Below are positions 1 to 59,829 of a DNA stretch of 59,829 nucleotides, piece after piece; positions within the stretch are counted from its first letter, which is position 1; each line of letters opens with the position of its first letter. The stretch covers positions 1 to 59,829 of the forward strand of contig QGNM01000006.1 in NCBI GenBank assembly GCA_003228095.2, in the 5' to 3' direction. Source of the DNA: Chloroflexota bacterium. GTDB lineage: Bacteria; Chloroflexota; Dehalococcoidia; Lucifugimonadales; UBA2962. Both the position numbers and the translations under genes were made by a program. A model generated the notes under the pieces. That model was given only the letters and a program-made list of their open reading frames with translations, was not told the origin of the DNA and did not search any database.

Positions 1-1
1 A

Positions 2-436
2 CTTTTCATGACCCTTGATCCGGTTACCCGAAAACTTCAATTACCAAATTCAAAACAAATTCTTATAACTGACACAGTCGGATTCATACAAAAGCTGCCT
101 ACAACACTTGTGGCGGCATTCAGAGCAACTCTAGAAGAGATAGGTGAAACCTCTGCGATTCTCCACGTTGTGGATATTACTCACCCTAATGCGGCAGAGC
201 ACGTCAATGTAGTGACGGAGGTTCTAAAAAACTTAGGTGTCAATCAGAGTAAAAGTATAATAATTCTAAATAAGGCAGATCTGCTTTCATAATCAGCCAG
301 TATTGAAGATATATCTACGTTGGCACCAAAGAGAATTCATAATGATGATGATACACCCGTGAACATCGTGTCTGCTAAAAACGGAACAGGAATATCAGAA
401 CTGTTGAACTCCATACAAACAATCTTAGAGGACTAA
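2..436 (+). pseudogene. hflX: 3' part of GTPase HflX, interrupted by an in-frame TAA
   Basis: The reading frame enters from the left edge (codons start at base 2) with the HflX-typical LF-TLDP segment, followed by the G3 motif DTVGF, the FRATLEE helix, HVVD and the G4 motif NKAD. HflX is a ribosome-associated GTPase that splits stalled or stressed ribosomes. Directly after NKADLLS the frame meets a TAA at 290-292. The same frame then continues for 47 codons to TAA at 434-436 and still reads like an HflX C terminus, with a G5-like VSAKNGTGISELL stretch. So there is one substitution-type stop rather than a frameshift. It may be a genuine nonsense mutation or a sequencing/assembly error. If real, the product lacks the G5 loop and is probably inactive. 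The N-terminal part lies outside the window. Confidence 0.8.
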
Positions 437-443
437 AATAGTC

Positions 444-1244
444 TCAATCCATGTTGAAGCCGCCACATACATTTATCGCCTGACCTGTTACATTTCTTGA
501 ATATTCACTAGCCAGAAAAACAGCGAGGTTTCCTATATCGTCCGGAGTCTGGTCTCGTCCGAGAGGGATTTTTTCAGCTACCAGAGAATCATATATCTCA
601 CGAGGTGTCATGTTCGTAAATTCAGGATGATTACTGCCTAGTTGCTCTTCAATAGACATAGCCATGGGAGTCCAAACAAATCCAGGACAAATCGCATTAA
701 CATTTATATTAAATTTGGCGTATTCTAGAGCAGACGATTTGGTCAGGCTAATTGTTCCGGCTTTCGAGGCCATATAGGCTGGGTTTGTAGGGGAGCCGAT
801 TTTGCCACCCACAGAAGCAACATTAATGATTTTGCCATTAGAATTGCTTTTCATGTGGGGAACCACGGCATTCGTTACAGTTGCCACCGCTTTGAGATTG
901 ACTTCGTAAGTGATGTCCCAGTCTTCTGGCGACGAAAAAGCCCGATCAACGAAACCTTGAGCGGCCCATACACCAGCATTGTTAACGAGAATATCGATAG
1001 TTTTAAACCTTTTAATAGTTTCTGAAACCATCGATTCGACAGTCTCAACCTTAGTTACGTCTGTTTCAATTGCGTACACCTCATGGCCTTGTCTTTGAAG
1101 CTTATCTGCTAATGAATCTGATTCAAGTAGCGATATATCTGCGATTATCACTTTTGCGCCGTGTTTGGCAAACATATCGGTTACACCGGCTCCAATACCA
1201 CTATTGCCTCCAGTGACGATGGCTACTTTATCTAACAGGTCCAT
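444..1244 (-). CDS. SDR family NAD(P)-dependent oxidoreductase
   Basis: This is a classical short-chain dehydrogenase/reductase of 266 aa, the usual length. The cofactor motif TGGNSGIG is at residues 11-18, NNAG at 88-91, and the catalytic triad is Ser144, Tyr157 and Lys161 (YMASK). An Asp at about residue 36 after the second beta strand suggests NAD over NADP. The substrate cannot be read from the sequence; FabG-like or secondary-alcohol dehydrogenase roles are both possible. The ATG start is supported by GAGGTG four bases upstream. It converges with hflX, with only 7 bp between the two stops. The 263 bp upstream hold its promoter region but no recognised gene. Confidence 0.9.
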   Translation of the reverse strand: MDLLDKVAIVTGGNSGIGAGVTDMFAKHGAKVIIADISLLESDSLADKLQRQGHEVYAIETDVTKVETVESMVSETIKRFKTIDILVNNAGVWAAQGFVDRAFSSPEDWDITYEVNLKAVATVTNAVVPHMKSNSNGKIINVASVGGKIGSPTNPAYMASKAGTISLTKSSALEYAKFNINVNAICPGFVWTPMAMSIEEQLGSNHPEFTNMTPREIYDSLVAEKIPLGRDQTPDDIGNLAVFLASEYSRNVTGQAINVCGGFNMD

Positions 1245-1374
1245 TTTTCACCTCATAGGTACATTCAAAATGCAAACAGCAGTGTGCGTTGTTAATCAAA
1301 TCATATTTTTTAAGGTTGTGTCGGCCGTTCAGCGCTTTTACTAAGTTTGTCGACTAATGTACGATATTTTTTGG

Positions 1375-1421
1375 AAAAGTGCCCTTAAAACTCACTGTTT
1401 TGATAAAAATGGGGCATTTCC
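1375..1421 (-). terminator. possible terminator hairpin downstream of tag
   Basis: On the minus strand TGCCC pairs with GGGCA across an internal AAAAC/GTTTT hairpin and is followed by CTTTT. The stem is short and bulged and the T run is weak. It lies in the 263-bp gap between tag and the SDR, about 90 bases after the tag stop codon. No other structure is evident in that gap. Confidence 0.25.
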
Positions 1422-1507
1422 TAAAACGAACTAGCCGTCCTACAGAACTCATTTTGGGCTAACTTCTTGGTTCGCACTATATATATTATGTAAAGTTGGG
1501 TGTATTT

Positions 1508-2068
1508 TCATAAAAGATCCTTGTGTCTGTAGCAAGATGTGATGTGATCATTAAGGAGTCCTGTTGCCTGCATAAACGAATAAACTATTTTAGGTCCAAC
1601 AAAGTTGAAACCTCTATCCTTGAGTTTTTTACTTAACTGCTCTGAAGTAACGTTGTAAGGTGGTATTTCAGATGACGACTTATATTTATTAACAATCGGC
1701 TTGTCTCCAATACTGTCCCAAAGAAACGAATTGAAACTTCCGTAGTCTCGAATAACTTCTATAACAGCTTTGGCGTTTTGTATCGAAGACTCTACTTTCA
1801 ACCGATTACGAATAATACCTTCATCAGCGAGTAGTCGTTTAATATCATTGTCTTGATATTTCGATATGACATACGGATTGAACCCTGCCATGGATCTATG
1901 GTAGTTTGCTCGCTTTTTCAGTACAGTTATCCATTTAAGTCCAGCCTGAGCTCCTTCCAACACTAAAAACTCAAACAATTTTCTATCGTCGTGTAACGGA
2001 ACTCCCCATTCTTTATCATGATATTCAATATATAGAGGATCTAAACCTACCCACTCGCAACGAAGCAT
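1508..2068 (-). CDS. tag: DNA-3-methyladenine glycosylase I
   Basis: Tag excises 3-methyladenine from alkylated DNA as the first step of base excision repair in the cytoplasm. The 186-residue length matches the family. The zinc ligands of the E. coli enzyme are all present at the same positions: Cys4, His17 (YHDKEWG), His175 and Cys179 (NDHITSC). The N-terminal CEW-GLDPLYIEYHD signature and the FVGP segment of the helix-hairpin-helix region are also recognisable. The ATG is preceded by AAAGGAAG at good spacing. It sits downstream of the TIR-like gene on the same strand, with a 58-bp gap, so the two could share a transcript. No functional link between them is known. Confidence 0.95.
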   Translation of the reverse strand: MLRCEWVGLDPLYIEYHDKEWGVPLHDDRKLFEFLVLEGAQAGLKWITVLKKRANYHRSMAGFNPYVISKYQDNDIKRLLADEGIIRNRLKVESSIQNAKAVIEVIRDYGSFNSFLWDSIGDKPIVNKYKSSSEIPPYNVTSEQLSKKLKDRGFNFVGPKIVYSFMQATGLLNDHITSCYRHKDLL

Positions 2069-2126
2069 TATTCTTCCTTTAAGAACCTCTCAATATAATT
2101 ATAAATACAGAAGATATTGTTCCTGT

Positions 2127-3149
2127 TTAAACAGTGATATTTATCACCTTGGTGTTATTAAGGGTTCTTAATATTTGTATTTGGTTAATGGACGATTCTT
2201 CAGTTACATATACTACATTTAATCCCAATTTAGCAATATCGCCTACAAATTCCTTCCTCCCTACCAATACAACTTTCCCATTGTATAGAGCGCTAGCTGC
2301 TCCAATAATAATAGGTAGCTTAAATTCATTGATTTGGTCTATTTCGCTAATCGGACCGGCCATAATTATGCCCGACTGACACTCCTTTAGCTCCTTGTTA
2401 ATTCCCTTAATCATTTGATTTGAATCAAACTCTTTCAAATTTACTACTTGAAACTTGATATTAAACTCGTACAACATGTCCTCTATGACCTTTAATACCT
2501 GCATATCACCAAAATGTCCTATAAAAACACTGCCCGTTTTGTAGCTACTAGATTTGTCTTGATATTTCTCTTCCCCATGCTGTTCTTCAATTTTGTGCTT
2601 GTTTTGAGATTCTAAAGCCCCTGCAAGGTTAACGTACATCACACCCTTTACTTCAACGATTATCTTCGCATGTAATCCATTCGCTACAATTGTGCCATAG
2701 CACTCACTGGATAGTTCCTGGTCGATTTGATGGTCTCTTTCTAGAATATTTTTAGCATAACTTTCTTCTGGTAACTGCTTTCCATCCATTCGTTGGTAGA
2801 AATCCCTGAAAACATCTGGCTTAATAGAACATTCGACTAAAGCACGCTGGTATTCCTCAGGATTCTTTGCAGACACAATAGCCCGTCCTAACTCCGTCAA
2901 TGAGATATTTGGGTCATTATAACCACCATTAGTAATGCCATATCTTGCTGATGAATTTAATTTAATTATAAATCCACTGCTTTTAGGGGTCGTTTCAAGA
3001 GCCTTAGCTAATAGAAACCTGTCTATTGCGAATCCAGAGTTGGCATCATGTATTGCCTGCCCTATCGTTTGAGCTTGTTTAAGTTCATGAAACGGGTAAC
3101 TTCTACGCTTATTTACTTTTTTTATATTGCCTATTTGATAATTTTCCAT
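2127..3149 (-). CDS. winged-helix plus TIR-like (STING/TIR fold) protein
   Basis: This 340-aa soluble protein appears to have two domains. Residues about 20-175 have an alpha-rich, winged-helix-like character (LTELGRAIVSAKNPEEYQRAL resembles wHTH domains such as DUF5343). Residues 180-205 are a charged linker. Residues 206-320 form an alternating beta/alpha unit opening with VFIGHFGD and ending in KVVLVG and VVYVTEESS. That layout resembles predicted nucleotide-binding TIR-like domains found in bacterial immune and stress proteins. In those domains a Glu usually follows the third core strand; here the equivalent stretch reads PIIIGAASALYNG and the Glu is absent. This argues for ligand binding rather than NAD cleavage. 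It is transcribed divergently from the ctpA-like gene across a repeat-containing intergenic region. The domain assignment is from pattern recognition only. Confidence 0.6.
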   Translation of the reverse strand: MENYQIGNIKKVNKRRSYPFHELKQAQTIGQAIHDANSGFAIDRFLLAKALETTPKSSGFIIKLNSSARYGITNGGYNDPNISLTELGRAIVSAKNPEEYQRALVECSIKPDVFRDFYQRMDGKQLPEESYAKNILERDHQIDQELSSECYGTIVANGLHAKIIVEVKGVMYVNLAGALESQNKHKIEEQHGEEKYQDKSSSYKTGSVFIGHFGDMQVLKVIEDMLYEFNIKFQVVNLKEFDSNQMIKGINKELKECQSGIIMAGPISEIDQINEFKLPIIIGAASALYNGKVVLVGRKEFVGDIAKLGLNVVYVTEESSINQIQILRTLNNTKVINITV

Positions 3150-3226
3150 GACCGATCCAGTTTGATTACACTCTAGTTTTTATGACATACATCTTTGCTC
3201 AGCTTACCTATCAACATTTCAAATAG

Positions 3227-3291
3227 TCAAGGTGTTATCTGCCTTGAATTGCATCCGCATGAAAAGTTTTCTGGTTTAGAGAAAAGTTTTC
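3227..3291. promoter_or_regulatory. operator-like repeats in the divergent TIR-like/ctp intergenic region
   Basis: Two identical copies of the odd palindrome GAAAAGTTTTC lie at 3261-3271 and 3281-3291. They are exactly 20 bp apart, about two helical turns, so they would face the same side of the DNA. A separate inverted repeat, TCAAGG (3227-3232) and CCTTGA (3242-3247), lies just to the left. The 268-bp gap separates divergently transcribed genes and contains no ORF. The arrangement looks like a pair of dimeric-regulator sites; the regulator is unknown. Confidence 0.45.
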
Positions 3292-3369
3292 CACGAGTTC
3301 ATATAAGACCATCCTAAGTTAGCTTTATTTTAAGATATCGAAGCAACACGAGTCACCTTATATATATCG

Positions 3370-3378
3370 TGCTAAAAT
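3370..3378 (+). promoter_or_regulatory. possible extended -10 promoter of the S41 protease gene
   Basis: The sequence TGCTAAAAT fits an extended -10 element (TGn followed by a TATAAT-like hexamer). It lies about 40 bp before the ATG, with no convincing -35. A ribosome binding site, AAAGGTG, follows nine bases ahead of the ATG at 3418. Confidence 0.3.
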
Positions 3379-3417
3379 TTTATGTAAGGGTTTATATGAA
3401 TAAAGGTGTGTCCTTAA

Positions 3418-4740
3418 ATGAATTTTGTTGACTTAATACTTAAAAGAATTGGAGTTGCGCTAAAGCCTGTTTTACTGCTTACGGTCATGCTCGTTTTATT
3501 GAGTTGCGGCATAGAGGTAGATAGAGGATCTTCAATAAACGATGTTGAAACTAACAATGAAGTAAATGCTGGGGATGATAATTTAGGATTCACAGAAACC
3601 GTATTTCAAGGAGAATCTTTGGAAGCCCCTTCTGATGTTGCAAAGGAGCTTACGATTATATGGGAGGCTTGGGCGATACTTACAAAAGACCATGTTGATC
3701 GTGCTGAACTAGACCCAAGGGCCATGTCAGAGGCTGCCATTCGCGGCATGCTTATAGCTCTCGGAGATCCTCATACTAATTATGTCCCTCCTGAAGCTTT
3801 TGCTATTGACTCTAATGATATTTTCCAAGGAGAGTTTGAGGGCATTGGAGCTCATGTTTCTATGAATCGTAGTGGGGTTTTAATAATTGTAGCTCCCATT
3901 CAGGGTAGTCCAGCAGAAAAGGCAGGGATACGACCTGGAGACCAAATACTAGGAGTGGATGGTATGTCCTTAGATGGTTATACCGTATTACAAGCTGTAA
4001 GTCTTATTAGGGGACCAAAGGGCAGTACAGTAAAGTTGCTAGTAAAACATTTAGGCGCAATTGATGCAATAGAAATTGAAGTTATTAGAGGAACCATACC
4101 TTTAGTCAGCGTATTGGTAAGAAGCCTTCCTGAGGATTCAGTGGCACATTTACGCATAACTAACTTTCATGACAACACAGCTAATGAGCTTACTCTTGCT
4201 TTAGATAAAGCTATTAAGAATGGTGCAAGCGGGTTGATCATTGACGTCAGAGATAACCCAGGAGGGACATTACAATCAGTTATAGATATAACAAGCAAAT
4301 TCTTAAATAAAGATTTGTTAATTGCATACCAGATTGATGCTTCTCAGAGGAGAACGGATTGGAAGGTTAAAGACGGCGGAAAATATGTAGACATCCCTTT
4401 AGTTGTATTAAGTAACTCGTTTAGCGCAAGCGCATCGGAGGTTCTGATTGGAGCATTCCAGGATAATAATAGAGCTACAATCATTGGTGATGTATCATTT
4501 GGTAAAGGAAGTGTAAATATGCTAAGACCCTTAAGTAATGGTGGGGGTATGTTTGTAACTACTTCACGATGGTTTACACCTAAAGGAAAGATGATACAAG
4601 GTGTTGGCATTGAACCTGACATACACATAACTGCTACAGATCCTACTGATGCCGACGTATTGCAATTAGAGGCAGCGCTTAAAGAAATACAGCAACTCAT
4701 AGAGGAAAGGGTATCGATTAACACAATTACTAAGATTTAA
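3418..4740 (+). CDS. ctpA: S41 family C-terminal processing peptidase, predicted lipoprotein
   Basis: This is a carboxy-terminal processing protease that trims or degrades exported proteins outside the cytoplasmic membrane. Residues 13-29 form a hydrophobic signal with a lipobox (LLSC), so Cys30 is the predicted lipidated residue and the enzyme is anchored on the outer face of the membrane. A PDZ domain spans roughly residues 140-225 (GSPAEKAGIRPGDQILGVDG). The S41 catalytic dyad is visible: Ser338 in SASASE and Lys363 in FGKGSV, 25 residues apart as in the family. At 440 aa the length is normal. The ATG start has an AAAGGTG site. smpB follows 27 bp downstream and may be co-transcribed. Confidence 0.93.
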   Translation: MNFVDLILKRIGVALKPVLLLTVMLVLLSCGIEVDRGSSINDVETNNEVNAGDDNLGFTETVFQGESLEAPSDVAKELTIIWEAWAILTKDHVDRAELDPRAMSEAAIRGMLIALGDPHTNYVPPEAFAIDSNDIFQGEFEGIGAHVSMNRSGVLIIVAPIQGSPAEKAGIRPGDQILGVDGMSLDGYTVLQAVSLIRGPKGSTVKLLVKHLGAIDAIEIEVIRGTIPLVSVLVRSLPEDSVAHLRITNFHDNTANELTLALDKAIKNGASGLIIDVRDNPGGTLQSVIDITSKFLNKDLLIAYQIDASQRRTDWKVKDGGKYVDIPLVVLSNSFSASASEVLIGAFQDNNRATIIGDVSFGKGSVNMLRPLSNGGGMFVTTSRWFTPKGKMIQGVGIEPDIHITATDPTDADVLQLEAALKEIQQLIEERVSINTITKI

Positions 4741-4767
4741 TTGGGTGTATCTCCTCGACATTAATAC

Positions 4768-5223
4768 ATGAAAAATCATAACGTATCGATAAACAGAAAG
4801 GCTCGATATAACTATGAAATAATAGACACATATGAAGCTGGCCTCGTTTTAATGGGCACAGAAATTAAATCTATTAGGTCAGGAAATGCTAATTTAGCTG
4901 ACTCATATGCTCATCCTGATAACGGCGAATTATGGTTACGTAATTTGCACATATCCCGATATGCTGCTGCTGCAAGCTCTAACCACAACCCTACCCGATC
5001 CAGAAAGCTTCTATTGCGCCGCAGTCAAATAATCGAACTAACTCATAATATTGGAGCGAGAGGACTTACTGTAGTTCCGTTAAAACTCTACCTAAAAAAC
5101 GGGTTAGCTAAGGTTGAACTTGGTCTTGCTCGAGGTAAAAAACGTTATGACAAAAGGCAGACAATAATTGAAAGAGATAGAAAGAGGGAAGCAGATCGGG
5201 CGATAAAAAACCGAAGGGTATAA
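4768..5223 (+). CDS. smpB: SsrA-binding protein SmpB
   Basis: SmpB binds tmRNA and carries it to stalled ribosomes for trans-translation. The 151-residue product shows the family hallmarks: N-terminal NRKARYNYEI, the GLVLMGTEIKSIR strand, the GELWLRNLHIS segment, and a basic C-terminal tail with GLARGKKRYDKRQTI followed by a Lys/Arg-rich helix that mimics tRNA in the decoding site. The ATG at 4768 has no strong Shine-Dalgarno sequence, consistent with translation following the upstream protease gene. The tmRNA gene itself was not found in the window. Confidence 0.97.
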   Translation: MKNHNVSINRKARYNYEIIDTYEAGLVLMGTEIKSIRSGNANLADSYAHPDNGELWLRNLHISRYAAAASSNHNPTRSRKLLLRRSQIIELTHNIGARGLTVVPLKLYLKNGLAKVELGLARGKKRYDKRQTIIERDRKREADRAIKNRRV

Positions 5224-5263
5224 ATTCAAACTAGAAACAATTAAGTTTTACTAGTTTGAATTT
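5222..5263. terminator. bidirectional terminator-like hairpin between smpB and the HTH gene
   Basis: A perfect 13-bp inverted repeat, AAATTCAAACTAG (5222-5234) and CTAGTTTGAATTT (5251-5263), is extended inside by AAAC/GTTT pairing. It starts in the smpB stop codon and lies between two convergent genes. It could stop transcription from both sides. It is AT-rich, so the strength is uncertain. Confidence 0.6.
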
Positions 5264-5288
5264 ATTCCTATACTTATAAACGTAAAGT

Positions 5289-5513
5289 TTAGCTGACTCT
5301 CTTTACTTCAATTGATTCCCCAGGCGCCAATGCAACTCTTCTTACATTAATCCCTAGTTTAAGCAACCAGTAACCTAACGTAGCCTTACTAACTCCAAAC
5401 TGTTCCGCTGTCGCTGTTAAACCTTGCTCAGTTACCAGTTCAGGTAGCATTTTCTCTAACGGGCGCTGGAACCTTTCCTCAACCGCAACCATTTTCTTTG
5501 TTTTTCTATTCAC
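5289..5513 (-). CDS. small helix-turn-helix protein, putative autoregulator
   Basis: This is a 74-residue basic protein with one obvious helix-turn-helix (TATAEQFGVSKATLGYWLLKLGI, about residues 33-55), followed by a short strand-forming tail. No other domain is visible. It starts at a GTG, supported by a very strong AGGAGGA seven bases upstream; an internal ATG seven codons later is less well placed. Its own promoter carries a 12-bp perfect palindrome between -35 and -10, which suggests that it, or a related factor, represses this gene. I do not recognise a named family; small phage-type or Myb/Psq-like HTH proteins are alternatives. Confidence 0.65.
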   Translation of the reverse strand: MNRKTKKMVAVEERFQRPLEKMLPELVTEQGLTATAEQFGVSKATLGYWLLKLGINVRRVALAPGESIEVKRVS

Positions 5514-5557
5514 CTTTGACTCCTCCTCACAAGAAATATTCTTGGTGTAATAGAAAC

Positions 5558-5586
5558 ATGCTAACTATCGATCGATACAGTGTCAA
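5558..5586 (-). promoter_or_regulatory. sigma70-type promoter with palindromic operator in the spacer
   Basis: On the minus strand a consensus -35 TTGACA (5581-5586) is followed by a 17-bp spacer and a TAGCAT -10 (5558-5563), 45 bp upstream of the GTG of the HTH gene. Inside the spacer is the perfect 12-bp palindrome TATCGATCGATA (5566-5577). A dimeric repressor there would block RNA polymerase directly. Confidence 0.6.
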
Positions 5587-5846
5587 TATATTATCCAAGT
5601 CTTTTCTGATTCTTTTCTAATATGTTTCAGAACTTTTCAGCAAGGCTTTTACTAAGCACAATATTATAAATGTTTAAAATTATGCCCATATCTAATACAC
5701 CTCAATATACTTTATTTACACGCGAAATTTACGTGTCACAATATCTCAATTTACTTTCAGTCATTTATTATATTGAATATGAATTCTTTTTTTTGTAGTC
5801 AAAGCACGAAGTTATCACTCCCTTGAGCATAACGAGGGTAACGTTA
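5587..5846. other. AT-rich intergenic stretch
   Basis: These bases separate the HTH promoter from a short membrane ORF. A short hairpin, ACACG/CGTGT, around 5718-5736 and an eight-T run at 5787-5794 are visible. No GC-rich stem precedes the T run, and no gene, repeat family or RNA is recognised. Confidence 0.4.
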
Positions 5847-6029
5847 ATGCTTAAACAACGCTTAAAACGCTTAGTAGCCTGCCAGGTCACTAGTGATGGA
5901 TCCTGGCTCTTCTCTGCAGCTTTAGCATTTTATTTATTTATAAGAATAACCAAAACTAAATCCGTAGATTTAAGGGCCATAATAGCTGTTGCAGGTGCTT
6001 CAATAGCTATTTCCAACCATTTAAGGTAA
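5847..6029 (+). CDS. short predicted membrane protein, hypothetical
   Basis: A 60-residue ORF from ATG 5847 has a GAGGG site nine bases upstream; a TTG 24 bases earlier is a weaker start. The N terminus is very basic (KQRLKRL). Two hydrophobic stretches follow (around SAALAFYLFI and AIIAVAGASIAI), so a two-helix membrane protein with a basic N-terminal tail is plausible. I do not recognise a family. It stands alone between the HTH gene and the tRNA. The Shine-Dalgarno and hydrophobic pattern support it, but it could be a chance ORF. Confidence 0.4.
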   Translation: MLKQRLKRLVACQVTSDGSWLFSAALAFYLFIRITKTKSVDLRAIIAVAGASIAISNHLR

Positions 6030-6218
6030 AAAACACAACAGTATTTCACTACCCTATCCGATGTTAGCCAAGTTAAAATTAAAAACCTAAACAGCTATAA
6101 ATTTGGTAAAATGGCCCTGTACAAGGTGCATACAGCTAAAAGTATAGTAAAGGATTGCTAATTTGTAGGCATTTTGATATTAAGTCAAAGTGTACAGCGA
6201 TAGCTCACCTTAAATAAT

Positions 6219-6295
<77 letters not shown>

Positions 6296-6551
6296 TCAAC
6301 TAATTTATAGCACTTAAATTTAATATGTAGCTATATTTAATCCATGGCTACCAAACTTACACGCTAAGTTTACTCGTCTAAACAGACTATAGTCACTTAT
6401 TTATAACATATTTGTTACTGAATTAGTTTGATCCCATTTATTTAAAAGATTAATGTATTAAAAAGAATGTGATTTCATTTCTGTTAGATTTTTTGTGTGT
6501 TTTTCGGTGATATAGTGTGGTAATTAGTAATTGAACACAGAAGGGGTGTTA

Positions 6552-8582
6552 ATGCCAAACAGATTGTCTTTAGAAACTAGTCCATACTTATTACAACACA
6601 AAGATAACCCTGTCGACTGGTTCCCTTGGGGGGACGAAGCACTGACAAGCGCAAAAGTACTTAATAAACCAATCTTATTAAGTATCGGTTATTCTGCTTG
6701 TCACTGGTGCCACGTGATGGAACGAGAATCCTTCGAAAACCCGGGTATTGCAGTTTTGATGAATGAAAACTTTATCAACATAAAAGTTGATCGAGAAGAA
6801 AGACCAGACTTGGACTCTATCTATATGAGTGCGGTGCAAAGTATTACTGGTCGGGGCGGATGGCCATTAACTGTATTTTTAACTCCTGAGGGTAAGCCTT
6901 TTCACGGCGGTACATACTTCCCTCCTGTTGACAGGCAAGGGATGCCCGGGTTTCCAAATGTATTAGAAGCAGTATCAAACGCATATAAAAACCAACGAGA
7001 ACAAATCGAATCAGCATCAGATCGTCTTATAGCTCACATCAAGGTATTTAGTAAGTTACCTGACTCAGAAACAGAAATATCAGACAATACAGTCATTCAG
7101 GCACTTACTGATATCAAATCGCAAGTAGATTTGGTTAATGGAGGGCTAATAGGTGCTCCTAAGTTCCCTCAACCGATGACGTACGAATTTCTACTTAAGC
7201 ACTTCAGCAGAACAAATACTAATGAATCTTTAGATATAGTCACAAAAACTCTAGATAAAATGGCATATGGGGGGATATACGACCATCTAGGCGGCGGTTT
7301 TCATAGATATTCCACAGATGAGGTTTGGTTGGTGCCCCATTTTGAAAAAATGCTTTATGACAATGCCTTGCTAGTCAGATTGTACCTACATGCTTATCAA
7401 GTTACAGGAAAAGACCTATACAAAAACGTAGTTGAAGAGACGCTAGACTATGTCAAGAGAGAGATGACTTCTATCGAAGGTGCATTCTTCTCTGCACAAG
7501 ATGCAGACAGCGACGGCATAGAAGGACAATACTTTGTATGGACTGTAGATGAAATAAATGCTGTCTTAGAACCAGAACTTGCCAAAGCGGTTATAAAACA
7601 CTACGGAGTAACCAAAAAAGGCAATTTCGAAGGCAACTCTATATTGAATCTTGTGTCTGAAGAATATAACGAGCCTAAATATCAAGTAATCAAAGACATT
7701 CTAAACCAGGCTCGGGAACCATTGATGAAACACCGAAGTGAACGAGTAAGCCCTGAAACCGATAGTAAAATCCTCACTGCATGGAATGGTTTAATGATAA
7801 GTGCATTTGCCGAAGCCTCTGTAATTCTTAATAGCAAAGAATATGGTGATATAGCTAAGAAAGCTGCTGAATTCATATTAAATAATTTAATGCATGGAAA
7901 TAGATTGTTACGAACATATAAAGATGGTCAATCTAAACTTAATGGCTACCTTGAAGACTACGCTTTTTTTGTTGAAGGATTGTTATCTTTGCACGAAACC
8001 ACATTGAACCCTATTTGGCTAAAACAAGCTATAAATCTTTCCGAATCGATGATTGATTTATTTTGGGATAATAAAACGAAACAGTTTTTTGACACTAGCC
8101 TAGACCATGAAAAGTTAGTTGTCCGACCTAGAGACATTGCAGACAATGCAATTCCTTCGGGAGCGTCCGTTGCCTGTAAGGTGCTCTTAAAAATAGCTGT
8201 GTATCTAGATGATGATCGAATCAGAGATATCACTCGACTCTCTATAAAATCTGCTACGACATTAATGACTAAAGCGCCAATTGCTGCAGGAGAGTGGTTA
8301 AATTGTGTTGAATTTTATATCGACACACCAAAAGAAATTGTTATAACCGGGGATTTTAATGATAAAAACACCACAAATCTATTGTCTGAAATTTACCGTA
8401 ACTTTATTCCAAATAAAGTAATATTGGGCATTAACTCAGAAACGATTCTTGACGATTTACCACTAGCTGATTCAAAAGATATGTTGAACGAAAAACCAAC
8501 AGCATACATATGTAAAAACTATACCTGTGGCCTACCAGTCAACAAGCCTAGTGATTTATCTAAACAATTAACTAATCAGTAG
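6552..8582 (+). CDS. DUF255 thioredoxin-domain protein (YyaL/SPATA20 family)
   Basis: The 676-residue protein has an N-terminal thioredoxin-fold DUF255 domain beginning [21 protein letters not shown], with the family redox motif CHWCH (Cys50 and Cys53). [11 protein letters not shown] and GGTYFPP follow. The rest is an alpha/alpha-barrel-like region resembling glycoside hydrolase or epimerase toroids ([43 protein letters not shown]). Family members are widespread, but their biochemical role is not settled. ATG 6552 is preferred over TTG 6531 because AGAAGGGG lies five bases before it and the family N terminus starts there. The stop overlaps the convergent sugar transferase gene by 11 bp. Confidence 0.92.
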
Positions 8583-9189
8583 TTTTCTTGCCATCACGAC
8601 CATCCCATCTCGCCAATATAGTATTCTTTACAGAAATTAAAATTAACTTAATGTCTAAGACAACCGTCATCGTTTCTATGTATTGTATATCTAATCGAAG
8701 CTTTAAATTATTTTCATCTTCTTTATTATAAACTTGAGATAACCCGGTCAACCCAGGTGCAACTTTTAAGCGATCGTCGAAGTTTTTAATTTCTTTCTCC
8801 AAAATCTCTTGCTCACGACATGGGAGTGCCCTAGGCCCTACTAAACTCATATCTCCTAGCCAGATAGATAACACTCCTGGCAACTCATCCATAGCTGTTT
8901 TTCTGAGAAATTTCCCAATCGGAGTGATCCTAGGGTCATTTGACGTGGTCCATACTAAACCAATATTTTCAGCATTTGGGACCATTGTTCTAAACTTCCT
9001 ATACAAAAAAGGTTTATTATATTTACCGGCACGATATTGCGAATAAAATACTGGGCCACCATCACCAATTTTTATTAACAAAGGAATAACAGTCCAAAGC
9101 AATAACCATAACGGAGCCATTACAAGGTGACTGGTAATTAATACCACTAAATCAAATGTTCTTTTATATGGGACTCTAATTGTTTTCAT
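8572..9189 (-). CDS. initiating sugar-phosphate transferase (bacterial sugar transferase family)
   Basis: Polyprenyl-phosphate sugar-1-phosphate transferase of the monotopic PssY/WcaJ C-terminal type (PF02397), which loads the first sugar-phosphate on undecaprenyl phosphate. Visible signatures are the basic KRTFDLVV start of the re-entrant membrane helix, [44 protein letters not shown] and [10 protein letters not shown]. At about 205 aa it is the short catalytic-core form without the extra N-terminal membrane domain. ATG 9189 is preferred over TTG 9198; either way it overlaps the preceding GT4 gene. It is the last gene of the long glycan operon. Confidence 0.93.
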
Positions 9190-10366
9190 GTCGAACAACT
9201 ATGTTTGTAAATTTTCTGATTTCCGTAGCCCTGCCAAACATCTCTGACGCTTTCTTGGCTGCAATTGACATTTTATTAAGAGAATCACTTTCCTTTAACT
9301 CAATAATCTGCTTCGCCATTACTGATATATCTTCTGTATCCGTAGCTAAACCACACTGATTCTCAGTTATGATTTTTGTCACGTCACTTGACGCAGGAAC
9401 ATTAGCGAAAATTGGTTTTGCGGCTCTAAGTATAGAATACAATTTACTTGGTAACACCAAGCCTTCTAAACCCATTTTAATGGAGATCAGATGCAAATCA
9501 GCCGCTGAATAAACATGACTCAATTCATTATATGGATAAAAATCAAGGAATTTTATGTTTTCTAAATTTTTCGCGTAATCCATTAACTCGGCTTTCATAG
9601 CGCCCTTTCCAATAAATACTAGCCCTATAGATCGATCATCTAACTTTCTAAAAGTGTCGATTATTAGTTTAAAATTGCCTACATATCCTAAATTTCCTGC
9701 ATGAATTGCAACGAAATCATAATTTCCACGTATTGCTTTAATTATGCTTGTTCCGTCGGTTGTAGGAATCGGAAATTCCACAGAGCCAGACCTAACTACA
9801 TGGATTTTACTTGGATCAATTCCTTTTGACGTAACCAGTATATCTTTCATATCTTCGCCTATAACGATGATTGAATCACAATATTTCAATAATCGTATAT
9901 TGCAGTAATTCCAGATTTGTACCAGCAATTTAGGCAGAGGGAGTCCCGCAGCATGAGCAAGGTCAGGGTGAAGATCTTGGATGAAGTAAATGAAAGAAGC
10001 GCGTCGGAAAAAACTAATGACCGCTCCTACAAACCCGGCAATTGGTGGATCGGTCATTGAAATCACTACATCTGGTCGAGGACTCAAAAAAAGTCCTTTT
10101 ATAAGAGTTAATACTAGATAAGAAAGATAATTTAAAATTCGTCCTAGTAAAAAGGTTCTTTCGTAACTTGTTGACCCTACCCTATACACTCGGGCATGAT
10201 CTGCAAAATCAGATTCGGTCAGATTAATCTCAGGATTGTATGAAGGTCGTCCAGCAATTACAATCGGATTGCATACCGTGCTCAGTGCAATGACTATTTC
10301 TTTCAAAATCACTGCTGTAGCGCTAGTATCAGGTGGATAATATTGATTTACTAATAATACATTCAT
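9176..10366 (-). CDS. glycosyltransferase, GT4/GT-B type (WbuB-like)
   Basis: 396-residue retaining GT-B glycosyltransferase. The N-terminal domain opens NVLLVNQYYPPDTSATA, the usual start of WbuB/WcaI-like enzymes. The C-terminal domain has the HAGNLGYVGNF donor-site loop, VFIGKGAMK and a GLVLPSKLYSILRAAKPIFA segment that places the E/S-containing donor motif. It transfers a sugar to the growing lipid-linked glycan at the cytoplasmic face; donor and acceptor are unknown. It overlaps the sugar transferase gene and lies 19 bp after the carbamoyltransferase gene, so it is in the same operon. Confidence 0.88.
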   Translation of the reverse strand: MNVLLVNQYYPPDTSATAVILKEIVIALSTVCNPIVIAGRPSYNPEINLTESDFADHARVYRVGSTSYERTFLLGRILNYLSYLVLTLIKGLFLSPRPDVVISMTDPPIAGFVGAVISFFRRASFIYFIQDLHPDLAHAAGLPLPKLLVQIWNYCNIRLLKYCDSIIVIGEDMKDILVTSKGIDPSKIHVVRSGSVEFPIPTTDGTSIIKAIRGNYDFVAIHAGNLGYVGNFKLIIDTFRKLDDRSIGLVFIGKGAMKAELMDYAKNLENIKFLDFYPYNELSHVYSAADLHLISIKMGLEGLVLPSKLYSILRAAKPIFANVPASSDVTKIITENQCGLATDTEDISVMAKQIIELKESDSLNKMSIAAKKASEMFGRATEIRKFTNIVVRHENN

Positions 10367-10385
10367 TTAATTAATGGAATGAACC

Positions 10386-12107
10386 TTATTTCCTTCTCAC
10401 AAAATATGAGCCAATAGCTAACGTATCCATCTTTGTCCTCATAAAACTAGCTATAGCCTCTTTCGGAGTATTCACTATTGGTTCATTATCGTTAAAAGAA
10501 GTGTTTACAATTACAGGAATACCAGTCAAGTCGTAAAATCTCCTTATGAGTTTGTAATATTTCCTATTATTAGAAGCGTTTACCGTCTGGAGGCGAGCAG
10601 ACCCATCTACATGTGTTGGTGCAGGGATATCACGTACTTTGTTTGGATTAACTTGATATGTCATTTGCATAAAAGGTGACTGATAGTCTTGTTCAAACCA
10701 CTGGCCAGTAAACTCTTCCAGAATTGAAGGCGCAAATGGCCTAAATTCCTCTCTGTGTTTTATTCGCGAATTGAGAATATTTTTCATGTCAGCCCTACGC
10801 GGGTCAGCCACAATACTCCGGTTACCAAGCGCTCTTGGTCCCCACTCTGACCTGCCTTGGTACCATCCAACTATGTCTCCTTCCGAGATTCTTTCTGCCA
10901 CAGATTTTGCCAGCATATCTTCGTCCATCTCTAAATAATCTAGACCTGATGAAATTAGTGTGTCTTTAATCAAGTCTTCGGAGTATTCAGGCCCCCAATA
11001 TGCATGATCCATAACAAAATCATTTCGTTCATTACCCAAAACCTGATGATACAGGTATGCAGCTCCACCTATTGATAATCCTGCATCCCCTGCTGCCGGT
11101 TGAATATATATGTTTTCAAATGGTGTTTGGCTTAGTATTTTGCCATTAACAACACAATTAAATGCAACTCCGCCTGCATAACATAAATTACTAGACCCAG
11201 TTCTCTCATAAAGTTTATTAGCAATATCAATTATTATTTCTTCCAATCTAAATTGCATGCTGGCAGCTATATCATAATGGTGAGGTTTTAAAGGTTCATT
11301 TGAAAGTCGCGCTGGGCCTAAATCTCTTTCTAAGGCGTTACTAAACAGTTTAGGCATTACTGGCTTACCAGCACGCCAAGTTATATCAGGTCCAGATCTA
11401 TGATGATTAAAATATTCTAACTCTAAGTTATAATCCAACTCATTGGCGTGCCTAACTATTCTTCTGAACGTATCCATATATTTAGGCTTACCATAAGGAG
11501 CCAAGCCCATAACTTTATATTCATCTCCATAATTATTAAAACCTAAATATTGACAGATTGCTGAATAATAAAGTCCTAATGAATGAGGGAAAAAAGTTCT
11601 ACCCTCTATTTTCAGTTTATTGCCTGAACCTTTACCCCAAACCATACTGGAAAAGTCACCTAACCCATCAAGGGTTAAAATTGCTGAGTCTAAATGAGGT
11701 GAGCAATAAAATGCACTGGCTGCGTGAGCTATATGATGTTCAACAAAATTGAACTTGGCTTTAATATCATCTTTAGATACGCCACAAGCAATCGCAAGTT
11801 CTTCATTTACAGAACTAAATTTTTGCCACACATTCGCTCGTCTCAGTGCAAAACCAGGGGTTTTAATAGCCCAAAACAATTTTCGAAATAACTGAGCAGA
11901 TCTTTTACGTGGAATGGCAACATATGAGACATCTTGAATGTTAATACCAGCTTGTTTCAAGCAGTACCTCACTGCATGTGAAGGGAATCCTGCAGTGTGC
12001 TTGATTCTAGTAAATCTCTCCTCTTCAACAGCAGCTATCAATTTACCATTAAATAATATTGCTGCAGAAGCATCTGCATGATATGCGTTAATTCCTAAAA
12101 TATACAA
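10386..12107 (-). CDS. carbamoyltransferase, NodU/CmcH family
   Basis: 573-residue O-carbamoyltransferase of the NodU/CmcH/TobZ family, which uses carbamoyl phosphate and ATP to carbamoylate a hydroxyl, here probably on a sugar. The start ILGINAYHADASAAIL and EEERFTRIKHTAGFP are diagnostic. The metal-binding EHHIAHAASAF lies near residue 115, CYAGGVAFNCVVNGK near 310, and the C-terminal domain has GWYQGRSEWGPRALGNRSI and the NTSFNDNEPIV motif. Length is normal. It lies in the glycan operon, with 13 bp separating it from the preceding GT gene, which supports a role in polymer decoration. Confidence 0.93.
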   Translation of the reverse strand: MYILGINAYHADASAAILFNGKLIAAVEEERFTRIKHTAGFPSHAVRYCLKQAGINIQDVSYVAIPRKRSAQLFRKLFWAIKTPGFALRRANVWQKFSSVNEELAIACGVSKDDIKAKFNFVEHHIAHAASAFYCSPHLDSAILTLDGLGDFSSMVWGKGSGNKLKIEGRTFFPHSLGLYYSAICQYLGFNNYGDEYKVMGLAPYGKPKYMDTFRRIVRHANELDYNLELEYFNHHRSGPDITWRAGKPVMPKLFSNALERDLGPARLSNEPLKPHHYDIAASMQFRLEEIIIDIANKLYERTGSSNLCYAGGVAFNCVVNGKILSQTPFENIYIQPAAGDAGLSIGGAAYLYHQVLGNERNDFVMDHAYWGPEYSEDLIKDTLISSGLDYLEMDEDMLAKSVAERISEGDIVGWYQGRSEWGPRALGNRSIVADPRRADMKNILNSRIKHREEFRPFAPSILEEFTGQWFEQDYQSPFMQMTYQVNPNKVRDIPAPTHVDGSARLQTVNASNNRKYYKLIRRFYDLTGIPVIVNTSFNDNEPIVNTPKEAIASFMRTKMDTLAIGSYFVRRK

Positions 12108-12120
12108 AATATAAAACCGT

Positions 12121-13263
12121 TCAATTTACAATTTCCTCGTACATCCTTAACGTTTGTCTTGCAGCCATATCCCATGACAACAATTCTACAGCTTTTTTAC
12201 CCTTTATTCCGACTTCTAGTTTAAATTTTTTTTTGGATAATAGTTCGCTCATAGGCTTTACCAATGATCTTTCTGAGAAATCCACTACTATGCCTGTATC
12301 TCCTTCAAAGTGTTCAGTTATACCGCATGTCTCAGTTGCTATAACAGGTAAGCCTGTAGTCATTGCTTCTGCGGCCGCAATGCCAAAATTCTCGTTTATT
12401 GATGGTAGTACGAATATGTCTCCATCATGGAAAAGGCATGCTTTATCGATTCCAAACAAAGGACCAGTCCAAACAACACAATCCTGTATTCCTAGTGAAC
12501 AAATTAATAATTTTAGTTTATTAAAATATGTGTGATCATCAATGGGTCCAGCTAATATAAGTATGACATCAGGCTTAGATAAAAGATGGAACTCTCGTAT
12601 AAGCTTTTCTAGGTTTTTAACTGGGGCTATCCTCCCCAAAAAGATGATCTTTTGGGAACTTGATTTCATTTTATGTTTAACTCTAAACGATCTAATTTCA
12701 TCAATTTTTGGGCGACTGATTGGGTCTACACCATTGTGCCTAATAATAATCTTTGAAGGGTTGTATCCAGCGAGCTCTAAATGCTCAGCTTCCATGCTAG
12801 AAGTGACTACATATTTAGTGGCGTTTTTTAATAAAGTTTTCCCAAAAAGTTCCATGTAACCCCGTTTCAATAAAAATCCGCGCCCGAATGGGGAGAACAT
12901 TCCCATGGTTTCTAATACGTAAGGTTTTCGCATACTTAAACATACTTTTGAAGCAACGGGACCTAACAGATCATACAAGCCATGTATGTGGACTAAATCC
13001 ACCTCAGTTACTCTTTTAACTAAATGATTCTTGGCTGAAAAGTTCAACGTTAAGCTTCTATAACGCGCAATGCTTTTTAAATAAGTTACCCTAAGGTTAT
13101 TAATATCCATACTTTCAGGATAATTGCTATCATAAGTTGCCGCTGTAATTTCCGGTTCATGATTTAACTTAAGCATAGATTGAGTTAAATTTAAGACATG
13201 TGAAGTCCTACCTTGGACATCATGCAATCCAAAAGTTTGAACTATGTGTAAAGATTTATTCAT
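12121..13263 (-). CDS. glycosyltransferase family 4 protein
   Basis: 380-residue GT-B enzyme. Visible features are VHIHGLYDLLGP in the N-terminal domain, the hinge HNGVDP, the donor-binding IIFLGRIAPVKNLEKLI, and the EX7E-type motif in PSINENFGIAAAEAMTTGLPVIAT (Glu-Asn-Phe-Gly and a second Glu). This is classical GT4 architecture for nucleotide-sugar dependent transfer in the cytoplasm. The ATG overlaps the stop of the upstream GT gene by 4 bp, indicating translational coupling. The specific linkage cannot be read from the sequence. Confidence 0.9.
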   Translation of the reverse strand: MNKSLHIVQTFGLHDVQGRTSHVLNLTQSMLKLNHEPEITAATYDSNYPESMDINNLRVTYLKSIARYRSLTLNFSAKNHLVKRVTEVDLVHIHGLYDLLGPVASKVCLSMRKPYVLETMGMFSPFGRGFLLKRGYMELFGKTLLKNATKYVVTSSMEAEHLELAGYNPSKIIIRHNGVDPISRPKIDEIRSFRVKHKMKSSSQKIIFLGRIAPVKNLEKLIREFHLLSKPDVILILAGPIDDHTYFNKLKLLICSLGIQDCVVWTGPLFGIDKACLFHDGDIFVLPSINENFGIAAAEAMTTGLPVIATETCGITEHFEGDTGIVVDFSERSLVKPMSELLSKKKFKLEVGIKGKKAVELLSWDMAARQTLRMYEEIVN

Positions 13264-14471
13264 TTATTGGATTCTAGCTTTACCACTAATTGATCAATTA
13301 ATTCATCAATTTTCTCGAACCTAGATTCCCAAGAATGATTACTAGCTTCTTCAATTCGATTATTAAGAGCTGTTTTAGATTTATTTGCAAGTGCTTTATC
13401 CAGCGATTCAACGTATTGGTCGGGCCGTGAAAACAAAGTCACGAGGTGATCAAACCGATCTAAATCAGGCAATCTTGTAGCCACTATAGGCGTTCCAGAA
13501 GCCAAGTATTCATAAAATTTAACGGGGCTCGCTCTTAAAGTTACATCATGAATTATGAAAGGTATTGTGGCGACATCAAAACCTTTTAAGTAGTTAGGTA
13601 TCGAACCATATGATTTTGGGCCCAGCATATGAATATTTGGAATGTCATGTATTAATGAAATGTCAGTGGTTATTGGGCCTATGAAAACGAAATTGTATCC
13701 CGGTTTTTCCCGGGCTGCATTTGCAATCATTTCAAAATCTAACCATTCAAAAATTGTACCCACGTATCCGATCACTGGTCCAGAGAAATCTTTGATCTCA
13801 GCTGGCACTTCAGTAGCATCTTCCAATGAAGATTTGAAATGATCAATATCTGCCCCATTAGTAATAGTATAAGTTTGCGGATTCATTGGCGCCTTGATCT
13901 CGGTTAGTTCTTCTGCAGTGCAAATAATTAAATCAGCTCTTGCTATAAGTTTTTTTTCTAGATCTTTAAATGATGAAGGGAAATTAGGCTGGCTTGAATA
14001 GTCATCACTACAATGATAAACAACCAACTTTGGATTCAGTCTCTCAATAATAGGCAAGGCAGTAGCAGTACCGACTATCACAACTGGGCTATCTAGTTTC
14101 AGGCTCTCACATAGGCTATTAATTAATCTCCTCGGTATAAACTGATTAATGGCCAACGTTAAACTGTTTGCCAAGAATGAAACCCCTGATCTATACGGGA
14201 ATACCGATGGGAAACAATGAATCCATAAGTTATTTTCAACTTTATTTGGACCAAAGATAAATCTTGTTAAAAGCCTTAATGCTTCTTTCATTCTTGTTAT
14301 GAACGAGAATAAATGAAACTGGCTCTCTACATATAAAACCGAATGCCCTAAGTTCGCCCAATATTTAGCTAGGTGATGTTTGCTAACCTGAGATGCTCCA
14401 TCCCAAGTAGGGCCATATAGTATTAAATATGAGTGTTTATTTCTTTCTGAAATCACTGATTCTTGGTTCAC
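13260..14471 (-). CDS. glycosyltransferase, GT-B type (TuaH-like)
   Basis: 403-residue glycosyltransferase resembling TuaH-like GT1/GT4 enzymes. It has an N-terminal domain with LILYGPTWDGASQVSKHHLA, the segment VVYHCSDDYSSQPN, a donor domain with GPVIGYVGTIFEWLDFE, and SPVKFYEYLASGTPIVAT carrying the KxYEYLA donor motif. No transmembrane helix is apparent. It overlaps the genes on both sides by 4 bp, so it is part of a continuously coupled block. Acceptor and donor are unknown. Confidence 0.88.
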   Translation of the reverse strand: MNQESVISERNKHSYLILYGPTWDGASQVSKHHLAKYWANLGHSVLYVESQFHLFSFITRMKEALRLLTRFIFGPNKVENNLWIHCFPSVFPYRSGVSFLANSLTLAINQFIPRRLINSLCESLKLDSPVVIVGTATALPIIERLNPKLVVYHCSDDYSSQPNFPSSFKDLEKKLIARADLIICTAEELTEIKAPMNPQTYTITNGADIDHFKSSLEDATEVPAEIKDFSGPVIGYVGTIFEWLDFEMIANAAREKPGYNFVFIGPITTDISLIHDIPNIHMLGPKSYGSIPNYLKGFDVATIPFIIHDVTLRASPVKFYEYLASGTPIVATRLPDLDRFDHLVTLFSRPDQYVESLDKALANKSKTALNNRIEEASNHSWESRFEKIDELIDQLVVKLESNK

Positions 14472-16501
14472 TTATCGTCTATTATTTCAAACACTGAAAA
14501 CTCCGCGACCTCTGTATTGCCGAAAGTTCTACTTTTAACAACATCTTCATCTCCAACATAGATCTTTTTCAAATTACCTTCTTTTTCTAATAATGCCATT
14601 AAAATGTATGGCCTTGCTTCAAACTCCACTCGCGTATTAACAGGTTTTTCTAAGTTATCTTGTAAAACGTTTAAATCGTCTATTAGATATCTTTCACCAT
14701 ACGAGTCATTAGCAAAGTCAATAAACTGGGGAGATACACCTACCCTACCCTGCAAGAGAATGTGAGTGACTCCCAACTCACTGAGCTTTTCGAACAATTC
14801 TCCTGAATTAGTCATTAAATGATACTGCAATTCACCTTGATATGCAGGTGATCCTAAGCTCCATGGATGATCCAAGTAATACCATCCAGACAGTCCCATT
14901 ATCAGTGTATTAGTGCTTGAATTAAGATTGTTGTTAATCCAGTTAACAGACTCAATATTGCTAACTTTACTCTCTATAAACTGATTTCGTGATTCTGCAC
15001 CAAAAACCACTGGAAAGAAAATTGAATTGAAAGAGATAGATATAACTAATGATCCAATCAATGATGCAGTTAACAGACCCACAACCGGTATATTTAACCA
15101 ATTTTGCTTTGTATCTAATATCAACTTGATACCAACAGCCGCTAGAAGAGCCAATACCGGGTAAACAATGTGGAAATACCTTGGGCTTTGATATCCGAAG
15201 AACCATATCAGGTATATAACAAATATAAAGACCAATATAGGCAGTATATATTTCCAGAACGCAGAATCTTTAATTGATTTGAATAAAAATATTCCTGGTA
15301 TAAATATAATTAGTATTGGAGTCAGCAGTGACCCTGTTAATGGGCCATGATCTACAGTGAAGAGATGGATCCGGTTGGTCAAATTCCAAGGACCTAAAAT
15401 AAAGTCTAGAATTGATTTACCAGGCCCACGATGCCAGCTCGAAAACTTCTCATGATGCCATTGCGTCCACATTTCACTATTGAAAATAGGATATCCCAAC
15501 GGCCAGAACGGATCGCCAGATTCAATAAAATTTCTTATTAGCCATGGCGATAAAATTACTAGCGATGTAAATATAAACATCCCTATCAGTAAAATTTTGT
15601 TTTTATCAAAGTATATGCCCCCAACACGCTTAGAAAATAAAATAAACCCCACCCCGGCTGGTATAGCCATAATCGCCCAGATTTTAGTAGAACCAGCTAC
15701 TCCTATTAAAAGACCACTAATCACAATCCAGCAAAAAGTTTTACCATTGATCGCATTACAAAGGGAATATAGAGCAAGTACTACAAAGAAAACTGCACAC
15801 ATCTCGACCATAGGAGATACGCTTAACTCGATTGACATCGGCAACGAATAAAATATGACAGCAGCCAGGAGGCCAACCTTCCAGTCAATTAATTTCCTTC
15901 CCAAGGCGAAAATTGCCAGCGTACTAAGTAATGAGAAAGCAAAGTGTGTCACCGCAGGCGCAATGTCATTAATTAATAAGATTTCAGTAACATAAGTAAT
16001 GTGCAGGAAACTGGGAACATTCCAAAATAAAATCGGAATGAATTCAAACTCACCTGTACGGGCATAATATTGTGAGGCCGCCAAATGGTGTCTAAGGGCA
16101 TCAGCCACCGAAGGGGGAGCAAGTGAACCAACAAGATTAAGTACTATTAAAATCATCAGAGGGATGGACAATAAGAACCATGCATTTTTTAAATCGAGTT
16201 GACGAAACCGGAAGAAATATCTTTTAACCGTTGATACACCAACAGGAAATTGAATTAAAGTAACGCATGCAACAAATATATATACAATACTGACTGACAA
16301 CACATTTAACTGACCGAATAACCCAACAAACAGTAATATAAAGTTAACTGTTGCAAATCCAAATGCTATATAAAACAGTCCCCTATCAAAGTCAGGCAGA
16401 CTCTGAAGCTCTACTTTTTTCAAAACCAGCCTTCCTAAGCCAATTGAGCCGAAAATAAGAGCTACCGTAAATATAAATGCGGCAAACATATCTATAGCCA
16501 A
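14468..16501 (-). CDS. GT-C type membrane glycosyltransferase (GT39/ArnT-like), paralogue 1
   Basis: Large protein of about 677 aa with roughly a dozen hydrophobic helices and a soluble C-terminal domain of about 170 aa. The first extracytoplasmic loop carries VADALRHHLAASQYY, with acidic and His/Arg residues typical of the polyprenyl-phosphate-sugar binding site in GT-C enzymes. The C-terminal domain has LGVTHILLQGRVG, a motif shared with its two paralogues. Such enzymes use lipid-phosphate-linked sugars on the outer membrane face. TTG 16501 is chosen because GGAG lies five bases upstream; ATG 16489 and TTG 16516 are alternatives. The gene begins at the stop codon of a small single-pass ORF and overlaps the next GT gene by 4 bp. 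Confidence 0.82.
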   Translation of the reverse strand: MAIDMFAAFIFTVALIFGSIGLGRLVLKKVELQSLPDFDRGLFYIAFGFATVNFILLFVGLFGQLNVLSVSIVYIFVACVTLIQFPVGVSTVKRYFFRFRQLDLKNAWFLLSIPLMILIVLNLVGSLAPPSVADALRHHLAASQYYARTGEFEFIPILFWNVPSFLHITYVTEILLINDIAPAVTHFAFSLLSTLAIFALGRKLIDWKVGLLAAVIFYSLPMSIELSVSPMVEMCAVFFVVLALYSLCNAINGKTFCWIVISGLLIGVAGSTKIWAIMAIPAGVGFILFSKRVGGIYFDKNKILLIGMFIFTSLVILSPWLIRNFIESGDPFWPLGYPIFNSEMWTQWHHEKFSSWHRGPGKSILDFILGPWNLTNRIHLFTVDHGPLTGSLLTPILIIFIPGIFLFKSIKDSAFWKYILPILVFIFVIYLIWFFGYQSPRYFHIVYPVLALLAAVGIKLILDTKQNWLNIPVVGLLTASLIGSLVISISFNSIFFPVVFGAESRNQFIESKVSNIESVNWINNNLNSSTNTLIMGLSGWYYLDHPWSLGSPAYQGELQYHLMTNSGELFEKLSELGVTHILLQGRVGVSPQFIDFANDSYGERYLIDDLNVLQDNLEKPVNTRVEFEARPYILMALLEKEGNLKKIYVGDEDVVKSRTFGNTEVAEFSVFEIIDDK

Positions 16502-16502
16502 T

Positions 16503-16658
16503 TCAGCTCCCAACAAACACTCGTTTTAGACCTGTGAAAATAATGTCTATTAAACCGCTAAATTGAGATAAGAAACCAATAATTACTATAAGAGACCAAA
16601 TAAGAAAAATGGTGCCTTTCCAAATAGTGGGTGAATTTCTTAAAACCTTATAAGTCAC
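16503..16658 (-). CDS. small single-pass membrane protein upstream of GT-C paralogue 1
   Basis: A 51-residue ORF starts at a GTG that overlaps the end of the GT2 gene by 11 bp. It ends at TGA 16505-16503, two bases before the TTG chosen for the GT-C gene. It has a basic N terminus, one membrane helix led by Trp (WSLIVIIGFL, residues 21-30) and a short amphipathic tail ending GLKRVFVGS. The same organisation occurs twice more in this operon (22199-22366 and 24170-24328), with shared Trp-led helices. That repeated context is the main reason to call it a gene. It may be an accessory subunit of the transferase. A distant relation to DUF5989-type small proteins of sugar-modification clusters is possible but unproven. 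Confidence 0.62.
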   Translation of the reverse strand: MTYKVLRNSPTIWKGTIFLIWSLIVIIGFLSQFSGLIDIIFTGLKRVFVGS

Positions 16659-17571
16659 TTTTATGAGATTCCAATGACACTCTTAATGCTGATACCTGTT
16701 CAGCTACAGCTCCGATTAGAAAGATTATTATCGCAGAAACAGCCAAAAATACGGCTGAGTTTGGTATATACAAACGATTTTCGTTTAAAAGTGCCAAAAC
16801 GAATGAAACCACCGCTAATATGAACAAACATATTGAAGTAGGGAAAAAAACTTTCATCGGCTCAAAAAGAATTACCATCTTGCCAATGATGATAAGGAAC
16901 CGCATTCCATCACGAATAGGGTTTAGTTTACTTTTACCGATTCGTTTCTGAGCTACGATAGGCACAAATTTCACAGTGTAACCAGCTTTTATAAATGCCA
17001 TTGTGCTCGTAGTTGGGTAAGAAAATCTATTAGGCAGCAGATGCACAAACCCCTTGATTACATCTAGCCGGAAACCTCTGAAGCCTGAGGTTAGATCTTT
17101 TATCTTAAATCCTGTTAAATAAGATGCGATTACATCAAATGTTAAATTAGCCAGCCTTCTAGGCCAGAAACCTTTTGATTTAAAATCTCTTGACCCGACT
17201 ACCAAATCATATTGATCTAAATTAGCAGTCAATTTCAGAATATCTTTAGGATCGTGCTGCATGTCTGCATCCATTAATACAATATATTTACCTTGTGCGT
17301 GCCTAATACATGACTTAACTGCAGCTCCATTACCAAGATTGTATGGATGCTTAATCACTTTCAACAAACCGTCCATAATATCAATCATTGACTCAAGTTT
17401 TTCTGAAGTACCATCGGTAGACCCATCATCCACTACTAAAATTTGATAATTCGGATATACGTCAACCAAAGCATCCCTAATAGCAGTCAGAACAGATTCA
17501 ATAGCCTGAATTTCGTTATATACAGGTAATCCTATGATTAAATCAACTGAATTTTTTTTATCTTTAGGCAT
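16648..17571 (-). CDS. GT2 family polyprenyl-phosphate glycosyltransferase (DPM-synthase-like) with membrane tail
   Basis: 307-residue GT-A enzyme. IIGLPVYNE and VVDDGSTDGTSEKL bind the nucleotide sugar, VLMDADMQHDPKD carries the metal-binding DAD motif, and LTSGFRGFR is typical of dolichyl/polyprenyl-phosphate mannose or glucose synthases. Two hydrophobic helices at the C terminus (about residues 232-256 and 265-290) anchor it. It probably makes a polyprenyl-phosphate sugar that the GT-C enzymes of the same operon consume. The stop overlaps the small membrane ORF. AGGAG lies upstream of the ATG. Confidence 0.9.
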   Translation of the reverse strand: MPKDKKNSVDLIIGLPVYNEIQAIESVLTAIRDALVDVYPNYQILVVDDGSTDGTSEKLESMIDIMDGLLKVIKHPYNLGNGAAVKSCIRHAQGKYIVLMDADMQHDPKDILKLTANLDQYDLVVGSRDFKSKGFWPRRLANLTFDVIASYLTGFKIKDLTSGFRGFRLDVIKGFVHLLPNRFSYPTTSTMAFIKAGYTVKFVPIVAQKRIGKSKLNPIRDGMRFLIIIGKMVILFEPMKVFFPTSICLFILAVVSFVLALLNENRLYIPNSAVFLAVSAIIIFLIGAVAEQVSALRVSLESHKSDL

Positions 17572-17645
17572 ATGTACATTCGCTCCTAATTAACTAATTT
17601 CCTACTGACGGTATAGATATCTTTCATTTATATAGTTTTTCTATA

Positions 17646-18413
17646 TTAAACAGTAGCTAGCTTGTTTGAAATCAGCACTACGGTTTCATATGGGAAAAAC
17701 GGCACTCCCGATTTCATCCCCTTATACCTCTTGATCATCAACCCGCTATCAAGCAAAGCCTTTTGATAGCGGCGACGTTTACTGTCATCAAATAAAACGA
17801 TCCCACCAGGTTTTAGTTTGGGTGTGGCTAATTTTAAACACGCAGACCTGCATCTACCATCTATAGCTATTAAGTCAAATTTCTCATCTATTTTGTTAAT
17901 TGCATTGACATAACTATTGAAGTTCAATCCTTTATAACCTGGTTTTTTAGAAATGTATTCAGAATCGAATATATCCATTTTTTCATCTGGGGGAACAGTT
18001 ATTAATTCGACATTTCTATAATTAGATATCAATTTTTGTGTTGTCTTTGACCATTCAACATCATGCTCCATGGTATAAACCTTTTTAGAGCGCCTCGCTA
18101 ACCAAACAGTGCTTGCGCCACTACCCCACTCTAGCACTACTGCTTCCCCTGACAGGTCGTTTAGATAATTATTTATATGATCGACCGCACCAAACGACCA
18201 CCAGGGTAAATCAAGTTTCACTAAGTCAGCCGCATCAAATATTGAAAATAATGATCGTATATATAGAATCCATCTGAAATCTGAATACCGCTCTAAAACC
18301 CAAATGATTCCAATTAAAGTTAATAAATACTTTAATATTTTGATCATCTGTACGTAAGCTGTAACAGAAACCTTGTAAATTATGTCAATTAAATTCTTTG
18401 CACCTTCAGGCAT
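17646..18413 (-). CDS. membrane-anchored class I methyltransferase-like protein, tandem copy 1
   Basis: 255-residue protein with an N-terminal hydrophobic segment (about residues 25-40, YLLTLIGIIWVLERY) and a Rossmann-type SAM-binding domain: VLEWGSGASTVWLA is motif I, VYTMEHD the acidic strand-2 end, and FDLIAIDGRCRSACL with GGIVLFDDSKR the later core. This resembles the Methyltransf_24-type domain. The substrate is unknown; a sugar or lipid-linked glycan is plausible from context. It is about two-thirds identical to its neighbour at 18487-19242, and part of the two genes is almost identical at DNA level. About 74 bp of noncoding sequence separate it from each flanking gene. Confidence 0.78.
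   Translation of the reverse strand: MPEGAKNLIDIIYKVSVTAYVQMIKILKYLLTLIGIIWVLERYSDFRWILYIRSLFSIFDAADLVKLDLPWWSFGAVDHINNYLNDLSGEAVVLEWGSGASTVWLARRSKKVYTMEHDVEWSKTTQKLISNYRNVELITVPPDEKMDIFDSEYISKKPGYKGLNFNSYVNAINKIDEKFDLIAIDGRCRSACLKLATPKLKPGGIVLFDDSKRRRYQKALLDSGLMIKRYKGMKSGVPFFPYETVVLISNKLATV
18210..18314. repeat. near-identical 105-bp patch shared with 19051-19155
   Basis: The segment encoding the RWILYIRSLFSIFDAADLVKLD part of copy 1 matches 19051-19155 in copy 2 with only two differences that I can see, both near the right end. The surrounding parts of the two genes are much more diverged. A second identical run of about 35 bp (around 17787-17821 and 18627-18660) encodes the GGIVLFDDSKR region. 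The pattern suggests gene conversion or strong local constraint after a tandem duplication. Confidence 0.8.
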
Positions 18414-18486
18414 CTAACACTTAACTCCTAGTATCGGCTTTAATCAGTATTCTGCCCAAACAATTTAGTCAACTATCATGTCGATA

Positions 18487-19242
18487 TTAACCAGAATTAC
18501 TGTCTTTTGACATAAGTACTGAGGTCTCATATGTGAAATACGGTAAACACGGAACCATCCCTTTATAACGCTTTAGAGTTAGATCACTGGCTGCTAAAGC
18601 TTCTTGGTTTCGATCTCTTTTACTATCATCAAATAAAACGATCCCACCAGGTTTTAGTTTGGAAATCGCCACTTTTAAACATGCTGACTTACAGCGACCA
18701 TCTATTGCAATTAAATCAAATTGCGCATCTATATCGTTTATTGAATCAACATAATTTTTAAAACTTAATCCCCGATGGCCAGGTTTATTAGAAATATACT
18801 CTGCCTCAAACATGTCCACTGTGTTGTCAGGAGGAATAGTTATAAGTTTGACATTTTTATATTTAGTAATTAAATTTTTTGTAGTTTTCGCCCACTCAAT
18901 ATCATGCTCTAGGCTATAGACTTTTGCTGAGCGCTTTGCCAGCCATGCAGTACTTGCACCACTTCCCCACTCAAAAACCACTGCTTTACCGGACAAAGAA
19001 CTTAGGTGCCTCTCTAAATGATCAATTGCACCAAACGACCACCAAGGCAGATCAAGTTTCACTAAGTCAGCCGCATCAAATATTGAAAATAATGATCGTA
19101 TATATAGAATCCATCTGAAATGTGAGTACCGCTCTAAAACCCAAATGATTCCAATGAGCGTTAACAAAGATTTGAAAAATCTAACACCAAATACATATAA
19201 ACTGACAGAATAGCGGTCGATCCCATCAATTATTGCTTTCAT
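18487..19242 (-). CDS. membrane-anchored class I methyltransferase-like protein, tandem copy 2
   Basis: 251-residue paralogue of the preceding gene with the same layout: hydrophobic N-terminal segment (SLLTLIGIIWVLERY), motif I VFEWGSGASTAWLA, VYSLEHD, FDLIAIDGRCKSACL and GGIVLFDDSKR. The N-terminal halves are almost identical; the C-terminal tails differ (MVPCLPYFTYETSV here against MKSGVPFFPYETVV). Two divergent copies suggest related but different acceptor positions, or dosage. The ATG overlaps the stop of the LPG-synthase-like membrane gene by 4 bp. Confidence 0.78.
   Translation of the reverse strand: MKAIIDGIDRYSVSLYVFGVRFFKSLLTLIGIIWVLERYSHFRWILYIRSLFSIFDAADLVKLDLPWWSFGAIDHLERHLSSLSGKAVVFEWGSGASTAWLAKRSAKVYSLEHDIEWAKTTKNLITKYKNVKLITIPPDNTVDMFEAEYISNKPGHRGLSFKNYVDSINDIDAQFDLIAIDGRCKSACLKVAISKLKPGGIVLFDDSKRDRNQEALAASDLTLKRYKGMVPCLPYFTYETSVLMSKDSNSG
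19051..19155. repeat. second copy of the 105-bp patch (with 18210-18314)
   Basis: This is the partner of the near-identical segment in the neighbouring paralogue, in the same orientation and the same codon frame, within the second methyltransferase-like gene. Two mismatches were seen over 105 bp. Confidence 0.8.
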
Positions 19243-20291
19243 TTATTATCTATTCCTTTACCGATTATTTGTTTTTTTACACTCTGCAATGAATTCATCT
19301 TAATGAATGATAAGGCAGTAGTAGAAAAAAACAATACAAAAAGTTCTCCTAAAATCCACCAAACCCGGCCTAAAGCCGCCAATGCTACTGCAGCTCCGGT
19401 AGGCATCACTTGCTCCATTAATACGACTAACATAGCTTCCCGCACTCCTATTCCACCGGGAGCAAAAACTACCAACAATCCGACAGCCCAAGATAAAGTA
19501 AATGCACCCATCACAAATGGCATTTCAGCATATCCGATAGGATAAACAGATTTCGCTAACATAAAAAACCCTACGCCCATAATAATCCACCTGATAGTGT
19601 TAAAAATGATTAGCCATATTAACCATTTATATGTAAATCTTGTTGTATCAACGCCTCCAATTTTGTTACCTAGCCACCTAACAGGCATAGGATTAATAAA
19701 CAGGATCGCTAGTATAAAACCAATTGTTATAGCGGCGATATATAGTCCCCCATAATTGGCTGAGATGTTATCTATAAACGTCGCTACAGACTTACTTCCC
19801 GTAACATTCGTTAACGCAACGAGAGTAACTATTCCTGCAGTTACCAGAAGTAAAGAGATCTCAATTATGGTGCTTAAAAATGCCGTTCGCCGTGTAATCC
19901 CCTCCGAGGCTGACAACTCTAATCTGGCAACAAAATGAATGCCAAGGCCAGGTATGTATTTCCCCAATTGAGCTTTAGCCCAAATTTGAATTATTTTCAA
20001 TAAAGAAAACTGATCAGTCATGCTTCTTAAAATTAAAGACCAGCCGTAGGCGAAAAGCATGAAAGTTACAAATAAAATGGGGATTGAACCTACACTCCAT
20101 CCAACTTTAATGTTCCCGAAATAACCACCCAATTCAGGTAAAGACTCATTTATTTTTAAACCAATAAAAGTCAGCCCGGCAGCAGTAAATAGAATAGTTA
20201 AGATAAACTTAACCTCTTTCTTAGACACGAATTGTATTAGTTGTTGCGCCAATTTAATAAGTGTGATCTTTATACCGTCAATTTGAATCAA
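19239..20291 (-). CDS. LPG-synthase-type (UPF0104) integral membrane protein
   Basis: 350-residue protein with about eight hydrophobic helices and the family signature APGGIGVREAMLVVLM near the C-terminal third, plus LGKYIPGLGIHFVARLE. This is the lysylphosphatidylglycerol synthase transmembrane/AglD-like family. Some members flip lipids; others are linked to polyprenyl-phosphate sugar metabolism. It lacks the soluble GNAT-type aminoacyl transfer domain of MprF, so lysyl-PG synthesis is unlikely. It overlaps both neighbours (4 bp and 14 bp). Because no Wzx flippase is seen in the window, it is a candidate for moving a lipid-linked sugar; this is inference. Confidence 0.82.
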   Translation of the reverse strand: MIQIDGIKITLIKLAQQLIQFVSKKEVKFILTILFTAAGLTFIGLKINESLPELGGYFGNIKVGWSVGSIPILFVTFMLFAYGWSLILRSMTDQFSLLKIIQIWAKAQLGKYIPGLGIHFVARLELSASEGITRRTAFLSTIIEISLLLVTAGIVTLVALTNVTGSKSVATFIDNISANYGGLYIAAITIGFILAILFINPMPVRWLGNKIGGVDTTRFTYKWLIWLIIFNTIRWIIMGVGFFMLAKSVYPIGYAEMPFVMGAFTLSWAVGLLVVFAPGGIGVREAMLVVLMEQVMPTGAAVALAALGRVWWILGELFVLFFSTTALSFIKMNSLQSVKKQIIGKGIDNK

Positions 20292-22194
20292 TGATTTGTC
20301 CTTTTACATCACAAACCTTAATCTGATCATTTTCGTATATAACGTCCCATTTACTAGAACAAAGATGATGTAGTGATTCTTCCAGCCAAACTGCAGGTTC
20401 ATAATAAGTCCCGCCTTTAAAGTCAGGCCACAGAACTACGAAGTCAATATTCCTATCCTCTACCCTTGAAACTACATACTGAGGATCTTTCAACCTTTCA
20501 GTATTAAGTTCATTCTGGGCGATCAAAAAATACCTCTCATATACAAAGTTTAGGTAGTAACCACGGCCTTCATGTAACAACAACTTGCTGCTAGGCGGCA
20601 GGATCTCATTAAGATGAATATACTCTTCGTACCAATAAAATTTTAAATCGTCTTGTACAAGTCGATTTATTAAAAATTCCTGCTCAGTTTTGACACCAAG
20701 TGTTTCCAATACTGCATCGTAGTGAAACCGAAAATGAGTTCCTATACCGAAAAGAACCCATGTCAATAACAATAAACCGACAAATGTTTTAAAGGTGAAG
20801 CTCAATATACGGGGTAAATTAATATCAAGCCATAGCTTATACATTCCATAACCCCCCGCAACGGTAAGCAATGAAATTATGGGTATCAGCGACCTTAGTC
20901 TGGGGAACGAAAAATACCATATGGCGCACGATATCAGTGCTATCAAAACATATTTTCTTAATTGGTCATTTAAACCAGTAACAAACATGGCGGGTATGCT
21001 AGCAAGTATGAATGGTCCGTAAACGCCGCTACGAAAATTATGTGGATTAAAAGTTAAATCCCAAGGAGATGAGATTATCCATTGCAAAGAAGTGATTGAT
21101 CCACCCAGCACCCTTGACTCAGTGCCTGACAAATAAGCTGCAGAAGCCTGAGTAAAATCCTTGGCTCCAAAAACATCGAATAAAAACGGCCATACGGGAT
21201 TGCCAGTCATGACAAATGCTTTAATTAACCAAGGTAAAACCATAAGAAATGCGATCCCAGCTACTAACATACCTGAAGTTATTGCTCGAAAAGGATCAAT
21301 CTGTTTATCGCGCAGTCCGTAAATAATAATGCATACAGTAAGTGCGATGGCCCCATAAGCCCCAGTCAGTCGGGACCCAGCAGCAAAGAAACCTGCCAGA
21401 AGTCCAATCAATAGCAGCCACCTATCATTTTTAGTATCAAGCCACAGTTTGAGAGCCGTAAAACTCAAAAATAAGAACACTGAATTAGCTAAATCAGGAA
21501 CAGCTCTTGCAGAAAGCACAACCACGTCACTTGCACAATAAATTATGATTCCTATGGCAAGTGCTACTGTGAAAGGCATAAAGCGTCTGGCAAAATCAAT
21601 TACCGATAATATAAATATAACCCCCATCGCCCATTGAATGACTTGGCTTGCTGAGTCACTGCCCAGTGACATGCCCCACATTTGAAGCATCATAACCAAT
21701 TGTGGCTGTTGATGAGAAAAATTGGATGGAATATAAACAAAGCCTTGTTCTTTTAGGTAAGTGGATGCGTTGGCTACCCTGTAAATTAATTCATCCACAC
21801 CAGTAACTGGAGCTAGGGCCGCAAATAAATTCAGAATTGCTAGTACCGATATAAAAAATATAAGTAGGATATCTAAATGGCTCAGATTATAAAACCAAGA
21901 CTTTAACTGTTTAAAGCAACCTAAGTTAAAAGGAGAGAGTAGGAACCATGATAGGGATGCGGTAGCACTTAACACGGATCCCGCTAATATTAAGTTTAAA
22001 GTGGACAATTGTTGTCCCCATGCGAGACCGAATGGTACAAATGACACAGCTCCTAAACCTACGCCAGTGGCTAGTAAGGTGTGTTGTATCCCGTCCGATG
22101 CTCGCAACCGCGTCAGGTGTAAAACAACCAACCCTATCCCGCTTCCTATCAAAAGCAGAGCACCGACGATTAGTAGATTTAGAAAATTCTCCAT
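20278..22194 (-). CDS. GT-C type membrane glycosyltransferase, paralogue 2
   Basis: About 638 aa with a dozen or so hydrophobic helices and a soluble C-terminal domain. The first large loop has TGVDELIYRVANASTYLKEQG, with acidic residues as expected for lipid-phosphate-sugar binding in GT39/ArnT-like enzymes, followed by an HQQPQLV segment. The C-terminal part has RNIDFVVLWPD, matching the GVTHILL motif of paralogue 1 in position. ATG 22194 is preferred over TTG 22233 because it sits four bases after the stop of the small membrane ORF and gives an N terminus (MENFLNLLIVGALL) like that of its paralogues. It overlaps the LPG-type gene by 14 bp. Confidence 0.82.
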   Translation of the reverse strand: MENFLNLLIVGALLLIGSGIGLVVLHLTRLRASDGIQHTLLATGVGLGAVSFVPFGLAWGQQLSTLNLILAGSVLSATASLSWFLLSPFNLGCFKQLKSWFYNLSHLDILLIFFISVLAILNLFAALAPVTGVDELIYRVANASTYLKEQGFVYIPSNFSHQQPQLVMMLQMWGMSLGSDSASQVIQWAMGVIFILSVIDFARRFMPFTVALAIGIIIYCASDVVVLSARAVPDLANSVFLFLSFTALKLWLDTKNDRWLLLIGLLAGFFAAGSRLTGAYGAIALTVCIIIYGLRDKQIDPFRAITSGMLVAGIAFLMVLPWLIKAFVMTGNPVWPFLFDVFGAKDFTQASAAYLSGTESRVLGGSITSLQWIISSPWDLTFNPHNFRSGVYGPFILASIPAMFVTGLNDQLRKYVLIALISCAIWYFSFPRLRSLIPIISLLTVAGGYGMYKLWLDINLPRILSFTFKTFVGLLLLTWVLFGIGTHFRFHYDAVLETLGVKTEQEFLINRLVQDDLKFYWYEEYIHLNEILPPSSKLLLHEGRGYYLNFVYERYFLIAQNELNTERLKDPQYVVSRVEDRNIDFVVLWPDFKGGTYYEPAVWLEESLHHLCSSKWDVIYENDQIKVCDVKGQIIDSN

Positions 22195-22198
22195 CGAT

Positions 22199-22366
22199 CT
22201 AAAAGCCCGTAATGTATTCAAAGAGATTGGCAATTTGTATTCGCCTATTAATTAGGAGGTCAATAAAAAAATAAATATTGATCAATACGAACCAAACACA
22301 AGTAAAACTCAACAATAATGGCTTAGCGTTTATGTCTCTTTTTAATAATAGTTTTCTAATCATCAT
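22199..22366 (-). CDS. small single-pass membrane protein upstream of GT-C paralogue 2
   Basis: A 55-residue ORF whose ATG forms a classic ATGA overlap with the TGA of the preceding GT-C gene; an ATG six codons earlier is the alternative. The stop is four bases before the ATG of GT-C paralogue 2. It has a basic N terminus (IRKLLLKR), a Trp-led helix (VWFVLINIYFF, Trp25) and a tail ending YITGF. The helix closely parallels VWVVLIFAFYFF in the ORF at 24170-24328, with Trp at the same residue number. The family is unrecognised; the coupling and the resemblance support a real gene. Confidence 0.65.
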   Translation of the reverse strand: MMIRKLLLKRDINAKPLLLSFTCVWFVLINIYFFIDLLINRRIQIANLFEYITGF

Positions 22367-24162
22367 CGTAACTCGTACAAACATTGGTCGTTACTGCAAA
22401 TTAACTTCAGTAGAAATTCATTTTGGAAACCTTTACTAGTAAGCCACGCGAATTCATGCCCACGTTCATTAACAACGAAATCATTTATATAAACGTGAGT
22501 CACTCCATTTTGTTGCAATAATGCAACAAAATCATTCGCGTTACTCAGGTCATGAGGGGTTTGAGCGAAACTCAATAGAGGTCTATTTAAATAAAAACCA
22601 TTTGACGCCCCCGGGGATGCAATAACTGATTCTTCGTTTGTTAAGTCATTGGATGCCCGTATTATTTCCCAGCTAGGGTAACGACTAAAGTTTCCAAGGT
22701 TTCTTGTGAAGTATTCCCGATCGTCGATTATATTTAAAGACCTCTGCACTGTTTCTATAGATACAAAATTTATATGAGTCCAAGTTGCTGTAGCAACTGA
22801 CGATGCAAGCAACAGGAGTATGATAATAAAAAATCCTAATCTCGGACTTGAAATAGACAACCTATTTATGACATATCCGACTGTCAAAGACATTAATCCT
22901 AAAGCGGGAAGGATATGTCTTGCTCGCTGAACAACGAAAAATGAAATCAACAACACTACTAACCCGTATAAGTTAATGTGCCATATCTTAGTGTCTATAT
23001 TTCTTAACAAAATGACACACGGCAAAATTGATAAAAATATAGGCCCAATAGATTTGCCATTAGGACCTTCAATCGAATTAGAGTTTCCTAGCATCGACAT
23101 ATCCCATACATATATGAAGAATCCATAAAACCCACTTTCTCCAGCTAAACCTAAGCCTGAAAATCCTAGTGAGCTATCTATAACCACCGAGCGAACAACC
23201 CAGACTAAACCTGGCAATGCAAGCACAATGATAGATGAAAAACTAACCAACCATGTTTTTAATGGCACATTTTTATCTGAATATAATCTGTAAACCACTG
23301 CTATAGCTAACATAATCGCTGTAAAGGCAGTTGCATGTTTAGTTCCAAATGCAACACCCAAGAAAAAGCCGGTTATAATTAACCACCTCCAATCTCTCTG
23401 GTTTCTTCTAGTAAAGTACCATTGAGAAAATGTCATGATAGAAATTATCTCGAAAGCAGCCCATGCAAGATCCACTTTCACAGAAGCTGAAAGAACCGCC
23501 ACCGATGCCATTGAATACCAAATAAAAACGCCAATTAATGAAATCCTTGAAGTAAATAATTTGGTACCTATTGAATATAATCCTAAAGCAGCCAAAACTC
23601 CCATAACCCATACCGTCAAAAGTTGAGCCACAATCTGCCCTTTTAGTGAAAACCCTAGTACCGCTATCAATTGTCCGTTTGCGGGAAACAGGTTGGTATA
23701 TGCATAAGTTGCAGAAAATACTCTACCTTGCTTAGCAAAATCTCGTGCAACAAGTAGATATCCTGCCAATGAATCTCCATCCAATGTGGGGGCTAATGCA
23801 ACTAAAAGATACAGAATACTAAGTATCCCGATACCTAGCAAAATCAATTTGTCTAAAACTGATGAAGGGAGTAACTGAGAAACTCGTTGATCTTTGAAAA
23901 CCGGTTTATGTAATACAAAGCCCAAAATACCCAATATCGACATACAGACCACTGTAAGCCATCCCTGCAGAGTTGAGAAAGATCCTGTAAATCCACAAAT
24001 CATTTGTATGTAGATTAAGACTCCAACGCCCAGCCCTATCGACAGTACAAAATTAATAACTCGAGATTCAGTGCGCATACTTAAAGTGTTTATAATTAAA
24101 CGACCGGTAGCCCAAGCAGATACAATTACAGCGAAAGTGATAAATAGATCAAGTATGAACAT
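22363..24162 (-). CDS. GT-C type membrane glycosyltransferase, paralogue 3
   Basis: 599-residue multi-spanning protein with the same plan as the other two GT-C genes. The N-terminal helix MFILDLFITFAVIVSAWATGRL is followed by a first loop, TLDGDSLAGYLLVARDFAKQG, with acidic residues in the expected catalytic region, then many helices and a C-terminal domain with QNGVTHVYINDFVV. Likely donors are polyprenyl-phosphate sugars made by the GT2 enzymes at 16648 and 26699. The ATG is 7 bp after a small membrane ORF, and the stop overlaps the next small ORF, so translation is probably coupled through the whole block. Confidence 0.82.
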   Translation of the reverse strand: MFILDLFITFAVIVSAWATGRLIINTLSMRTESRVINFVLSIGLGVGVLIYIQMICGFTGSFSTLQGWLTVVCMSILGILGFVLHKPVFKDQRVSQLLPSSVLDKLILLGIGILSILYLLVALAPTLDGDSLAGYLLVARDFAKQGRVFSATYAYTNLFPANGQLIAVLGFSLKGQIVAQLLTVWVMGVLAALGLYSIGTKLFTSRISLIGVFIWYSMASVAVLSASVKVDLAWAAFEIISIMTFSQWYFTRRNQRDWRWLIITGFFLGVAFGTKHATAFTAIMLAIAVVYRLYSDKNVPLKTWLVSFSSIIVLALPGLVWVVRSVVIDSSLGFSGLGLAGESGFYGFFIYVWDMSMLGNSNSIEGPNGKSIGPIFLSILPCVILLRNIDTKIWHINLYGLVVLLISFFVVQRARHILPALGLMSLTVGYVINRLSISSPRLGFFIIILLLLASSVATATWTHINFVSIETVQRSLNIIDDREYFTRNLGNFSRYPSWEIIRASNDLTNEESVIASPGASNGFYLNRPLLSFAQTPHDLSNANDFVALLQQNGVTHVYINDFVVNERGHEFAWLTSKGFQNEFLLKLICSNDQCLYELR

Positions 24163-24169
24163 CTGGAGT

Positions 24170-24328
24170 CTAAACGCCTTTTAAAATATCCTTAAGTGTT
24201 GGCCAGATTTCTTCAAATTTATAGAAAAAATAAAAGGCGAAAATTAAAACGACCCATACTATGCCTAAAAAACTTGAAGTCCAGCTTTCTCTTAACAAGC
24301 TAAGGTGCCGCAGTTTCATATTTTTCAT
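24170..24328 (-). CDS. small single-pass membrane protein upstream of GT-C paralogue 3
   Basis: A 52-residue ORF fills the gap between a methyltransferase gene (13 bp before its ATG) and the GT-C gene (7 bp after its TAG). A second ATG lies three codons in. The N terminus is basic (MKNMKLRHLSLLRE), a single aromatic-rich helix starts at Trp25 (VWVVLIFAFYFFYKF), and the tail is EEIWPTLKDILKGV. It has the same size, topology and genomic position as the ORFs at 16503-16658 and 22199-22366. It leaves the operon with almost no noncoding sequence here. The family is unrecognised. Confidence 0.65.
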   Translation of the reverse strand: MKNMKLRHLSLLRESWTSSFLGIVWVVLIFAFYFFYKFEEIWPTLKDILKGV

Positions 24329-24341
24329 TCGCTGAACCGCT

Positions 24342-25022
24342 TCACTCTTTACGTGCTACAACTAATTGATTTGCCAAAATCATACCTAAACCGAAATATC
24401 TGATAATTCTTTCTATAAATATTTCTGCCGGAAATCCAATAGGAGAGAACATGAATTTACGAGATTCCAAAATTTCTAGTTTATTTTGCTCAACCAATTC
24501 GCAAATCGTATCAAGAGTAAAAGTATGATGATGCCCAGATTCCTTCAATAACCCTAATTTAGATGCAAGATGCTCCAGTTTGGGATCAGGTGTTGTAATA
24601 ATCAAAATGCCTCCCTTTCTAACAACACGATTACATTCGGAAACAAATCCCACAGGATCTGGTAAATGTTCTATTACGGCAGTGGCGACTATAGCATCTA
24701 CAGATTCATTGCCAAACGGCAATGAATTAGCGTCGCCTTGGATTTTCTGTATCTTATTAATGTTAGTTGTCATCAACAAAGATCTATTCATTTCTAATCC
24801 AATAAAACAAGTATCCCGCCAAATTTGATTTAGTTTGCCCAGCATCAAAGCATCTGCTGTACCGACATCCAGCACTTTACCAGGCATGCTAGTCAAATAT
24901 TTAGTGAAAGCTTTTGCTACTTCAGAGGTTCTTCGCTCAAGTCGGTACTTAAGAGCCCTACTTTTTAAACGTCCCTCATAGTAATCAACGTCATATACTC
25001 CAAAAGGTAATGGGTTAGTCAA
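24342..25022 (-). CDS. class I SAM-dependent methyltransferase
   Basis: 226-residue Methyltransf_11-type enzyme. VLDVGTADALMLGKL is motif I, FIGLEMNR the acidic end of strand 2, GDANSLPFGNESVDAIVATAVIEHLPDP motifs II and III, and RVVRKGGILIITTPDPK the post-motif. Small C-terminal hydrophobic segments (LGMILANQLVVA) may touch the membrane. In this operon the acceptor is probably a sugar or a lipid-linked intermediate. The start overlaps the upstream toroid protein gene by 4 bp (ATGA). Confidence 0.85.
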   Translation of the reverse strand: MTNPLPFGVYDVDYYEGRLKSRALKYRLERRTSEVAKAFTKYLTSMPGKVLDVGTADALMLGKLNQIWRDTCFIGLEMNRSLLMTTNINKIQKIQGDANSLPFGNESVDAIVATAVIEHLPDPVGFVSECNRVVRKGGILIITTPDPKLEHLASKLGLLKESGHHHTFTLDTICELVEQNKLEILESRKFMFSPIGFPAEIFIERIIRYFGLGMILANQLVVARKE

Positions 25023-26689
25023 ATTTTTATTTCTCGCTGCACTAATAGCGACCTTTCTGTATTTAATTTTTTCAGTTCATCTGCGCTAAGTTCTGTACTA
25101 CTATTTGATAGCTCATGAGGCTGGAAATATCGGCTTTGTGGCACATATCGCAGGTGATATTCGCCACCTAAATTTATATTAGTAATCGATATTGATTTTC
25201 GAGTTAAAGTAAATACGTCTCGAACAGTTATATGGGATGTTTCGAATAAAATTGATCTGGAAAAATTTAATGGAACATCAGACTTGTTTAATATAATCAG
25301 CTTCCTAATCCTGCCCTTAACAAAATGAGAGAGAGTTGGATTCCAACCTACTGCCACCATTATCAATCTAAAAATTAGTCCCTTAAATGGAGTAAATGTT
25401 TTTGGATTTGGAAGGTGTTTCGCTGTACCTTTAACACTCCATTCGTTAGAGTCAACAGATAATTTAAAACTTTGGTCTATCCACTGTGTCGTGAATTTCT
25501 CCCCATTCGATAAAACCCCGATGACTCCAGAATCGTTTAGCAAACATTCGCTTGAGACAACATTAAATATTTTTAACGTGCCACCTTTCGATAAATTGGA
25601 TATCGTATATTGATCGCCTATCCTGCAAGATACTATTCCTGCTTTCTTAAAAAATTGAGTGTGCTGTCTTTCATACGGCAAAGGCAATAAAGTTCCAGAT
25701 TTAGGAATATAATCCAGGTATGACTGCAGATATTCTGGAACTCTATAAACTAGATATCTGTCGGACATTACAGATGGCGGAACCATATTCCCTTGTCCGA
25801 TAGCTGATATGGCTTTCGCAGAAATCGACTGTGCAAGTTTAATTTCACCAGATAAAAGCTCGAATCCGTGCGGATACAAATGAATTGTGTTTCTACTACC
25901 TAAAATGCCTCCATAGGATCCATCTGGGTATAAAAAGTAAGAACAGGTTTCTACTGCTCCCGATAATACTTCAAGAATTTCAGGCCTAGGGTCATGAACA
26001 TATATTTTTGCAAGAAAAGATACTACTGCAGAAAGATAGCCGGGATCAGGACCATCATATTCTCTGCACCATCCTTCGTCAGGATGATAATAAGTTAAAA
26101 ATTTATCCCACAATTTACGATATATACCTTCTAGGTCTGTCCTGCCTAAAACTCTCATAACAGTATGAACTGCTAAACATGCCATCGCATGATGATTACC
26201 TAAATGATCTTCTTCTGATTCTCCCTTACCTATGAAAAATGCTGCCTTTATCAGAGCTCCTTCCACCCTCTCCTTAACGTCTTTTGGGATTTCATCTTTA
26301 ATTAAATTGAAAGCTTCCGCACAGGAATAAGTAGTGAAACCTGTAGGGCCAACCCATCCACGTTCATTCGGATAAAACTCATCGAAGCTTCCATCCTTAT
26401 GTTGGATTTTTGTCCAGTAATCTAATGCAGCAATCGTCCAGTTAAGCAAGTTCCTATTACCTTTATACTTACTATTTGGGAAATCATGTTTGTATACTAA
26501 AGCTAAAGCATGAACAGCAAACTGGCGCACAGCATCCGGAAAGTCGGATGTTTTTTCTAACCAATAATCTCTGTGGAATGAACCGTAGGTTGAAGAAAAT
26601 TGATTTCTATCTAAGTTTCCAAGCAGACGTGGTATCTGACCCATTGCAGCATTGGAGTATATGTCAGGAGAGATTATCTGTTTATTCAT
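25019..26689 (-). CDS. alpha/alpha-toroid, heparinase-related protein of unknown activity
   Basis: 556-residue protein without a clear signal peptide. The N-terminal 350 residues are helical, with repeated W/D/G motifs (DYWTKIQHKDGSFDEFYPNERGW, HLGNHHAMACLAV, DEGWCREYDGPDPGYLSAV). They resemble the toroid of polysaccharide lyases and heparinase II/III N-terminal regions. The C-terminal 200 residues look beta-rich (SISITNINLGGEYHLRYV), as in the lyase sandwich domain. The conserved His/Tyr and DGPDPGY cluster hint at a carbohydrate active site. It lies inside a biosynthetic operon next to a second heparinase-like gene, so it may edit or terminate chains, or act as an epimerase. The family call is tentative. 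Confidence 0.55.
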   Translation of the reverse strand: MNKQIISPDIYSNAAMGQIPRLLGNLDRNQFSSTYGSFHRDYWLEKTSDFPDAVRQFAVHALALVYKHDFPNSKYKGNRNLLNWTIAALDYWTKIQHKDGSFDEFYPNERGWVGPTGFTTYSCAEAFNLIKDEIPKDVKERVEGALIKAAFFIGKGESEEDHLGNHHAMACLAVHTVMRVLGRTDLEGIYRKLWDKFLTYYHPDEGWCREYDGPDPGYLSAVVSFLAKIYVHDPRPEILEVLSGAVETCSYFLYPDGSYGGILGSRNTIHLYPHGFELLSGEIKLAQSISAKAISAIGQGNMVPPSVMSDRYLVYRVPEYLQSYLDYIPKSGTLLPLPYERQHTQFFKKAGIVSCRIGDQYTISNLSKGGTLKIFNVVSSECLLNDSGVIGVLSNGEKFTTQWIDQSFKLSVDSNEWSVKGTAKHLPNPKTFTPFKGLIFRLIMVAVGWNPTLSHFVKGRIRKLIILNKSDVPLNFSRSILFETSHITVRDVFTLTRKSISITNINLGGEYHLRYVPQSRYFQPHELSNSSTELSADELKKLNTERSLLVQREIKI

Positions 26690-26698
26690 AATTGATAA

Positions 26699-27601
26699 TT
26701 AATTTTGCCTAGTTGTAGGTAATCGCTTATTAATCATCTCGGCTAGAAGTCCCATTACCGCAATTTGAATGCCCAAAACAACCAAAATAGTACTAGTAAC
26801 ATCAGCTAATTGACCCAACATAAACCGACTGATTAAAGCCCATCCTATTGCAATCAAAATACAAATAAAACTGACTGGCATAAAAAATTTCAAAGGTGCG
26901 AAATATAAACCCATTCTTAAAATTAGAGTCACAAAATTTATAGTGTCACTAAAAGGTCTAATTTTAGAATTACCTATTCTTGCCTCATAATCTATTGCCA
27001 TATAATCGACCCGAAAGCCATTAGTTAATAAAGCCAATGTTATTGTGGTTGTGAAAGAGAATCCATTCGGCAATATGCCTGAATATTGCTTTGCATGAGT
27101 CTTTTTAAAGATACGAAGGCCTGAATTTAAGTCAGGTATAGAAATGCCTGCAATTGATTCTGCTATTTTAGTTATAACAAACTTAGCTGGGCGCCGAATT
27201 AATGGTATTTTTACTATATCACCTGTCCTAGAACCTACAGCCATGTCAGCGCCATGTGAGACAAGGGAAAGAAGGTCCGGTATAACCTTCGAAGGGTATG
27301 TTCCATCCCCATCAGTAATACATATATGATCATACTTAGCAACTCGAATACCTGATTTAATAGCTGCTCCATAGCCTCGATTAAACTCATGTTCAACAAC
27401 TATAACTTCAGCTTTGTCAGCTATATCAGAAGTTCGGTCAGTTGAAGCATCATCAACAACAATTATTTCATATTTCAAACCTGATTGTTTTAAAGTTAGT
27501 TCGAGGTCGTGTATAACTGAAAGAATGCCTCCTTCTTCATTAAAGCAAGGAATTATCACCGATATCTCTTCGATTGGATAAACTTTATTCTTAATTTTCA
27601 T
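26699..27601 (-). CDS. GT2 family polyprenyl-phosphate glycosyltransferase with membrane tail
   Basis: 300-residue GT-A enzyme with VIIPCFNEEGG, VVDDASTDRTSDIA, the EFNRGYGAAIKSGI loop, CITDGDGTYPSKV (DGD-type metal motif) and a C-terminal pair of hydrophobic helices (about 236-256 and 265-285). This fits dolichyl/undecaprenyl-phosphate glucose or mannose synthases. With the GT2 enzyme at 16648 it gives two lipid-phosphate-sugar makers for three GT-C transferases. It lies 9 bp from the toroid protein gene and 15 bp from the GT4 gene, in the same operon. Confidence 0.9.
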   Translation of the reverse strand: MKIKNKVYPIEEISVIIPCFNEEGGILSVIHDLELTLKQSGLKYEIIVVDDASTDRTSDIADKAEVIVVEHEFNRGYGAAIKSGIRVAKYDHICITDGDGTYPSKVIPDLLSLVSHGADMAVGSRTGDIVKIPLIRRPAKFVITKIAESIAGISIPDLNSGLRIFKKTHAKQYSGILPNGFSFTTTITLALLTNGFRVDYMAIDYEARIGNSKIRPFSDTINFVTLILRMGLYFAPLKFFMPVSFICILIAIGWALISRFMLGQLADVTSTILVVLGIQIAVMGLLAEMINKRLPTTRQN

Positions 27602-27616
27602 TTGTTCAGAACACTT

Positions 27617-28852
27617 TTATTCTTTCTGGATTGCATTTATTTCATAAATGACTGACTCATATAGGTTTTGTATTTGTTCTATATGGCTTTCGACTTTAAA
27701 TTTACTTAATGCCCTAGCTCTTCCAGCATCACCTAATTGAGCTCGTGAAACTTTGGATTCGATCAATGACATTAATTCACTTGACAAAGATAGTACGTCA
27801 CCAGGCTTACAAAAATAAGCACATTTGTCTCCCATTATTTCTCTACTAGGGCCAATGTCAGACACAACAACTGGAACAGACATAGACATTGCTTCTAAAA
27901 GAGATCTAGGACATCCTTCAGGTTTTTTACTAGGCGCTACAAGGATATCCATTGAGCCCACATATGGAGCTACATCCGATTGATACCCTGTAGTTTTAAA
28001 ACACTCTTCCAGTTTCAGCTTTCTTAGGTGCCTTTGTAATTTCTCTTGGTTGTCTAGTGGAAGGCCAAAAAGAATTTTAATTTTACCCTTTAATGTATCT
28101 ACATACCCATCTGGAGCGCCACCGCCAACTATCATAAAAGTTACGTTTGGAAATCTTTTATTTATTATCTTTGCAGCATCAGCAAGTACAAAATGTCCTT
28201 TTACTTTCTGCACAGAACCTAAAATTCCAACAATGACATTATTTTTCTTAAAACCAAATAATGAATTAATGGTTTCTCTGTATTTAAACTTATATTTTGG
28301 GTCAAAAGTCGATGTGTTCACAGGGTTATGAACCACAGATATCTTTGTCAGTCTAGGCAAACAATCAGCCACATAATAGGAAACGGCAATCACTCTGTAC
28401 GAAAGGAAACATATTAATCTGGCCAATAACATTCCGAATAAGGTTCCTGGATTTACAACTTCTCTAACATGCCAAATAATCGGTACTTTTTCTAACCGAG
28501 CTGCAATTCCAATTGGAAGTAGAGCGCTTGTATTTAAATGAATAAAATCAGGATTTTCAATTTTTATTAATTTTCGTGCAGTAATTATCGTAGGAATGAA
28601 ATGTACAATCAAGTTAATTATCGACCTTAAATTTAATGGTACATGAGCTCCATATGCCATAGCGGCTCGCATCTTAACTACTGAAGATTTAAGGCCCATT
28701 TGAATGGACATGTCTAACATAGGTCCGTGTTCAGTAAATACTACATGAGGGTAATATATTTTTGTATCTAAACTAGCCGCCAAATTAACCATGCTAACTG
28801 GCGCTCCACCAATACCTCCTCCTGAATGTATGAATAAAATCTTAGATGCCAT
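27617..28852 (-). CDS. glycosyltransferase family 4 protein
   Basis: 411-residue GT-B enzyme. The N-terminal domain starts ILFIHSGGGIGGAPVSMVNLA, a common GT4 acceptor-side loop. The middle has WHVREVVNPGTLFG and VVHNPVNTSTF. The donor domain has VGILGSVQKVKGHFVLADA and APSKKPEGCPRSLLEAMSMSVPVVVSDIG, carrying the E-x7-E motif. Its start shares one base with the end of the heparinase gene (TAATG), showing tight coupling. It is a cytoplasmic nucleotide-sugar dependent transferase; the linkage is unknown. Confidence 0.9.
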   Translation of the reverse strand: MASKILFIHSGGGIGGAPVSMVNLAASLDTKIYYPHVVFTEHGPMLDMSIQMGLKSSVVKMRAAMAYGAHVPLNLRSIINLIVHFIPTIITARKLIKIENPDFIHLNTSALLPIGIAARLEKVPIIWHVREVVNPGTLFGMLLARLICFLSYRVIAVSYYVADCLPRLTKISVVHNPVNTSTFDPKYKFKYRETINSLFGFKKNNVIVGILGSVQKVKGHFVLADAAKIINKRFPNVTFMIVGGGAPDGYVDTLKGKIKILFGLPLDNQEKLQRHLRKLKLEECFKTTGYQSDVAPYVGSMDILVAPSKKPEGCPRSLLEAMSMSVPVVVSDIGPSREIMGDKCAYFCKPGDVLSLSSELMSLIESKVSRAQLGDAGRARALSKFKVESHIEQIQNLYESVIYEINAIQKE

Positions 28853-30831
28853 TATGACACCATTAATAAATCGTTATTCAAGTTTTTACTAATATCTTTA
28901 GATGACTTGAATATAAATTTAACGATCGCCTGTTTTTTTGTTTTTCCAGCAAATCTCAATATTTTAGAGTCGCTAGCCACACCATATGAACTAGCGAACT
29001 TGAAGAATTCGTACTTTTCAGACAACTCTAGTTTAGTCAAAATAGTCGATTCAAAACTATCAACCCCCGGGAACAATGGCCAATTCCAGCAAGCGTTATC
29101 TGCTTCGTTTATTGTGTCTTCTATTGTCAATATTCCAGATTTAGGCGCATAAGACACAATCCTTTTATGAGACATCAGCTGAGTCCATAATGCTGTACCT
29201 TCAATTGTAATCAGTTCATTTGAATGAGATATATGTACTTTGCCAGCAGTTGTTTTAGAAATCAGGTCGAATGGCCGATTCAATTTTATTAAGTTCTGTT
29301 CATCGCTATTTAAAGACACTGTGGCGTGTGATTTAGTAGATCGTAATTCATTCCTGGTTTTAAAATCAGACGTATATGTAAGAGTGCCTGGGTCAACTGT
29401 AATTGGCGTGCCATTCAACCAAATTTCAGTTGACAATAAGTCATTATGTCTGTGCCCCGTTGGCGCCCCAAATTCAGGCCAGCCAGTCCGAAACAAAATA
29501 AAATCTTTTCGGTCTCTGTTTTGAAGAACGCAAAGTCCTCCATACTCATATTGTTTACATTCTGGAATTACGAAGTTTTCGAGTGCTTGGCTAAAAGTGC
29601 TAAAGCATTCCGGACCTGTTACCCAAAAAAGTTCTCTAAGATTATCCCGACACAAGAACCTTAAATCATCCCTATTAAGCAAAATTGCACCTAGAGATAA
29701 AATGTCACGATTATCATCTAACCTATTTAAATAGTAACCAGATAGAATTGCCAATCTACCCCCATCATCATCTCCAATCATGGGTAATTGTCCATCCGGC
29801 CGGGTCATGACTATAACTGCATCACACATTTTTGAAACAGATTGTTTGTATTTTAAAGATAGTTTTTCTCCACATTTTTGAGCTAAAACTCCTGTTATTA
29901 AAAGCATCTCCAAAACCAATTTATGGTAACTCAATGAACTTTCATAATGAAGTCCATCTGGCAATATTTGTCGTTTGACCTCTATATCTAAGCCGGCTAA
30001 GCCAATACGAATCAATTCTCTAGATTGGCGTAACCCTGACAACGTCAGTCCGATACAAGCTAGTGCAGAGTAATTTGATATCAGGTGATTACCTGACACC
30101 AACCTTCCATTCTTAGAACCTATCTCTAGATTTCGTTTTATATAGCTCCCATGCTCAACGATACTATTAAATAATATTTCAGGAATAGCACTTGTAGTCT
30201 TATCCTTAGCAGTAATAATTAATAATGCAAAAAGAAGGTTTATCGATCTGATGGATACCTCCATAGCTGAAGTCCAATTAATACCATAGGGACACGGGTT
30301 TTTAGATATCCAATCAAGGCATTGATCAATTAGCTCTTGGCGGTAGTTAGTATCACTGGTAAGCCAGTACGCCCGAGCAAGAATTACTGCATGATGAAAC
30401 CTATTTAATTCCCATGTAGTTTTCACATCAATACCTGAGTTATATGAAGCTTCAATATTTAATTCCGAGTAAAACTTATTTTCCCATTTGTGTTTAGTTT
30501 TTACATCCTGTTGCCAATTTATATCTTCACCAAAATCAAAATATCCTGATCCCGCTAGCTGAAATTTATGTTTTAATATTTGGTTTGCAGCATTTATGAT
30601 TTTTTCTTTTTCATCTGGGAATAAATTTTCGTAATCAATCGAATCAGAATCTATCCATAAATTTACATTTAACAAGTCATGGTTTTTTAATTTATTCATT
30701 ACCCAAAAATTCCGATAATATCGTGAAGGTAATACCCTTCGAATAGCTCTATCCATTACTAGTAAAATTCCATGCAACCCAAAAATGACCATGTAGAAGC
30801 GTAGAACGTTTAGCCAATCAACTATGTTCAA
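28852..30831 (-). CDS. heparinase II/III family protein
   Basis: 659-residue protein with the two-part heparinase II/III layout: an N-terminal alpha/alpha toroid (WELNRFHHAVILARAYW, NPCPYGINWTSAMEVSIRSI, GNHLISNYSALACIGL, GLHYESSLSYHKLVLEML) and a C-terminal beta-sandwich with the family signature around GHRHNDLLSTEIWLNGTPITVDPGT. Family enzymes eliminate or hydrolyse uronic-acid-containing polysaccharides. An N-terminal hydrophobic stretch may be a signal or anchor. In this operon, which also makes a ManNAcA-type precursor, it may trim the polymer or control chain length. The gene overlaps asnB by 4 bp. Confidence 0.85.
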   Translation of the reverse strand: MNIVDWLNVLRFYMVIFGLHGILLVMDRAIRRVLPSRYYRNFWVMNKLKNHDLLNVNLWIDSDSIDYENLFPDEKEKIINAANQILKHKFQLAGSGYFDFGEDINWQQDVKTKHKWENKFYSELNIEASYNSGIDVKTTWELNRFHHAVILARAYWLTSDTNYRQELIDQCLDWISKNPCPYGINWTSAMEVSIRSINLLFALLIITAKDKTTSAIPEILFNSIVEHGSYIKRNLEIGSKNGRLVSGNHLISNYSALACIGLTLSGLRQSRELIRIGLAGLDIEVKRQILPDGLHYESSLSYHKLVLEMLLITGVLAQKCGEKLSLKYKQSVSKMCDAVIVMTRPDGQLPMIGDDDGGRLAILSGYYLNRLDDNRDILSLGAILLNRDDLRFLCRDNLRELFWVTGPECFSTFSQALENFVIPECKQYEYGGLCVLQNRDRKDFILFRTGWPEFGAPTGHRHNDLLSTEIWLNGTPITVDPGTLTYTSDFKTRNELRSTKSHATVSLNSDEQNLIKLNRPFDLISKTTAGKVHISHSNELITIEGTALWTQLMSHKRIVSYAPKSGILTIEDTINEADNACWNWPLFPGVDSFESTILTKLELSEKYEFFKFASSYGVASDSKILRFAGKTKKQAIVKFIFKSSKDISKNLNNDLLMVS

Positions 30832-32744
30832 AAAGACTCACCTTCGATCCATACTTTGTGCCATAAAGCTAGATTTAATAGGCTCCATATCTCAGAGCCC
30901 TTAGACGTTTTTGCTTTTTTATGGATTTGGAAAATTTTTTTAATTTCGTTTTTATTCATAATTTCATTAATCCATTTTGATTCATTCAACACTCTTTCCG
31001 CATACATTGTTACAGAGGGTCCAATCATATTAGTACTACCTCCACAAAACCCATTCTTTTTTCTGTAAACAATAGAATCAGGTAGGAATTTACTCGCAAC
31101 TTTTCTTAAAATATATTTAGTAATTCCGTTTTTATATTTAAGGCCTGAGGGAACAGAATTAGCTAATTCAACCAATTGTTCATCCAAAAATGGAACTCGA
31201 GCTTCAATTGAAGCTGCCATACTCATTTTATCTACTCTCATAAGTAATAATTCAGGCAATCTATGTTTTAAATCAACATATATAGCACGATCTAGAAATG
31301 AACCATCTAAGTTTCTTGAATCATATTCCTTGTAATAACTCTGTATTACTTTGGAATAAATGTTTTGATCCGTATATTGATTCATGAGTCGTTTCTTTGA
31401 ACTTTCAGAGAATACCACTGCTCCTCCCCAAAACAATTCCTGATTCAAAGTCGCTCTATTAATGTATTCAACCCTACTTTCAGGCAAGATCAGAGGAGAC
31501 GCCATTGAAACCATATTTTTTAAAAAATGTGGCAATCTTCTAAAAGGAGAATATAGAGATTTATGGAAATCATTCATTAATGCATAATTACCATACCCTG
31601 CAAATAGTTCATCGGCTCCTTCTCCCACATGCACAACTGTTGAGCCTTTCGATTTAGCAAAGGCGCTTAAATAATAGAGAGGAACACATACTGGGTCAGC
31701 TAAAGGTTCATCTTGGTGATAAGCCATCTGAGGCAAAAAATCAATGAACTGCTTTTGTGTCACAAGTATCTCGTTATGATTTGCTCCAAATTGCGATGCA
31801 ACAGATCTGGCGTGTTTGTTTTCATTGGAGGCATCATCGTTCTCTAAAGACACAGAAAACGTGTCTATAGGGTTACTAACCATTTGACTCATTAAAGCTA
31901 AGTTTAAACTTGAATCTACTCCCCCACTTAAATAAACCCCAAATGGTACATCTGCCATTAAGCGTTTCTGTATGGACTCAGTTAGCCGTTGTAATATCAG
32001 TTCAATTATCTCATCTTCTGTAGCTCCAACCAGGTCAACACGGTTGTCTAAAGGATTCCAGTATTCATATATTTCAAATTTGCCATCTAAATTACCTATC
32101 GCAACATGTCCCGGTGGCAATTTATTGATTCCAGAAAACATCGTTTTCGGGGAAGGAGTCGCAGATAAGGTTAAATATTGAGCTACAGCTAACATATCTG
32201 GTTCCGGAGAACCCTTGGAGAGATTCAATAACGCTTTGATCTCGGATCCGTAAATAAGTCCATCTGACGTATTGGAATAATACATTGGCTTTATCCCTAA
32301 TTTGTCTCTAGCTAAAAGCACTATACCTTTACCATCAGGTCCACCATTAGAGTCATAAATAGAGAAAGCGAACATACCTTTTAATTTTTTAACTACATCC
32401 ATTCCCCACTGTTCGTAACCATGTAATACGGCTTCTGAGTCCGAATCCGTGTTATACCTATGGCCTAAAAGCTGTAATTCCTTACGAATATCTTTGTGAT
32501 TGTATATTTCTCCATTAACAGTGACACATATTGATCCATCACTTGATATTAATGGCTGTCTGCCTCCACCAACGTCAATAATACTTAATCTCCGATAACC
32601 AACCCCAAACCTGCCATCATTACTAACATATGATGCCTTGTCATCTGGGCCTCTGTGCGCAATAGTCTCTGCGGCTCTCAGAAGTTTTATTTTCGATACT
32701 TGATTGTTTGATCGATTAGTGAACATGCCAATCATTCCACACAT
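30828..32744 (-). CDS. asnB: asparagine synthase (glutamine-hydrolysing), glycan-cluster type
   Basis: 638-residue AsnB-type amidotransferase. Cys2 (MCGMIGMF) is the N-terminal nucleophile of the glutaminase domain, with HRGPDD and NGEIYNH. The synthetase domain has the ATP-pyrophosphatase loop SGGVDSS and GEGADELFAGY, followed by MRVDKMSMAASIEARVPFLD. Similar enzymes in surface-polysaccharide clusters amidate uronic acid carboxyls (WbpS-like) rather than making free asparagine. The adjacent WecB/WecC-type genes, which would produce a hexosaminuronate, favour that role here. It lies 10 bp from wecB and overlaps the heparinase gene. Confidence 0.92.
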   Translation of the reverse strand: MCGMIGMFTNRSNNQVSKIKLLRAAETIAHRGPDDKASYVSNDGRFGVGYRRLSIIDVGGGRQPLISSDGSICVTVNGEIYNHKDIRKELQLLGHRYNTDSDSEAVLHGYEQWGMDVVKKLKGMFAFSIYDSNGGPDGKGIVLLARDKLGIKPMYYSNTSDGLIYGSEIKALLNLSKGSPEPDMLAVAQYLTLSATPSPKTMFSGINKLPPGHVAIGNLDGKFEIYEYWNPLDNRVDLVGATEDEIIELILQRLTESIQKRLMADVPFGVYLSGGVDSSLNLALMSQMVSNPIDTFSVSLENDDASNENKHARSVASQFGANHNEILVTQKQFIDFLPQMAYHQDEPLADPVCVPLYYLSAFAKSKGSTVVHVGEGADELFAGYGNYALMNDFHKSLYSPFRRLPHFLKNMVSMASPLILPESRVEYINRATLNQELFWGGAVVFSESSKKRLMNQYTDQNIYSKVIQSYYKEYDSRNLDGSFLDRAIYVDLKHRLPELLLMRVDKMSMAASIEARVPFLDEQLVELANSVPSGLKYKNGITKYILRKVASKFLPDSIVYRKKNGFCGGSTNMIGPSVTMYAERVLNESKWINEIMNKNEIKKIFQIHKKAKTSKGSEIWSLLNLALWHKVWIEGESF

Positions 32745-32754
32745 TGTTAACCTC

Positions 32755-33843
32755 CTAACTTCGCCAGTTACCGGAAGTAATAATATCTGCTATACGAATT
32801 GATGCATTTCCATCCCAAAACTTTATAGCAGCTTGTTGTTTTGGTAAATTACGTTTCAAAGTTTGTTGAATTCTGTCTGAGAGGTTTTCAGGGTTGGCCA
32901 AAACATTGGTACCCTCAGTTATAGTAATCGGTCGCTCAGTATTATCTCGAATAGTTATGCAAGGAACACCAAGAAAAGTAGTTTCTTCCTGTATCCCTCC
33001 TGAATCAGTGAGAACTAATCTGGAGTGAGCTTCCAATGCTAAAAATTCTTTATACCCTAACGGTTCACAAATTTTAAGATGATCCGTGTTTATGTTTGCT
33101 AATTGTTTTTTTGTGCGTGGATGGGCTGGGAAAATGACAGGCATTTGATCAGATAATGGTTTTAGACTCTCTAATATTTTTGTAATCACTTCTAAATTGT
33201 CAACATTTGACGGTCGGTGAAGAGTTAACAGAGCATATCGATTATCTTGTATATCTTTTAAACAAGGATTATTTGTTGAATTCAAAGGCGGTATTTTGGG
33301 CAAAATAGCAATTAAAGAATCAATTATTACGTTGCCAACAAAATGTATTCTATTGGCTCCAATACCTTCCTTCTGTAGATTTAATGATGCATCGACTGAA
33401 GGACTAAATAAAATGTCTGATAGGTGATCTGTAACCACTCGATTATGTTCCTCTGGCATGGATCTATCATATGACCTAAGTCCAGCTTCTACATGAGCCA
33501 ATTTGATACCCATTTTGGCTGCAGTCAGTGCTGCTGCCAAAGTAGAATTCACATCACCAACGACAATAACTAAATCTGGTTGATGTTTTTTAAATATTGT
33601 CTCACACCCAACCATCACTGCACCCGTCTGTTCTGCATGAGTACCAGATCCAATTTCTAAATGCTCATTAGGTTGATCCAAATCCAAGTCCTTAAAAAAG
33701 ACATCCGACATAGAGTGATCATAATGTTGCCCAGTATGAACTAATATCTGGTTTGGCTTTGGATCAACTTTATTTAATGCTGAAATAAGAGGAGCAATTT
33801 TAACAAAATTTGGCCGCGCCCCAACTACATGTAGTATCTTCAC
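32755..33843 (-). CDS. wecB: UDP-N-acetylglucosamine 2-epimerase, non-hydrolysing
   Basis: 362-residue enzyme converting UDP-GlcNAc to UDP-ManNAc. Visible motifs are GARPNFVKIAPL at the start, TGQHYDHSMSD, GDVNSTLAAALTAAK, HVEAGLRSYDRSMPEEHNR (conserved Asp and Glu residues), FVGNVIIDSL, TLHRPSN and LTDSGGIQEETTFLGVPC, with the catalytic-site Arg in RDNTERP. Length and motif order are typical. It lies 3 bp from the epimerase gene and close to the dehydrogenase gene, so the products probably act in sequence toward UDP-ManNAcA. Confidence 0.95.
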   Translation of the reverse strand: MKILHVVGARPNFVKIAPLISALNKVDPKPNQILVHTGQHYDHSMSDVFFKDLDLDQPNEHLEIGSGTHAEQTGAVMVGCETIFKKHQPDLVIVVGDVNSTLAAALTAAKMGIKLAHVEAGLRSYDRSMPEEHNRVVTDHLSDILFSPSVDASLNLQKEGIGANRIHFVGNVIIDSLIAILPKIPPLNSTNNPCLKDIQDNRYALLTLHRPSNVDNLEVITKILESLKPLSDQMPVIFPAHPRTKKQLANINTDHLKICEPLGYKEFLALEAHSRLVLTDSGGIQEETTFLGVPCITIRDNTERPITITEGTNVLANPENLSDRIQQTLKRNLPKQQAAIKFWDGNASIRIADIITSGNWRS

Positions 33844-33846
33844 TAT

Positions 33847-34851
33847 TCAAGCACCTATAGAATCATGTCTGATCTGAGTTGCTATATCGGTAATCGTCGA
33901 TTCAAGAGATCTTTTGGGAATCCATCCAGTTAGGTCTCTAATTTTAGAAGTATCAGGCTGTCGTTTTAACATATCCTCAAAACCTGAACTGTAAGCTATA
34001 TCATAAGGAATTAATTCTGGTTCGTAAGTAGGTCCCCCTAGCACTTTATTAACTAATCTAGCTAGCTGAATAATCGATATTTCTTGTTCAGACCCAATGT
34101 TAAAAACGTCTCCAATTGCTGTTTCCGTATCCGCTAAACGTATAATTGCATTAACAGCATCTCTTACATCACAAAAACATCTAGTTTGTGTTCCATTACC
34201 GTAAACTTGCGGAGGTTTTCCTGAAATAATACTCTCTACAAACCTAGGTAGTACCATTCCATATTTACCTGTCTGTCTAGGGCCTACAGTGTTAAAAAGC
34301 CTAAATATGACTATCGGTAAGTTAAGCTGTTTGTAGTAAGCGAGAGCTAAAAATTCATCTACCGCCTTAGAAGCTGCATAACTCCAACGAGAAGTAGTAG
34401 TTGGCCCTAAAACTCTATCGTCATACTCAGAGAATGGAGATTTCACGCCCTTACCATAGATTTCAGAGGTTGATGCAATTAAAATTTTTTTTCGATAAAC
34501 ATTTGCCGTTTTAAGAATTGAATGAGTACCGAGAATATTGGTTTCTATAACTTTCACTGGATCCTCTACTATAAGGTGGACCCCTACTGCTGCTGCTAAA
34601 TGAAAAATGACATCGCAATCTTTTACAGCCATATCTAAAGTTTTTTCATCGTGAATCGTGGTTTCAATTAGTTGGAATTTTGGATCTTTAGCTAACTGTT
34701 CAACATTTGTTAAACTGCCTGTAGACATATTATCTATTACGCTCACCTGATGGCCTCGATTCAACAACTCTTCAGATAAATGCGACCCTATAAAGCCTGC
34801 TCCGCCAGTTATTAGTGCTTTAATCGGTTTTTTCATAGTAATTAAATTCAT
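33847..34851 (-). CDS. NAD-dependent nucleotide-sugar epimerase/dehydratase
   Basis: 334-residue extended SDR with GGAGFIGSHLSEELL for NAD binding, a Thr/Ser-containing STSEIYG segment, and YAASKAVDE (YxxxK) as the catalytic pair. QTGKYGMVLPRFV and VYGNGTQTRCFCDVRDAV are typical of UDP-glucose/galactose 4-epimerases and UDP-glucuronate decarboxylase relatives. The exact substrate is not decided by the sequence. The start forms an ATGA overlap with the dehydrogenase stop. An internal ATG at codon 6 (MKKPIKAL) is an alternative start. Confidence 0.9.
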   Translation of the reverse strand: MNLITMKKPIKALITGGAGFIGSHLSEELLNRGHQVSVIDNMSTGSLTNVEQLAKDPKFQLIETTIHDEKTLDMAVKDCDVIFHLAAAVGVHLIVEDPVKVIETNILGTHSILKTANVYRKKILIASTSEIYGKGVKSPFSEYDDRVLGPTTTSRWSYAASKAVDEFLALAYYKQLNLPIVIFRLFNTVGPRQTGKYGMVLPRFVESIISGKPPQVYGNGTQTRCFCDVRDAVNAIIRLADTETAIGDVFNIGSEQEISIIQLARLVNKVLGGPTYEPELIPYDIAYSSGFEDMLKRQPDTSKIRDLTGWIPKRSLESTITDIATQIRHDSIGA

Positions 34852-36176
34852 ATTTTGATCACGTTTTGAGGTTCGCCCTGATATTTTTTTGCTGCATTTC
34901 TTGTGTCCACAATTATGGAACTAGAGTCAATAATCATATCGATAGGATAGTAGGAGTGACCTGTTGTTATAACAACACAATCAGCCGACGATAGTGATTG
35001 TTTAGTCAATTCAACACTAAACATACATTCATCTTCCAAATTTATTTCAGGCACGAACATGTCATGATAACTAACTTCTGTTTTTGCTTCAATTAAACTT
35101 GAAATTAAGCGAATCCCAGGGGATTCCCTTACATCAGAAACATCAGGTTTATAGGCAACACCTAATACTAAAATCTTAGCGTTTTCCATTCGTTTTCCAT
35201 TCGTCTTTAAAGCTTCTTCTATTTTGCTTACAACGTATCCACACATGTTTTGGTTAATTTCTGTTGCTAAATTGATAAATTTGGATTCATGTTCAATCTG
35301 TGAAAGTTTCCATGAAAGATATAATGGGTCTACCGGTATACAATGGCCTCCGAGGCCTGGTCCAGGATAAAAAGCTGTATAACCGAACGGTTTTGTAGCC
35401 GCGGCATCAATGACTTCCCAAACGTCAACCTCTAAGGCATCGCATATCAATGCAAATTCATTCGCAAGTCCGATATTAACTAACCGGTAAGTATTTTCTA
35501 ATAATTTAACCATCTCAGCCGTTTTAGCTGAAGAAACTGTAACTACACGATCAACTAAAATTTTATAAAGTTCTGCAGCCACTTCAGTACAGTTCTCAGT
35601 TATTCCACCAACTATTTTTGGTGTATTTTTAATAGTGTAGTCAGTTCTCCCAGGATCAATCCTTTCCGGGGAAAACGCTAGAAAATAGTCTGATCCAGGT
35701 TTTAATGCATTGCCCAAAGGTCTCGTTGACTCAAATATTGGTGATAATAACTCTTCGGTAGTACCAGGATAAGTCGTGCTCTCTAATACAATTAACATCC
35801 CTTCACGTAAACGATGAGAGATTTCCATCGCTGTTGACTCAATAAAAGATAGATCAGGAGTCATGTCATCTTTAAGCGGAGTCGGCACACAAATTATTAC
35901 GACATCAACTTTTTCAAGATGATCGTAATCAGTAGTGATCTCAAGCTTTGGATCAATCCCAGAGCATGATTTCAAAATACGATCAGGAGTAATTCCAGAT
36001 ATGGTGTCTTTAGCAGATTTTATAGCATCTATCTTTCTTGAATCTATTTCCAACCCTATTACGTTGATATTCTTTTCAGCAAAACCAACAGCCAAAGGTA
36101 GTCCAACGTATCCCATTCCAATTACACCAACTTTTACTCCTCTTGATTTTATGAGCTTAATCAATTTATTTTTCAA
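34848..36176 (-). CDS. nucleotide sugar dehydrogenase (UDP-ManNAc dehydrogenase-like)
   Basis: 442-residue UDP-sugar 6-dehydrogenase. GMGYVGLPLAVGFAEKN is the NAD fold, VPTPLKDDMTPDLSF and LESTTYPGTTEE the domain hallmarks, FSPERIDPGR the binding loop, and GPGLGGHCIPVDPLYLSWK carries the catalytic Cys and the substrate-binding Lys. The C-terminal domain has VLGVAYKPDVSDVRESP. Next to wecB, oxidation of UDP-ManNAc to UDP-ManNAcA (WecC role) is the simplest reading; UDP-Glc or UDP-GlcNAc remain possible. A 136-bp gap upstream probably carries an internal promoter. Confidence 0.92.
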   Translation of the reverse strand: MKNKLIKLIKSRGVKVGVIGMGYVGLPLAVGFAEKNINVIGLEIDSRKIDAIKSAKDTISGITPDRILKSCSGIDPKLEITTDYDHLEKVDVVIICVPTPLKDDMTPDLSFIESTAMEISHRLREGMLIVLESTTYPGTTEELLSPIFESTRPLGNALKPGSDYFLAFSPERIDPGRTDYTIKNTPKIVGGITENCTEVAAELYKILVDRVVTVSSAKTAEMVKLLENTYRLVNIGLANEFALICDALEVDVWEVIDAAATKPFGYTAFYPGPGLGGHCIPVDPLYLSWKLSQIEHESKFINLATEINQNMCGYVVSKIEEALKTNGKRMENAKILVLGVAYKPDVSDVRESPGIRLISSLIEAKTEVSYHDMFVPEINLEDECMFSVELTKQSLSSADCVVITTGHSYYPIDMIIDSSSIIVDTRNAAKKYQGEPQNVIKI

Positions 36177-36312
36177 AGGGTACGTCCTTTTAAGTAGTTA
36201 ACTGTCACAATAATATTGCTAATCTCTACACAATAAAATCATATTTATAGAGATCATTTTAAAATTTGTTATCATCGTATGAGTCCTAATCAAACTCAAC
36301 TTGTACAATTTA

Positions 36313-38448
36313 TCAATTCACTTCTTCTGTAAAAGCTATGTTTATTAATTGTTCCAATAGATGTTTTGCGTTTGGATTCATCTCCAAATACTCATTTAAA
36401 GTCGATTGTGCCGCAGTTATGTTGCCTTCCAATAGGTACTGCCTAGCTCTTGCTTCATAAGTTTCAATTCGCTCTGGAGCAAGCATATCAACTTTATCCA
36501 GATATTCACTACAAAGTGCGAGTAATTCAGGATATTCAAAAGAAGCTGATTGATATACGCGACATGCTCCTAAATAAATCCTCCAATTTCTTGGTTCAAC
36601 TTTAATTGCGTCAGTAAAATGCTTTTTTGCCAAATATATTGCTGCTGTCTTTTCATCATCGTTAAAAACTTTCCACTCATCAGATAAAAACATAAATAAA
36701 TATATTCGAGGGTAAGTTCCTAAAGCAGGAAATTTTTTAATCGCAAGATCATACTCATACATTCTTTCAATTGATGTTAATCGTTGTTCTATGGCTTTCT
36801 TAGTGTGATGACTAGCAGAATACGGAAAATGAATTGAGAAAATATAAACTAGTATAAACAATGCAAAGATCACAGGTACATGAAACTCAGGCATACGAAA
36901 CATTGAAACTGAGTTAGAAAATATCTTAGATACAAATCCAGATCGTTTATTGAATCCTAATCTAGTAATGTCTAAGTTAAAAATCAACCAAGTAGAAACC
37001 CGTGGACGCTCTGTAACCATATCTTGTTTCTCGTATACCTGTTCAAACAAAACTGCTGCACTTAATAATAAATAAAACTGCAACGATGTTGAAACAGTAT
37101 CAAATAAGAATAAATTTTGAACAAAATAGCCTACAGATGCTGCTGCCAGAAACACTGCTAGGTCCCAATGAATATTTAGCTTGTCTCTCAAATACCTAAT
37201 GTAAACGACTCCAATAAGCATCCACATAGCGATATATGGTATAAAGCCCATAATCCCCTTAGTTGCCAGTTCCTCGATAACTTTGTTATGTGGTTGGTCA
37301 ACTGTTACAGCCATTTTTGAAAAAGAATCTGCTGTTACATTGTAGTCATATGCAACATAAAAGTTATCTGGGCCCCAGCCAAGTAACGGACGCTGGGCAA
37401 ATGACTTCAGGCCTACGTTAATAATTTCTCTTCGTATGGAGTAACTATCTTCTTCTGAGCCAAGAGTTGCTAGCATAGCTACCATCCTATTCTGTTGAGC
37501 CGCCCTCTCCACAAAAGAAGAGTTTCTTGCAAAAACAAATAATAAGGAAACAGCTAAAATAAACGCTAAAATTATCGCTACGGCTAGGCGTACACGCTTA
37601 TTATTGTCCTTAAATAGGTATGTAAAAAGACATAGTAGTAAACCTGCCGCAAGTCCGAATAATGCCCCTCTTGCACCAGTCAATGTCAGGACCCAGAAAT
37701 TGAATCCAATCACAGTAATCCATATTGCTGGCGCCAATAAAGATCGGATGACAGCGGCATCACATGTATAAACTTTATTCCATTCGTTTAGTGCTGGTAG
37801 CTTACGCAATGACTGAGATAAAAATCCTCCTGCAAGTAAAATAGAGACCATCAAATAAGCCCCTATGAATGTTGGGTTACCCAATGTTGAGTCGACGCGA
37901 AGAAGACCATCCCTCATCAGATATGGAAATCCTGGCACTTCTATACCATATTTTTGTGCTACTCCAAGTAAAGCCACAATCAAGCTTACGAGTATGTTAA
38001 TTTGTAACACTCTTCTCATTGAAGCGATTTCTCTAAACACTGATACAAAAACTAACACGAAAGCAAACCAGTGCATAAGATCGACCATACCTTGCATTCG
38101 TTCGAATGTAGACCAAAAACTTCTTGTTGGTCCAACTCCTAATAGAGATGCTAAAAGGCTAGCCAAAAGGAAAATCGTAAACACCGAGATAAGCCATGAT
38201 TGTTTTGGCCTGTATTCTGCTCTATTAATGATCAATATTAGCCATAATGTAACTGAAATCAAAATCATTAATCTAGAATAAAGAGCTTTGCCTACTATGA
38301 AAGGAAAGAAGGTCTGTATTTCTTGAGGGAAAGGATCTGACGTGACCAGTAAGGGAGTTAATACAACTAGAACTATACATGCCCTTATTAGAAACAATAA
38401 TAGACTCTCTATTCCAGTTCTATTTAAATTCAAGGACAATTTATTCAT
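36313..38448 (-). CDS. O-antigen ligase/polymerase (Wzy_C) with C-terminal TPR region
   Basis: 711-residue protein with about a dozen membrane helices and the Wzy_C domain: LTLTGARGALFGLAAG, then a large loop with QRPLLGWGPDNFYVAYDY and DQPHNKVIEELATKG (the conserved His). Residues from about 560 to the end are soluble and helical, with TPR-like repeats (AKKHFTDAIKVEPRNWRIYLGACRVY, LEGNITAAQSTLNEYLEMNPN). Such proteins polymerise or transfer lipid-linked glycans outside the membrane. It is the first gene of the minus-strand glycan block and diverges from glcD across 104 bp that must hold the promoters of both. Confidence 0.88.
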   Translation of the reverse strand: MNKLSLNLNRTGIESLLLFLIRACIVLVVLTPLLVTSDPFPQEIQTFFPFIVGKALYSRLMILISVTLWLILIINRAEYRPKQSWLISVFTIFLLASLLASLLGVGPTRSFWSTFERMQGMVDLMHWFAFVLVFVSVFREIASMRRVLQINILVSLIVALLGVAQKYGIEVPGFPYLMRDGLLRVDSTLGNPTFIGAYLMVSILLAGGFLSQSLRKLPALNEWNKVYTCDAAVIRSLLAPAIWITVIGFNFWVLTLTGARGALFGLAAGLLLCLFTYLFKDNNKRVRLAVAIILAFILAVSLLFVFARNSSFVERAAQQNRMVAMLATLGSEEDSYSIRREIINVGLKSFAQRPLLGWGPDNFYVAYDYNVTADSFSKMAVTVDQPHNKVIEELATKGIMGFIPYIAMWMLIGVVYIRYLRDKLNIHWDLAVFLAAASVGYFVQNLFLFDTVSTSLQFYLLLSAAVLFEQVYEKQDMVTERPRVSTWLIFNLDITRLGFNKRSGFVSKIFSNSVSMFRMPEFHVPVIFALFILVYIFSIHFPYSASHHTKKAIEQRLTSIERMYEYDLAIKKFPALGTYPRIYLFMFLSDEWKVFNDDEKTAAIYLAKKHFTDAIKVEPRNWRIYLGACRVYQSASFEYPELLALCSEYLDKVDMLAPERIETYEARARQYLLEGNITAAQSTLNEYLEMNPNAKHLLEQLINIAFTEEVN

Positions 38449-38552
38449 AGGCAGATTATACGATAATTGAATTCAGACTATACTAGTATTTCATTCTATA
38501 AATTATGAACAGACCATTGATCATAAGGCATTATTTCAAATAACATAACAAA
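38449..38552. promoter_or_regulatory. divergent promoter region between the glycan operon and glcDEF
   Basis: This 104-bp AT-rich gap separates two long oppositely directed operons. It contains candidate -10-like elements on the plus strand (TATACT and CTATAAAT), but no -35/-10 pair with good spacing that I could fix with confidence. No inverted repeat stands out. Confidence 0.35.
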
Positions 38553-40001
38553 ATGATTAACACTCAATTAATAAAACGTCTACAAGCAGTAGTTGGTAAG
38601 CAATACGTGCTAAACAAAGAGTCAGACTTAATCACTTTTGAATATGATGGATCGGTAGACAGATCACAACCTACCGTCGTAGTACTACCCTCAACAAGTG
38701 GTGAAGTGTCTCAATTAATGAAGTTGGCATCAGAATATGACATACCAATCGTGGCACGTGGCGCGGCAACAGGCCTCAGTGGTGGTGCAATTGCAGAACA
38801 AGGTGGAATACTTTTATCGCTAACTCGCATGAATCGTATAGTAGAAATCGACCCAGAAAATCAATTTGCTGTTGTAGAACCTGGTGTTATAAATTTAGAA
38901 CTTTCCCAAGCAGTATCAAAATTTGATTTATATTATGCCCCAGACCCTTCAAGTCAACAGGCATGCACAATCGGAGGGAATATCGCCGAAAATTCAGGCG
39001 GACCTCACTGTCTTGCATATGGAGTTACTACAAACCACGTACTAGGAATAGAAGTTGTGACAGCTGACGGAGAAATATCTTGGTACGGAAATCGAACACG
39101 AGAGTGTCCTGGTTACGACTTGCGAGGAATTATGATCGGATCAGAAGGCACTTTATCAATAGTAACTAAGGCGATATTAAGACTTATCAGAAAACCCGAA
39201 TCGGTTAAAACATTATTAGCAATATATAAAGATTTAGATCAAGCAAGTGCTGCCGTTGCTGAAGTAATAGGATCTGGAATTATACCGGCTGCGATGGAAA
39301 TGATGGATGATTTAGCTATAAAAGCGGTTGAGCCTGCAGTCCACGCTGGTTACCCTGAAAATGCGGGTGCCGTGCTTTTAGTAGAAGTGGAAGGCCTGAG
39401 CGAATCTGTAGAAGAAGAAACATTTGAAATCGAAAAGGTTATGGATAAATACGAACCTCTAGAAATTAGAATTGCCAAAAATGACCTCGACAGAGCAAAG
39501 CTTTGGGCCGGTCGAAAAGGGGCGTTGGGGGCTCTCGGCAGATTAGCCCCAAACTATTATTTGATTGATGGAACTATTCCTCCAAGTAATCTTGTTGAAG
39601 TTATGAGTAAAATTAAGGAAATTTCAGCTGAACATAATTTGCCAATAGCAAATGTTTTACATGCAGGAGACGGTAATTTGCATCCCGCAATATTATTTGA
39701 TGAAAAAAACCCTAAAGAAACTCAACTTGCACTCAAAATAGGAGGCGATATCCTCAAACTTTGTGTAGATAAAGGCGGAGCACTTTCAGGAGAACATGGA
39801 ATCGGCATAGAAAAGCGCCAATATATGCCCTACATGTTCAGTACGGATGACCTGAAATCTATGACTAAGTTAAAGACTGTTTTCGACCCCAAATCCTTAC
39901 TCAACCCAGGCAAAATATTCCCTGTTGAACCAGATCAGTTAGAGGGAACCGTTGGTCAATCATCTCAGATATCCAAAGTCGGAAATAACGCATATCTATA
40001 G
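38553..40001 (+). CDS. glcD: glycolate oxidase FAD-binding subunit GlcD
   Basis: 482-residue FAD-linked oxidase of the VAO/PCMH type. The FAD-binding loop RGAATGLSGGAI is near residue 70, QQACTIGGNIAENSGGPHC near 130, YDLRGIMIGSEGTLSIVTKA near 190, and the C-terminal domain has HAGDGNLHPAILFD and GALSGEHGIGIEKR. GlcD oxidises glycolate (or D-lactate-like 2-hydroxy acids) and passes electrons through GlcE/GlcF to the respiratory chain. All three genes are present in order. The ATG has no strong Shine-Dalgarno sequence. Confidence 0.93.
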   Translation: MINTQLIKRLQAVVGKQYVLNKESDLITFEYDGSVDRSQPTVVVLPSTSGEVSQLMKLASEYDIPIVARGAATGLSGGAIAEQGGILLSLTRMNRIVEIDPENQFAVVEPGVINLELSQAVSKFDLYYAPDPSSQQACTIGGNIAENSGGPHCLAYGVTTNHVLGIEVVTADGEISWYGNRTRECPGYDLRGIMIGSEGTLSIVTKAILRLIRKPESVKTLLAIYKDLDQASAAVAEVIGSGIIPAAMEMMDDLAIKAVEPAVHAGYPENAGAVLLVEVEGLSESVEEETFEIEKVMDKYEPLEIRIAKNDLDRAKLWAGRKGALGALGRLAPNYYLIDGTIPPSNLVEVMSKIKEISAEHNLPIANVLHAGDGNLHPAILFDEKNPKETQLALKIGGDILKLCVDKGGALSGEHGIGIEKRQYMPYMFSTDDLKSMTKLKTVFDPKSLLNPGKIFPVEPDQLEGTVGQSSQISKVGNNAYL

Positions 40002-40020
40002 ATAAACTTTAAGGCAAATC

Positions 40021-41367
40021 ATGCAACACAAAAATACAGATGATTTTGTTAAATCTTTAAGTTCATCACTAAAAGATCATTTAACAACACCATCAAAAAA
40101 TGATTCAATAGATAATCTCACTCCTTCCTTAGTGTTAAATCCACGATCCGTAGAAGATATATCAGAGTGCTTAAGTAAAGCTTCTGAACGTGGTTTGAAA
40201 GTATGTCCAATTGGTGGCGGTACTCGATTAAATATTGGTAATACTCCGGAACAATATGATATTGCCATGTGCTTAACCAACTTGAACAAAATCATTGAAT
40301 ATAAACCCTCAGACCTTAGTATTACTGTTCAGGCAGGACTTACTTTAGGAAAAATTCAAAGCGAATTGGGACGAAACAATCAGTTTTTACCAATATCAGC
40401 GCCTTTAGACGAGACTTCAACTTTAGGTGGAATATTAGCAGTTGGCACCTCAGGTCCATTAACTTGGTTAAATGGCAACATGCGCGATGTCGTAACCGGA
40501 ATGAAAACAGTTTACTCAGATGGGCTAATAAGTAAAAGTGGCGGCCAAGTGATGAAGAATGTTAGCGGATATGAAATGTCCAAACTTCATATTGGAGGTT
40601 TAGGTACGATCGGAGTTATTTCTGAGGTTTCGTTAAAAGTAACGCCAAAACCAATTAATGAAACTACTCTAATTGCCACATTTGCTGGTCAAGTGGATGC
40701 ATTTGAGGCTTCAATGTCTATATTTCATTCCAAGATCAACACGCTGTCGCTGTCATATATCAATCCTGGCGCTGTTTATAAATTAAATGTTAAATCCATC
40801 AAAGCCGGACACTTGGTTGCAATTAGACTTTATGGAAGAGATATGAGCTTACAACGCTGCGTTAATGAAGTTAATTCTATACTCAAACAATATAAACCAA
40901 AAAATATAGACAAAATGGATGGACAGGATCAAATGGATATATGGAGAAAAATTGATGATTTTGGATATACATCAGACACTAAACCTTATATATCAATGAG
41001 AATCTCTCTTCCTCCAACTATTGTAGGAGAAGTTCTTGGATCTCTAGAAAGCACTACTGTTACCAAAGGATTGATGCCTGCTTTGTTAACTCAGATTGGA
41101 CATGGAACAATATTGTTTCATGTGTTTGATGTTAGTAAAAATATTGACCAAAATAAATTTGGAGAAATTATTTCAGATACTAGAAGATTAGTTAGGCAAA
41201 GAAGAGGTACAACTGTTATTGAAGAAGCCCCTATAACTATTAAAAAGGAACTTGGAGTATGGGATGGGATTGACCAAATTGAAGGTGCGTTTCGAAATCT
41301 CAAATCTAATTTTGACCCATCTAATACTTTGAATATAGGTCGGTTTATCCCAAGCAAATCATCATGA
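40021..41367 (+). CDS. glcE: glycolate oxidase FAD-binding subunit GlcE
   Basis: 448-residue FAD-binding protein related to GlcD but more diverged. The FAD loop is CPIGGGTRLNIGN (around residue 63), with LDETSTLGGILAVGTSGPL and DVVTGMKTVYSDGLISKSGGQVMKNVSGYEMSKL, which are specific to GlcE. It forms the second flavin subunit of the glycolate oxidase complex. At 448 aa it is longer than the E. coli GlcE of about 350 aa because the C-terminal domain is fuller. It lies 19 bp after glcD and overlaps glcF by 4 bp. Confidence 0.9.
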   Translation: MQHKNTDDFVKSLSSSLKDHLTTPSKNDSIDNLTPSLVLNPRSVEDISECLSKASERGLKVCPIGGGTRLNIGNTPEQYDIAMCLTNLNKIIEYKPSDLSITVQAGLTLGKIQSELGRNNQFLPISAPLDETSTLGGILAVGTSGPLTWLNGNMRDVVTGMKTVYSDGLISKSGGQVMKNVSGYEMSKLHIGGLGTIGVISEVSLKVTPKPINETTLIATFAGQVDAFEASMSIFHSKINTLSLSYINPGAVYKLNVKSIKAGHLVAIRLYGRDMSLQRCVNEVNSILKQYKPKNIDKMDGQDQMDIWRKIDDFGYTSDTKPYISMRISLPPTIVGEVLGSLESTTVTKGLMPALLTQIGHGTILFHVFDVSKNIDQNKFGEIISDTRRLVRQRRGTTVIEEAPITIKKELGVWDGIDQIEGAFRNLKSNFDPSNTLNIGRFIPSKSS

Positions 41368-42830
41368 ACCATACCGATGCTACAAACCACAATAAGTTAA
41401 GTGTTAATCCCACAGCTACAGGTGTTCTCTTTACAGACCCTGCAATGAACGAGGATCTATATAAATGTGTCCATTGTGGATTCTGTTTACAAGCATGTCC
41501 AACATATATTCAAACAGGATTAGAAACGGAATCCCCTAGAGGACGACTTGCGCTAATGAAGGGCGTGAATGAAGGCCGGCTAAAAATTAACGATGATGTG
41601 ACTGAACACTGGGATATGTGTATACAGTGTCGAGCCTGCGAGGACGTGTGCCCATCTGGCGTGCCTTACGGTCGGCTTATTGAAGAAACCATGGTTCAAG
41701 TAGCTAAAACAAGGAAATCTTCGGTACTTAAAAATGCAATCACCTGGTTACTATTACGCAAAATTCTACCAGATCAAGTCTTGCTCTCTGGGTTAATGGG
41801 AGTGATGAGGATATATCAGAAAATTGGTTTGCATCGATTAGTATCTGCTGTAAAAATGCTACACATTATTCCTGGAAACCTCGGGAGTTTACATGCTTTA
41901 ATGCCTAGGATATCTGATAAATTCTTTTCGGCCAATGGACAGGTTTATCATGTATTTGGTGAACCTAGAGCTACTGTTGCTTTTCTGTCAGGTTGTATTA
42001 TGCCATTAATAAATGAGGCGGAAATGAGAGCAGCAATAAGGGTTTTAACAAGAAACCAGGTTAAAGTTATAGTTCCAGAAGGACAAGGATGCTGTGGCGC
42101 TATTCACAGTCATGTTGGAGACCTCAATAAAGCTAAGGATTTGGCCAGGAAAAATATCGATGCCTTCCTCTCTGAAGAAATTGATGCCGTTTTATCTTCT
42201 TCTGCAGGATGCAGCACTAGAATGAAAGAATACAGAGACCTTCTACAGGATGATGAAGTTTACAGTAACAAAGCGGAGCTTTTATCATCTAAGGTGAAGG
42301 ATATAAATGAATTCCTTTATGAACTTCCAATCGACCCTCCTAAAGGTCGACTTGAAGCAAATGTTACATATCAAGATCCTTGCCATCTTGCTCACACACA
42401 AAAAATTAAAGACCAACCAAGGGAATTATTAAAACTTATTCCTGGTTTAAATCTGATTGAAATGAGAAATTCTGATAGATGTTGTGGAGCTGGTGGAACT
42501 TATGTAATCACCCAACACCAGATGTCATTAAAATTAATGGAAGATAAAATGGATGCAATCCAGGACACGGATGCTGATATCGTTACAACAGCAAATCCTG
42601 GTTGCTGGTTACAAATGAAGCAAGGTTCTCGCAAGAGCAATAAGTCTCTGAAAGTTAAATATATTACCGATCTTTTAGATCAATCTTATCAAGCTGAAAA
42701 CGAGACAATTCCAGGAATCGAAAAGGTCAGAAAGGTTTTTAATCAATCGATATGGGAGAAGGAAAAACTTGAACTTAGATCTCAATGGAAAAACCGCACT
42801 GGTGACCGGAGGAAGCGACGGAATAGGTAA
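41364..42830 (+). CDS. glcF: glycolate oxidase iron-sulfur subunit GlcF
   Basis: 488-residue protein with two [4Fe-4S] motifs (CVHCGFCLQACP and CIQCRACEDVCPSG) in the first 110 residues and two CCG domains (the GQGCCGAIHSH region, and CHLAHTQKIKDQPRELL with DRCCGAGGTYV), as in GlcF/LutA-type subunits. It relays electrons from the flavin subunits. The last 20 residues overlap the 5' end of the next SDR gene by 62 nt and read as a basic, low-complexity tail. That tail may be non-conserved or extended by a lost earlier stop. Confidence 0.92.
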   Translation: MNHTDATNHNKLSVNPTATGVLFTDPAMNEDLYKCVHCGFCLQACPTYIQTGLETESPRGRLALMKGVNEGRLKINDDVTEHWDMCIQCRACEDVCPSGVPYGRLIEETMVQVAKTRKSSVLKNAITWLLLRKILPDQVLLSGLMGVMRIYQKIGLHRLVSAVKMLHIIPGNLGSLHALMPRISDKFFSANGQVYHVFGEPRATVAFLSGCIMPLINEAEMRAAIRVLTRNQVKVIVPEGQGCCGAIHSHVGDLNKAKDLARKNIDAFLSEEIDAVLSSSAGCSTRMKEYRDLLQDDEVYSNKAELLSSKVKDINEFLYELPIDPPKGRLEANVTYQDPCHLAHTQKIKDQPRELLKLIPGLNLIEMRNSDRCCGAGGTYVITQHQMSLKLMEDKMDAIQDTDADIVTTANPGCWLQMKQGSRKSNKSLKVKYITDLLDQSYQAENETIPGIEKVRKVFNQSIWEKEKLELRSQWKNRTGDRRKRRNR

Positions 42831-43551
42831 AGCTACAGCCAACAGGTTAGCAGCCGAAGGTGTAGATGTAATAATTTGCGCACGACGTAAGGACCATTTA
42901 GAAACTGCTGCAAAAGATATATCTAAAGGCAAATCCTCGAGAGTCGTACCGATAACATGTGACGTCACGAAACATGATGACATAAAAAACACTGTTTCTA
43001 AAGCAATAGATTTATTTGGAAAATTAGATATTCTCGTTAACAATGCGGGAAGATCATTACATGGTCACTTTAGTGAAATTACAGACGAGATTTGGCAGGA
43101 AGACTTGGAATTAAAATTAATGGGTGCTATTCGTTTTTCTAGAGCAGTTGCCCCCTATATGAAACAAAATGGCTGGGGAAGAATAATTAACGTGACTACT
43201 CCAGGTGGCAAAGCCCCAGGACCTGCATCAGTTCCTACTTCAGTCACGAGGGCTGCTGGTATAGCATTAACTAAAGAAATGTCCCTTGATTATGCTAAAG
43301 ACGGCATTCTAGTGAACACAGTATGCGTAGGCTTAATTAAAAGCGCGCAGCATGAACGTTCCTGGAGTGAGAGCAATAAAAATATCAGTTTAAATGAATG
43401 GTACTCTGAAAAAGGAGAACCCGTTCCCATAGGTAGGTTCGGTGAGGCAAATGAAGCGGCTGATGTTATAGTTTTTTTGGCTTCAGAACGATCTTCATAC
43501 ATTACTGGCACTGCAATCAATGTAGATGGTGGTTCATCTGCTGTAACTTAA
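42769..43551 (+). CDS. SDR family protein with altered catalytic residues
   Basis: 260-residue SDR fold. TGGSDGIG (residues 14-21) and NNAG (91-94) are intact. The expected Ser-Tyr-Lys triad is not: the Ser region reads NVTTPGG, and where YxxxK belongs the sequence is TSVTR (about residues 157-161), so Tyr and Lys appear replaced by Thr and Arg. C-terminal INVDGGSS is normal. Some SDR subgroups share an SVTRAAG-like motif and may use another base or have a non-catalytic role. The TTG start has GGAGAAGGA just upstream and lies 62 nt inside glcF, giving strong coupling to glycolate oxidase. Confidence 0.85.
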   Translation: MNLDLNGKTALVTGGSDGIGKATANRLAAEGVDVIICARRKDHLETAAKDISKGKSSRVVPITCDVTKHDDIKNTVSKAIDLFGKLDILVNNAGRSLHGHFSEITDEIWQEDLELKLMGAIRFSRAVAPYMKQNGWGRIINVTTPGGKAPGPASVPTSVTRAAGIALTKEMSLDYAKDGILVNTVCVGLIKSAQHERSWSESNKNISLNEWYSEKGEPVPIGRFGEANEAADVIVFLASERSSYITGTAINVDGGSSAVT

Positions 43552-43576
43552 ACCTCGGTTCTGAAATTGCAACTTA

Positions 43577-44662
43577 TTAGCTATTAGCAGTGTGATTTAC
43601 AGACTGTCTCAAAAGAAGATCACATAACACTAAAGCCACCATAGATTCAACCATAGGAACAGCCCTTGGCAAAACACATGGATCGTGTCTGCCTCGACCC
43701 TTGATGGTGGTTTCTTTACCAAACTTATCAACAGTGTCTTGTTCCTTGGCAATAGTAGCAGTCGGTTTAAAGGCAGCCCTGATTACTATATTTTCACCAT
43801 TTGATATTCCGCCCTGGACTCCCCCCGAGTGGTTTGTACGAGTCCTAATCCTGCCAGAGTCCATATAAAAAGGATCATTATGTTCAGAGCCTGTCATAGA
43901 TGTCCCAGAAAAGCCCGATCCTATTTCAAAACCTTTGCAAGCAGGCAAAGATAACAAGGCACTGGCCAACTCAGCATCTAGTTTATCGAAAACTGGCTCC
44001 CCAATACCTGCTGGGACTCCCCTAGCAACAACTTCAACCACCCCTCCCAATGAGTCTCCGTCTTTACGAGCCTTTTTTATACGGTCAATCATTGTGTTTG
44101 CGACTGAAGCATCCGGACATCTCACTTCGTTAGATTCAACATCTTCTCTTGTTATAAGATCGGTATCTACTTCAGCGTTTATATTCCATACCTTTTTTAC
44201 GTATGCAACTATTTCTATGTTATGAGCCGATAAAATTTTTTGTGCAACAGCTCCAGCTGCAACTCTTCCAACCGTTTCTCGAGCACTTGCACGCCCTCCA
44301 CCTTTCCAATCTCTGATGCCATATTTAGCTTCATAAGTATAGTCGGCATGAGAGGGCCTAAAGGTATTCTCTGTATCTTGGTAGTCCTTGCCACGACCGT
44401 CTTGATTCTTGACCATTATCATGATTGGAGTTCCTAAAGTTACCCCTTCAAAAACACCAGAAAAAATCAAGGGTTTATCTGACTCACGACGCTGGGTTGT
44501 TATTTGACTTTGGCCTGGGCGACGCCTATCTAGTTCAGTTGTTAAATCCAAAATAGATAAAGGTATCCCAGCAGGACATCCATCAATCACAACTCCAACA
44601 CCTTCTCCGTGAGATTCACCCCAGGTAGTGGTTCTAAAAATTTTACCTAACGTATTGCTCAT
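43577..44662 (-). CDS. aroC: chorismate synthase
   Basis: 361-residue FMN-dependent enzyme that converts EPSP to chorismate, the last common step of aromatic amino acid synthesis. Signatures present are [35 protein letters not shown], the [27 protein letters not shown] block and the [12 protein letters not shown] flavin-contact loop, with [14 protein letters not shown] near the end. Length and motif order are typical. It is a single gene converging with the SDR gene (25 bp apart). Its upstream 400 bp also serve the MFS gene. Confidence 0.97.
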
Positions 44663-44727
44663 ACATTTATGGTAACATCAAATGACCTAAATCAGATTAG
44701 AATTCACCTAATAATTCAATTAAAAAC

Positions 44728-44805
44728 GGGTTCTGGCCGAACACCCTTGAGGACCTTTCAGGTGGTTACATACAGTTGAATGAGCGTTCCTCATGGCCAG
44801 GACCC
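44728..44805 (+). ncRNA. candidate structured RNA, three-way junction in the aroC/MFS intergenic region
   Basis: An 11-bp closing helix (44728-44738 with 44795-44805) pairs fully on the plus strand if one G-U is allowed; on the minus strand that pair would be a C-A mismatch. Inside are two hairpins: AACACC/GGTGGTT with one bulge (44740-44767), and ATGAG-CGTTC-CTCAT (44780-44794), which abuts the closing helix. The G-U evidence favours a plus-strand RNA. A TTTTT run follows the helix on the minus strand, so an attenuator or terminator ahead of aroC is an alternative. It matches no riboswitch class I know. Confidence 0.4.
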
Positions 44806-44907
44806 TTATTAATGAATAAAGGATTCCACTCCCACGTCAATAATTGTCATCCTTGTGAAACTATCGATTTAACTTTAAAGTATATAAATGTTAATCGGAT
44901 GTACTTT

Positions 44908-45020
44908 AAACTCATGTATCTTTACAAACATACATGTAATTGAGTTTGGAATCGAAAACGTATTGTGTCTGAAATCCGTTACAAAACACTCTATCTTTCA
45001 CAGACTACCTTAGAGTAGTC
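44908..45020 (+). promoter_or_regulatory. leader hairpins upstream of the MFS gene
   Basis: Two inverted repeats precede the transporter gene. AAACTCATGTA pairs with TACATG and AGTTT across a six-base insertion (44908-44947). GACTAC/GTAGTC (45003-45008 and 45015-45020) forms a perfect 6-bp stem with a six-base loop, 30 bp before an AGAGG ribosome site. They may be regulator sites or leader RNA structure. Apart from these and the element at 44728-44805, the 400-bp gap shows nothing recognisable. Confidence 0.35.
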
Positions 45021-45064
45021 AAAACATTTCCTTTAACCATGTCAAGCACAGAGGTCCACTAACG

Positions 45065-46270
45065 TTGACTAATATAAGCATGTTGAGGTCTTTAAATCAC
45101 AGCGAATATAGACGCATGTGGTTCAGCATGTTAGCGATGATGAGCGGACTTCAAATGTCTTTTATTGCCCAGGGATATCTAGCTTATGATTTAAGTAACT
45201 CTGCTTCGGTGTTAGGAATTGTTTATGGAGCCCAGGCAATTCCAATGTTGTTGTTTTGTCTATTTGCAGGCGTAGCTGCTGATCGATTTGGAAGAAAGAG
45301 AATAATTCAGCTAGGACAGATTGTGGCAGCAACCATTGCCTTGTTAATAGCGATATCCATTTACACAGAATATATAGTTTGGCAGCACCTCATGGTTATG
45401 GGAATAGTTTATGGCTTGGTGATGGCCTTTACTATGACTGCTAGACAAGCTTCCATACCAGATCTTGTGCCAAAAGCTGATTTGGAAAATGCTGTGGCAT
45501 TAAATGGAGTGCTCCTTAGCATCACAACAACTGCTGCTCCAGGAATAGGAGGATTGCTCTATGCTCTAGCAGGTCCATGGGTGGTTTTTAGCGTCGTTGC
45601 GTGTCTCGGTCTAATATCGGTCATTTTAACTAACAAGCTTTCTCCACTAACTCCTCCGAGTCAACCTCATCCTCCAGTAATGCAAGAAATAATTGTAGGA
45701 TTAAAATACATTAATGGTTTTCCTGCTCTAAAAATACTAATAATTATGGCGCTAATTATTGCACTACTTGCTTTGCCTTTCAGGTTTGTTCTACCCGTAT
45801 TTGTGGTCGATGTCTATCATAAAGGACCTGCTGCCCTCGGATTCATGATGTCCATGATGGGAGTTGGTTCATTTATAGGGGCTCTAATTTTTGCCATTAA
45901 AAAAGACGGTAATCGAGGAACTTTATTAATTGGGATTTGTGCTCTATCGGGAATTGTGCTTTTGCTAATAGTCTTGACACCTAATTACATATCGGGATTA
46001 ATACTAATTGCAATTTTAGGAATCACCGATGCTGGTCGAAAAATTACAATACAAGCATGGATTATGAAACTGAGCAAACCACAGTTTCGAGGTCGAGTAC
46101 TAAGTTTATACATGATGACCTTTGGATTAGTTCCATTGATTGTTATGCCAGTCGGTTTCGCGATGCAACATTTGGGTGGTCGGTGGGTAATAGGGTTTAT
46201 GGCCTTAATACTTATATTAATATCCATACTACTTGGATTAAGTAAAAGTCCACTTAAATCTCTCAAATAA
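45065..46270 (+). CDS. MFS transporter, enterobactin-exporter (EntS)-like
   Basis: 401-residue protein with about twelve hydrophobic helices and the MFS loop 2-3 motif GVAADRFGRKRIIQ. The N-terminal segment LRSLNHSEYRRMWFSMLAMMSG and the DLVPKADLENAVALNG loop are typical of the EntS/MFS_3 group of exporters. The substrate is unknown; small-molecule efflux is likely. TTG 45065 follows AGAGG with a 10-base spacing; ATG 45080 is an alternative. Its promoter region carries several inverted repeats, suggesting regulated expression. Confidence 0.88.
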   Translation: MTNISMLRSLNHSEYRRMWFSMLAMMSGLQMSFIAQGYLAYDLSNSASVLGIVYGAQAIPMLLFCLFAGVAADRFGRKRIIQLGQIVAATIALLIAISIYTEYIVWQHLMVMGIVYGLVMAFTMTARQASIPDLVPKADLENAVALNGVLLSITTTAAPGIGGLLYALAGPWVVFSVVACLGLISVILTNKLSPLTPPSQPHPPVMQEIIVGLKYINGFPALKILIIMALIIALLALPFRFVLPVFVVDVYHKGPAALGFMMSMMGVGSFIGALIFAIKKDGNRGTLLIGICALSGIVLLLIVLTPNYISGLILIAILGITDAGRKITIQAWIMKLSKPQFRGRVLSLYMMTFGLVPLIVMPVGFAMQHLGGRWVIGFMALILILISILLGLSKSPLKSLK

Positions 46271-46350
46271 CTATATTTAGTTCTTAAAACATGACTTATA
46301 TTCGAAACTATATATAATGCATATTGCATAAACTAGAGATTGGATTTGAT

Positions 46351-47979
46351 ATGAAGCCAATAAGCGAGATAGCATCAAAGCTAGGCATAGACCCTCAAAA
46401 ATTAATTAATTATGGAGATTTCAAAGCTAAAATACCTTTGGATATAATCTCTGATAAAAGCAATGCTTCTGGAAAATTAATTGTTGTGACTGGAATTACG
46501 CCAACACCCGCAGGCGAGGGCAAAACAACAACTGCAGTGGGTTTAGCTCAGGGCATGGGCCTACTGGGCAAAAATGTAGTTGCCACTCTACGGGAACCTT
46601 CTTTAGGTCCGATATTTGGAATTAAAGGAGGAGGGACTGGAGGGGGTGCAGCTAAAGTTGTACCTGAAGATGAAATAAACATTCATTTTACTGGCGATGC
46701 ACACGCAGTTGGGTCAGCACACAATCTTCTTGTTGCTCTAACAGAGAACAATGTTCACAGGAAGCAAATACCCGGTTTTACTGCTAGTGGAATATCCCTG
46801 CGCCGAGTAACAGACATGGAGCATCGTTCCCTCAGGCAAATAGTTACTGGAATCGGCGGTCCAAATAATTTACCAGTTAGAGAAACAGGTTTCGATATAG
46901 TAACCGCGTCTGAAGTTATGGCAATATTAGCATTAAGCTCTGATTTAGAAGATTTAAAAAGAAGACTAGGCAAAATCGTCGTTGGGTTTACGCAAACTGA
47001 TGAACCGATCACTGCATCATCTATCGAAGGAGCGGTTGGATCAATGACCGCGCTGCTAAGAACAGCCATAATGCCAAACTTGGTACAAACCTCTGAAGGT
47101 CAGCCGGTAATTATTCATTCCGGTCCATTTGGAAATATAGCACATGGATGTAGCTCAGTAATTGGCGATAAAATAGCTCTAAATTACGCAGAATATGTTT
47201 TAACCGAAGCCGGGTTTGGAGCAGATTTAGGATTTGAGAAATTTATCCATATTAAGTCTCGCTTATCAAACTTAAACCCACATGCGGTTGTTTTAGTCGC
47301 AACAATTAAAGGACTGAAATATCATGGAGGAGTTAAGGTTAAAGATTTAGATCAAGAGAATACATTAGCCCTATCTGCCGGATTATCCAACCTGAACCAC
47401 TTAATCAAAGTTATAAAATCTTTTGGTCTTCCTGTGATTGTCGCAATTAACAAATTTTCTAATGACACTCACTCAGAAATTGAAATAGTGCGTCAAGGTT
47501 CGATTGAGGCTGGAGCTGCCGCTGCAATACCTAACAGCTCGTTTATAGATGGAGGCGAAGGTTGTAGAGATTTGGCAGAAGCAGTTATAGCTTTAACTCC
47601 AAATACTCCACCAAAAATTAACTATGCATATGAGCTTTCAGATTCTATTGAAGATAAAGTGTTGGCCTTATCAAAGTTAGTCTATAACGCTAGTGATGTT
47701 GATTGGTCTCTAAAAAGTCGAAAAATAGCACGTCGATATACAGAGCTCGGTTGGGACAACACACCTATATGCATGGCAAAAACACCATTGTCTATTTCAC
47801 ATGACGCAAAACTAAAGGGAAGACCTGAAAACTACAATTTCAAAGTCAATGACATGCGAGCATCTATGGGAGCGGGTTTCATATACCCCATAGCTGGCAA
47901 TGTTGTCACAATGCCTGGACTGCCTTCAAAGCCTCGCTCACTCGACGTAGATAAGCACGGTAATATCCTAGGGCTATAA
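46351..47979 (+). CDS. fhs: formate-tetrahydrofolate ligase
   Basis: About 542 aa from ATG 46351; TTG 46324 would add nine residues not typical of the family. The P-loop TPTPAGEGKTTTAVGLAQG, REPSLGPIFGIKGGGTGGG, FTGDAHAVGSAHNLL and the later EAGFGADLGFEKF are diagnostic of N10-formyl-THF synthetase. It activates formate with ATP for entry into the folate C1 pool, or runs in reverse to release formate and ATP. The formate dehydrogenase genes lie 10 kb downstream on the same strand, so formate is a plausible hub of this block. Confidence 0.97.
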   Translation: MKPISEIASKLGIDPQKLINYGDFKAKIPLDIISDKSNASGKLIVVTGITPTPAGEGKTTTAVGLAQGMGLLGKNVVATLREPSLGPIFGIKGGGTGGGAAKVVPEDEINIHFTGDAHAVGSAHNLLVALTENNVHRKQIPGFTASGISLRRVTDMEHRSLRQIVTGIGGPNNLPVRETGFDIVTASEVMAILALSSDLEDLKRRLGKIVVGFTQTDEPITASSIEGAVGSMTALLRTAIMPNLVQTSEGQPVIIHSGPFGNIAHGCSSVIGDKIALNYAEYVLTEAGFGADLGFEKFIHIKSRLSNLNPHAVVLVATIKGLKYHGGVKVKDLDQENTLALSAGLSNLNHLIKVIKSFGLPVIVAINKFSNDTHSEIEIVRQGSIEAGAAAAIPNSSFIDGGEGCRDLAEAVIALTPNTPPKINYAYELSDSIEDKVLALSKLVYNASDVDWSLKSRKIARRYTELGWDNTPICMAKTPLSISHDAKLKGRPENYNFKVNDMRASMGAGFIYPIAGNVVTMPGLPSKPRSLDVDKHGNILGL

Positions 47980-48000
47980 CTCTAAAAATCGCGTTAAATC

Positions 48001-49236
48001 TTGCCAGAACTATTAAAACTTATCACTCCTTCAGCTGCACTTGATTTAATTCTACAAAGCGTTCTGGAGATTGAAGTCGGAACAGAAAAAGTGGCGACAT
48101 CAAAATCTCTTGGGAGAGTTGCAAGGCAGTCATATCACTCCAAAAGTACTTTACCTGCATTCAATAAATCTTCTGTCGATGGATTTTCAGTTCGCGCTCA
48201 AGATACTTTCGGTGCATCAGATTCGCTTCCTCAATACATAACTGTTGTAGGAGAAGTCCCAATGGGGAAAGAACCTCAATTAGAAATATCTGAGGGCCAA
48301 TCTGCCATTGCTTATACAGGGGGAATGTTAGCCAAGAACGCAGATTCAGTAATTATGGTTGAGTATACGAATAGTGTTGATACAGAAACTATCGAAGTTA
48401 CCAAGCCGGTTGCCAAAGGTGAAAACGTAGTTTTTGCAGGGGAAGACATAAAACCTAAAGATAAAATTATAGTATCTGGGCACACTATCAGGCCACAAGA
48501 TATAGGAGCGTTGTCCGCTCTTGGCATCAATGAATTACAAGTATCTCTAAGACCAAAAGTGGCTATCATTTCTACCGGTGATGAATTGGTTCCTGCAGAA
48601 TCAGATCCAAAATTAGGACAAATTAGAGATTTAAACAGCCATACAATATCGGCTTTGGTTAACCAAGCAGGTGGTGTTCCATGCCAAATAGGTATTTTTA
48701 AAGATGATTATGAATTGCAACTAAGCGCTGCTAAGCAAGCCATTAAAGACTGTGACATTATCGTTTTTTCTGCTGGTAGTTCGGTAAGTAACCGAGATTT
48801 AACAGTAAAAGTATTCGAGGCCCTTGGGGAGCCGGGAATTTTGGCCCATGGAATAGCTATCAAACCAGGTAAACCAACGATTCTGGGCTTAGCAAAAAAT
48901 AAACCTTTGATTGGCCTACCAGGTAACCCTGTATCGGCATTGGTTGTAGCTGATTTATTGTTAAAACCAGTTATTCGATCTTTAATGGGTGATATGAATC
49001 CATCATTTAGACATGAAATATCAGCTTTGTTAACAAGTGACATACCATCAAGATCTGGTAGAGAGGATCATGTGCCAGTAAAACTAGAACAAGTAAAAGG
49101 TGTTCTTTCTGCAACTCCTGTATTTGGGAAATCTAATCTAATTTTCACGCTTGTTAAGTCTGATGGAACAGTCTGTGTTCCTACTGATATCGCTGGTTTA
49201 TATAAAGGCCAAACTGTAACCGTAAGGATATATTAA
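48001..49236 (+). CDS. moeA: molybdopterin molybdenumtransferase MoeA
   Basis: 411-residue MoeA, which inserts molybdate or tungstate into adenylylated molybdopterin. LPAFNKSSVDGFSVRAQD lies at the N-terminal active-site region, GEDIKPKD and AIISTGDELVPAE with QIRDLNSHTISALVNQAG form the MPT-binding domain, and GIAIKPGKPTILG and GLPGNPVSALV complete it. The start is TTG 48001 with little Shine-Dalgarno support. It lies 1 bp before a second, fused MoeA gene. Having two MoeA proteins in bacteria with both Mo and W enzymes may reflect metal specialisation. Confidence 0.93.
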   Translation: MPELLKLITPSAALDLILQSVLEIEVGTEKVATSKSLGRVARQSYHSKSTLPAFNKSSVDGFSVRAQDTFGASDSLPQYITVVGEVPMGKEPQLEISEGQSAIAYTGGMLAKNADSVIMVEYTNSVDTETIEVTKPVAKGENVVFAGEDIKPKDKIIVSGHTIRPQDIGALSALGINELQVSLRPKVAIISTGDELVPAESDPKLGQIRDLNSHTISALVNQAGGVPCQIGIFKDDYELQLSAAKQAIKDCDIIVFSAGSSVSNRDLTVKVFEALGEPGILAHGIAIKPGKPTILGLAKNKPLIGLPGNPVSALVVADLLLKPVIRSLMGDMNPSFRHEISALLTSDIPSRSGREDHVPVKLEQVKGVLSATPVFGKSNLIFTLVKSDGTVCVPTDIAGLYKGQTVTVRIY

Positions 49237-49237
49237 G

Positions 49238-51196
49238 TTGGGCTCAACTAGAAAATCAAAAAGAAATTATTATTTAGAAGATCTACCACTAAAGGTAGCA
49301 ATTTCAGAGTTCCAGAATGCTTTAAACAATTATCCATCAATTGTATTAAAAACTGAGATGGTCAAAATTGCTGCCGCTATTAATAGAATTACTGCATTAC
49401 CTGTGTTTGCAAAGATATCCTCTCCACACTATGACTCTGCAGCAATGGATGGAGTGGCTGTAAATTCAAATAATACTAATGGCGCTACTGAAACTAACCC
49501 CAAAGTTCTTGAAAGCGGAATTGATTTTGCGTGGGTTAACACTGGAGACCCAATACCAAAAACTTTCGATTCAGTAATTATGATAGAAAATATCAAGCAA
49601 GTAGAAAATGGAATTGAAATAAGATCCCCTATTCCTCCCTATTATGATGTGAGGCCTATCGGAGAAGACATTGTTGAGAGTCAGATGATCCTTCCAAGTG
49701 GACATAAAATGAGAGTATATGATTTGGGGGCGTGTGCTGCCTGTGGCATCACCGAGATAGAGGTAAGAAAACTTCCAAAAATTGCCATAATACCAACTGG
49801 CTCAGAACTAATTGCCCCTACTCATCTAGCCAAAGCCGGACAAATCCTCGAATACAACTCTCTAATGCTATCTTCACAAATTGCTGAGTGGGGCGGTTCA
49901 GCCATAACATTTCCTGTTGTACCTGACAATTCTGAAAAGATCCAATCCTCAATAAAGTCAGCTTTGAAAGATTATGACCTTGTTATTGTAAATGCTGGAT
50001 CCTCTGCTGGAGCAAAAGATTATACTGCGCATGCAATACGGTCACTTGGAGATGTAGTTGTACATGGAGTAGCAATAAAACCAGGGCACCCCGTTATTTT
50101 AGGAATAGTAAGTAGAAAACCTGTAATTGGTATACCTGGATATCCTGTCTCTGCGATCACGACTTCTGAACTATTTGTTAAGCCAATTATCGAAAAAGCT
50201 TTGGGAGTCCAAACGGTAAGTCGCCACAAAGTCAAAGCCAGGTTAACAAGGAAGTTAGTATCTCAGTTCGGAAATGATGAATTCATAAGGCTTAGACTTG
50301 CACGTATTAGAGGGGACTTAGTTGCAACGGCTATCCAACGGGGTGCTGGAGTCATCATGTCATTAGTGGAAGCCGATGGCATAACTAAAATACCTAAACT
50401 ATCGGAAGGGATCGATTCTGGGTCAGACATCGAAGTCGAGTTAATCAAGCATATAGATGAAATAAACAACACATTAGTTATGGTTGGAAGCCACGATTTA
50501 ACAATAGATATATTGTCAAATTTACTTAAAAAACAAACGTTGAAATCAAAAATAACCTCATCTAACATTGGTTCGATAGCAGGCTTGATTGCTTTAAGCA
50601 AGGGTGAGGCTCATATAGCTGGATGTCATCTGCTCGAACCAATAACAGGTAATTACAATCTTGATTATGTAAAAAAACACATGCCGAAAATTCCTGTATC
50701 TGTAATAACGTTAGTTCATAGGGATCAAGGATTGATAGTGGAGGATGGAAACCCTTTAAACATTACTTCTATTGCTGACCTAACCAAGGAAGATGTTAGA
50801 TACGTAAATCGCCAACGAGGTGCCGGCACAAGAGTACTTCTGGATTATGAATTATCTAAAAACAGAATTACTTCGGATCAAGTAAATGGCTACACAAAAG
50901 AAGAATATACTCATTTGGCAGTAGCGGCTGCAATAAAATCTAGAACAGTTAATGTTGGGTTAGGGATAAAGTCGGCTGCTATCACAATGGGACTAGGTTT
51001 TATCCCAATAGTAAAAGAGCGTTTTGACCTAGTAATACCAAGCGATCAGATTGAAATTGAACCAATAAAAACGATGCTGGAAATTATAAGAAGCGAACAA
51101 TTTAAAATTGAAGTTAATGCTTTGGGCGGATACGACACTAAAGAGTCCGGAGACTTGGTCTGCAAATTATCAGAGCCAGTAAATAACAATGATTAA
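49238..51196 (+). CDS. MoeA fused to a periplasmic-binding-protein-like domain
   Basis: 652-residue two-domain protein. Residues 1 to about 405 are MoeA-like (SPHYDSAAMDGVAV, GEDIVESQMILPSG, IIPTGSELI, GVAIKPGHPVILGI, GIPGYPVSAI). Residues about 415-640 are a PBP-like domain of the type found C-terminal to archaeal and bacterial MoeA (MVGSHDLTIDILSNLL, AGCHLLEP, NRQRGAGTRVLLDYEL, GLGIKSAA). The fused domain has no export signal, so it probably binds an oxyanion or cofactor ligand in the cytoplasm. A division of labour with the neighbouring MoeA for tungsten and molybdenum is plausible but not shown. It starts at TTG 49238 and overlaps mobA by 8 bp. Confidence 0.92.
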   Translation: MGSTRKSKRNYYLEDLPLKVAISEFQNALNNYPSIVLKTEMVKIAAAINRITALPVFAKISSPHYDSAAMDGVAVNSNNTNGATETNPKVLESGIDFAWVNTGDPIPKTFDSVIMIENIKQVENGIEIRSPIPPYYDVRPIGEDIVESQMILPSGHKMRVYDLGACAACGITEIEVRKLPKIAIIPTGSELIAPTHLAKAGQILEYNSLMLSSQIAEWGGSAITFPVVPDNSEKIQSSIKSALKDYDLVIVNAGSSAGAKDYTAHAIRSLGDVVVHGVAIKPGHPVILGIVSRKPVIGIPGYPVSAITTSELFVKPIIEKALGVQTVSRHKVKARLTRKLVSQFGNDEFIRLRLARIRGDLVATAIQRGAGVIMSLVEADGITKIPKLSEGIDSGSDIEVELIKHIDEINNTLVMVGSHDLTIDILSNLLKKQTLKSKITSSNIGSIAGLIALSKGEAHIAGCHLLEPITGNYNLDYVKKHMPKIPVSVITLVHRDQGLIVEDGNPLNITSIADLTKEDVRYVNRQRGAGTRVLLDYELSKNRITSDQVNGYTKEEYTHLAVAAAIKSRTVNVGLGIKSAAITMGLGFIPIVKERFDLVIPSDQIEIEPIKTMLEIIRSEQFKIEVNALGGYDTKESGDLVCKLSEPVNNND

Positions 51197-51827
51197 GCAA
51201 ATGAGCTCTATCGTTTTAGCTGGAGGTAAAAGTCAAAGATATGGGTCTAATAAAGCAATCGCAGAGCTCGAAGGTAAGACTTTAATTTCTTTAAGTTTTA
51301 ATGTATTGAACCCGCTAGTGAACGAATTAATTGTGGTGGTAGCAAGCCATGAACAAGCCAAGCTATTACCACTAGAAGATAAAGTGAAAGTAGTAGTTGA
51401 CCAATATCCGAATTGTGGATCTTTAGGAGGTATATATAGTGGCCTGAATGAGATAAAAAATGAATGGGCTTTTGTTTCTGCCTGCGACATGCCTTTCCTA
51501 AATCAAAACTTAATAACAAATATGGCTGAACTAAGAGACGGACACGATATTGTAGCTCCAATAATTGAGAATAGACCCGAACCAACACACGCTATGTATC
51601 GGAAATCGTGCCTGAAGAGTATTAATAAACAATTAAATTCTGGTGAATTGAAAATCACGAGGTTTTATAACGAAATGAATGTGAAAGAGGTTCACTCGGA
51701 CTTTATAGACAAAATTGACCCCGGCAGATGGAGTTTTTTTAATGTAAATACTCCAGAAGATATGATTAAGGCAAAGCAAAACTACCAGTTATCTAAATTG
51801 GATCACCACGATGAATACTCAAAGTAA
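51189..51827 (+). CDS. mobA: molybdenum cofactor guanylyltransferase MobA
   Basis: 212-residue nucleotidyltransferase that attaches GMP to Mo/W-molybdopterin to give bis-MGD-type cofactors. The GTP-binding signature VLAGGKSQRYGSNKA, the PNCGSLGGIYSGL loop, and SACDMPFLNQNLI with the metal-binding Asp are intact. Length is normal. It overlaps the fused MoeA gene (8 bp) and the MoaD gene (17 bp). The formate dehydrogenase downstream needs exactly this cofactor. Confidence 0.93.
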   Translation: MIKQMSSIVLAGGKSQRYGSNKAIAELEGKTLISLSFNVLNPLVNELIVVVASHEQAKLLPLEDKVKVVVDQYPNCGSLGGIYSGLNEIKNEWAFVSACDMPFLNQNLITNMAELRDGHDIVAPIIENRPEPTHAMYRKSCLKSINKQLNSGELKITRFYNEMNVKEVHSDFIDKIDPGRWSFFNVNTPEDMIKAKQNYQLSKLDHHDEYSK

Positions 51828-52143
51828 TGAAAGTAAACCAGCCAACAATCGACTAGACAACTATGATTCAGTAACTATTGAGCTGTTTGGAACCGCCAGA
51901 TTATTGGCTGGAAAAAACAAAATTAGCATAACATACGATAATCCCACTCATTTATGGGAATTACTACGAAAACTTGCCGATATAGAGCCAAAACTAGTTG
52001 GTATCGTTATCTCAAATGATAGAAACTCACTAACCAAGAGCTTCATTTTGAATTTAAATGGAGACCGGTTTGTAACAGACATGAATGAAGTTGTTGTTTC
52101 TGGAGATAATGTTCTAATATTCTCTAGTCAATCCGGAGGGTAA
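51811..52143 (+). CDS. MoaD/ThiS family sulfur carrier protein
   Basis: 110-residue beta-grasp protein ending in SSQSGG. The C-terminal Gly-Gly is activated to a thiocarboxylate to donate sulfur to the pterin. The body (ITIELFGTARLLAGKNKISI and a central LWELLRKLADIEP helix) fits MoaD rather than ThiS. About 25 extra residues precede the fold. The position directly before the tungsten oxidoreductase gene is common for AOR-associated MoaD proteins, suggesting a dedicated carrier. It overlaps mobA. Confidence 0.88.
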   Translation: MNTQSNESKPANNRLDNYDSVTIELFGTARLLAGKNKISITYDNPTHLWELLRKLADIEPKLVGIVISNDRNSLTKSFILNLNGDRFVTDMNEVVVSGDNVLIFSSQSGG

Positions 52144-52174
52144 AACGGTTCTAACTCCGAAAGGAGACAAAGAT

Positions 52175-54025
52175 ATGTTCAAAAGAAAAGGCTACCACGG
52201 TGTTGCTATGCTTGTAGACTTAGATGCCGGGACGTCTAAGCTAGAGAACATACCTGAAACAATATTACGACAATACATAGGTGGCACCGGTTTAGGAGCC
52301 TACTTTTTAAATAAATATTGTAAGGTTAATGCTGACCCATTCGGACCTGAAAATCCCCTGATATTTGTAACTAGCCCGCTAGTAGGCACTAAGATAACCA
52401 CCTCTAGTAAATTTGCCATTGTCACAAAATCGCCACTTACTGGCTTTATAGGTGACTCTCTTGCGTCAAGTTATTTGGCTGTTGAGCTAAAAGCTTGCGG
52501 CTTCGATGCGTTAATCATCAGAGGTAAATGTGATGAAATATCGGTACTTAAAATCGAAGATCATAAGATTAAAGTAATTAAAATGAGCGAACTAGCCTTA
52601 AAAGACGTAACGGAAACAGAAAATACAGTCAAAAATACTTTTGGGAAACAATATAAAGTGGCGTGCATAGGCCCAGCTGGGGAAAACCTAGTTAGGTTTG
52701 CCAGTGTATCTAGTGACGGGGGCAGACAAGCAGGTAGAACGGGAGTAGGTGCGGTAATGGGATCAAAGCGCCTAAAAGCTATAGCCGTAAAAGGATCGCA
52801 TAAAACCGAAATATATGACCCTAGTAAACTTGCTCAAATTAGATTAGATCTTGCAAAAAAAAGCGTAGGAACCGGCACTGAAAAATATAGAACATTAGGC
52901 ACCATATCAAATGTATCTGTATTCAATCGACTTGAAATACTTCCAACTAACAACTTCCAGTTTGCATCTCACAAGAATGCAGATGCCATATCAGCTGAAA
53001 CTTTGCATTCACAAAACTATGCAGGAAACGCTCACTGCGCCAATTGCACTATCGGATGTCAACATTTCATGTCTACTAATGATTCTGGTAAATCAATCAA
53101 AGGCCGTGTCGAATATGAATCAGCATTTGCGTTAGGCTCTTTAGTGGGGATCTCAGATCCAAATGTGTTAATTAGAGCAAGTTCTCTATGCGACCAACTC
53201 GGTTTAGACACTATCAGCACTGGAGTTACAGTAGCATGGGCTATTGAAACTATGGAGCGCGGATTACTATCAGAATATACGTCAGATCACACGTTAAGTT
53301 TCGGAGATGGCGAATCTTTAATTGCCATAATCAAATGTATTTCTCAACGTAAAGGGTTGGGAAATTTACTAGCTGAAGGAACCATGAGAGCCTCCCGCAA
53401 GATAGGAAATCGTTCTGAAGAATGGGCAATGCACGTTAAGGGTTTGGAAATGCCTGGTTATGAGCCTAGAGGCCTAAAAACAATGGCTCTAGCTTTGGCA
53501 GTGAGCACCAGAGGAGCTTGCCACAATAGATCATCAGCATATGAATCAGATTTCTCCGAGAAAGTGGATCGCTATAAAGTGAGTGAGGATCGAGGACGGA
53601 TAACTGCTCAGAGCGAAGACTTTTCTGCGATTTTGGATTCAATGATTTGGTGTAAATTTATTCGCAAGGCTTTTAACAACTTTTACCAGGAGTCTGTAGA
53701 GGTTTTAAACTGTATTACCGGATGGGATATAACAGTTGAAGAATTAATTAAAACAGGTGAACGAATTAACAACTCCAAGAAATTATTTAATATCAGAGAG
53801 GGTTGGCAAAGACCGGATGATATATTACCTAAACGGATTTTCCAAGATAAACTCCACACCAACACAAATGAAGAAATGAATTTATCTGAACACGATTTAA
53901 ATAAAATGATTGAGTCTTATTATAGTGCCCGCGAATGGAATAAAGACGGTACAATTCCTCACTCAAAAATATTAGAACTTAACCTCGACAACCTAGGTGC
54001 TAAAGTCCATCAATCGACTCCATAA
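52175..54025 (+). CDS. aor: aldehyde:ferredoxin oxidoreductase (tungsten AOR family)
   Basis: 616-residue AOR-family enzyme, which oxidises aldehydes to acids at a tungsten bis-pterin site. The N-terminal domain reads YIGGTGLGAYFLNKY and TTSSKFAIVTKSPLTG. Cluster ligands CANCTIGC start near residue 288, LGLDTISTGVTVAWAIE contacts the pterin, and the fourth Cys is probably in SMIWCKF. The C-terminal LNCITGWDITVEELIKTGERI and NIREG are typical. It is preceded by AAAGGAGA at ideal spacing. The stop overlaps the nuoE-like start (TAATG), implying a complex with NuoE/F-like subunits. The physiological aldehyde is not known; formaldehyde or small aldehydes would fit the C1 context. Confidence 0.93.
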   Translation: MFKRKGYHGVAMLVDLDAGTSKLENIPETILRQYIGGTGLGAYFLNKYCKVNADPFGPENPLIFVTSPLVGTKITTSSKFAIVTKSPLTGFIGDSLASSYLAVELKACGFDALIIRGKCDEISVLKIEDHKIKVIKMSELALKDVTETENTVKNTFGKQYKVACIGPAGENLVRFASVSSDGGRQAGRTGVGAVMGSKRLKAIAVKGSHKTEIYDPSKLAQIRLDLAKKSVGTGTEKYRTLGTISNVSVFNRLEILPTNNFQFASHKNADAISAETLHSQNYAGNAHCANCTIGCQHFMSTNDSGKSIKGRVEYESAFALGSLVGISDPNVLIRASSLCDQLGLDTISTGVTVAWAIETMERGLLSEYTSDHTLSFGDGESLIAIIKCISQRKGLGNLLAEGTMRASRKIGNRSEEWAMHVKGLEMPGYEPRGLKTMALALAVSTRGACHNRSSAYESDFSEKVDRYKVSEDRGRITAQSEDFSAILDSMIWCKFIRKAFNNFYQESVEVLNCITGWDITVEELIKTGERINNSKKLFNIREGWQRPDDILPKRIFQDKLHTNTNEEMNLSEHDLNKMIESYYSAREWNKDGTIPHSKILELNLDNLGAKVHQSTP

Positions 54026-54501
54026 TGAATACAATATCAAGTGATAATGAAAACCTAAATGAACTTAAACTGGCTTTAGAAAAACATTTTCCTAGAGAAC
54101 ACAATCAATTGATGCCTGCTCTTCATTATGCGCATCACCAATATAACTATCTTCCTGAACCTGCTATAGAAGTCGTAGCACGTCATGTAAAAATTCCATT
54201 AAGTGAAGCTTACGGAGCAGTGACAAGCTACTCTGAGATGCGATTAGTAAAACCTAAAGAACATCTAATAAAAGTGTGTACTGGATTGAGTTGCAAAATA
54301 GCCAATAGCGATGATTTACTAAATATTGCACGACAGTTTGCCAATAAGCTTAATGATGTGGATGTTGAAGAAACAGCTTGCGGATTTTTATGCAGTGTGG
54401 CTCCAGCTGTCTGTATAGATGGAGCCTGGGCTGGAAAACTTGATCCGATCAACTTTAAAACAGCATTAAATAATTTAACTCAAAGGATTCATCAATCTTG
54501 A
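54025..54501 (+). CDS. NuoE-like [2Fe-2S] subunit
   Basis: 158-residue thioredoxin-like [2Fe-2S] protein of the NuoE/HydC type. The N-terminal helical part is LMPALHYAHHQYNYLPEPAIEVVA, and the cluster ligands are CTGLSC and, about 40 residues later, CGFLC. It passes electrons between the flavin subunit and a partner enzyme. The gene overlaps both the aor gene and the NuoF-like gene, so the three are translated together. It is separate from a complex I operon, of which no other subunit is visible. Confidence 0.92.
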   Translation: MNTISSDNENLNELKLALEKHFPREHNQLMPALHYAHHQYNYLPEPAIEVVARHVKIPLSEAYGAVTSYSEMRLVKPKEHLIKVCTGLSCKIANSDDLLNIARQFANKLNDVDVEETACGFLCSVAPAVCIDGAWAGKLDPINFKTALNNLTQRIHQS

Positions 54502-56090
54502 TTAAAGAGTCTTTTTACAAACGATTACAAAATCAAGCGAAATCTGAACTTGCAGCCAAAGCAGATAAATACCGAGTTGTGGTGCAACTAGGCCACTGCT
54601 CTACTTCTTTGGGCGCCAAGGAAGTAGTTGAATCTTTTGACAAATATTTAACGTCTGATTCTTATTTGGTAGTTGCAGGTTGTGATGGTGCTTGCTTTAA
54701 CGGCCCTACAGTTAGTGTCAGAAGCCCCGATGGAAGTATTGTAAGCCTTGATAATATGGATGCATCTATTGCTGTTCGAATTGCAACATTGATTGAAGGC
54801 AATGTGTCTCCTTTAAAATTCAAGGATGCCAACAATGTATTTATAGATGGACAGACTAGATTAGTACTTCAAACCTGTGGAGAAATTGATGCAGTTAACC
54901 TATCAGAGTATATTGAGACTAAAGGATATTATGGCTTATTTAAAGCCGTGTCATTAAGTCCGGATAAAGTTATTGACAGAGTCAAGAATTCCGGCCTAAG
55001 AGGACGCGGAGGCGCTTATTTCCCAACTGCATTGAAATGGAAAGGAGCAAGAAAAGCAAAAGGGGTAAATAAGTATATTGTTGTTAACTCAGAAGAAGGC
55101 GAACCTGGCGTTTTCAAAGACAGGCATCTTATGGAAGGAGTCCCACATAAAATTATTGAAGGAGCTCTTATCGCTGCATATGCAGTAGGAGCTAATAATA
55201 TTTTTTTCTATATTAATGCTGAGGCCAATTTATCTTATGAACGAATGAACTTAGCTATAAAAGAAATGACATCTGGAGGTATTTTAAAAGATGGCATTAT
55301 GGGATCTAAATGGCCAGTTAAAATAGAACTTAGAAGAGGAGCAGGAGGATATGTCTGCGGTGAGGAGACAACTCTTATAAATACTATGGAAGGTTATAGA
55401 AGAGAGCCTCGTTTAAGGCCTCCATTTCCTACTGAATCTGGATACCTAGACTCACCTACGATAATTAATAATGCTGAGACACTGGCAAACCTACCACATA
55501 TTTTTTCAAGTCCAATTTCAGATTTCACAGCAATTGGAGTCGAGAATCAATCAGGCACCAAGCTAATAAGCCTCTCAGGAGCAGTTCGACGTACTGGCTT
55601 AGCCGAAGTTCCATTCGGTACGACGCTGAAATATTTAGTGAATCATATTGGTGGAGGGTTACCAGAGTCTAAGTCAGTCAAAGCAATTGGCATAGGTGGC
55701 CCTTCAAGCGGCCTTTTGCCACCAAGCTTAATTGATACAAAAATATCACCTGGGGCTTTAAATGAAGCCGGTATAATCCTAGGATCTGGCGGTGTAATTG
55801 TGCTAGACGACACTATCACAATCATAGATTTCATCAGACACTTGGCTGCTTACAATTCAGATGAATCATGTGGCAAGTGCACTCCTTGTCGAGAAGGAAC
55901 CCCAAAACTTGTTGAATTGATTGATAAATTTATTAGTCAAAAAGCAACAAGCCATGATGTAAATGAGATCGAAAGCTTAGCAATGATAATAAAAGATTCC
56001 TCTTTGTGTGGGCTTGGTCAAGCCGCAGGAACTCCAGTTTTTTCATTAATACGCTTTTTTTACGATCAATTGTTAATTAAGGATAATTGA
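54498..56090 (+). CDS. NuoF-like NAD(H)/FMN-binding subunit
   Basis: 530-residue flavoprotein. Residues 1-110 form a thioredoxin-like [2Fe-2S] region (GHCSTSLGA and GCDGACFNGP), which keeps three of the usual cysteines. The core has GRGGAYFPTALKW for FMN, NSEEGEPGVFKDRHLME for NADH, and GAGGYVCGEETTLINTMEG. The C terminus holds the [4Fe-4S] ligands SCGKCTPCREGT and SLCGLGQ. Unlike HydB it lacks extra C-terminal ferredoxin domains. It connects NAD(H) to the formate dehydrogenase and perhaps to AOR. It starts at TTG 54498, overlapping nuoE by four bases. Confidence 0.93.
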   Translation: MIKESFYKRLQNQAKSELAAKADKYRVVVQLGHCSTSLGAKEVVESFDKYLTSDSYLVVAGCDGACFNGPTVSVRSPDGSIVSLDNMDASIAVRIATLIEGNVSPLKFKDANNVFIDGQTRLVLQTCGEIDAVNLSEYIETKGYYGLFKAVSLSPDKVIDRVKNSGLRGRGGAYFPTALKWKGARKAKGVNKYIVVNSEEGEPGVFKDRHLMEGVPHKIIEGALIAAYAVGANNIFFYINAEANLSYERMNLAIKEMTSGGILKDGIMGSKWPVKIELRRGAGGYVCGEETTLINTMEGYRREPRLRPPFPTESGYLDSPTIINNAETLANLPHIFSSPISDFTAIGVENQSGTKLISLSGAVRRTGLAEVPFGTTLKYLVNHIGGGLPESKSVKAIGIGGPSSGLLPPSLIDTKISPGALNEAGIILGSGGVIVLDDTITIIDFIRHLAAYNSDESCGKCTPCREGTPKLVELIDKFISQKATSHDVNEIESLAMIIKDSSLCGLGQAAGTPVFSLIRFFYDQLLIKDN

Positions 56091-56092
56091 AT

Positions 56093-56272
56093 ATGAAATT
56101 TAACATTAGAACAATAACTTGCACGATTGGAGGCATTTTAATTGGAGTTGTAATAGGCTCCTTACTTGGAAAGGTGTATATAGGTACCATAATCGGAGTT
56201 ACGCTCGCAGGAGCGCTATTCCTAACTTTTGGTCAAAATAAAACTCGCGATACCGATAACACAGATCAATAG
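56093..56272 (+). CDS. small two-helix membrane protein between nuoF and fdhA
   Basis: A 59-residue ORF starts at ATG 56093, with AAGGA upstream, right after the nuoF-like stop. It has two Gly-rich hydrophobic helices (TIGGILIGVVIGSLLG and YIGTIIGVTLAGALFL) and a short polar tail. Its stop codon is immediately followed by the AGGAGG of fdhA. No family is recognised. Its place inside a tight enzyme operon suggests a membrane tether or assembly factor for an otherwise soluble complex; this is inference. Confidence 0.6.
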   Translation: MKFNIRTITCTIGGILIGVVIGSLLGKVYIGTIIGVTLAGALFLTFGQNKTRDTDNTDQ

Positions 56273-56288
56273 GAGGCTCTTTAATCCT

Positions 56289-59030
56289 TTGTTAACGATA
56301 AATATCAACGGTAATCAACAAAAAGTGTCTGAAGGTATTTCTGTTTTAGACGCTATAAACGCATCCGATACATATATTAGCCAGCTTTGTAAAGACCCAG
56401 ACATGAAAGCAATTGGAGCATGCAGAACTTGCTTAGTTAAAATTGATGGAGTCAAAGGATACCCAACTTCATGCTCAACTCCAGTAACCGATGGCATGAC
56501 AATATGGACTGAGACATCGGATGTTAGAAATACTCGTGCCGGTGTTTTAGAACTAACACTTTCAATGTTGCCAAAGGAAAATGGCGATAATAATTTAAAC
56601 AAAAATGCTCAAACTGATTATCAAGAATTATCCATTGCTTTAAAACATCATAAAATTAAAACTTCTAGGTGGGAGTCACGAGAAAGACAGGAAACTGACG
56701 AATCTAACCCAGTGTTTGATATTGCCATGAATGATTGCATATTATGTGGCCGGTGCGTCCAAGCTTGTCAAGATGGTCATCAATTTATTGGAGCTATAGA
56801 TTTTCTTGGATCAGGCAACCTTAATAGCCGGATTGGCACTTTTGGGGACCGACCATTAATTGAATCGAATTGCACCACCTGTGGGCAATGCTTATCCGTA
56901 TGTCCAACTGGTGCTATCAGGACTAAAACGGCACCACAAAACATCGTAAAAACCGTTAATACAACATGCCCATACTGTGGCGTAGGATGTGGGCTCAAAG
57001 CTAATGTGAGCTCATCTGACCAAATCATCGAAGTGATGGATGATCCTGAAAACCAATCTAGTTTGGGTATGCTCTGCGTCAAAGGTAGATTTGGCTACAA
57101 TTTTGTACACCACAAAGATAGGCTAACACATCCTCTAATTCGTAAAAACGGAAAATTACAAGCAGTAGACTGGGATACAGCATTTGATTTTCTAGCAGAA
57201 AAACTATGGAAATATAGAGGTTCGGCTTTCGGTACTTTATGTAGCGCAAAAGCAACCAATGAAGACGGGTATGTGCAACAGAAATTTTCTCGTTTGATCA
57301 TGAATTCAAACAATATAGATCATTGTACAAGGCTATGCCACTCTCCATCTGTATTAGCGATGTTAGAGTCCTTAGGTAGCGGTGCTACTAGTAACTCATA
57401 CATTGACTACGAGGAAGCAGGATGTTTATTAATAATTGGTTCAGATGCAACATCTAACCATCCTGTCGCAGCTGCAAGGATGCGAAGAGCCGTAATAGAG
57501 AACGGCGCAAAACTTATAGTCATTAATCCAAGAAGGATAGAAATGTGTGACTACGCTAACGTGTGGCTTCGACCAAAACCTGGAACAGATGTGGCACTGC
57601 TAAATGGAATCGCGAAAGTTATCCTGGACCAAAAGTTAGCTAATCTTGACTTCATTATAAAACGTACTGAAAACTTTGATGAGTGGAAATCCGTTATTGA
57701 TAAATACACCCTTGATTATGTAGAGAAAATTACCGGGGTGCCTAAAACCGATATTGTCTATGCAGCAAAAAGTTACGCAAACCCTCCATTTTCAGGGTCA
57801 TGCCTTATATGGGGGATGGGAATAACCCAACACACCAATGGTACTGCTAATGCACATAGTCTGCTTAATTTGTCACTCGTGTCAGGACAATTAGGTAAGC
57901 CAGGTTCAGGCATTTCTCCACTCAGAGGACAAAATAACGTCCAAGGATGCGGAGATGCAGGATGTCTCCCTGACAATTTTCCAGGGTACCAACCCATAGA
58001 ATCTGATGCTTACAAAAAATTCCAGCACGCTTGGGGTATGAATAATTTACCAAGTAAAAATGGGTTAGTTATAACTGAAATGGTTAAAGCCATTGACTCA
58101 GGTGAAATTAAGTCAATGTATGTTGTAGGTGAAAACCCTCTGTTATCTGAGCCTGACCTATCGCATACTGAAGAGACGTTTAAAAAATTAGATTTACTTA
58201 TAGTGCAGGATATATTCATGCACGAAACAGCAGAATTAGCTGACATCGTGCTCCCAGCTACATCCTTTGCTGAGAAAAACGGCACGTTTACTAATAGTGA
58301 GAGAAGAGTACAAAGGGTGAAACAACTTGTACAACCTATTGGCGAAAGTCGTTCAGACTGGCAGATATTTTGCCAACTTGCGAATGTATTATCCAATCGT
58401 TATAAGTTAAATTTAAACGACCAATTCTCTTATAAAAATGCATCCGAAATATGGGATGAAATGGCTGGACTAACTCCGATGCTTAAAGGTATAAACTATG
58501 ACCGTCTTAGTGCAGAAGGAGGGATTCAATGGCCTTGCCCCGACACTAATCACCCAGGTACTCGTTATTTATATCAGAACGATTTCCCAAGAGGCAACCG
58601 AGCAAAGTTCGTTCCATTTGAACAAGGAAAACCTGCCCAGGAGATGCCAACCAGAAAATTCCCATTGATTCTTAACACTGGTCGCACGCTTTACCACTGG
58701 CATGGCGGCACAATCACTAAAAGGTCTGACAACTTAATATCACATACCAGCGATCTTGAAGTTTCTATCAATATCAAAGATGGTTCCACTTATAACATCA
58801 AAAATGGTGACTGGATTAAAGTTACTTCCAGGCGCGGATCACTTATAGGTAAAGCAATTTTTGATAACAAAATGGAACCAGGCCAAGTTTTTGTCCCATT
58901 TACTAAGCTCAAAAACTCAGCTGCGAATTTTTTGACGAATTCTGCTCTAGATGAAAACTCTAAAATACCAGAATATAAAGTTTGTGCTGTTAATATACAA
59001 AAATCCAATTCTAAAAATATAATGGCGTAA
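56289..59030 (+). CDS. fdhA: NAD-linked formate dehydrogenase catalytic subunit (Cys type)
   Basis: About 913 aa from TTG 56289, with AGGAGG 12 bases upstream. Domain order: a [2Fe-2S] ferredoxin (GACRTCLVKI, residues about 1-90), two [4Fe-4S] motifs (CILCGRCVQAC near 150 and CTTCGQCLSVCP near 194), the N-terminal CPYCGVGC cluster of the Mo/W-bis-MGD domain near 227, and RLCHSPSV with the metal-ligand Cys near 350, so this is the Cys rather than the selenocysteine form. It oxidises formate to CO2 or works in reverse. With NuoE/F-like partners it should form an NAD-dependent FDH. The cofactor genes lie upstream on the same strand. Confidence 0.94.
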   Translation: MLTININGNQQKVSEGISVLDAINASDTYISQLCKDPDMKAIGACRTCLVKIDGVKGYPTSCSTPVTDGMTIWTETSDVRNTRAGVLELTLSMLPKENGDNNLNKNAQTDYQELSIALKHHKIKTSRWESRERQETDESNPVFDIAMNDCILCGRCVQACQDGHQFIGAIDFLGSGNLNSRIGTFGDRPLIESNCTTCGQCLSVCPTGAIRTKTAPQNIVKTVNTTCPYCGVGCGLKANVSSSDQIIEVMDDPENQSSLGMLCVKGRFGYNFVHHKDRLTHPLIRKNGKLQAVDWDTAFDFLAEKLWKYRGSAFGTLCSAKATNEDGYVQQKFSRLIMNSNNIDHCTRLCHSPSVLAMLESLGSGATSNSYIDYEEAGCLLIIGSDATSNHPVAAARMRRAVIENGAKLIVINPRRIEMCDYANVWLRPKPGTDVALLNGIAKVILDQKLANLDFIIKRTENFDEWKSVIDKYTLDYVEKITGVPKTDIVYAAKSYANPPFSGSCLIWGMGITQHTNGTANAHSLLNLSLVSGQLGKPGSGISPLRGQNNVQGCGDAGCLPDNFPGYQPIESDAYKKFQHAWGMNNLPSKNGLVITEMVKAIDSGEIKSMYVVGENPLLSEPDLSHTEETFKKLDLLIVQDIFMHETAELADIVLPATSFAEKNGTFTNSERRVQRVKQLVQPIGESRSDWQIFCQLANVLSNRYKLNLNDQFSYKNASEIWDEMAGLTPMLKGINYDRLSAEGGIQWPCPDTNHPGTRYLYQNDFPRGNRAKFVPFEQGKPAQEMPTRKFPLILNTGRTLYHWHGGTITKRSDNLISHTSDLEVSINIKDGSTYNIKNGDWIKVTSRRGSLIGKAIFDNKMEPGQVFVPFTKLKNSAANFLTNSALDENSKIPEYKVCAVNIQKSNSKNIMA

Positions 59031-59039
59031 AATATAAAA

Positions 59040-59780
59040 ATGGCAGAAAAATTAACTGAAATACTTAGACCCAAGGCATCTTCTTATAAAGGCGGTCGCA
59101 AGGTATATCTTGTGGCATCCATGTTTGGTTTTCAAGGGATTCCAGATGACTTAAAATTAAAGCTGGAAACCTATTGGACCGATGTTAGAAACCAAATTGA
59201 AAATCTAGAACAATCCCTGACAAAAGTTACACGTGTATATCACGAAGGTGTATTTGAATCCGGCCAAAGCGGCCTAGACTCAGTAAACGATATTAATTCT
59301 TACGCTCATTCTTTTATAAATATTTTATGCAAATCTACTGCTACTCTCGAATCACTTGAAGATAAGAAGTTAGTACAAGAAGAATACGATTGGCGACTTT
59401 GCTCCTCTGCCGGACTTACTAGTGAAACAGTATATTCTTTAATTATAAAAAATTTAGAAGAATCCACTGTTAAAAGATGGGCTCATGCTTCAAAAGTAAT
59501 CGACTCTACTATACCTAAAGACGAAGCTGCATTATTAATAGTAAATGAAAACCATAAAATACAATTCCCAGATGATATACAGGTTTTTTATATTTCACCT
59601 CCATCATTTGATGGCATCAAACGATGGGTTGACGACCAAATTAAATTAATGATGGATGCCCAACGTGAATCGACTAACGCAGCAGAACCTGAACCAGAGA
59701 AAGTTCCAGATGAAATCAAGGAAACTATTAACGAAACTAGTAACAAAACAGATGATGAAACCACCATTTATCCATATTGA
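59040..59780 (+). CDS. hypothetical soluble protein downstream of fdhA
   Basis: 246-residue protein without a signal, membrane helix or Cys cluster. The N-terminal 200 residues are mixed alpha/beta with long amphipathic helices (YWTDVRNQIENLEQSL). The last 45 residues are acidic and Glu/Thr-rich, so probably disordered. I do not recognise it. FdhE- or FdhD-like motifs (zinc fingers, CGxCG) are absent, so it is not a standard FDH accessory factor. It lies 9 bp after fdhA without a clear ribosome site, so it is probably co-translated and linked to the enzyme. The remaining 49 bp to the edge show no terminator. Confidence 0.6.
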   Translation: MAEKLTEILRPKASSYKGGRKVYLVASMFGFQGIPDDLKLKLETYWTDVRNQIENLEQSLTKVTRVYHEGVFESGQSGLDSVNDINSYAHSFINILCKSTATLESLEDKKLVQEEYDWRLCSSAGLTSETVYSLIIKNLEESTVKRWAHASKVIDSTIPKDEAALLIVNENHKIQFPDDIQVFYISPPSFDGIKRWVDDQIKLMMDAQRESTNAAEPEPEKVPDEIKETINETSNKTDDETTIYPY

Positions 59781-59829
59781 AAAATTACTTTAGATAACAT
59801 ATATCAAAGTATAAGTTATTCAGAATACA

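Follow-up and report, generated by a model that had tools for sequence, protein, structure and literature searches.

The window, by which we mean the whole stretch of 59,829 nucleotides that was analysed (contig QGNM01000006.1 of a Chloroflexota bacterium, an uncultured marine organism of the SAR202 type), carries a sugar-polymer operon in which three genes for large membrane glycosyltransferases, GT-C A, GT-C B, and GT-C C, are each preceded by a short ORF, here named sA, sB, and sC (Table 1). The preliminary description of this sequence had reported three single-pass ORFs of these lengths ending within a few bases of the GT-C starts, and all three were present on the minus strand at those places, with stop-to-ATG gaps of 7 (sA), 4 (sB), and 13 nt (sC). 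The likely GT-C starts are ATG 24162, ATG 22194, and ATG 16489, which were preferred over longer TTG frames. A Trp had been placed at residue 25 in two of the ORFs, which is true for sA and sB, and it is residue 21 in sC. The remark that each helix begins with this Trp stands in part: the Trp lies in the hydrophobic stretch, but a few residues inside it rather than at its very start.

Table 1. Features of the operon in the window (TM0, first helix of the fused GT-C polypeptides).
Feature	Coordinates	Strand	Description	Evidence
sA	24170..24328	-	52 aa, single-pass, probable detached TM0 of GT-C A	frames open in G002/G003/G004; counterparts in G005 and the Gemmatimonadota MAG; dN/dS 0.15-0.39
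sB	22199..22366	-	54-55 aa (window ORF 55 aa), single-pass, probable detached TM0 of GT-C B	start overlaps GT-C A stop
sC	16503..16658	-	51 aa, single-pass, probable detached TM0 of GT-C C	GTG start overlaps GT2 gene end
GT-C A	22363..24162	-	599 aa, PMT_2, predicted ArnT fold, starts directly at TM1	PF13231 34.7 bits; model pLDDT 87.7; ArnT Z 24.6 over residues 100-599
GT-C B	20278..22194	-	638 aa, homologous to A and C	PMT_2 22.5 bits, below cut-off; 41% identity to G005 B
GT-C C	14468..16489	-	673 aa	PMT_2 41.7 bits; 28% identity to G005 C
GT2	16648..17571	-	DPMS-like, probable maker of a polyprenyl-phosphate sugar donor	PF00535 115 bits
GT2	26699..27601	-	AglJ/DPMS-like	TIGR04182 E 7.6e-35, below equivalog cut-off
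UPF0104-type membrane protein	19239..20291	-	LPG_synthase_TM, between GT-Cs	PF03706 39.4 bits
GT4	27617..28852	-	without TM0, homologue of the TM0-tailed G087 GT4	28% identity over G087 GT4 residues 38-431
NodU-type carbamoyltransferase	10386-12107
Methyltransf_24 paralogue	17646-18413
Methyltransf_24 paralogue	18487-19242

The genome belongs to a family of which five genomes, all of one genus, were examined, and three relatives (G002, G003, and G004) had GT-C orthologues with approximately 77-81% identity. These genomes are incomplete MAGs; G001 (79% complete) was without the locus, and the contig of G002 ends within GT-C B. Orthologues of the small ORFs were open, in frame, and at the same places in all three relatives. 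The dN/dS values (Nei-Gojobori) were 0.15-0.56 across all small-ORF pairs and 0.21-0.39 between the window and its relatives. For each of the seven pairs, the same substitutions were placed at random 2,000 times, and BLOSUM conservation reached or exceeded the observed level in 0-0.5% of these trials. The three ORFs also fill operon gaps of 158, 168, and 179 nt, which are the only ones above 80 nt in a run of 21 genes. By these measures of the coding sequence, the three short ORFs are real genes under purifying selection.

By profile and homology, the partners of the three small proteins are classed as GT-C glycosyltransferases of the PMT_2/ArnT-like type, with A and C above the curated PMT_2 (PF13231) cut-off of 26.1 bits and B below it. 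Asp130 of GT-C A, located in the first outer loop immediately after the first helix of the core, is an acidic residue that was invariant across 37 aligned sequences and presumably has a catalytic role. The operon also contains GT4 genes, two DPMS/AglJ-like GT2 genes, and a UPF0104-type membrane protein, a gene set that would suit a polyprenyl-phosphate-sugar pathway in which the GT2 products may supply the donor.

In a census of 250 genomes of the SAR202 order to which the window belongs, eight had this GT-C type at E <= 1e-20, and these eight together with one Gemmatimonadota MAG provided 20 close GT-C homologues. In all 20 cases, a single-pass helix with a Trp ended -14 to +4 bp from the GT-C start; in 18 it was a separate small ORF, and in the other two (G061 and G087) it formed the C terminus of the upstream GT4. 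The recurrence of a short conserved ORF upstream of related GT-C genes, which had been put forward as a check, was thus observed at the close starts, at two of them in the GT4-attached form, with the frames intact in the relatives, and the refuting outcome named beforehand (no such ORF, or broken frames) did not arise. All of the close homologues (20/20) likewise had the end of a hydrophobic ORF between -50 and +60 nt from the gene start; among the controls this was so for 2/31 fused or TM0-less homologues (Fisher p 3e-12 against 20/20), 0/9 distant PMT_2 genes, and 1/17 other genes of the operon. Both hits among the 31 were ORF ends without the Trp motif, and the fused homologues carry no separate copy. 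The alignment of the G087 GT4 with the window GT4 stops before the TM0 extension, and the further 67 residues contain the helix. The loci L092 (rc 2453-4013) and L093 (2-1499) show this arrangement, a GT4 with a C-terminal Trp helix directly before a TM0-less GT-C, so that the helix is attached to a different enzyme.

The Gemmatimonadota sequence is a groundwater MAG (Gemmatimonadetes, L159) that has all three GT-Cs, A, B, and C, each with its own upstream small ORF. Its GT-C B shares 55% identity with that of the SAR202 genome G005, and its sB counterpart shares 36% identity with G005 sB (E 4e-10), which suggests transfer between phyla or mis-binning. A scan of genome contigs with GT-C A alone gave no matches, and the MAG was obtained by a scan with the B alignment. 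A direct search of 197 genomes of the order with an HMM of the small family gave strong matches only within the genus and, beyond it, G005 sA alone (E 0.32), because the small proteins are too short; the small ORFs were located instead by searching for the GT-C and then reading upstream.

Searches at class and phylum level added approximately 30 more distant GT-C homologues. Most of these have an N-terminal helix that the split GT-Cs do not have, and 18 show the motif W......AYY..[HQ]KP. When each small protein was concatenated with its GT-C, the product aligned end to end and in register with the fused GT-Cs, and the Trp column was invariant in 18/18 clear fused sequences and in 16/16 separate or GT4-attached ones. 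An aligner is free to place the helix, and therefore the similarity between the small proteins and the fused helix was tested by profile. The 16 small proteins matched the fused TM0 (hhalign) with a probability of 71% and a score of 24.3, compared with 30% and 19.3 for the best of 53 decoy windows taken from the same GT-Cs. By type, the probabilities against the fused TM0 were 73% for A, 28% for the GT4 tails, 21% for C, and 5% for B, whereas the GT4 tails matched the A, B, and C small proteins at 69%, 83%, and 79%, respectively, so that at profile level the tails link the three types. In single-sequence HMM scores, most B-type small proteins were not above shuffles and several others were only modest; this test is weak, and the comparison of profiles against decoy windows was therefore relied on instead. 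We consider homology of the small proteins to the fused helix likely, moderate by profile alone and weak for the B type. As the profile alone does not prove it, we base the case on the combination of position, mutual exclusion, and topology.

Other members of the family extend this picture. Six homologous GT-Cs (L121, L123, L125, L124, L131, and L138) lack TM0 both as a fused and as a separate helix, and TM0 is therefore dispensable in part of the family and not universally required. The suggestion that the small proteins may be obligate subunits was accordingly upheld in part: the constant pairing and the coding selection agree with it among the close homologues, and the homologues without TM0 in any form speak against it for the family as a whole. 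In Gemmatimonadota, L165-L169 and L175 have a fused N-terminal helix without Trp at the same place (for example, AAHLYV...GPLLILDHLF), and therefore fused forms are widespread.

The model of a fused homologue (L133, pLDDT 92.8) places TM0 as a helix at residues 4-29. The nearest solved fold of both this core and that of GT-C A was ArnT (PDB 5EZM and 5F15; Z 22-25), with Z 22.4 for L133 and 438 residues aligned for GT-C A, and the modelled GT-C fold of both proteins is thus of the ArnT type. The PDB matches start at approximately residue 100 in GT-C A and 147 in L133, which leaves TM0-TM3 mostly outside the match. The charges of the small proteins were +51/-21 on the N side and +39/-34 on the C side of the helix, and those of the GT-Cs were +1/-5 at the N terminus and +45/-16 after TM1. 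Such charges fit an N-in/C-out small protein and an outside GT-C N terminus; the same topology would be left by stripping TM0 from a fused enzyme.

The genes, selection, linkage, colinearity, mutual exclusion, and ArnT-type fold were all observed. On this basis, we believe that each small protein is probably the detached N-terminal helix (TM0), together with a short amphipathic tail, of the ArnT-fold GT-C encoded downstream. In the wider family the GT-C polypeptide itself starts with TM0, whereas in the SAR202 lineage this helix would have become a separate gene that was retained through duplication into the paralogues A, B, and C. With its basic N terminus the small protein is expected to be N-in/C-out, and the almost uncharged N terminus of the GT-C should lie outside, so that the pair would restore the topology of the fused enzyme. 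The stop and start codons overlap or almost touch, which makes coupled translation in nearly equimolar amounts probable. The small protein would be inserted first and then pack on TM1-TM3 of the nascent GT-C, completing the N-terminal extension ahead of the ArnT-like core. We infer that it would act as a structural subunit required for folding and stability, and its association, its stoichiometry, and a need for it in activity are presumed in this scheme.

The order of events was considered with a tree of the GT-C core alone. Separate and GT4-attached states fell together with a TM0-less group (branch support 93/88), nearly all fused states lay elsewhere, and the state labels needed 4 changes compared with a shuffled mean of 19.5. 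A single fission before the duplication into A, B, and C is the simplest reading of this unrooted tree. The opposite order, in which a separate subunit was ancestral and was later fused to the GT-C and, independently, to GT4, would leave the working mechanism unchanged; the unrooted tree fits either direction, and attachment of the helix to GT4 did happen. However, the fused forms are far more widespread, occurring in many families of the phylum and, without Trp, in Gemmatimonadota, whereas separate forms are limited to one order and one MAG. We regard this order as unlikely, although it deserves some weight.

It is also unlikely, in our opinion, that the small proteins are independent accessory subunits or assembly chaperones (in the style of PIG-X or Ost4) that resemble the fused TM0 by chance. 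Strict linkage and coding selection would be expected of such subunits as well, and the weak individual HMM scores, above all in the B family, are in their favor. Against them, the separate form and the fused N-terminal helix are mutually exclusive, both occupy the same place before TM1 with an invariant Trp, and the pooled profile score exceeds that of all decoy windows. As the enzyme itself bears a similar helix at its N terminus in most relatives, the small proteins are probably detached parts of the enzyme and not the extra chaperones that had been suggested.

Programmed +1 frameshifting, which would fuse each small ORF with its GT-C into one protein, would agree with the same +1 frame relation in all three adjacent or overlapping pairs, but we consider it very improbable. 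In G002, G003, and G004, a stop codon immediately precedes the ATG in the frame of GT-C B, and the stop contexts vary among homologues, on which grounds this candidate was rejected; moreover, the GT-Cs have start codons of their own, and the stop/start overlaps in G005 and G087 are ordinary. Short ORFs commonly arise by chance, but chance ORFs or assembly frameshift errors are hardly credible here and are refuted by the observed conservation, since six genomes of the order share this architecture with one MAG from a different phylum, for three paralogues and under purifying selection; the opinion of the preliminary description that chance could hardly explain three such ORFs is borne out by the in-frame orthologues, dN/dS, random-substitution trials, gap filling, and linkage.

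Split membrane enzymes have been described in other systems. For example, subunit IIa of bacterial ba3-type (B-type) cytochrome oxidases is a single helix of 34-41 aa that is encoded directly upstream of the larger subunit, is often unannotated, and has been described as the N-terminal helix missing from that subunit (PMC3128077). It was not detected where the large subunit has its own second helix; its sequence showed the authors no similarity to the fused helix, and its polarity is opposite (PMC3128077). By analogy, this appears to be the closest precedent: in both cases a single-helix gene lies directly upstream and is exclusive with a fused helix. In contrast, the GT-Cs are a different enzyme class, the helix of sA/sB/sC is colinear with the fused one and moderately similar by profile, three paralogous copies occur in one operon, and the helix is GT4-attached in two genomes. 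In Split-Doa10, gene fission in a yeast genus has produced two multi-helix fragments that are separately translated (PMC3464245). Our case is likewise a polytopic membrane protein that would have been split by gene fission, but the first helix alone is detached, and the protein is a bacterial glycosyltransferase. GPI mannosyltransferase I, PIG-M/PIG-X (Gpi14/Pbn1), is a GT-C that needs a membrane partner, and PIG-X/Pbn1 has been described as an accessory subunit (PMC9306709). The likeness lies in a GT-C with a membrane partner, and the difference is that PIG-X/Pbn1 is not described as a helix of the enzyme. Ost4 is a very small single-helix partner of STT3, the GT-C catalytic subunit of oligosaccharyltransferase; it is not known to occur as a fused N-terminal helix of STT3.

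Small single-pass proteins of the DUF5989/SxtJ type are found in glycan or carbamoyl-transfer clusters, and a link to DUF5989-like proteins had been raised for the present ORFs. The sA, sB, and sC proteins are also small and single-pass, but none of them matched DUF5989 in Pfam or NCBIfam up to E = 1, and the two Pfam matches of sA were sub-threshold and at chance level. Membership of DUF5989 or another known small family was dropped in the absence of a Pfam or NCBIfam match.

In the open-access literature we found no GT-C with a detached helix, which does not prove that none has been described. These GT-Cs, with the first helix as a separate and easily missed gene of approximately 50 aa and in triplicate, may represent a class of split membrane enzyme that has so far gone unrecognised. 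If small ORFs are discarded during annotation, such GT-Cs would be left one helix short, and the large GT-C gene may fail when expressed alone in a heterologous host. The fused, separate, and GT4-attached forms are a natural experiment on the contribution of a single helix to a GT-C, and the reading as detached TM0 predicts pairwise specificity, which is directly testable. With much less confidence, we speculate that TM0 may be a docking helix that can be moved between proteins, having been detached in three enzymes of one operon and, in two genomes, joined to the C-terminal end of a GT4 that is cytoplasmic. Enzymes that build the glycan in the cytoplasm would thereby be held at the membrane GT-C as an assembly line, and each small protein would be specific to its own GT-C; we think this rather doubtful.

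Two further features of the operon were noted. The NodU-type carbamoyltransferase has no small gene beside it, and its adjoining gaps are 13 and 19 nt. The tandem Methyltransf_24 paralogues are 69% identical and may be a recent duplication, because G003 and G004 have a single copy there.
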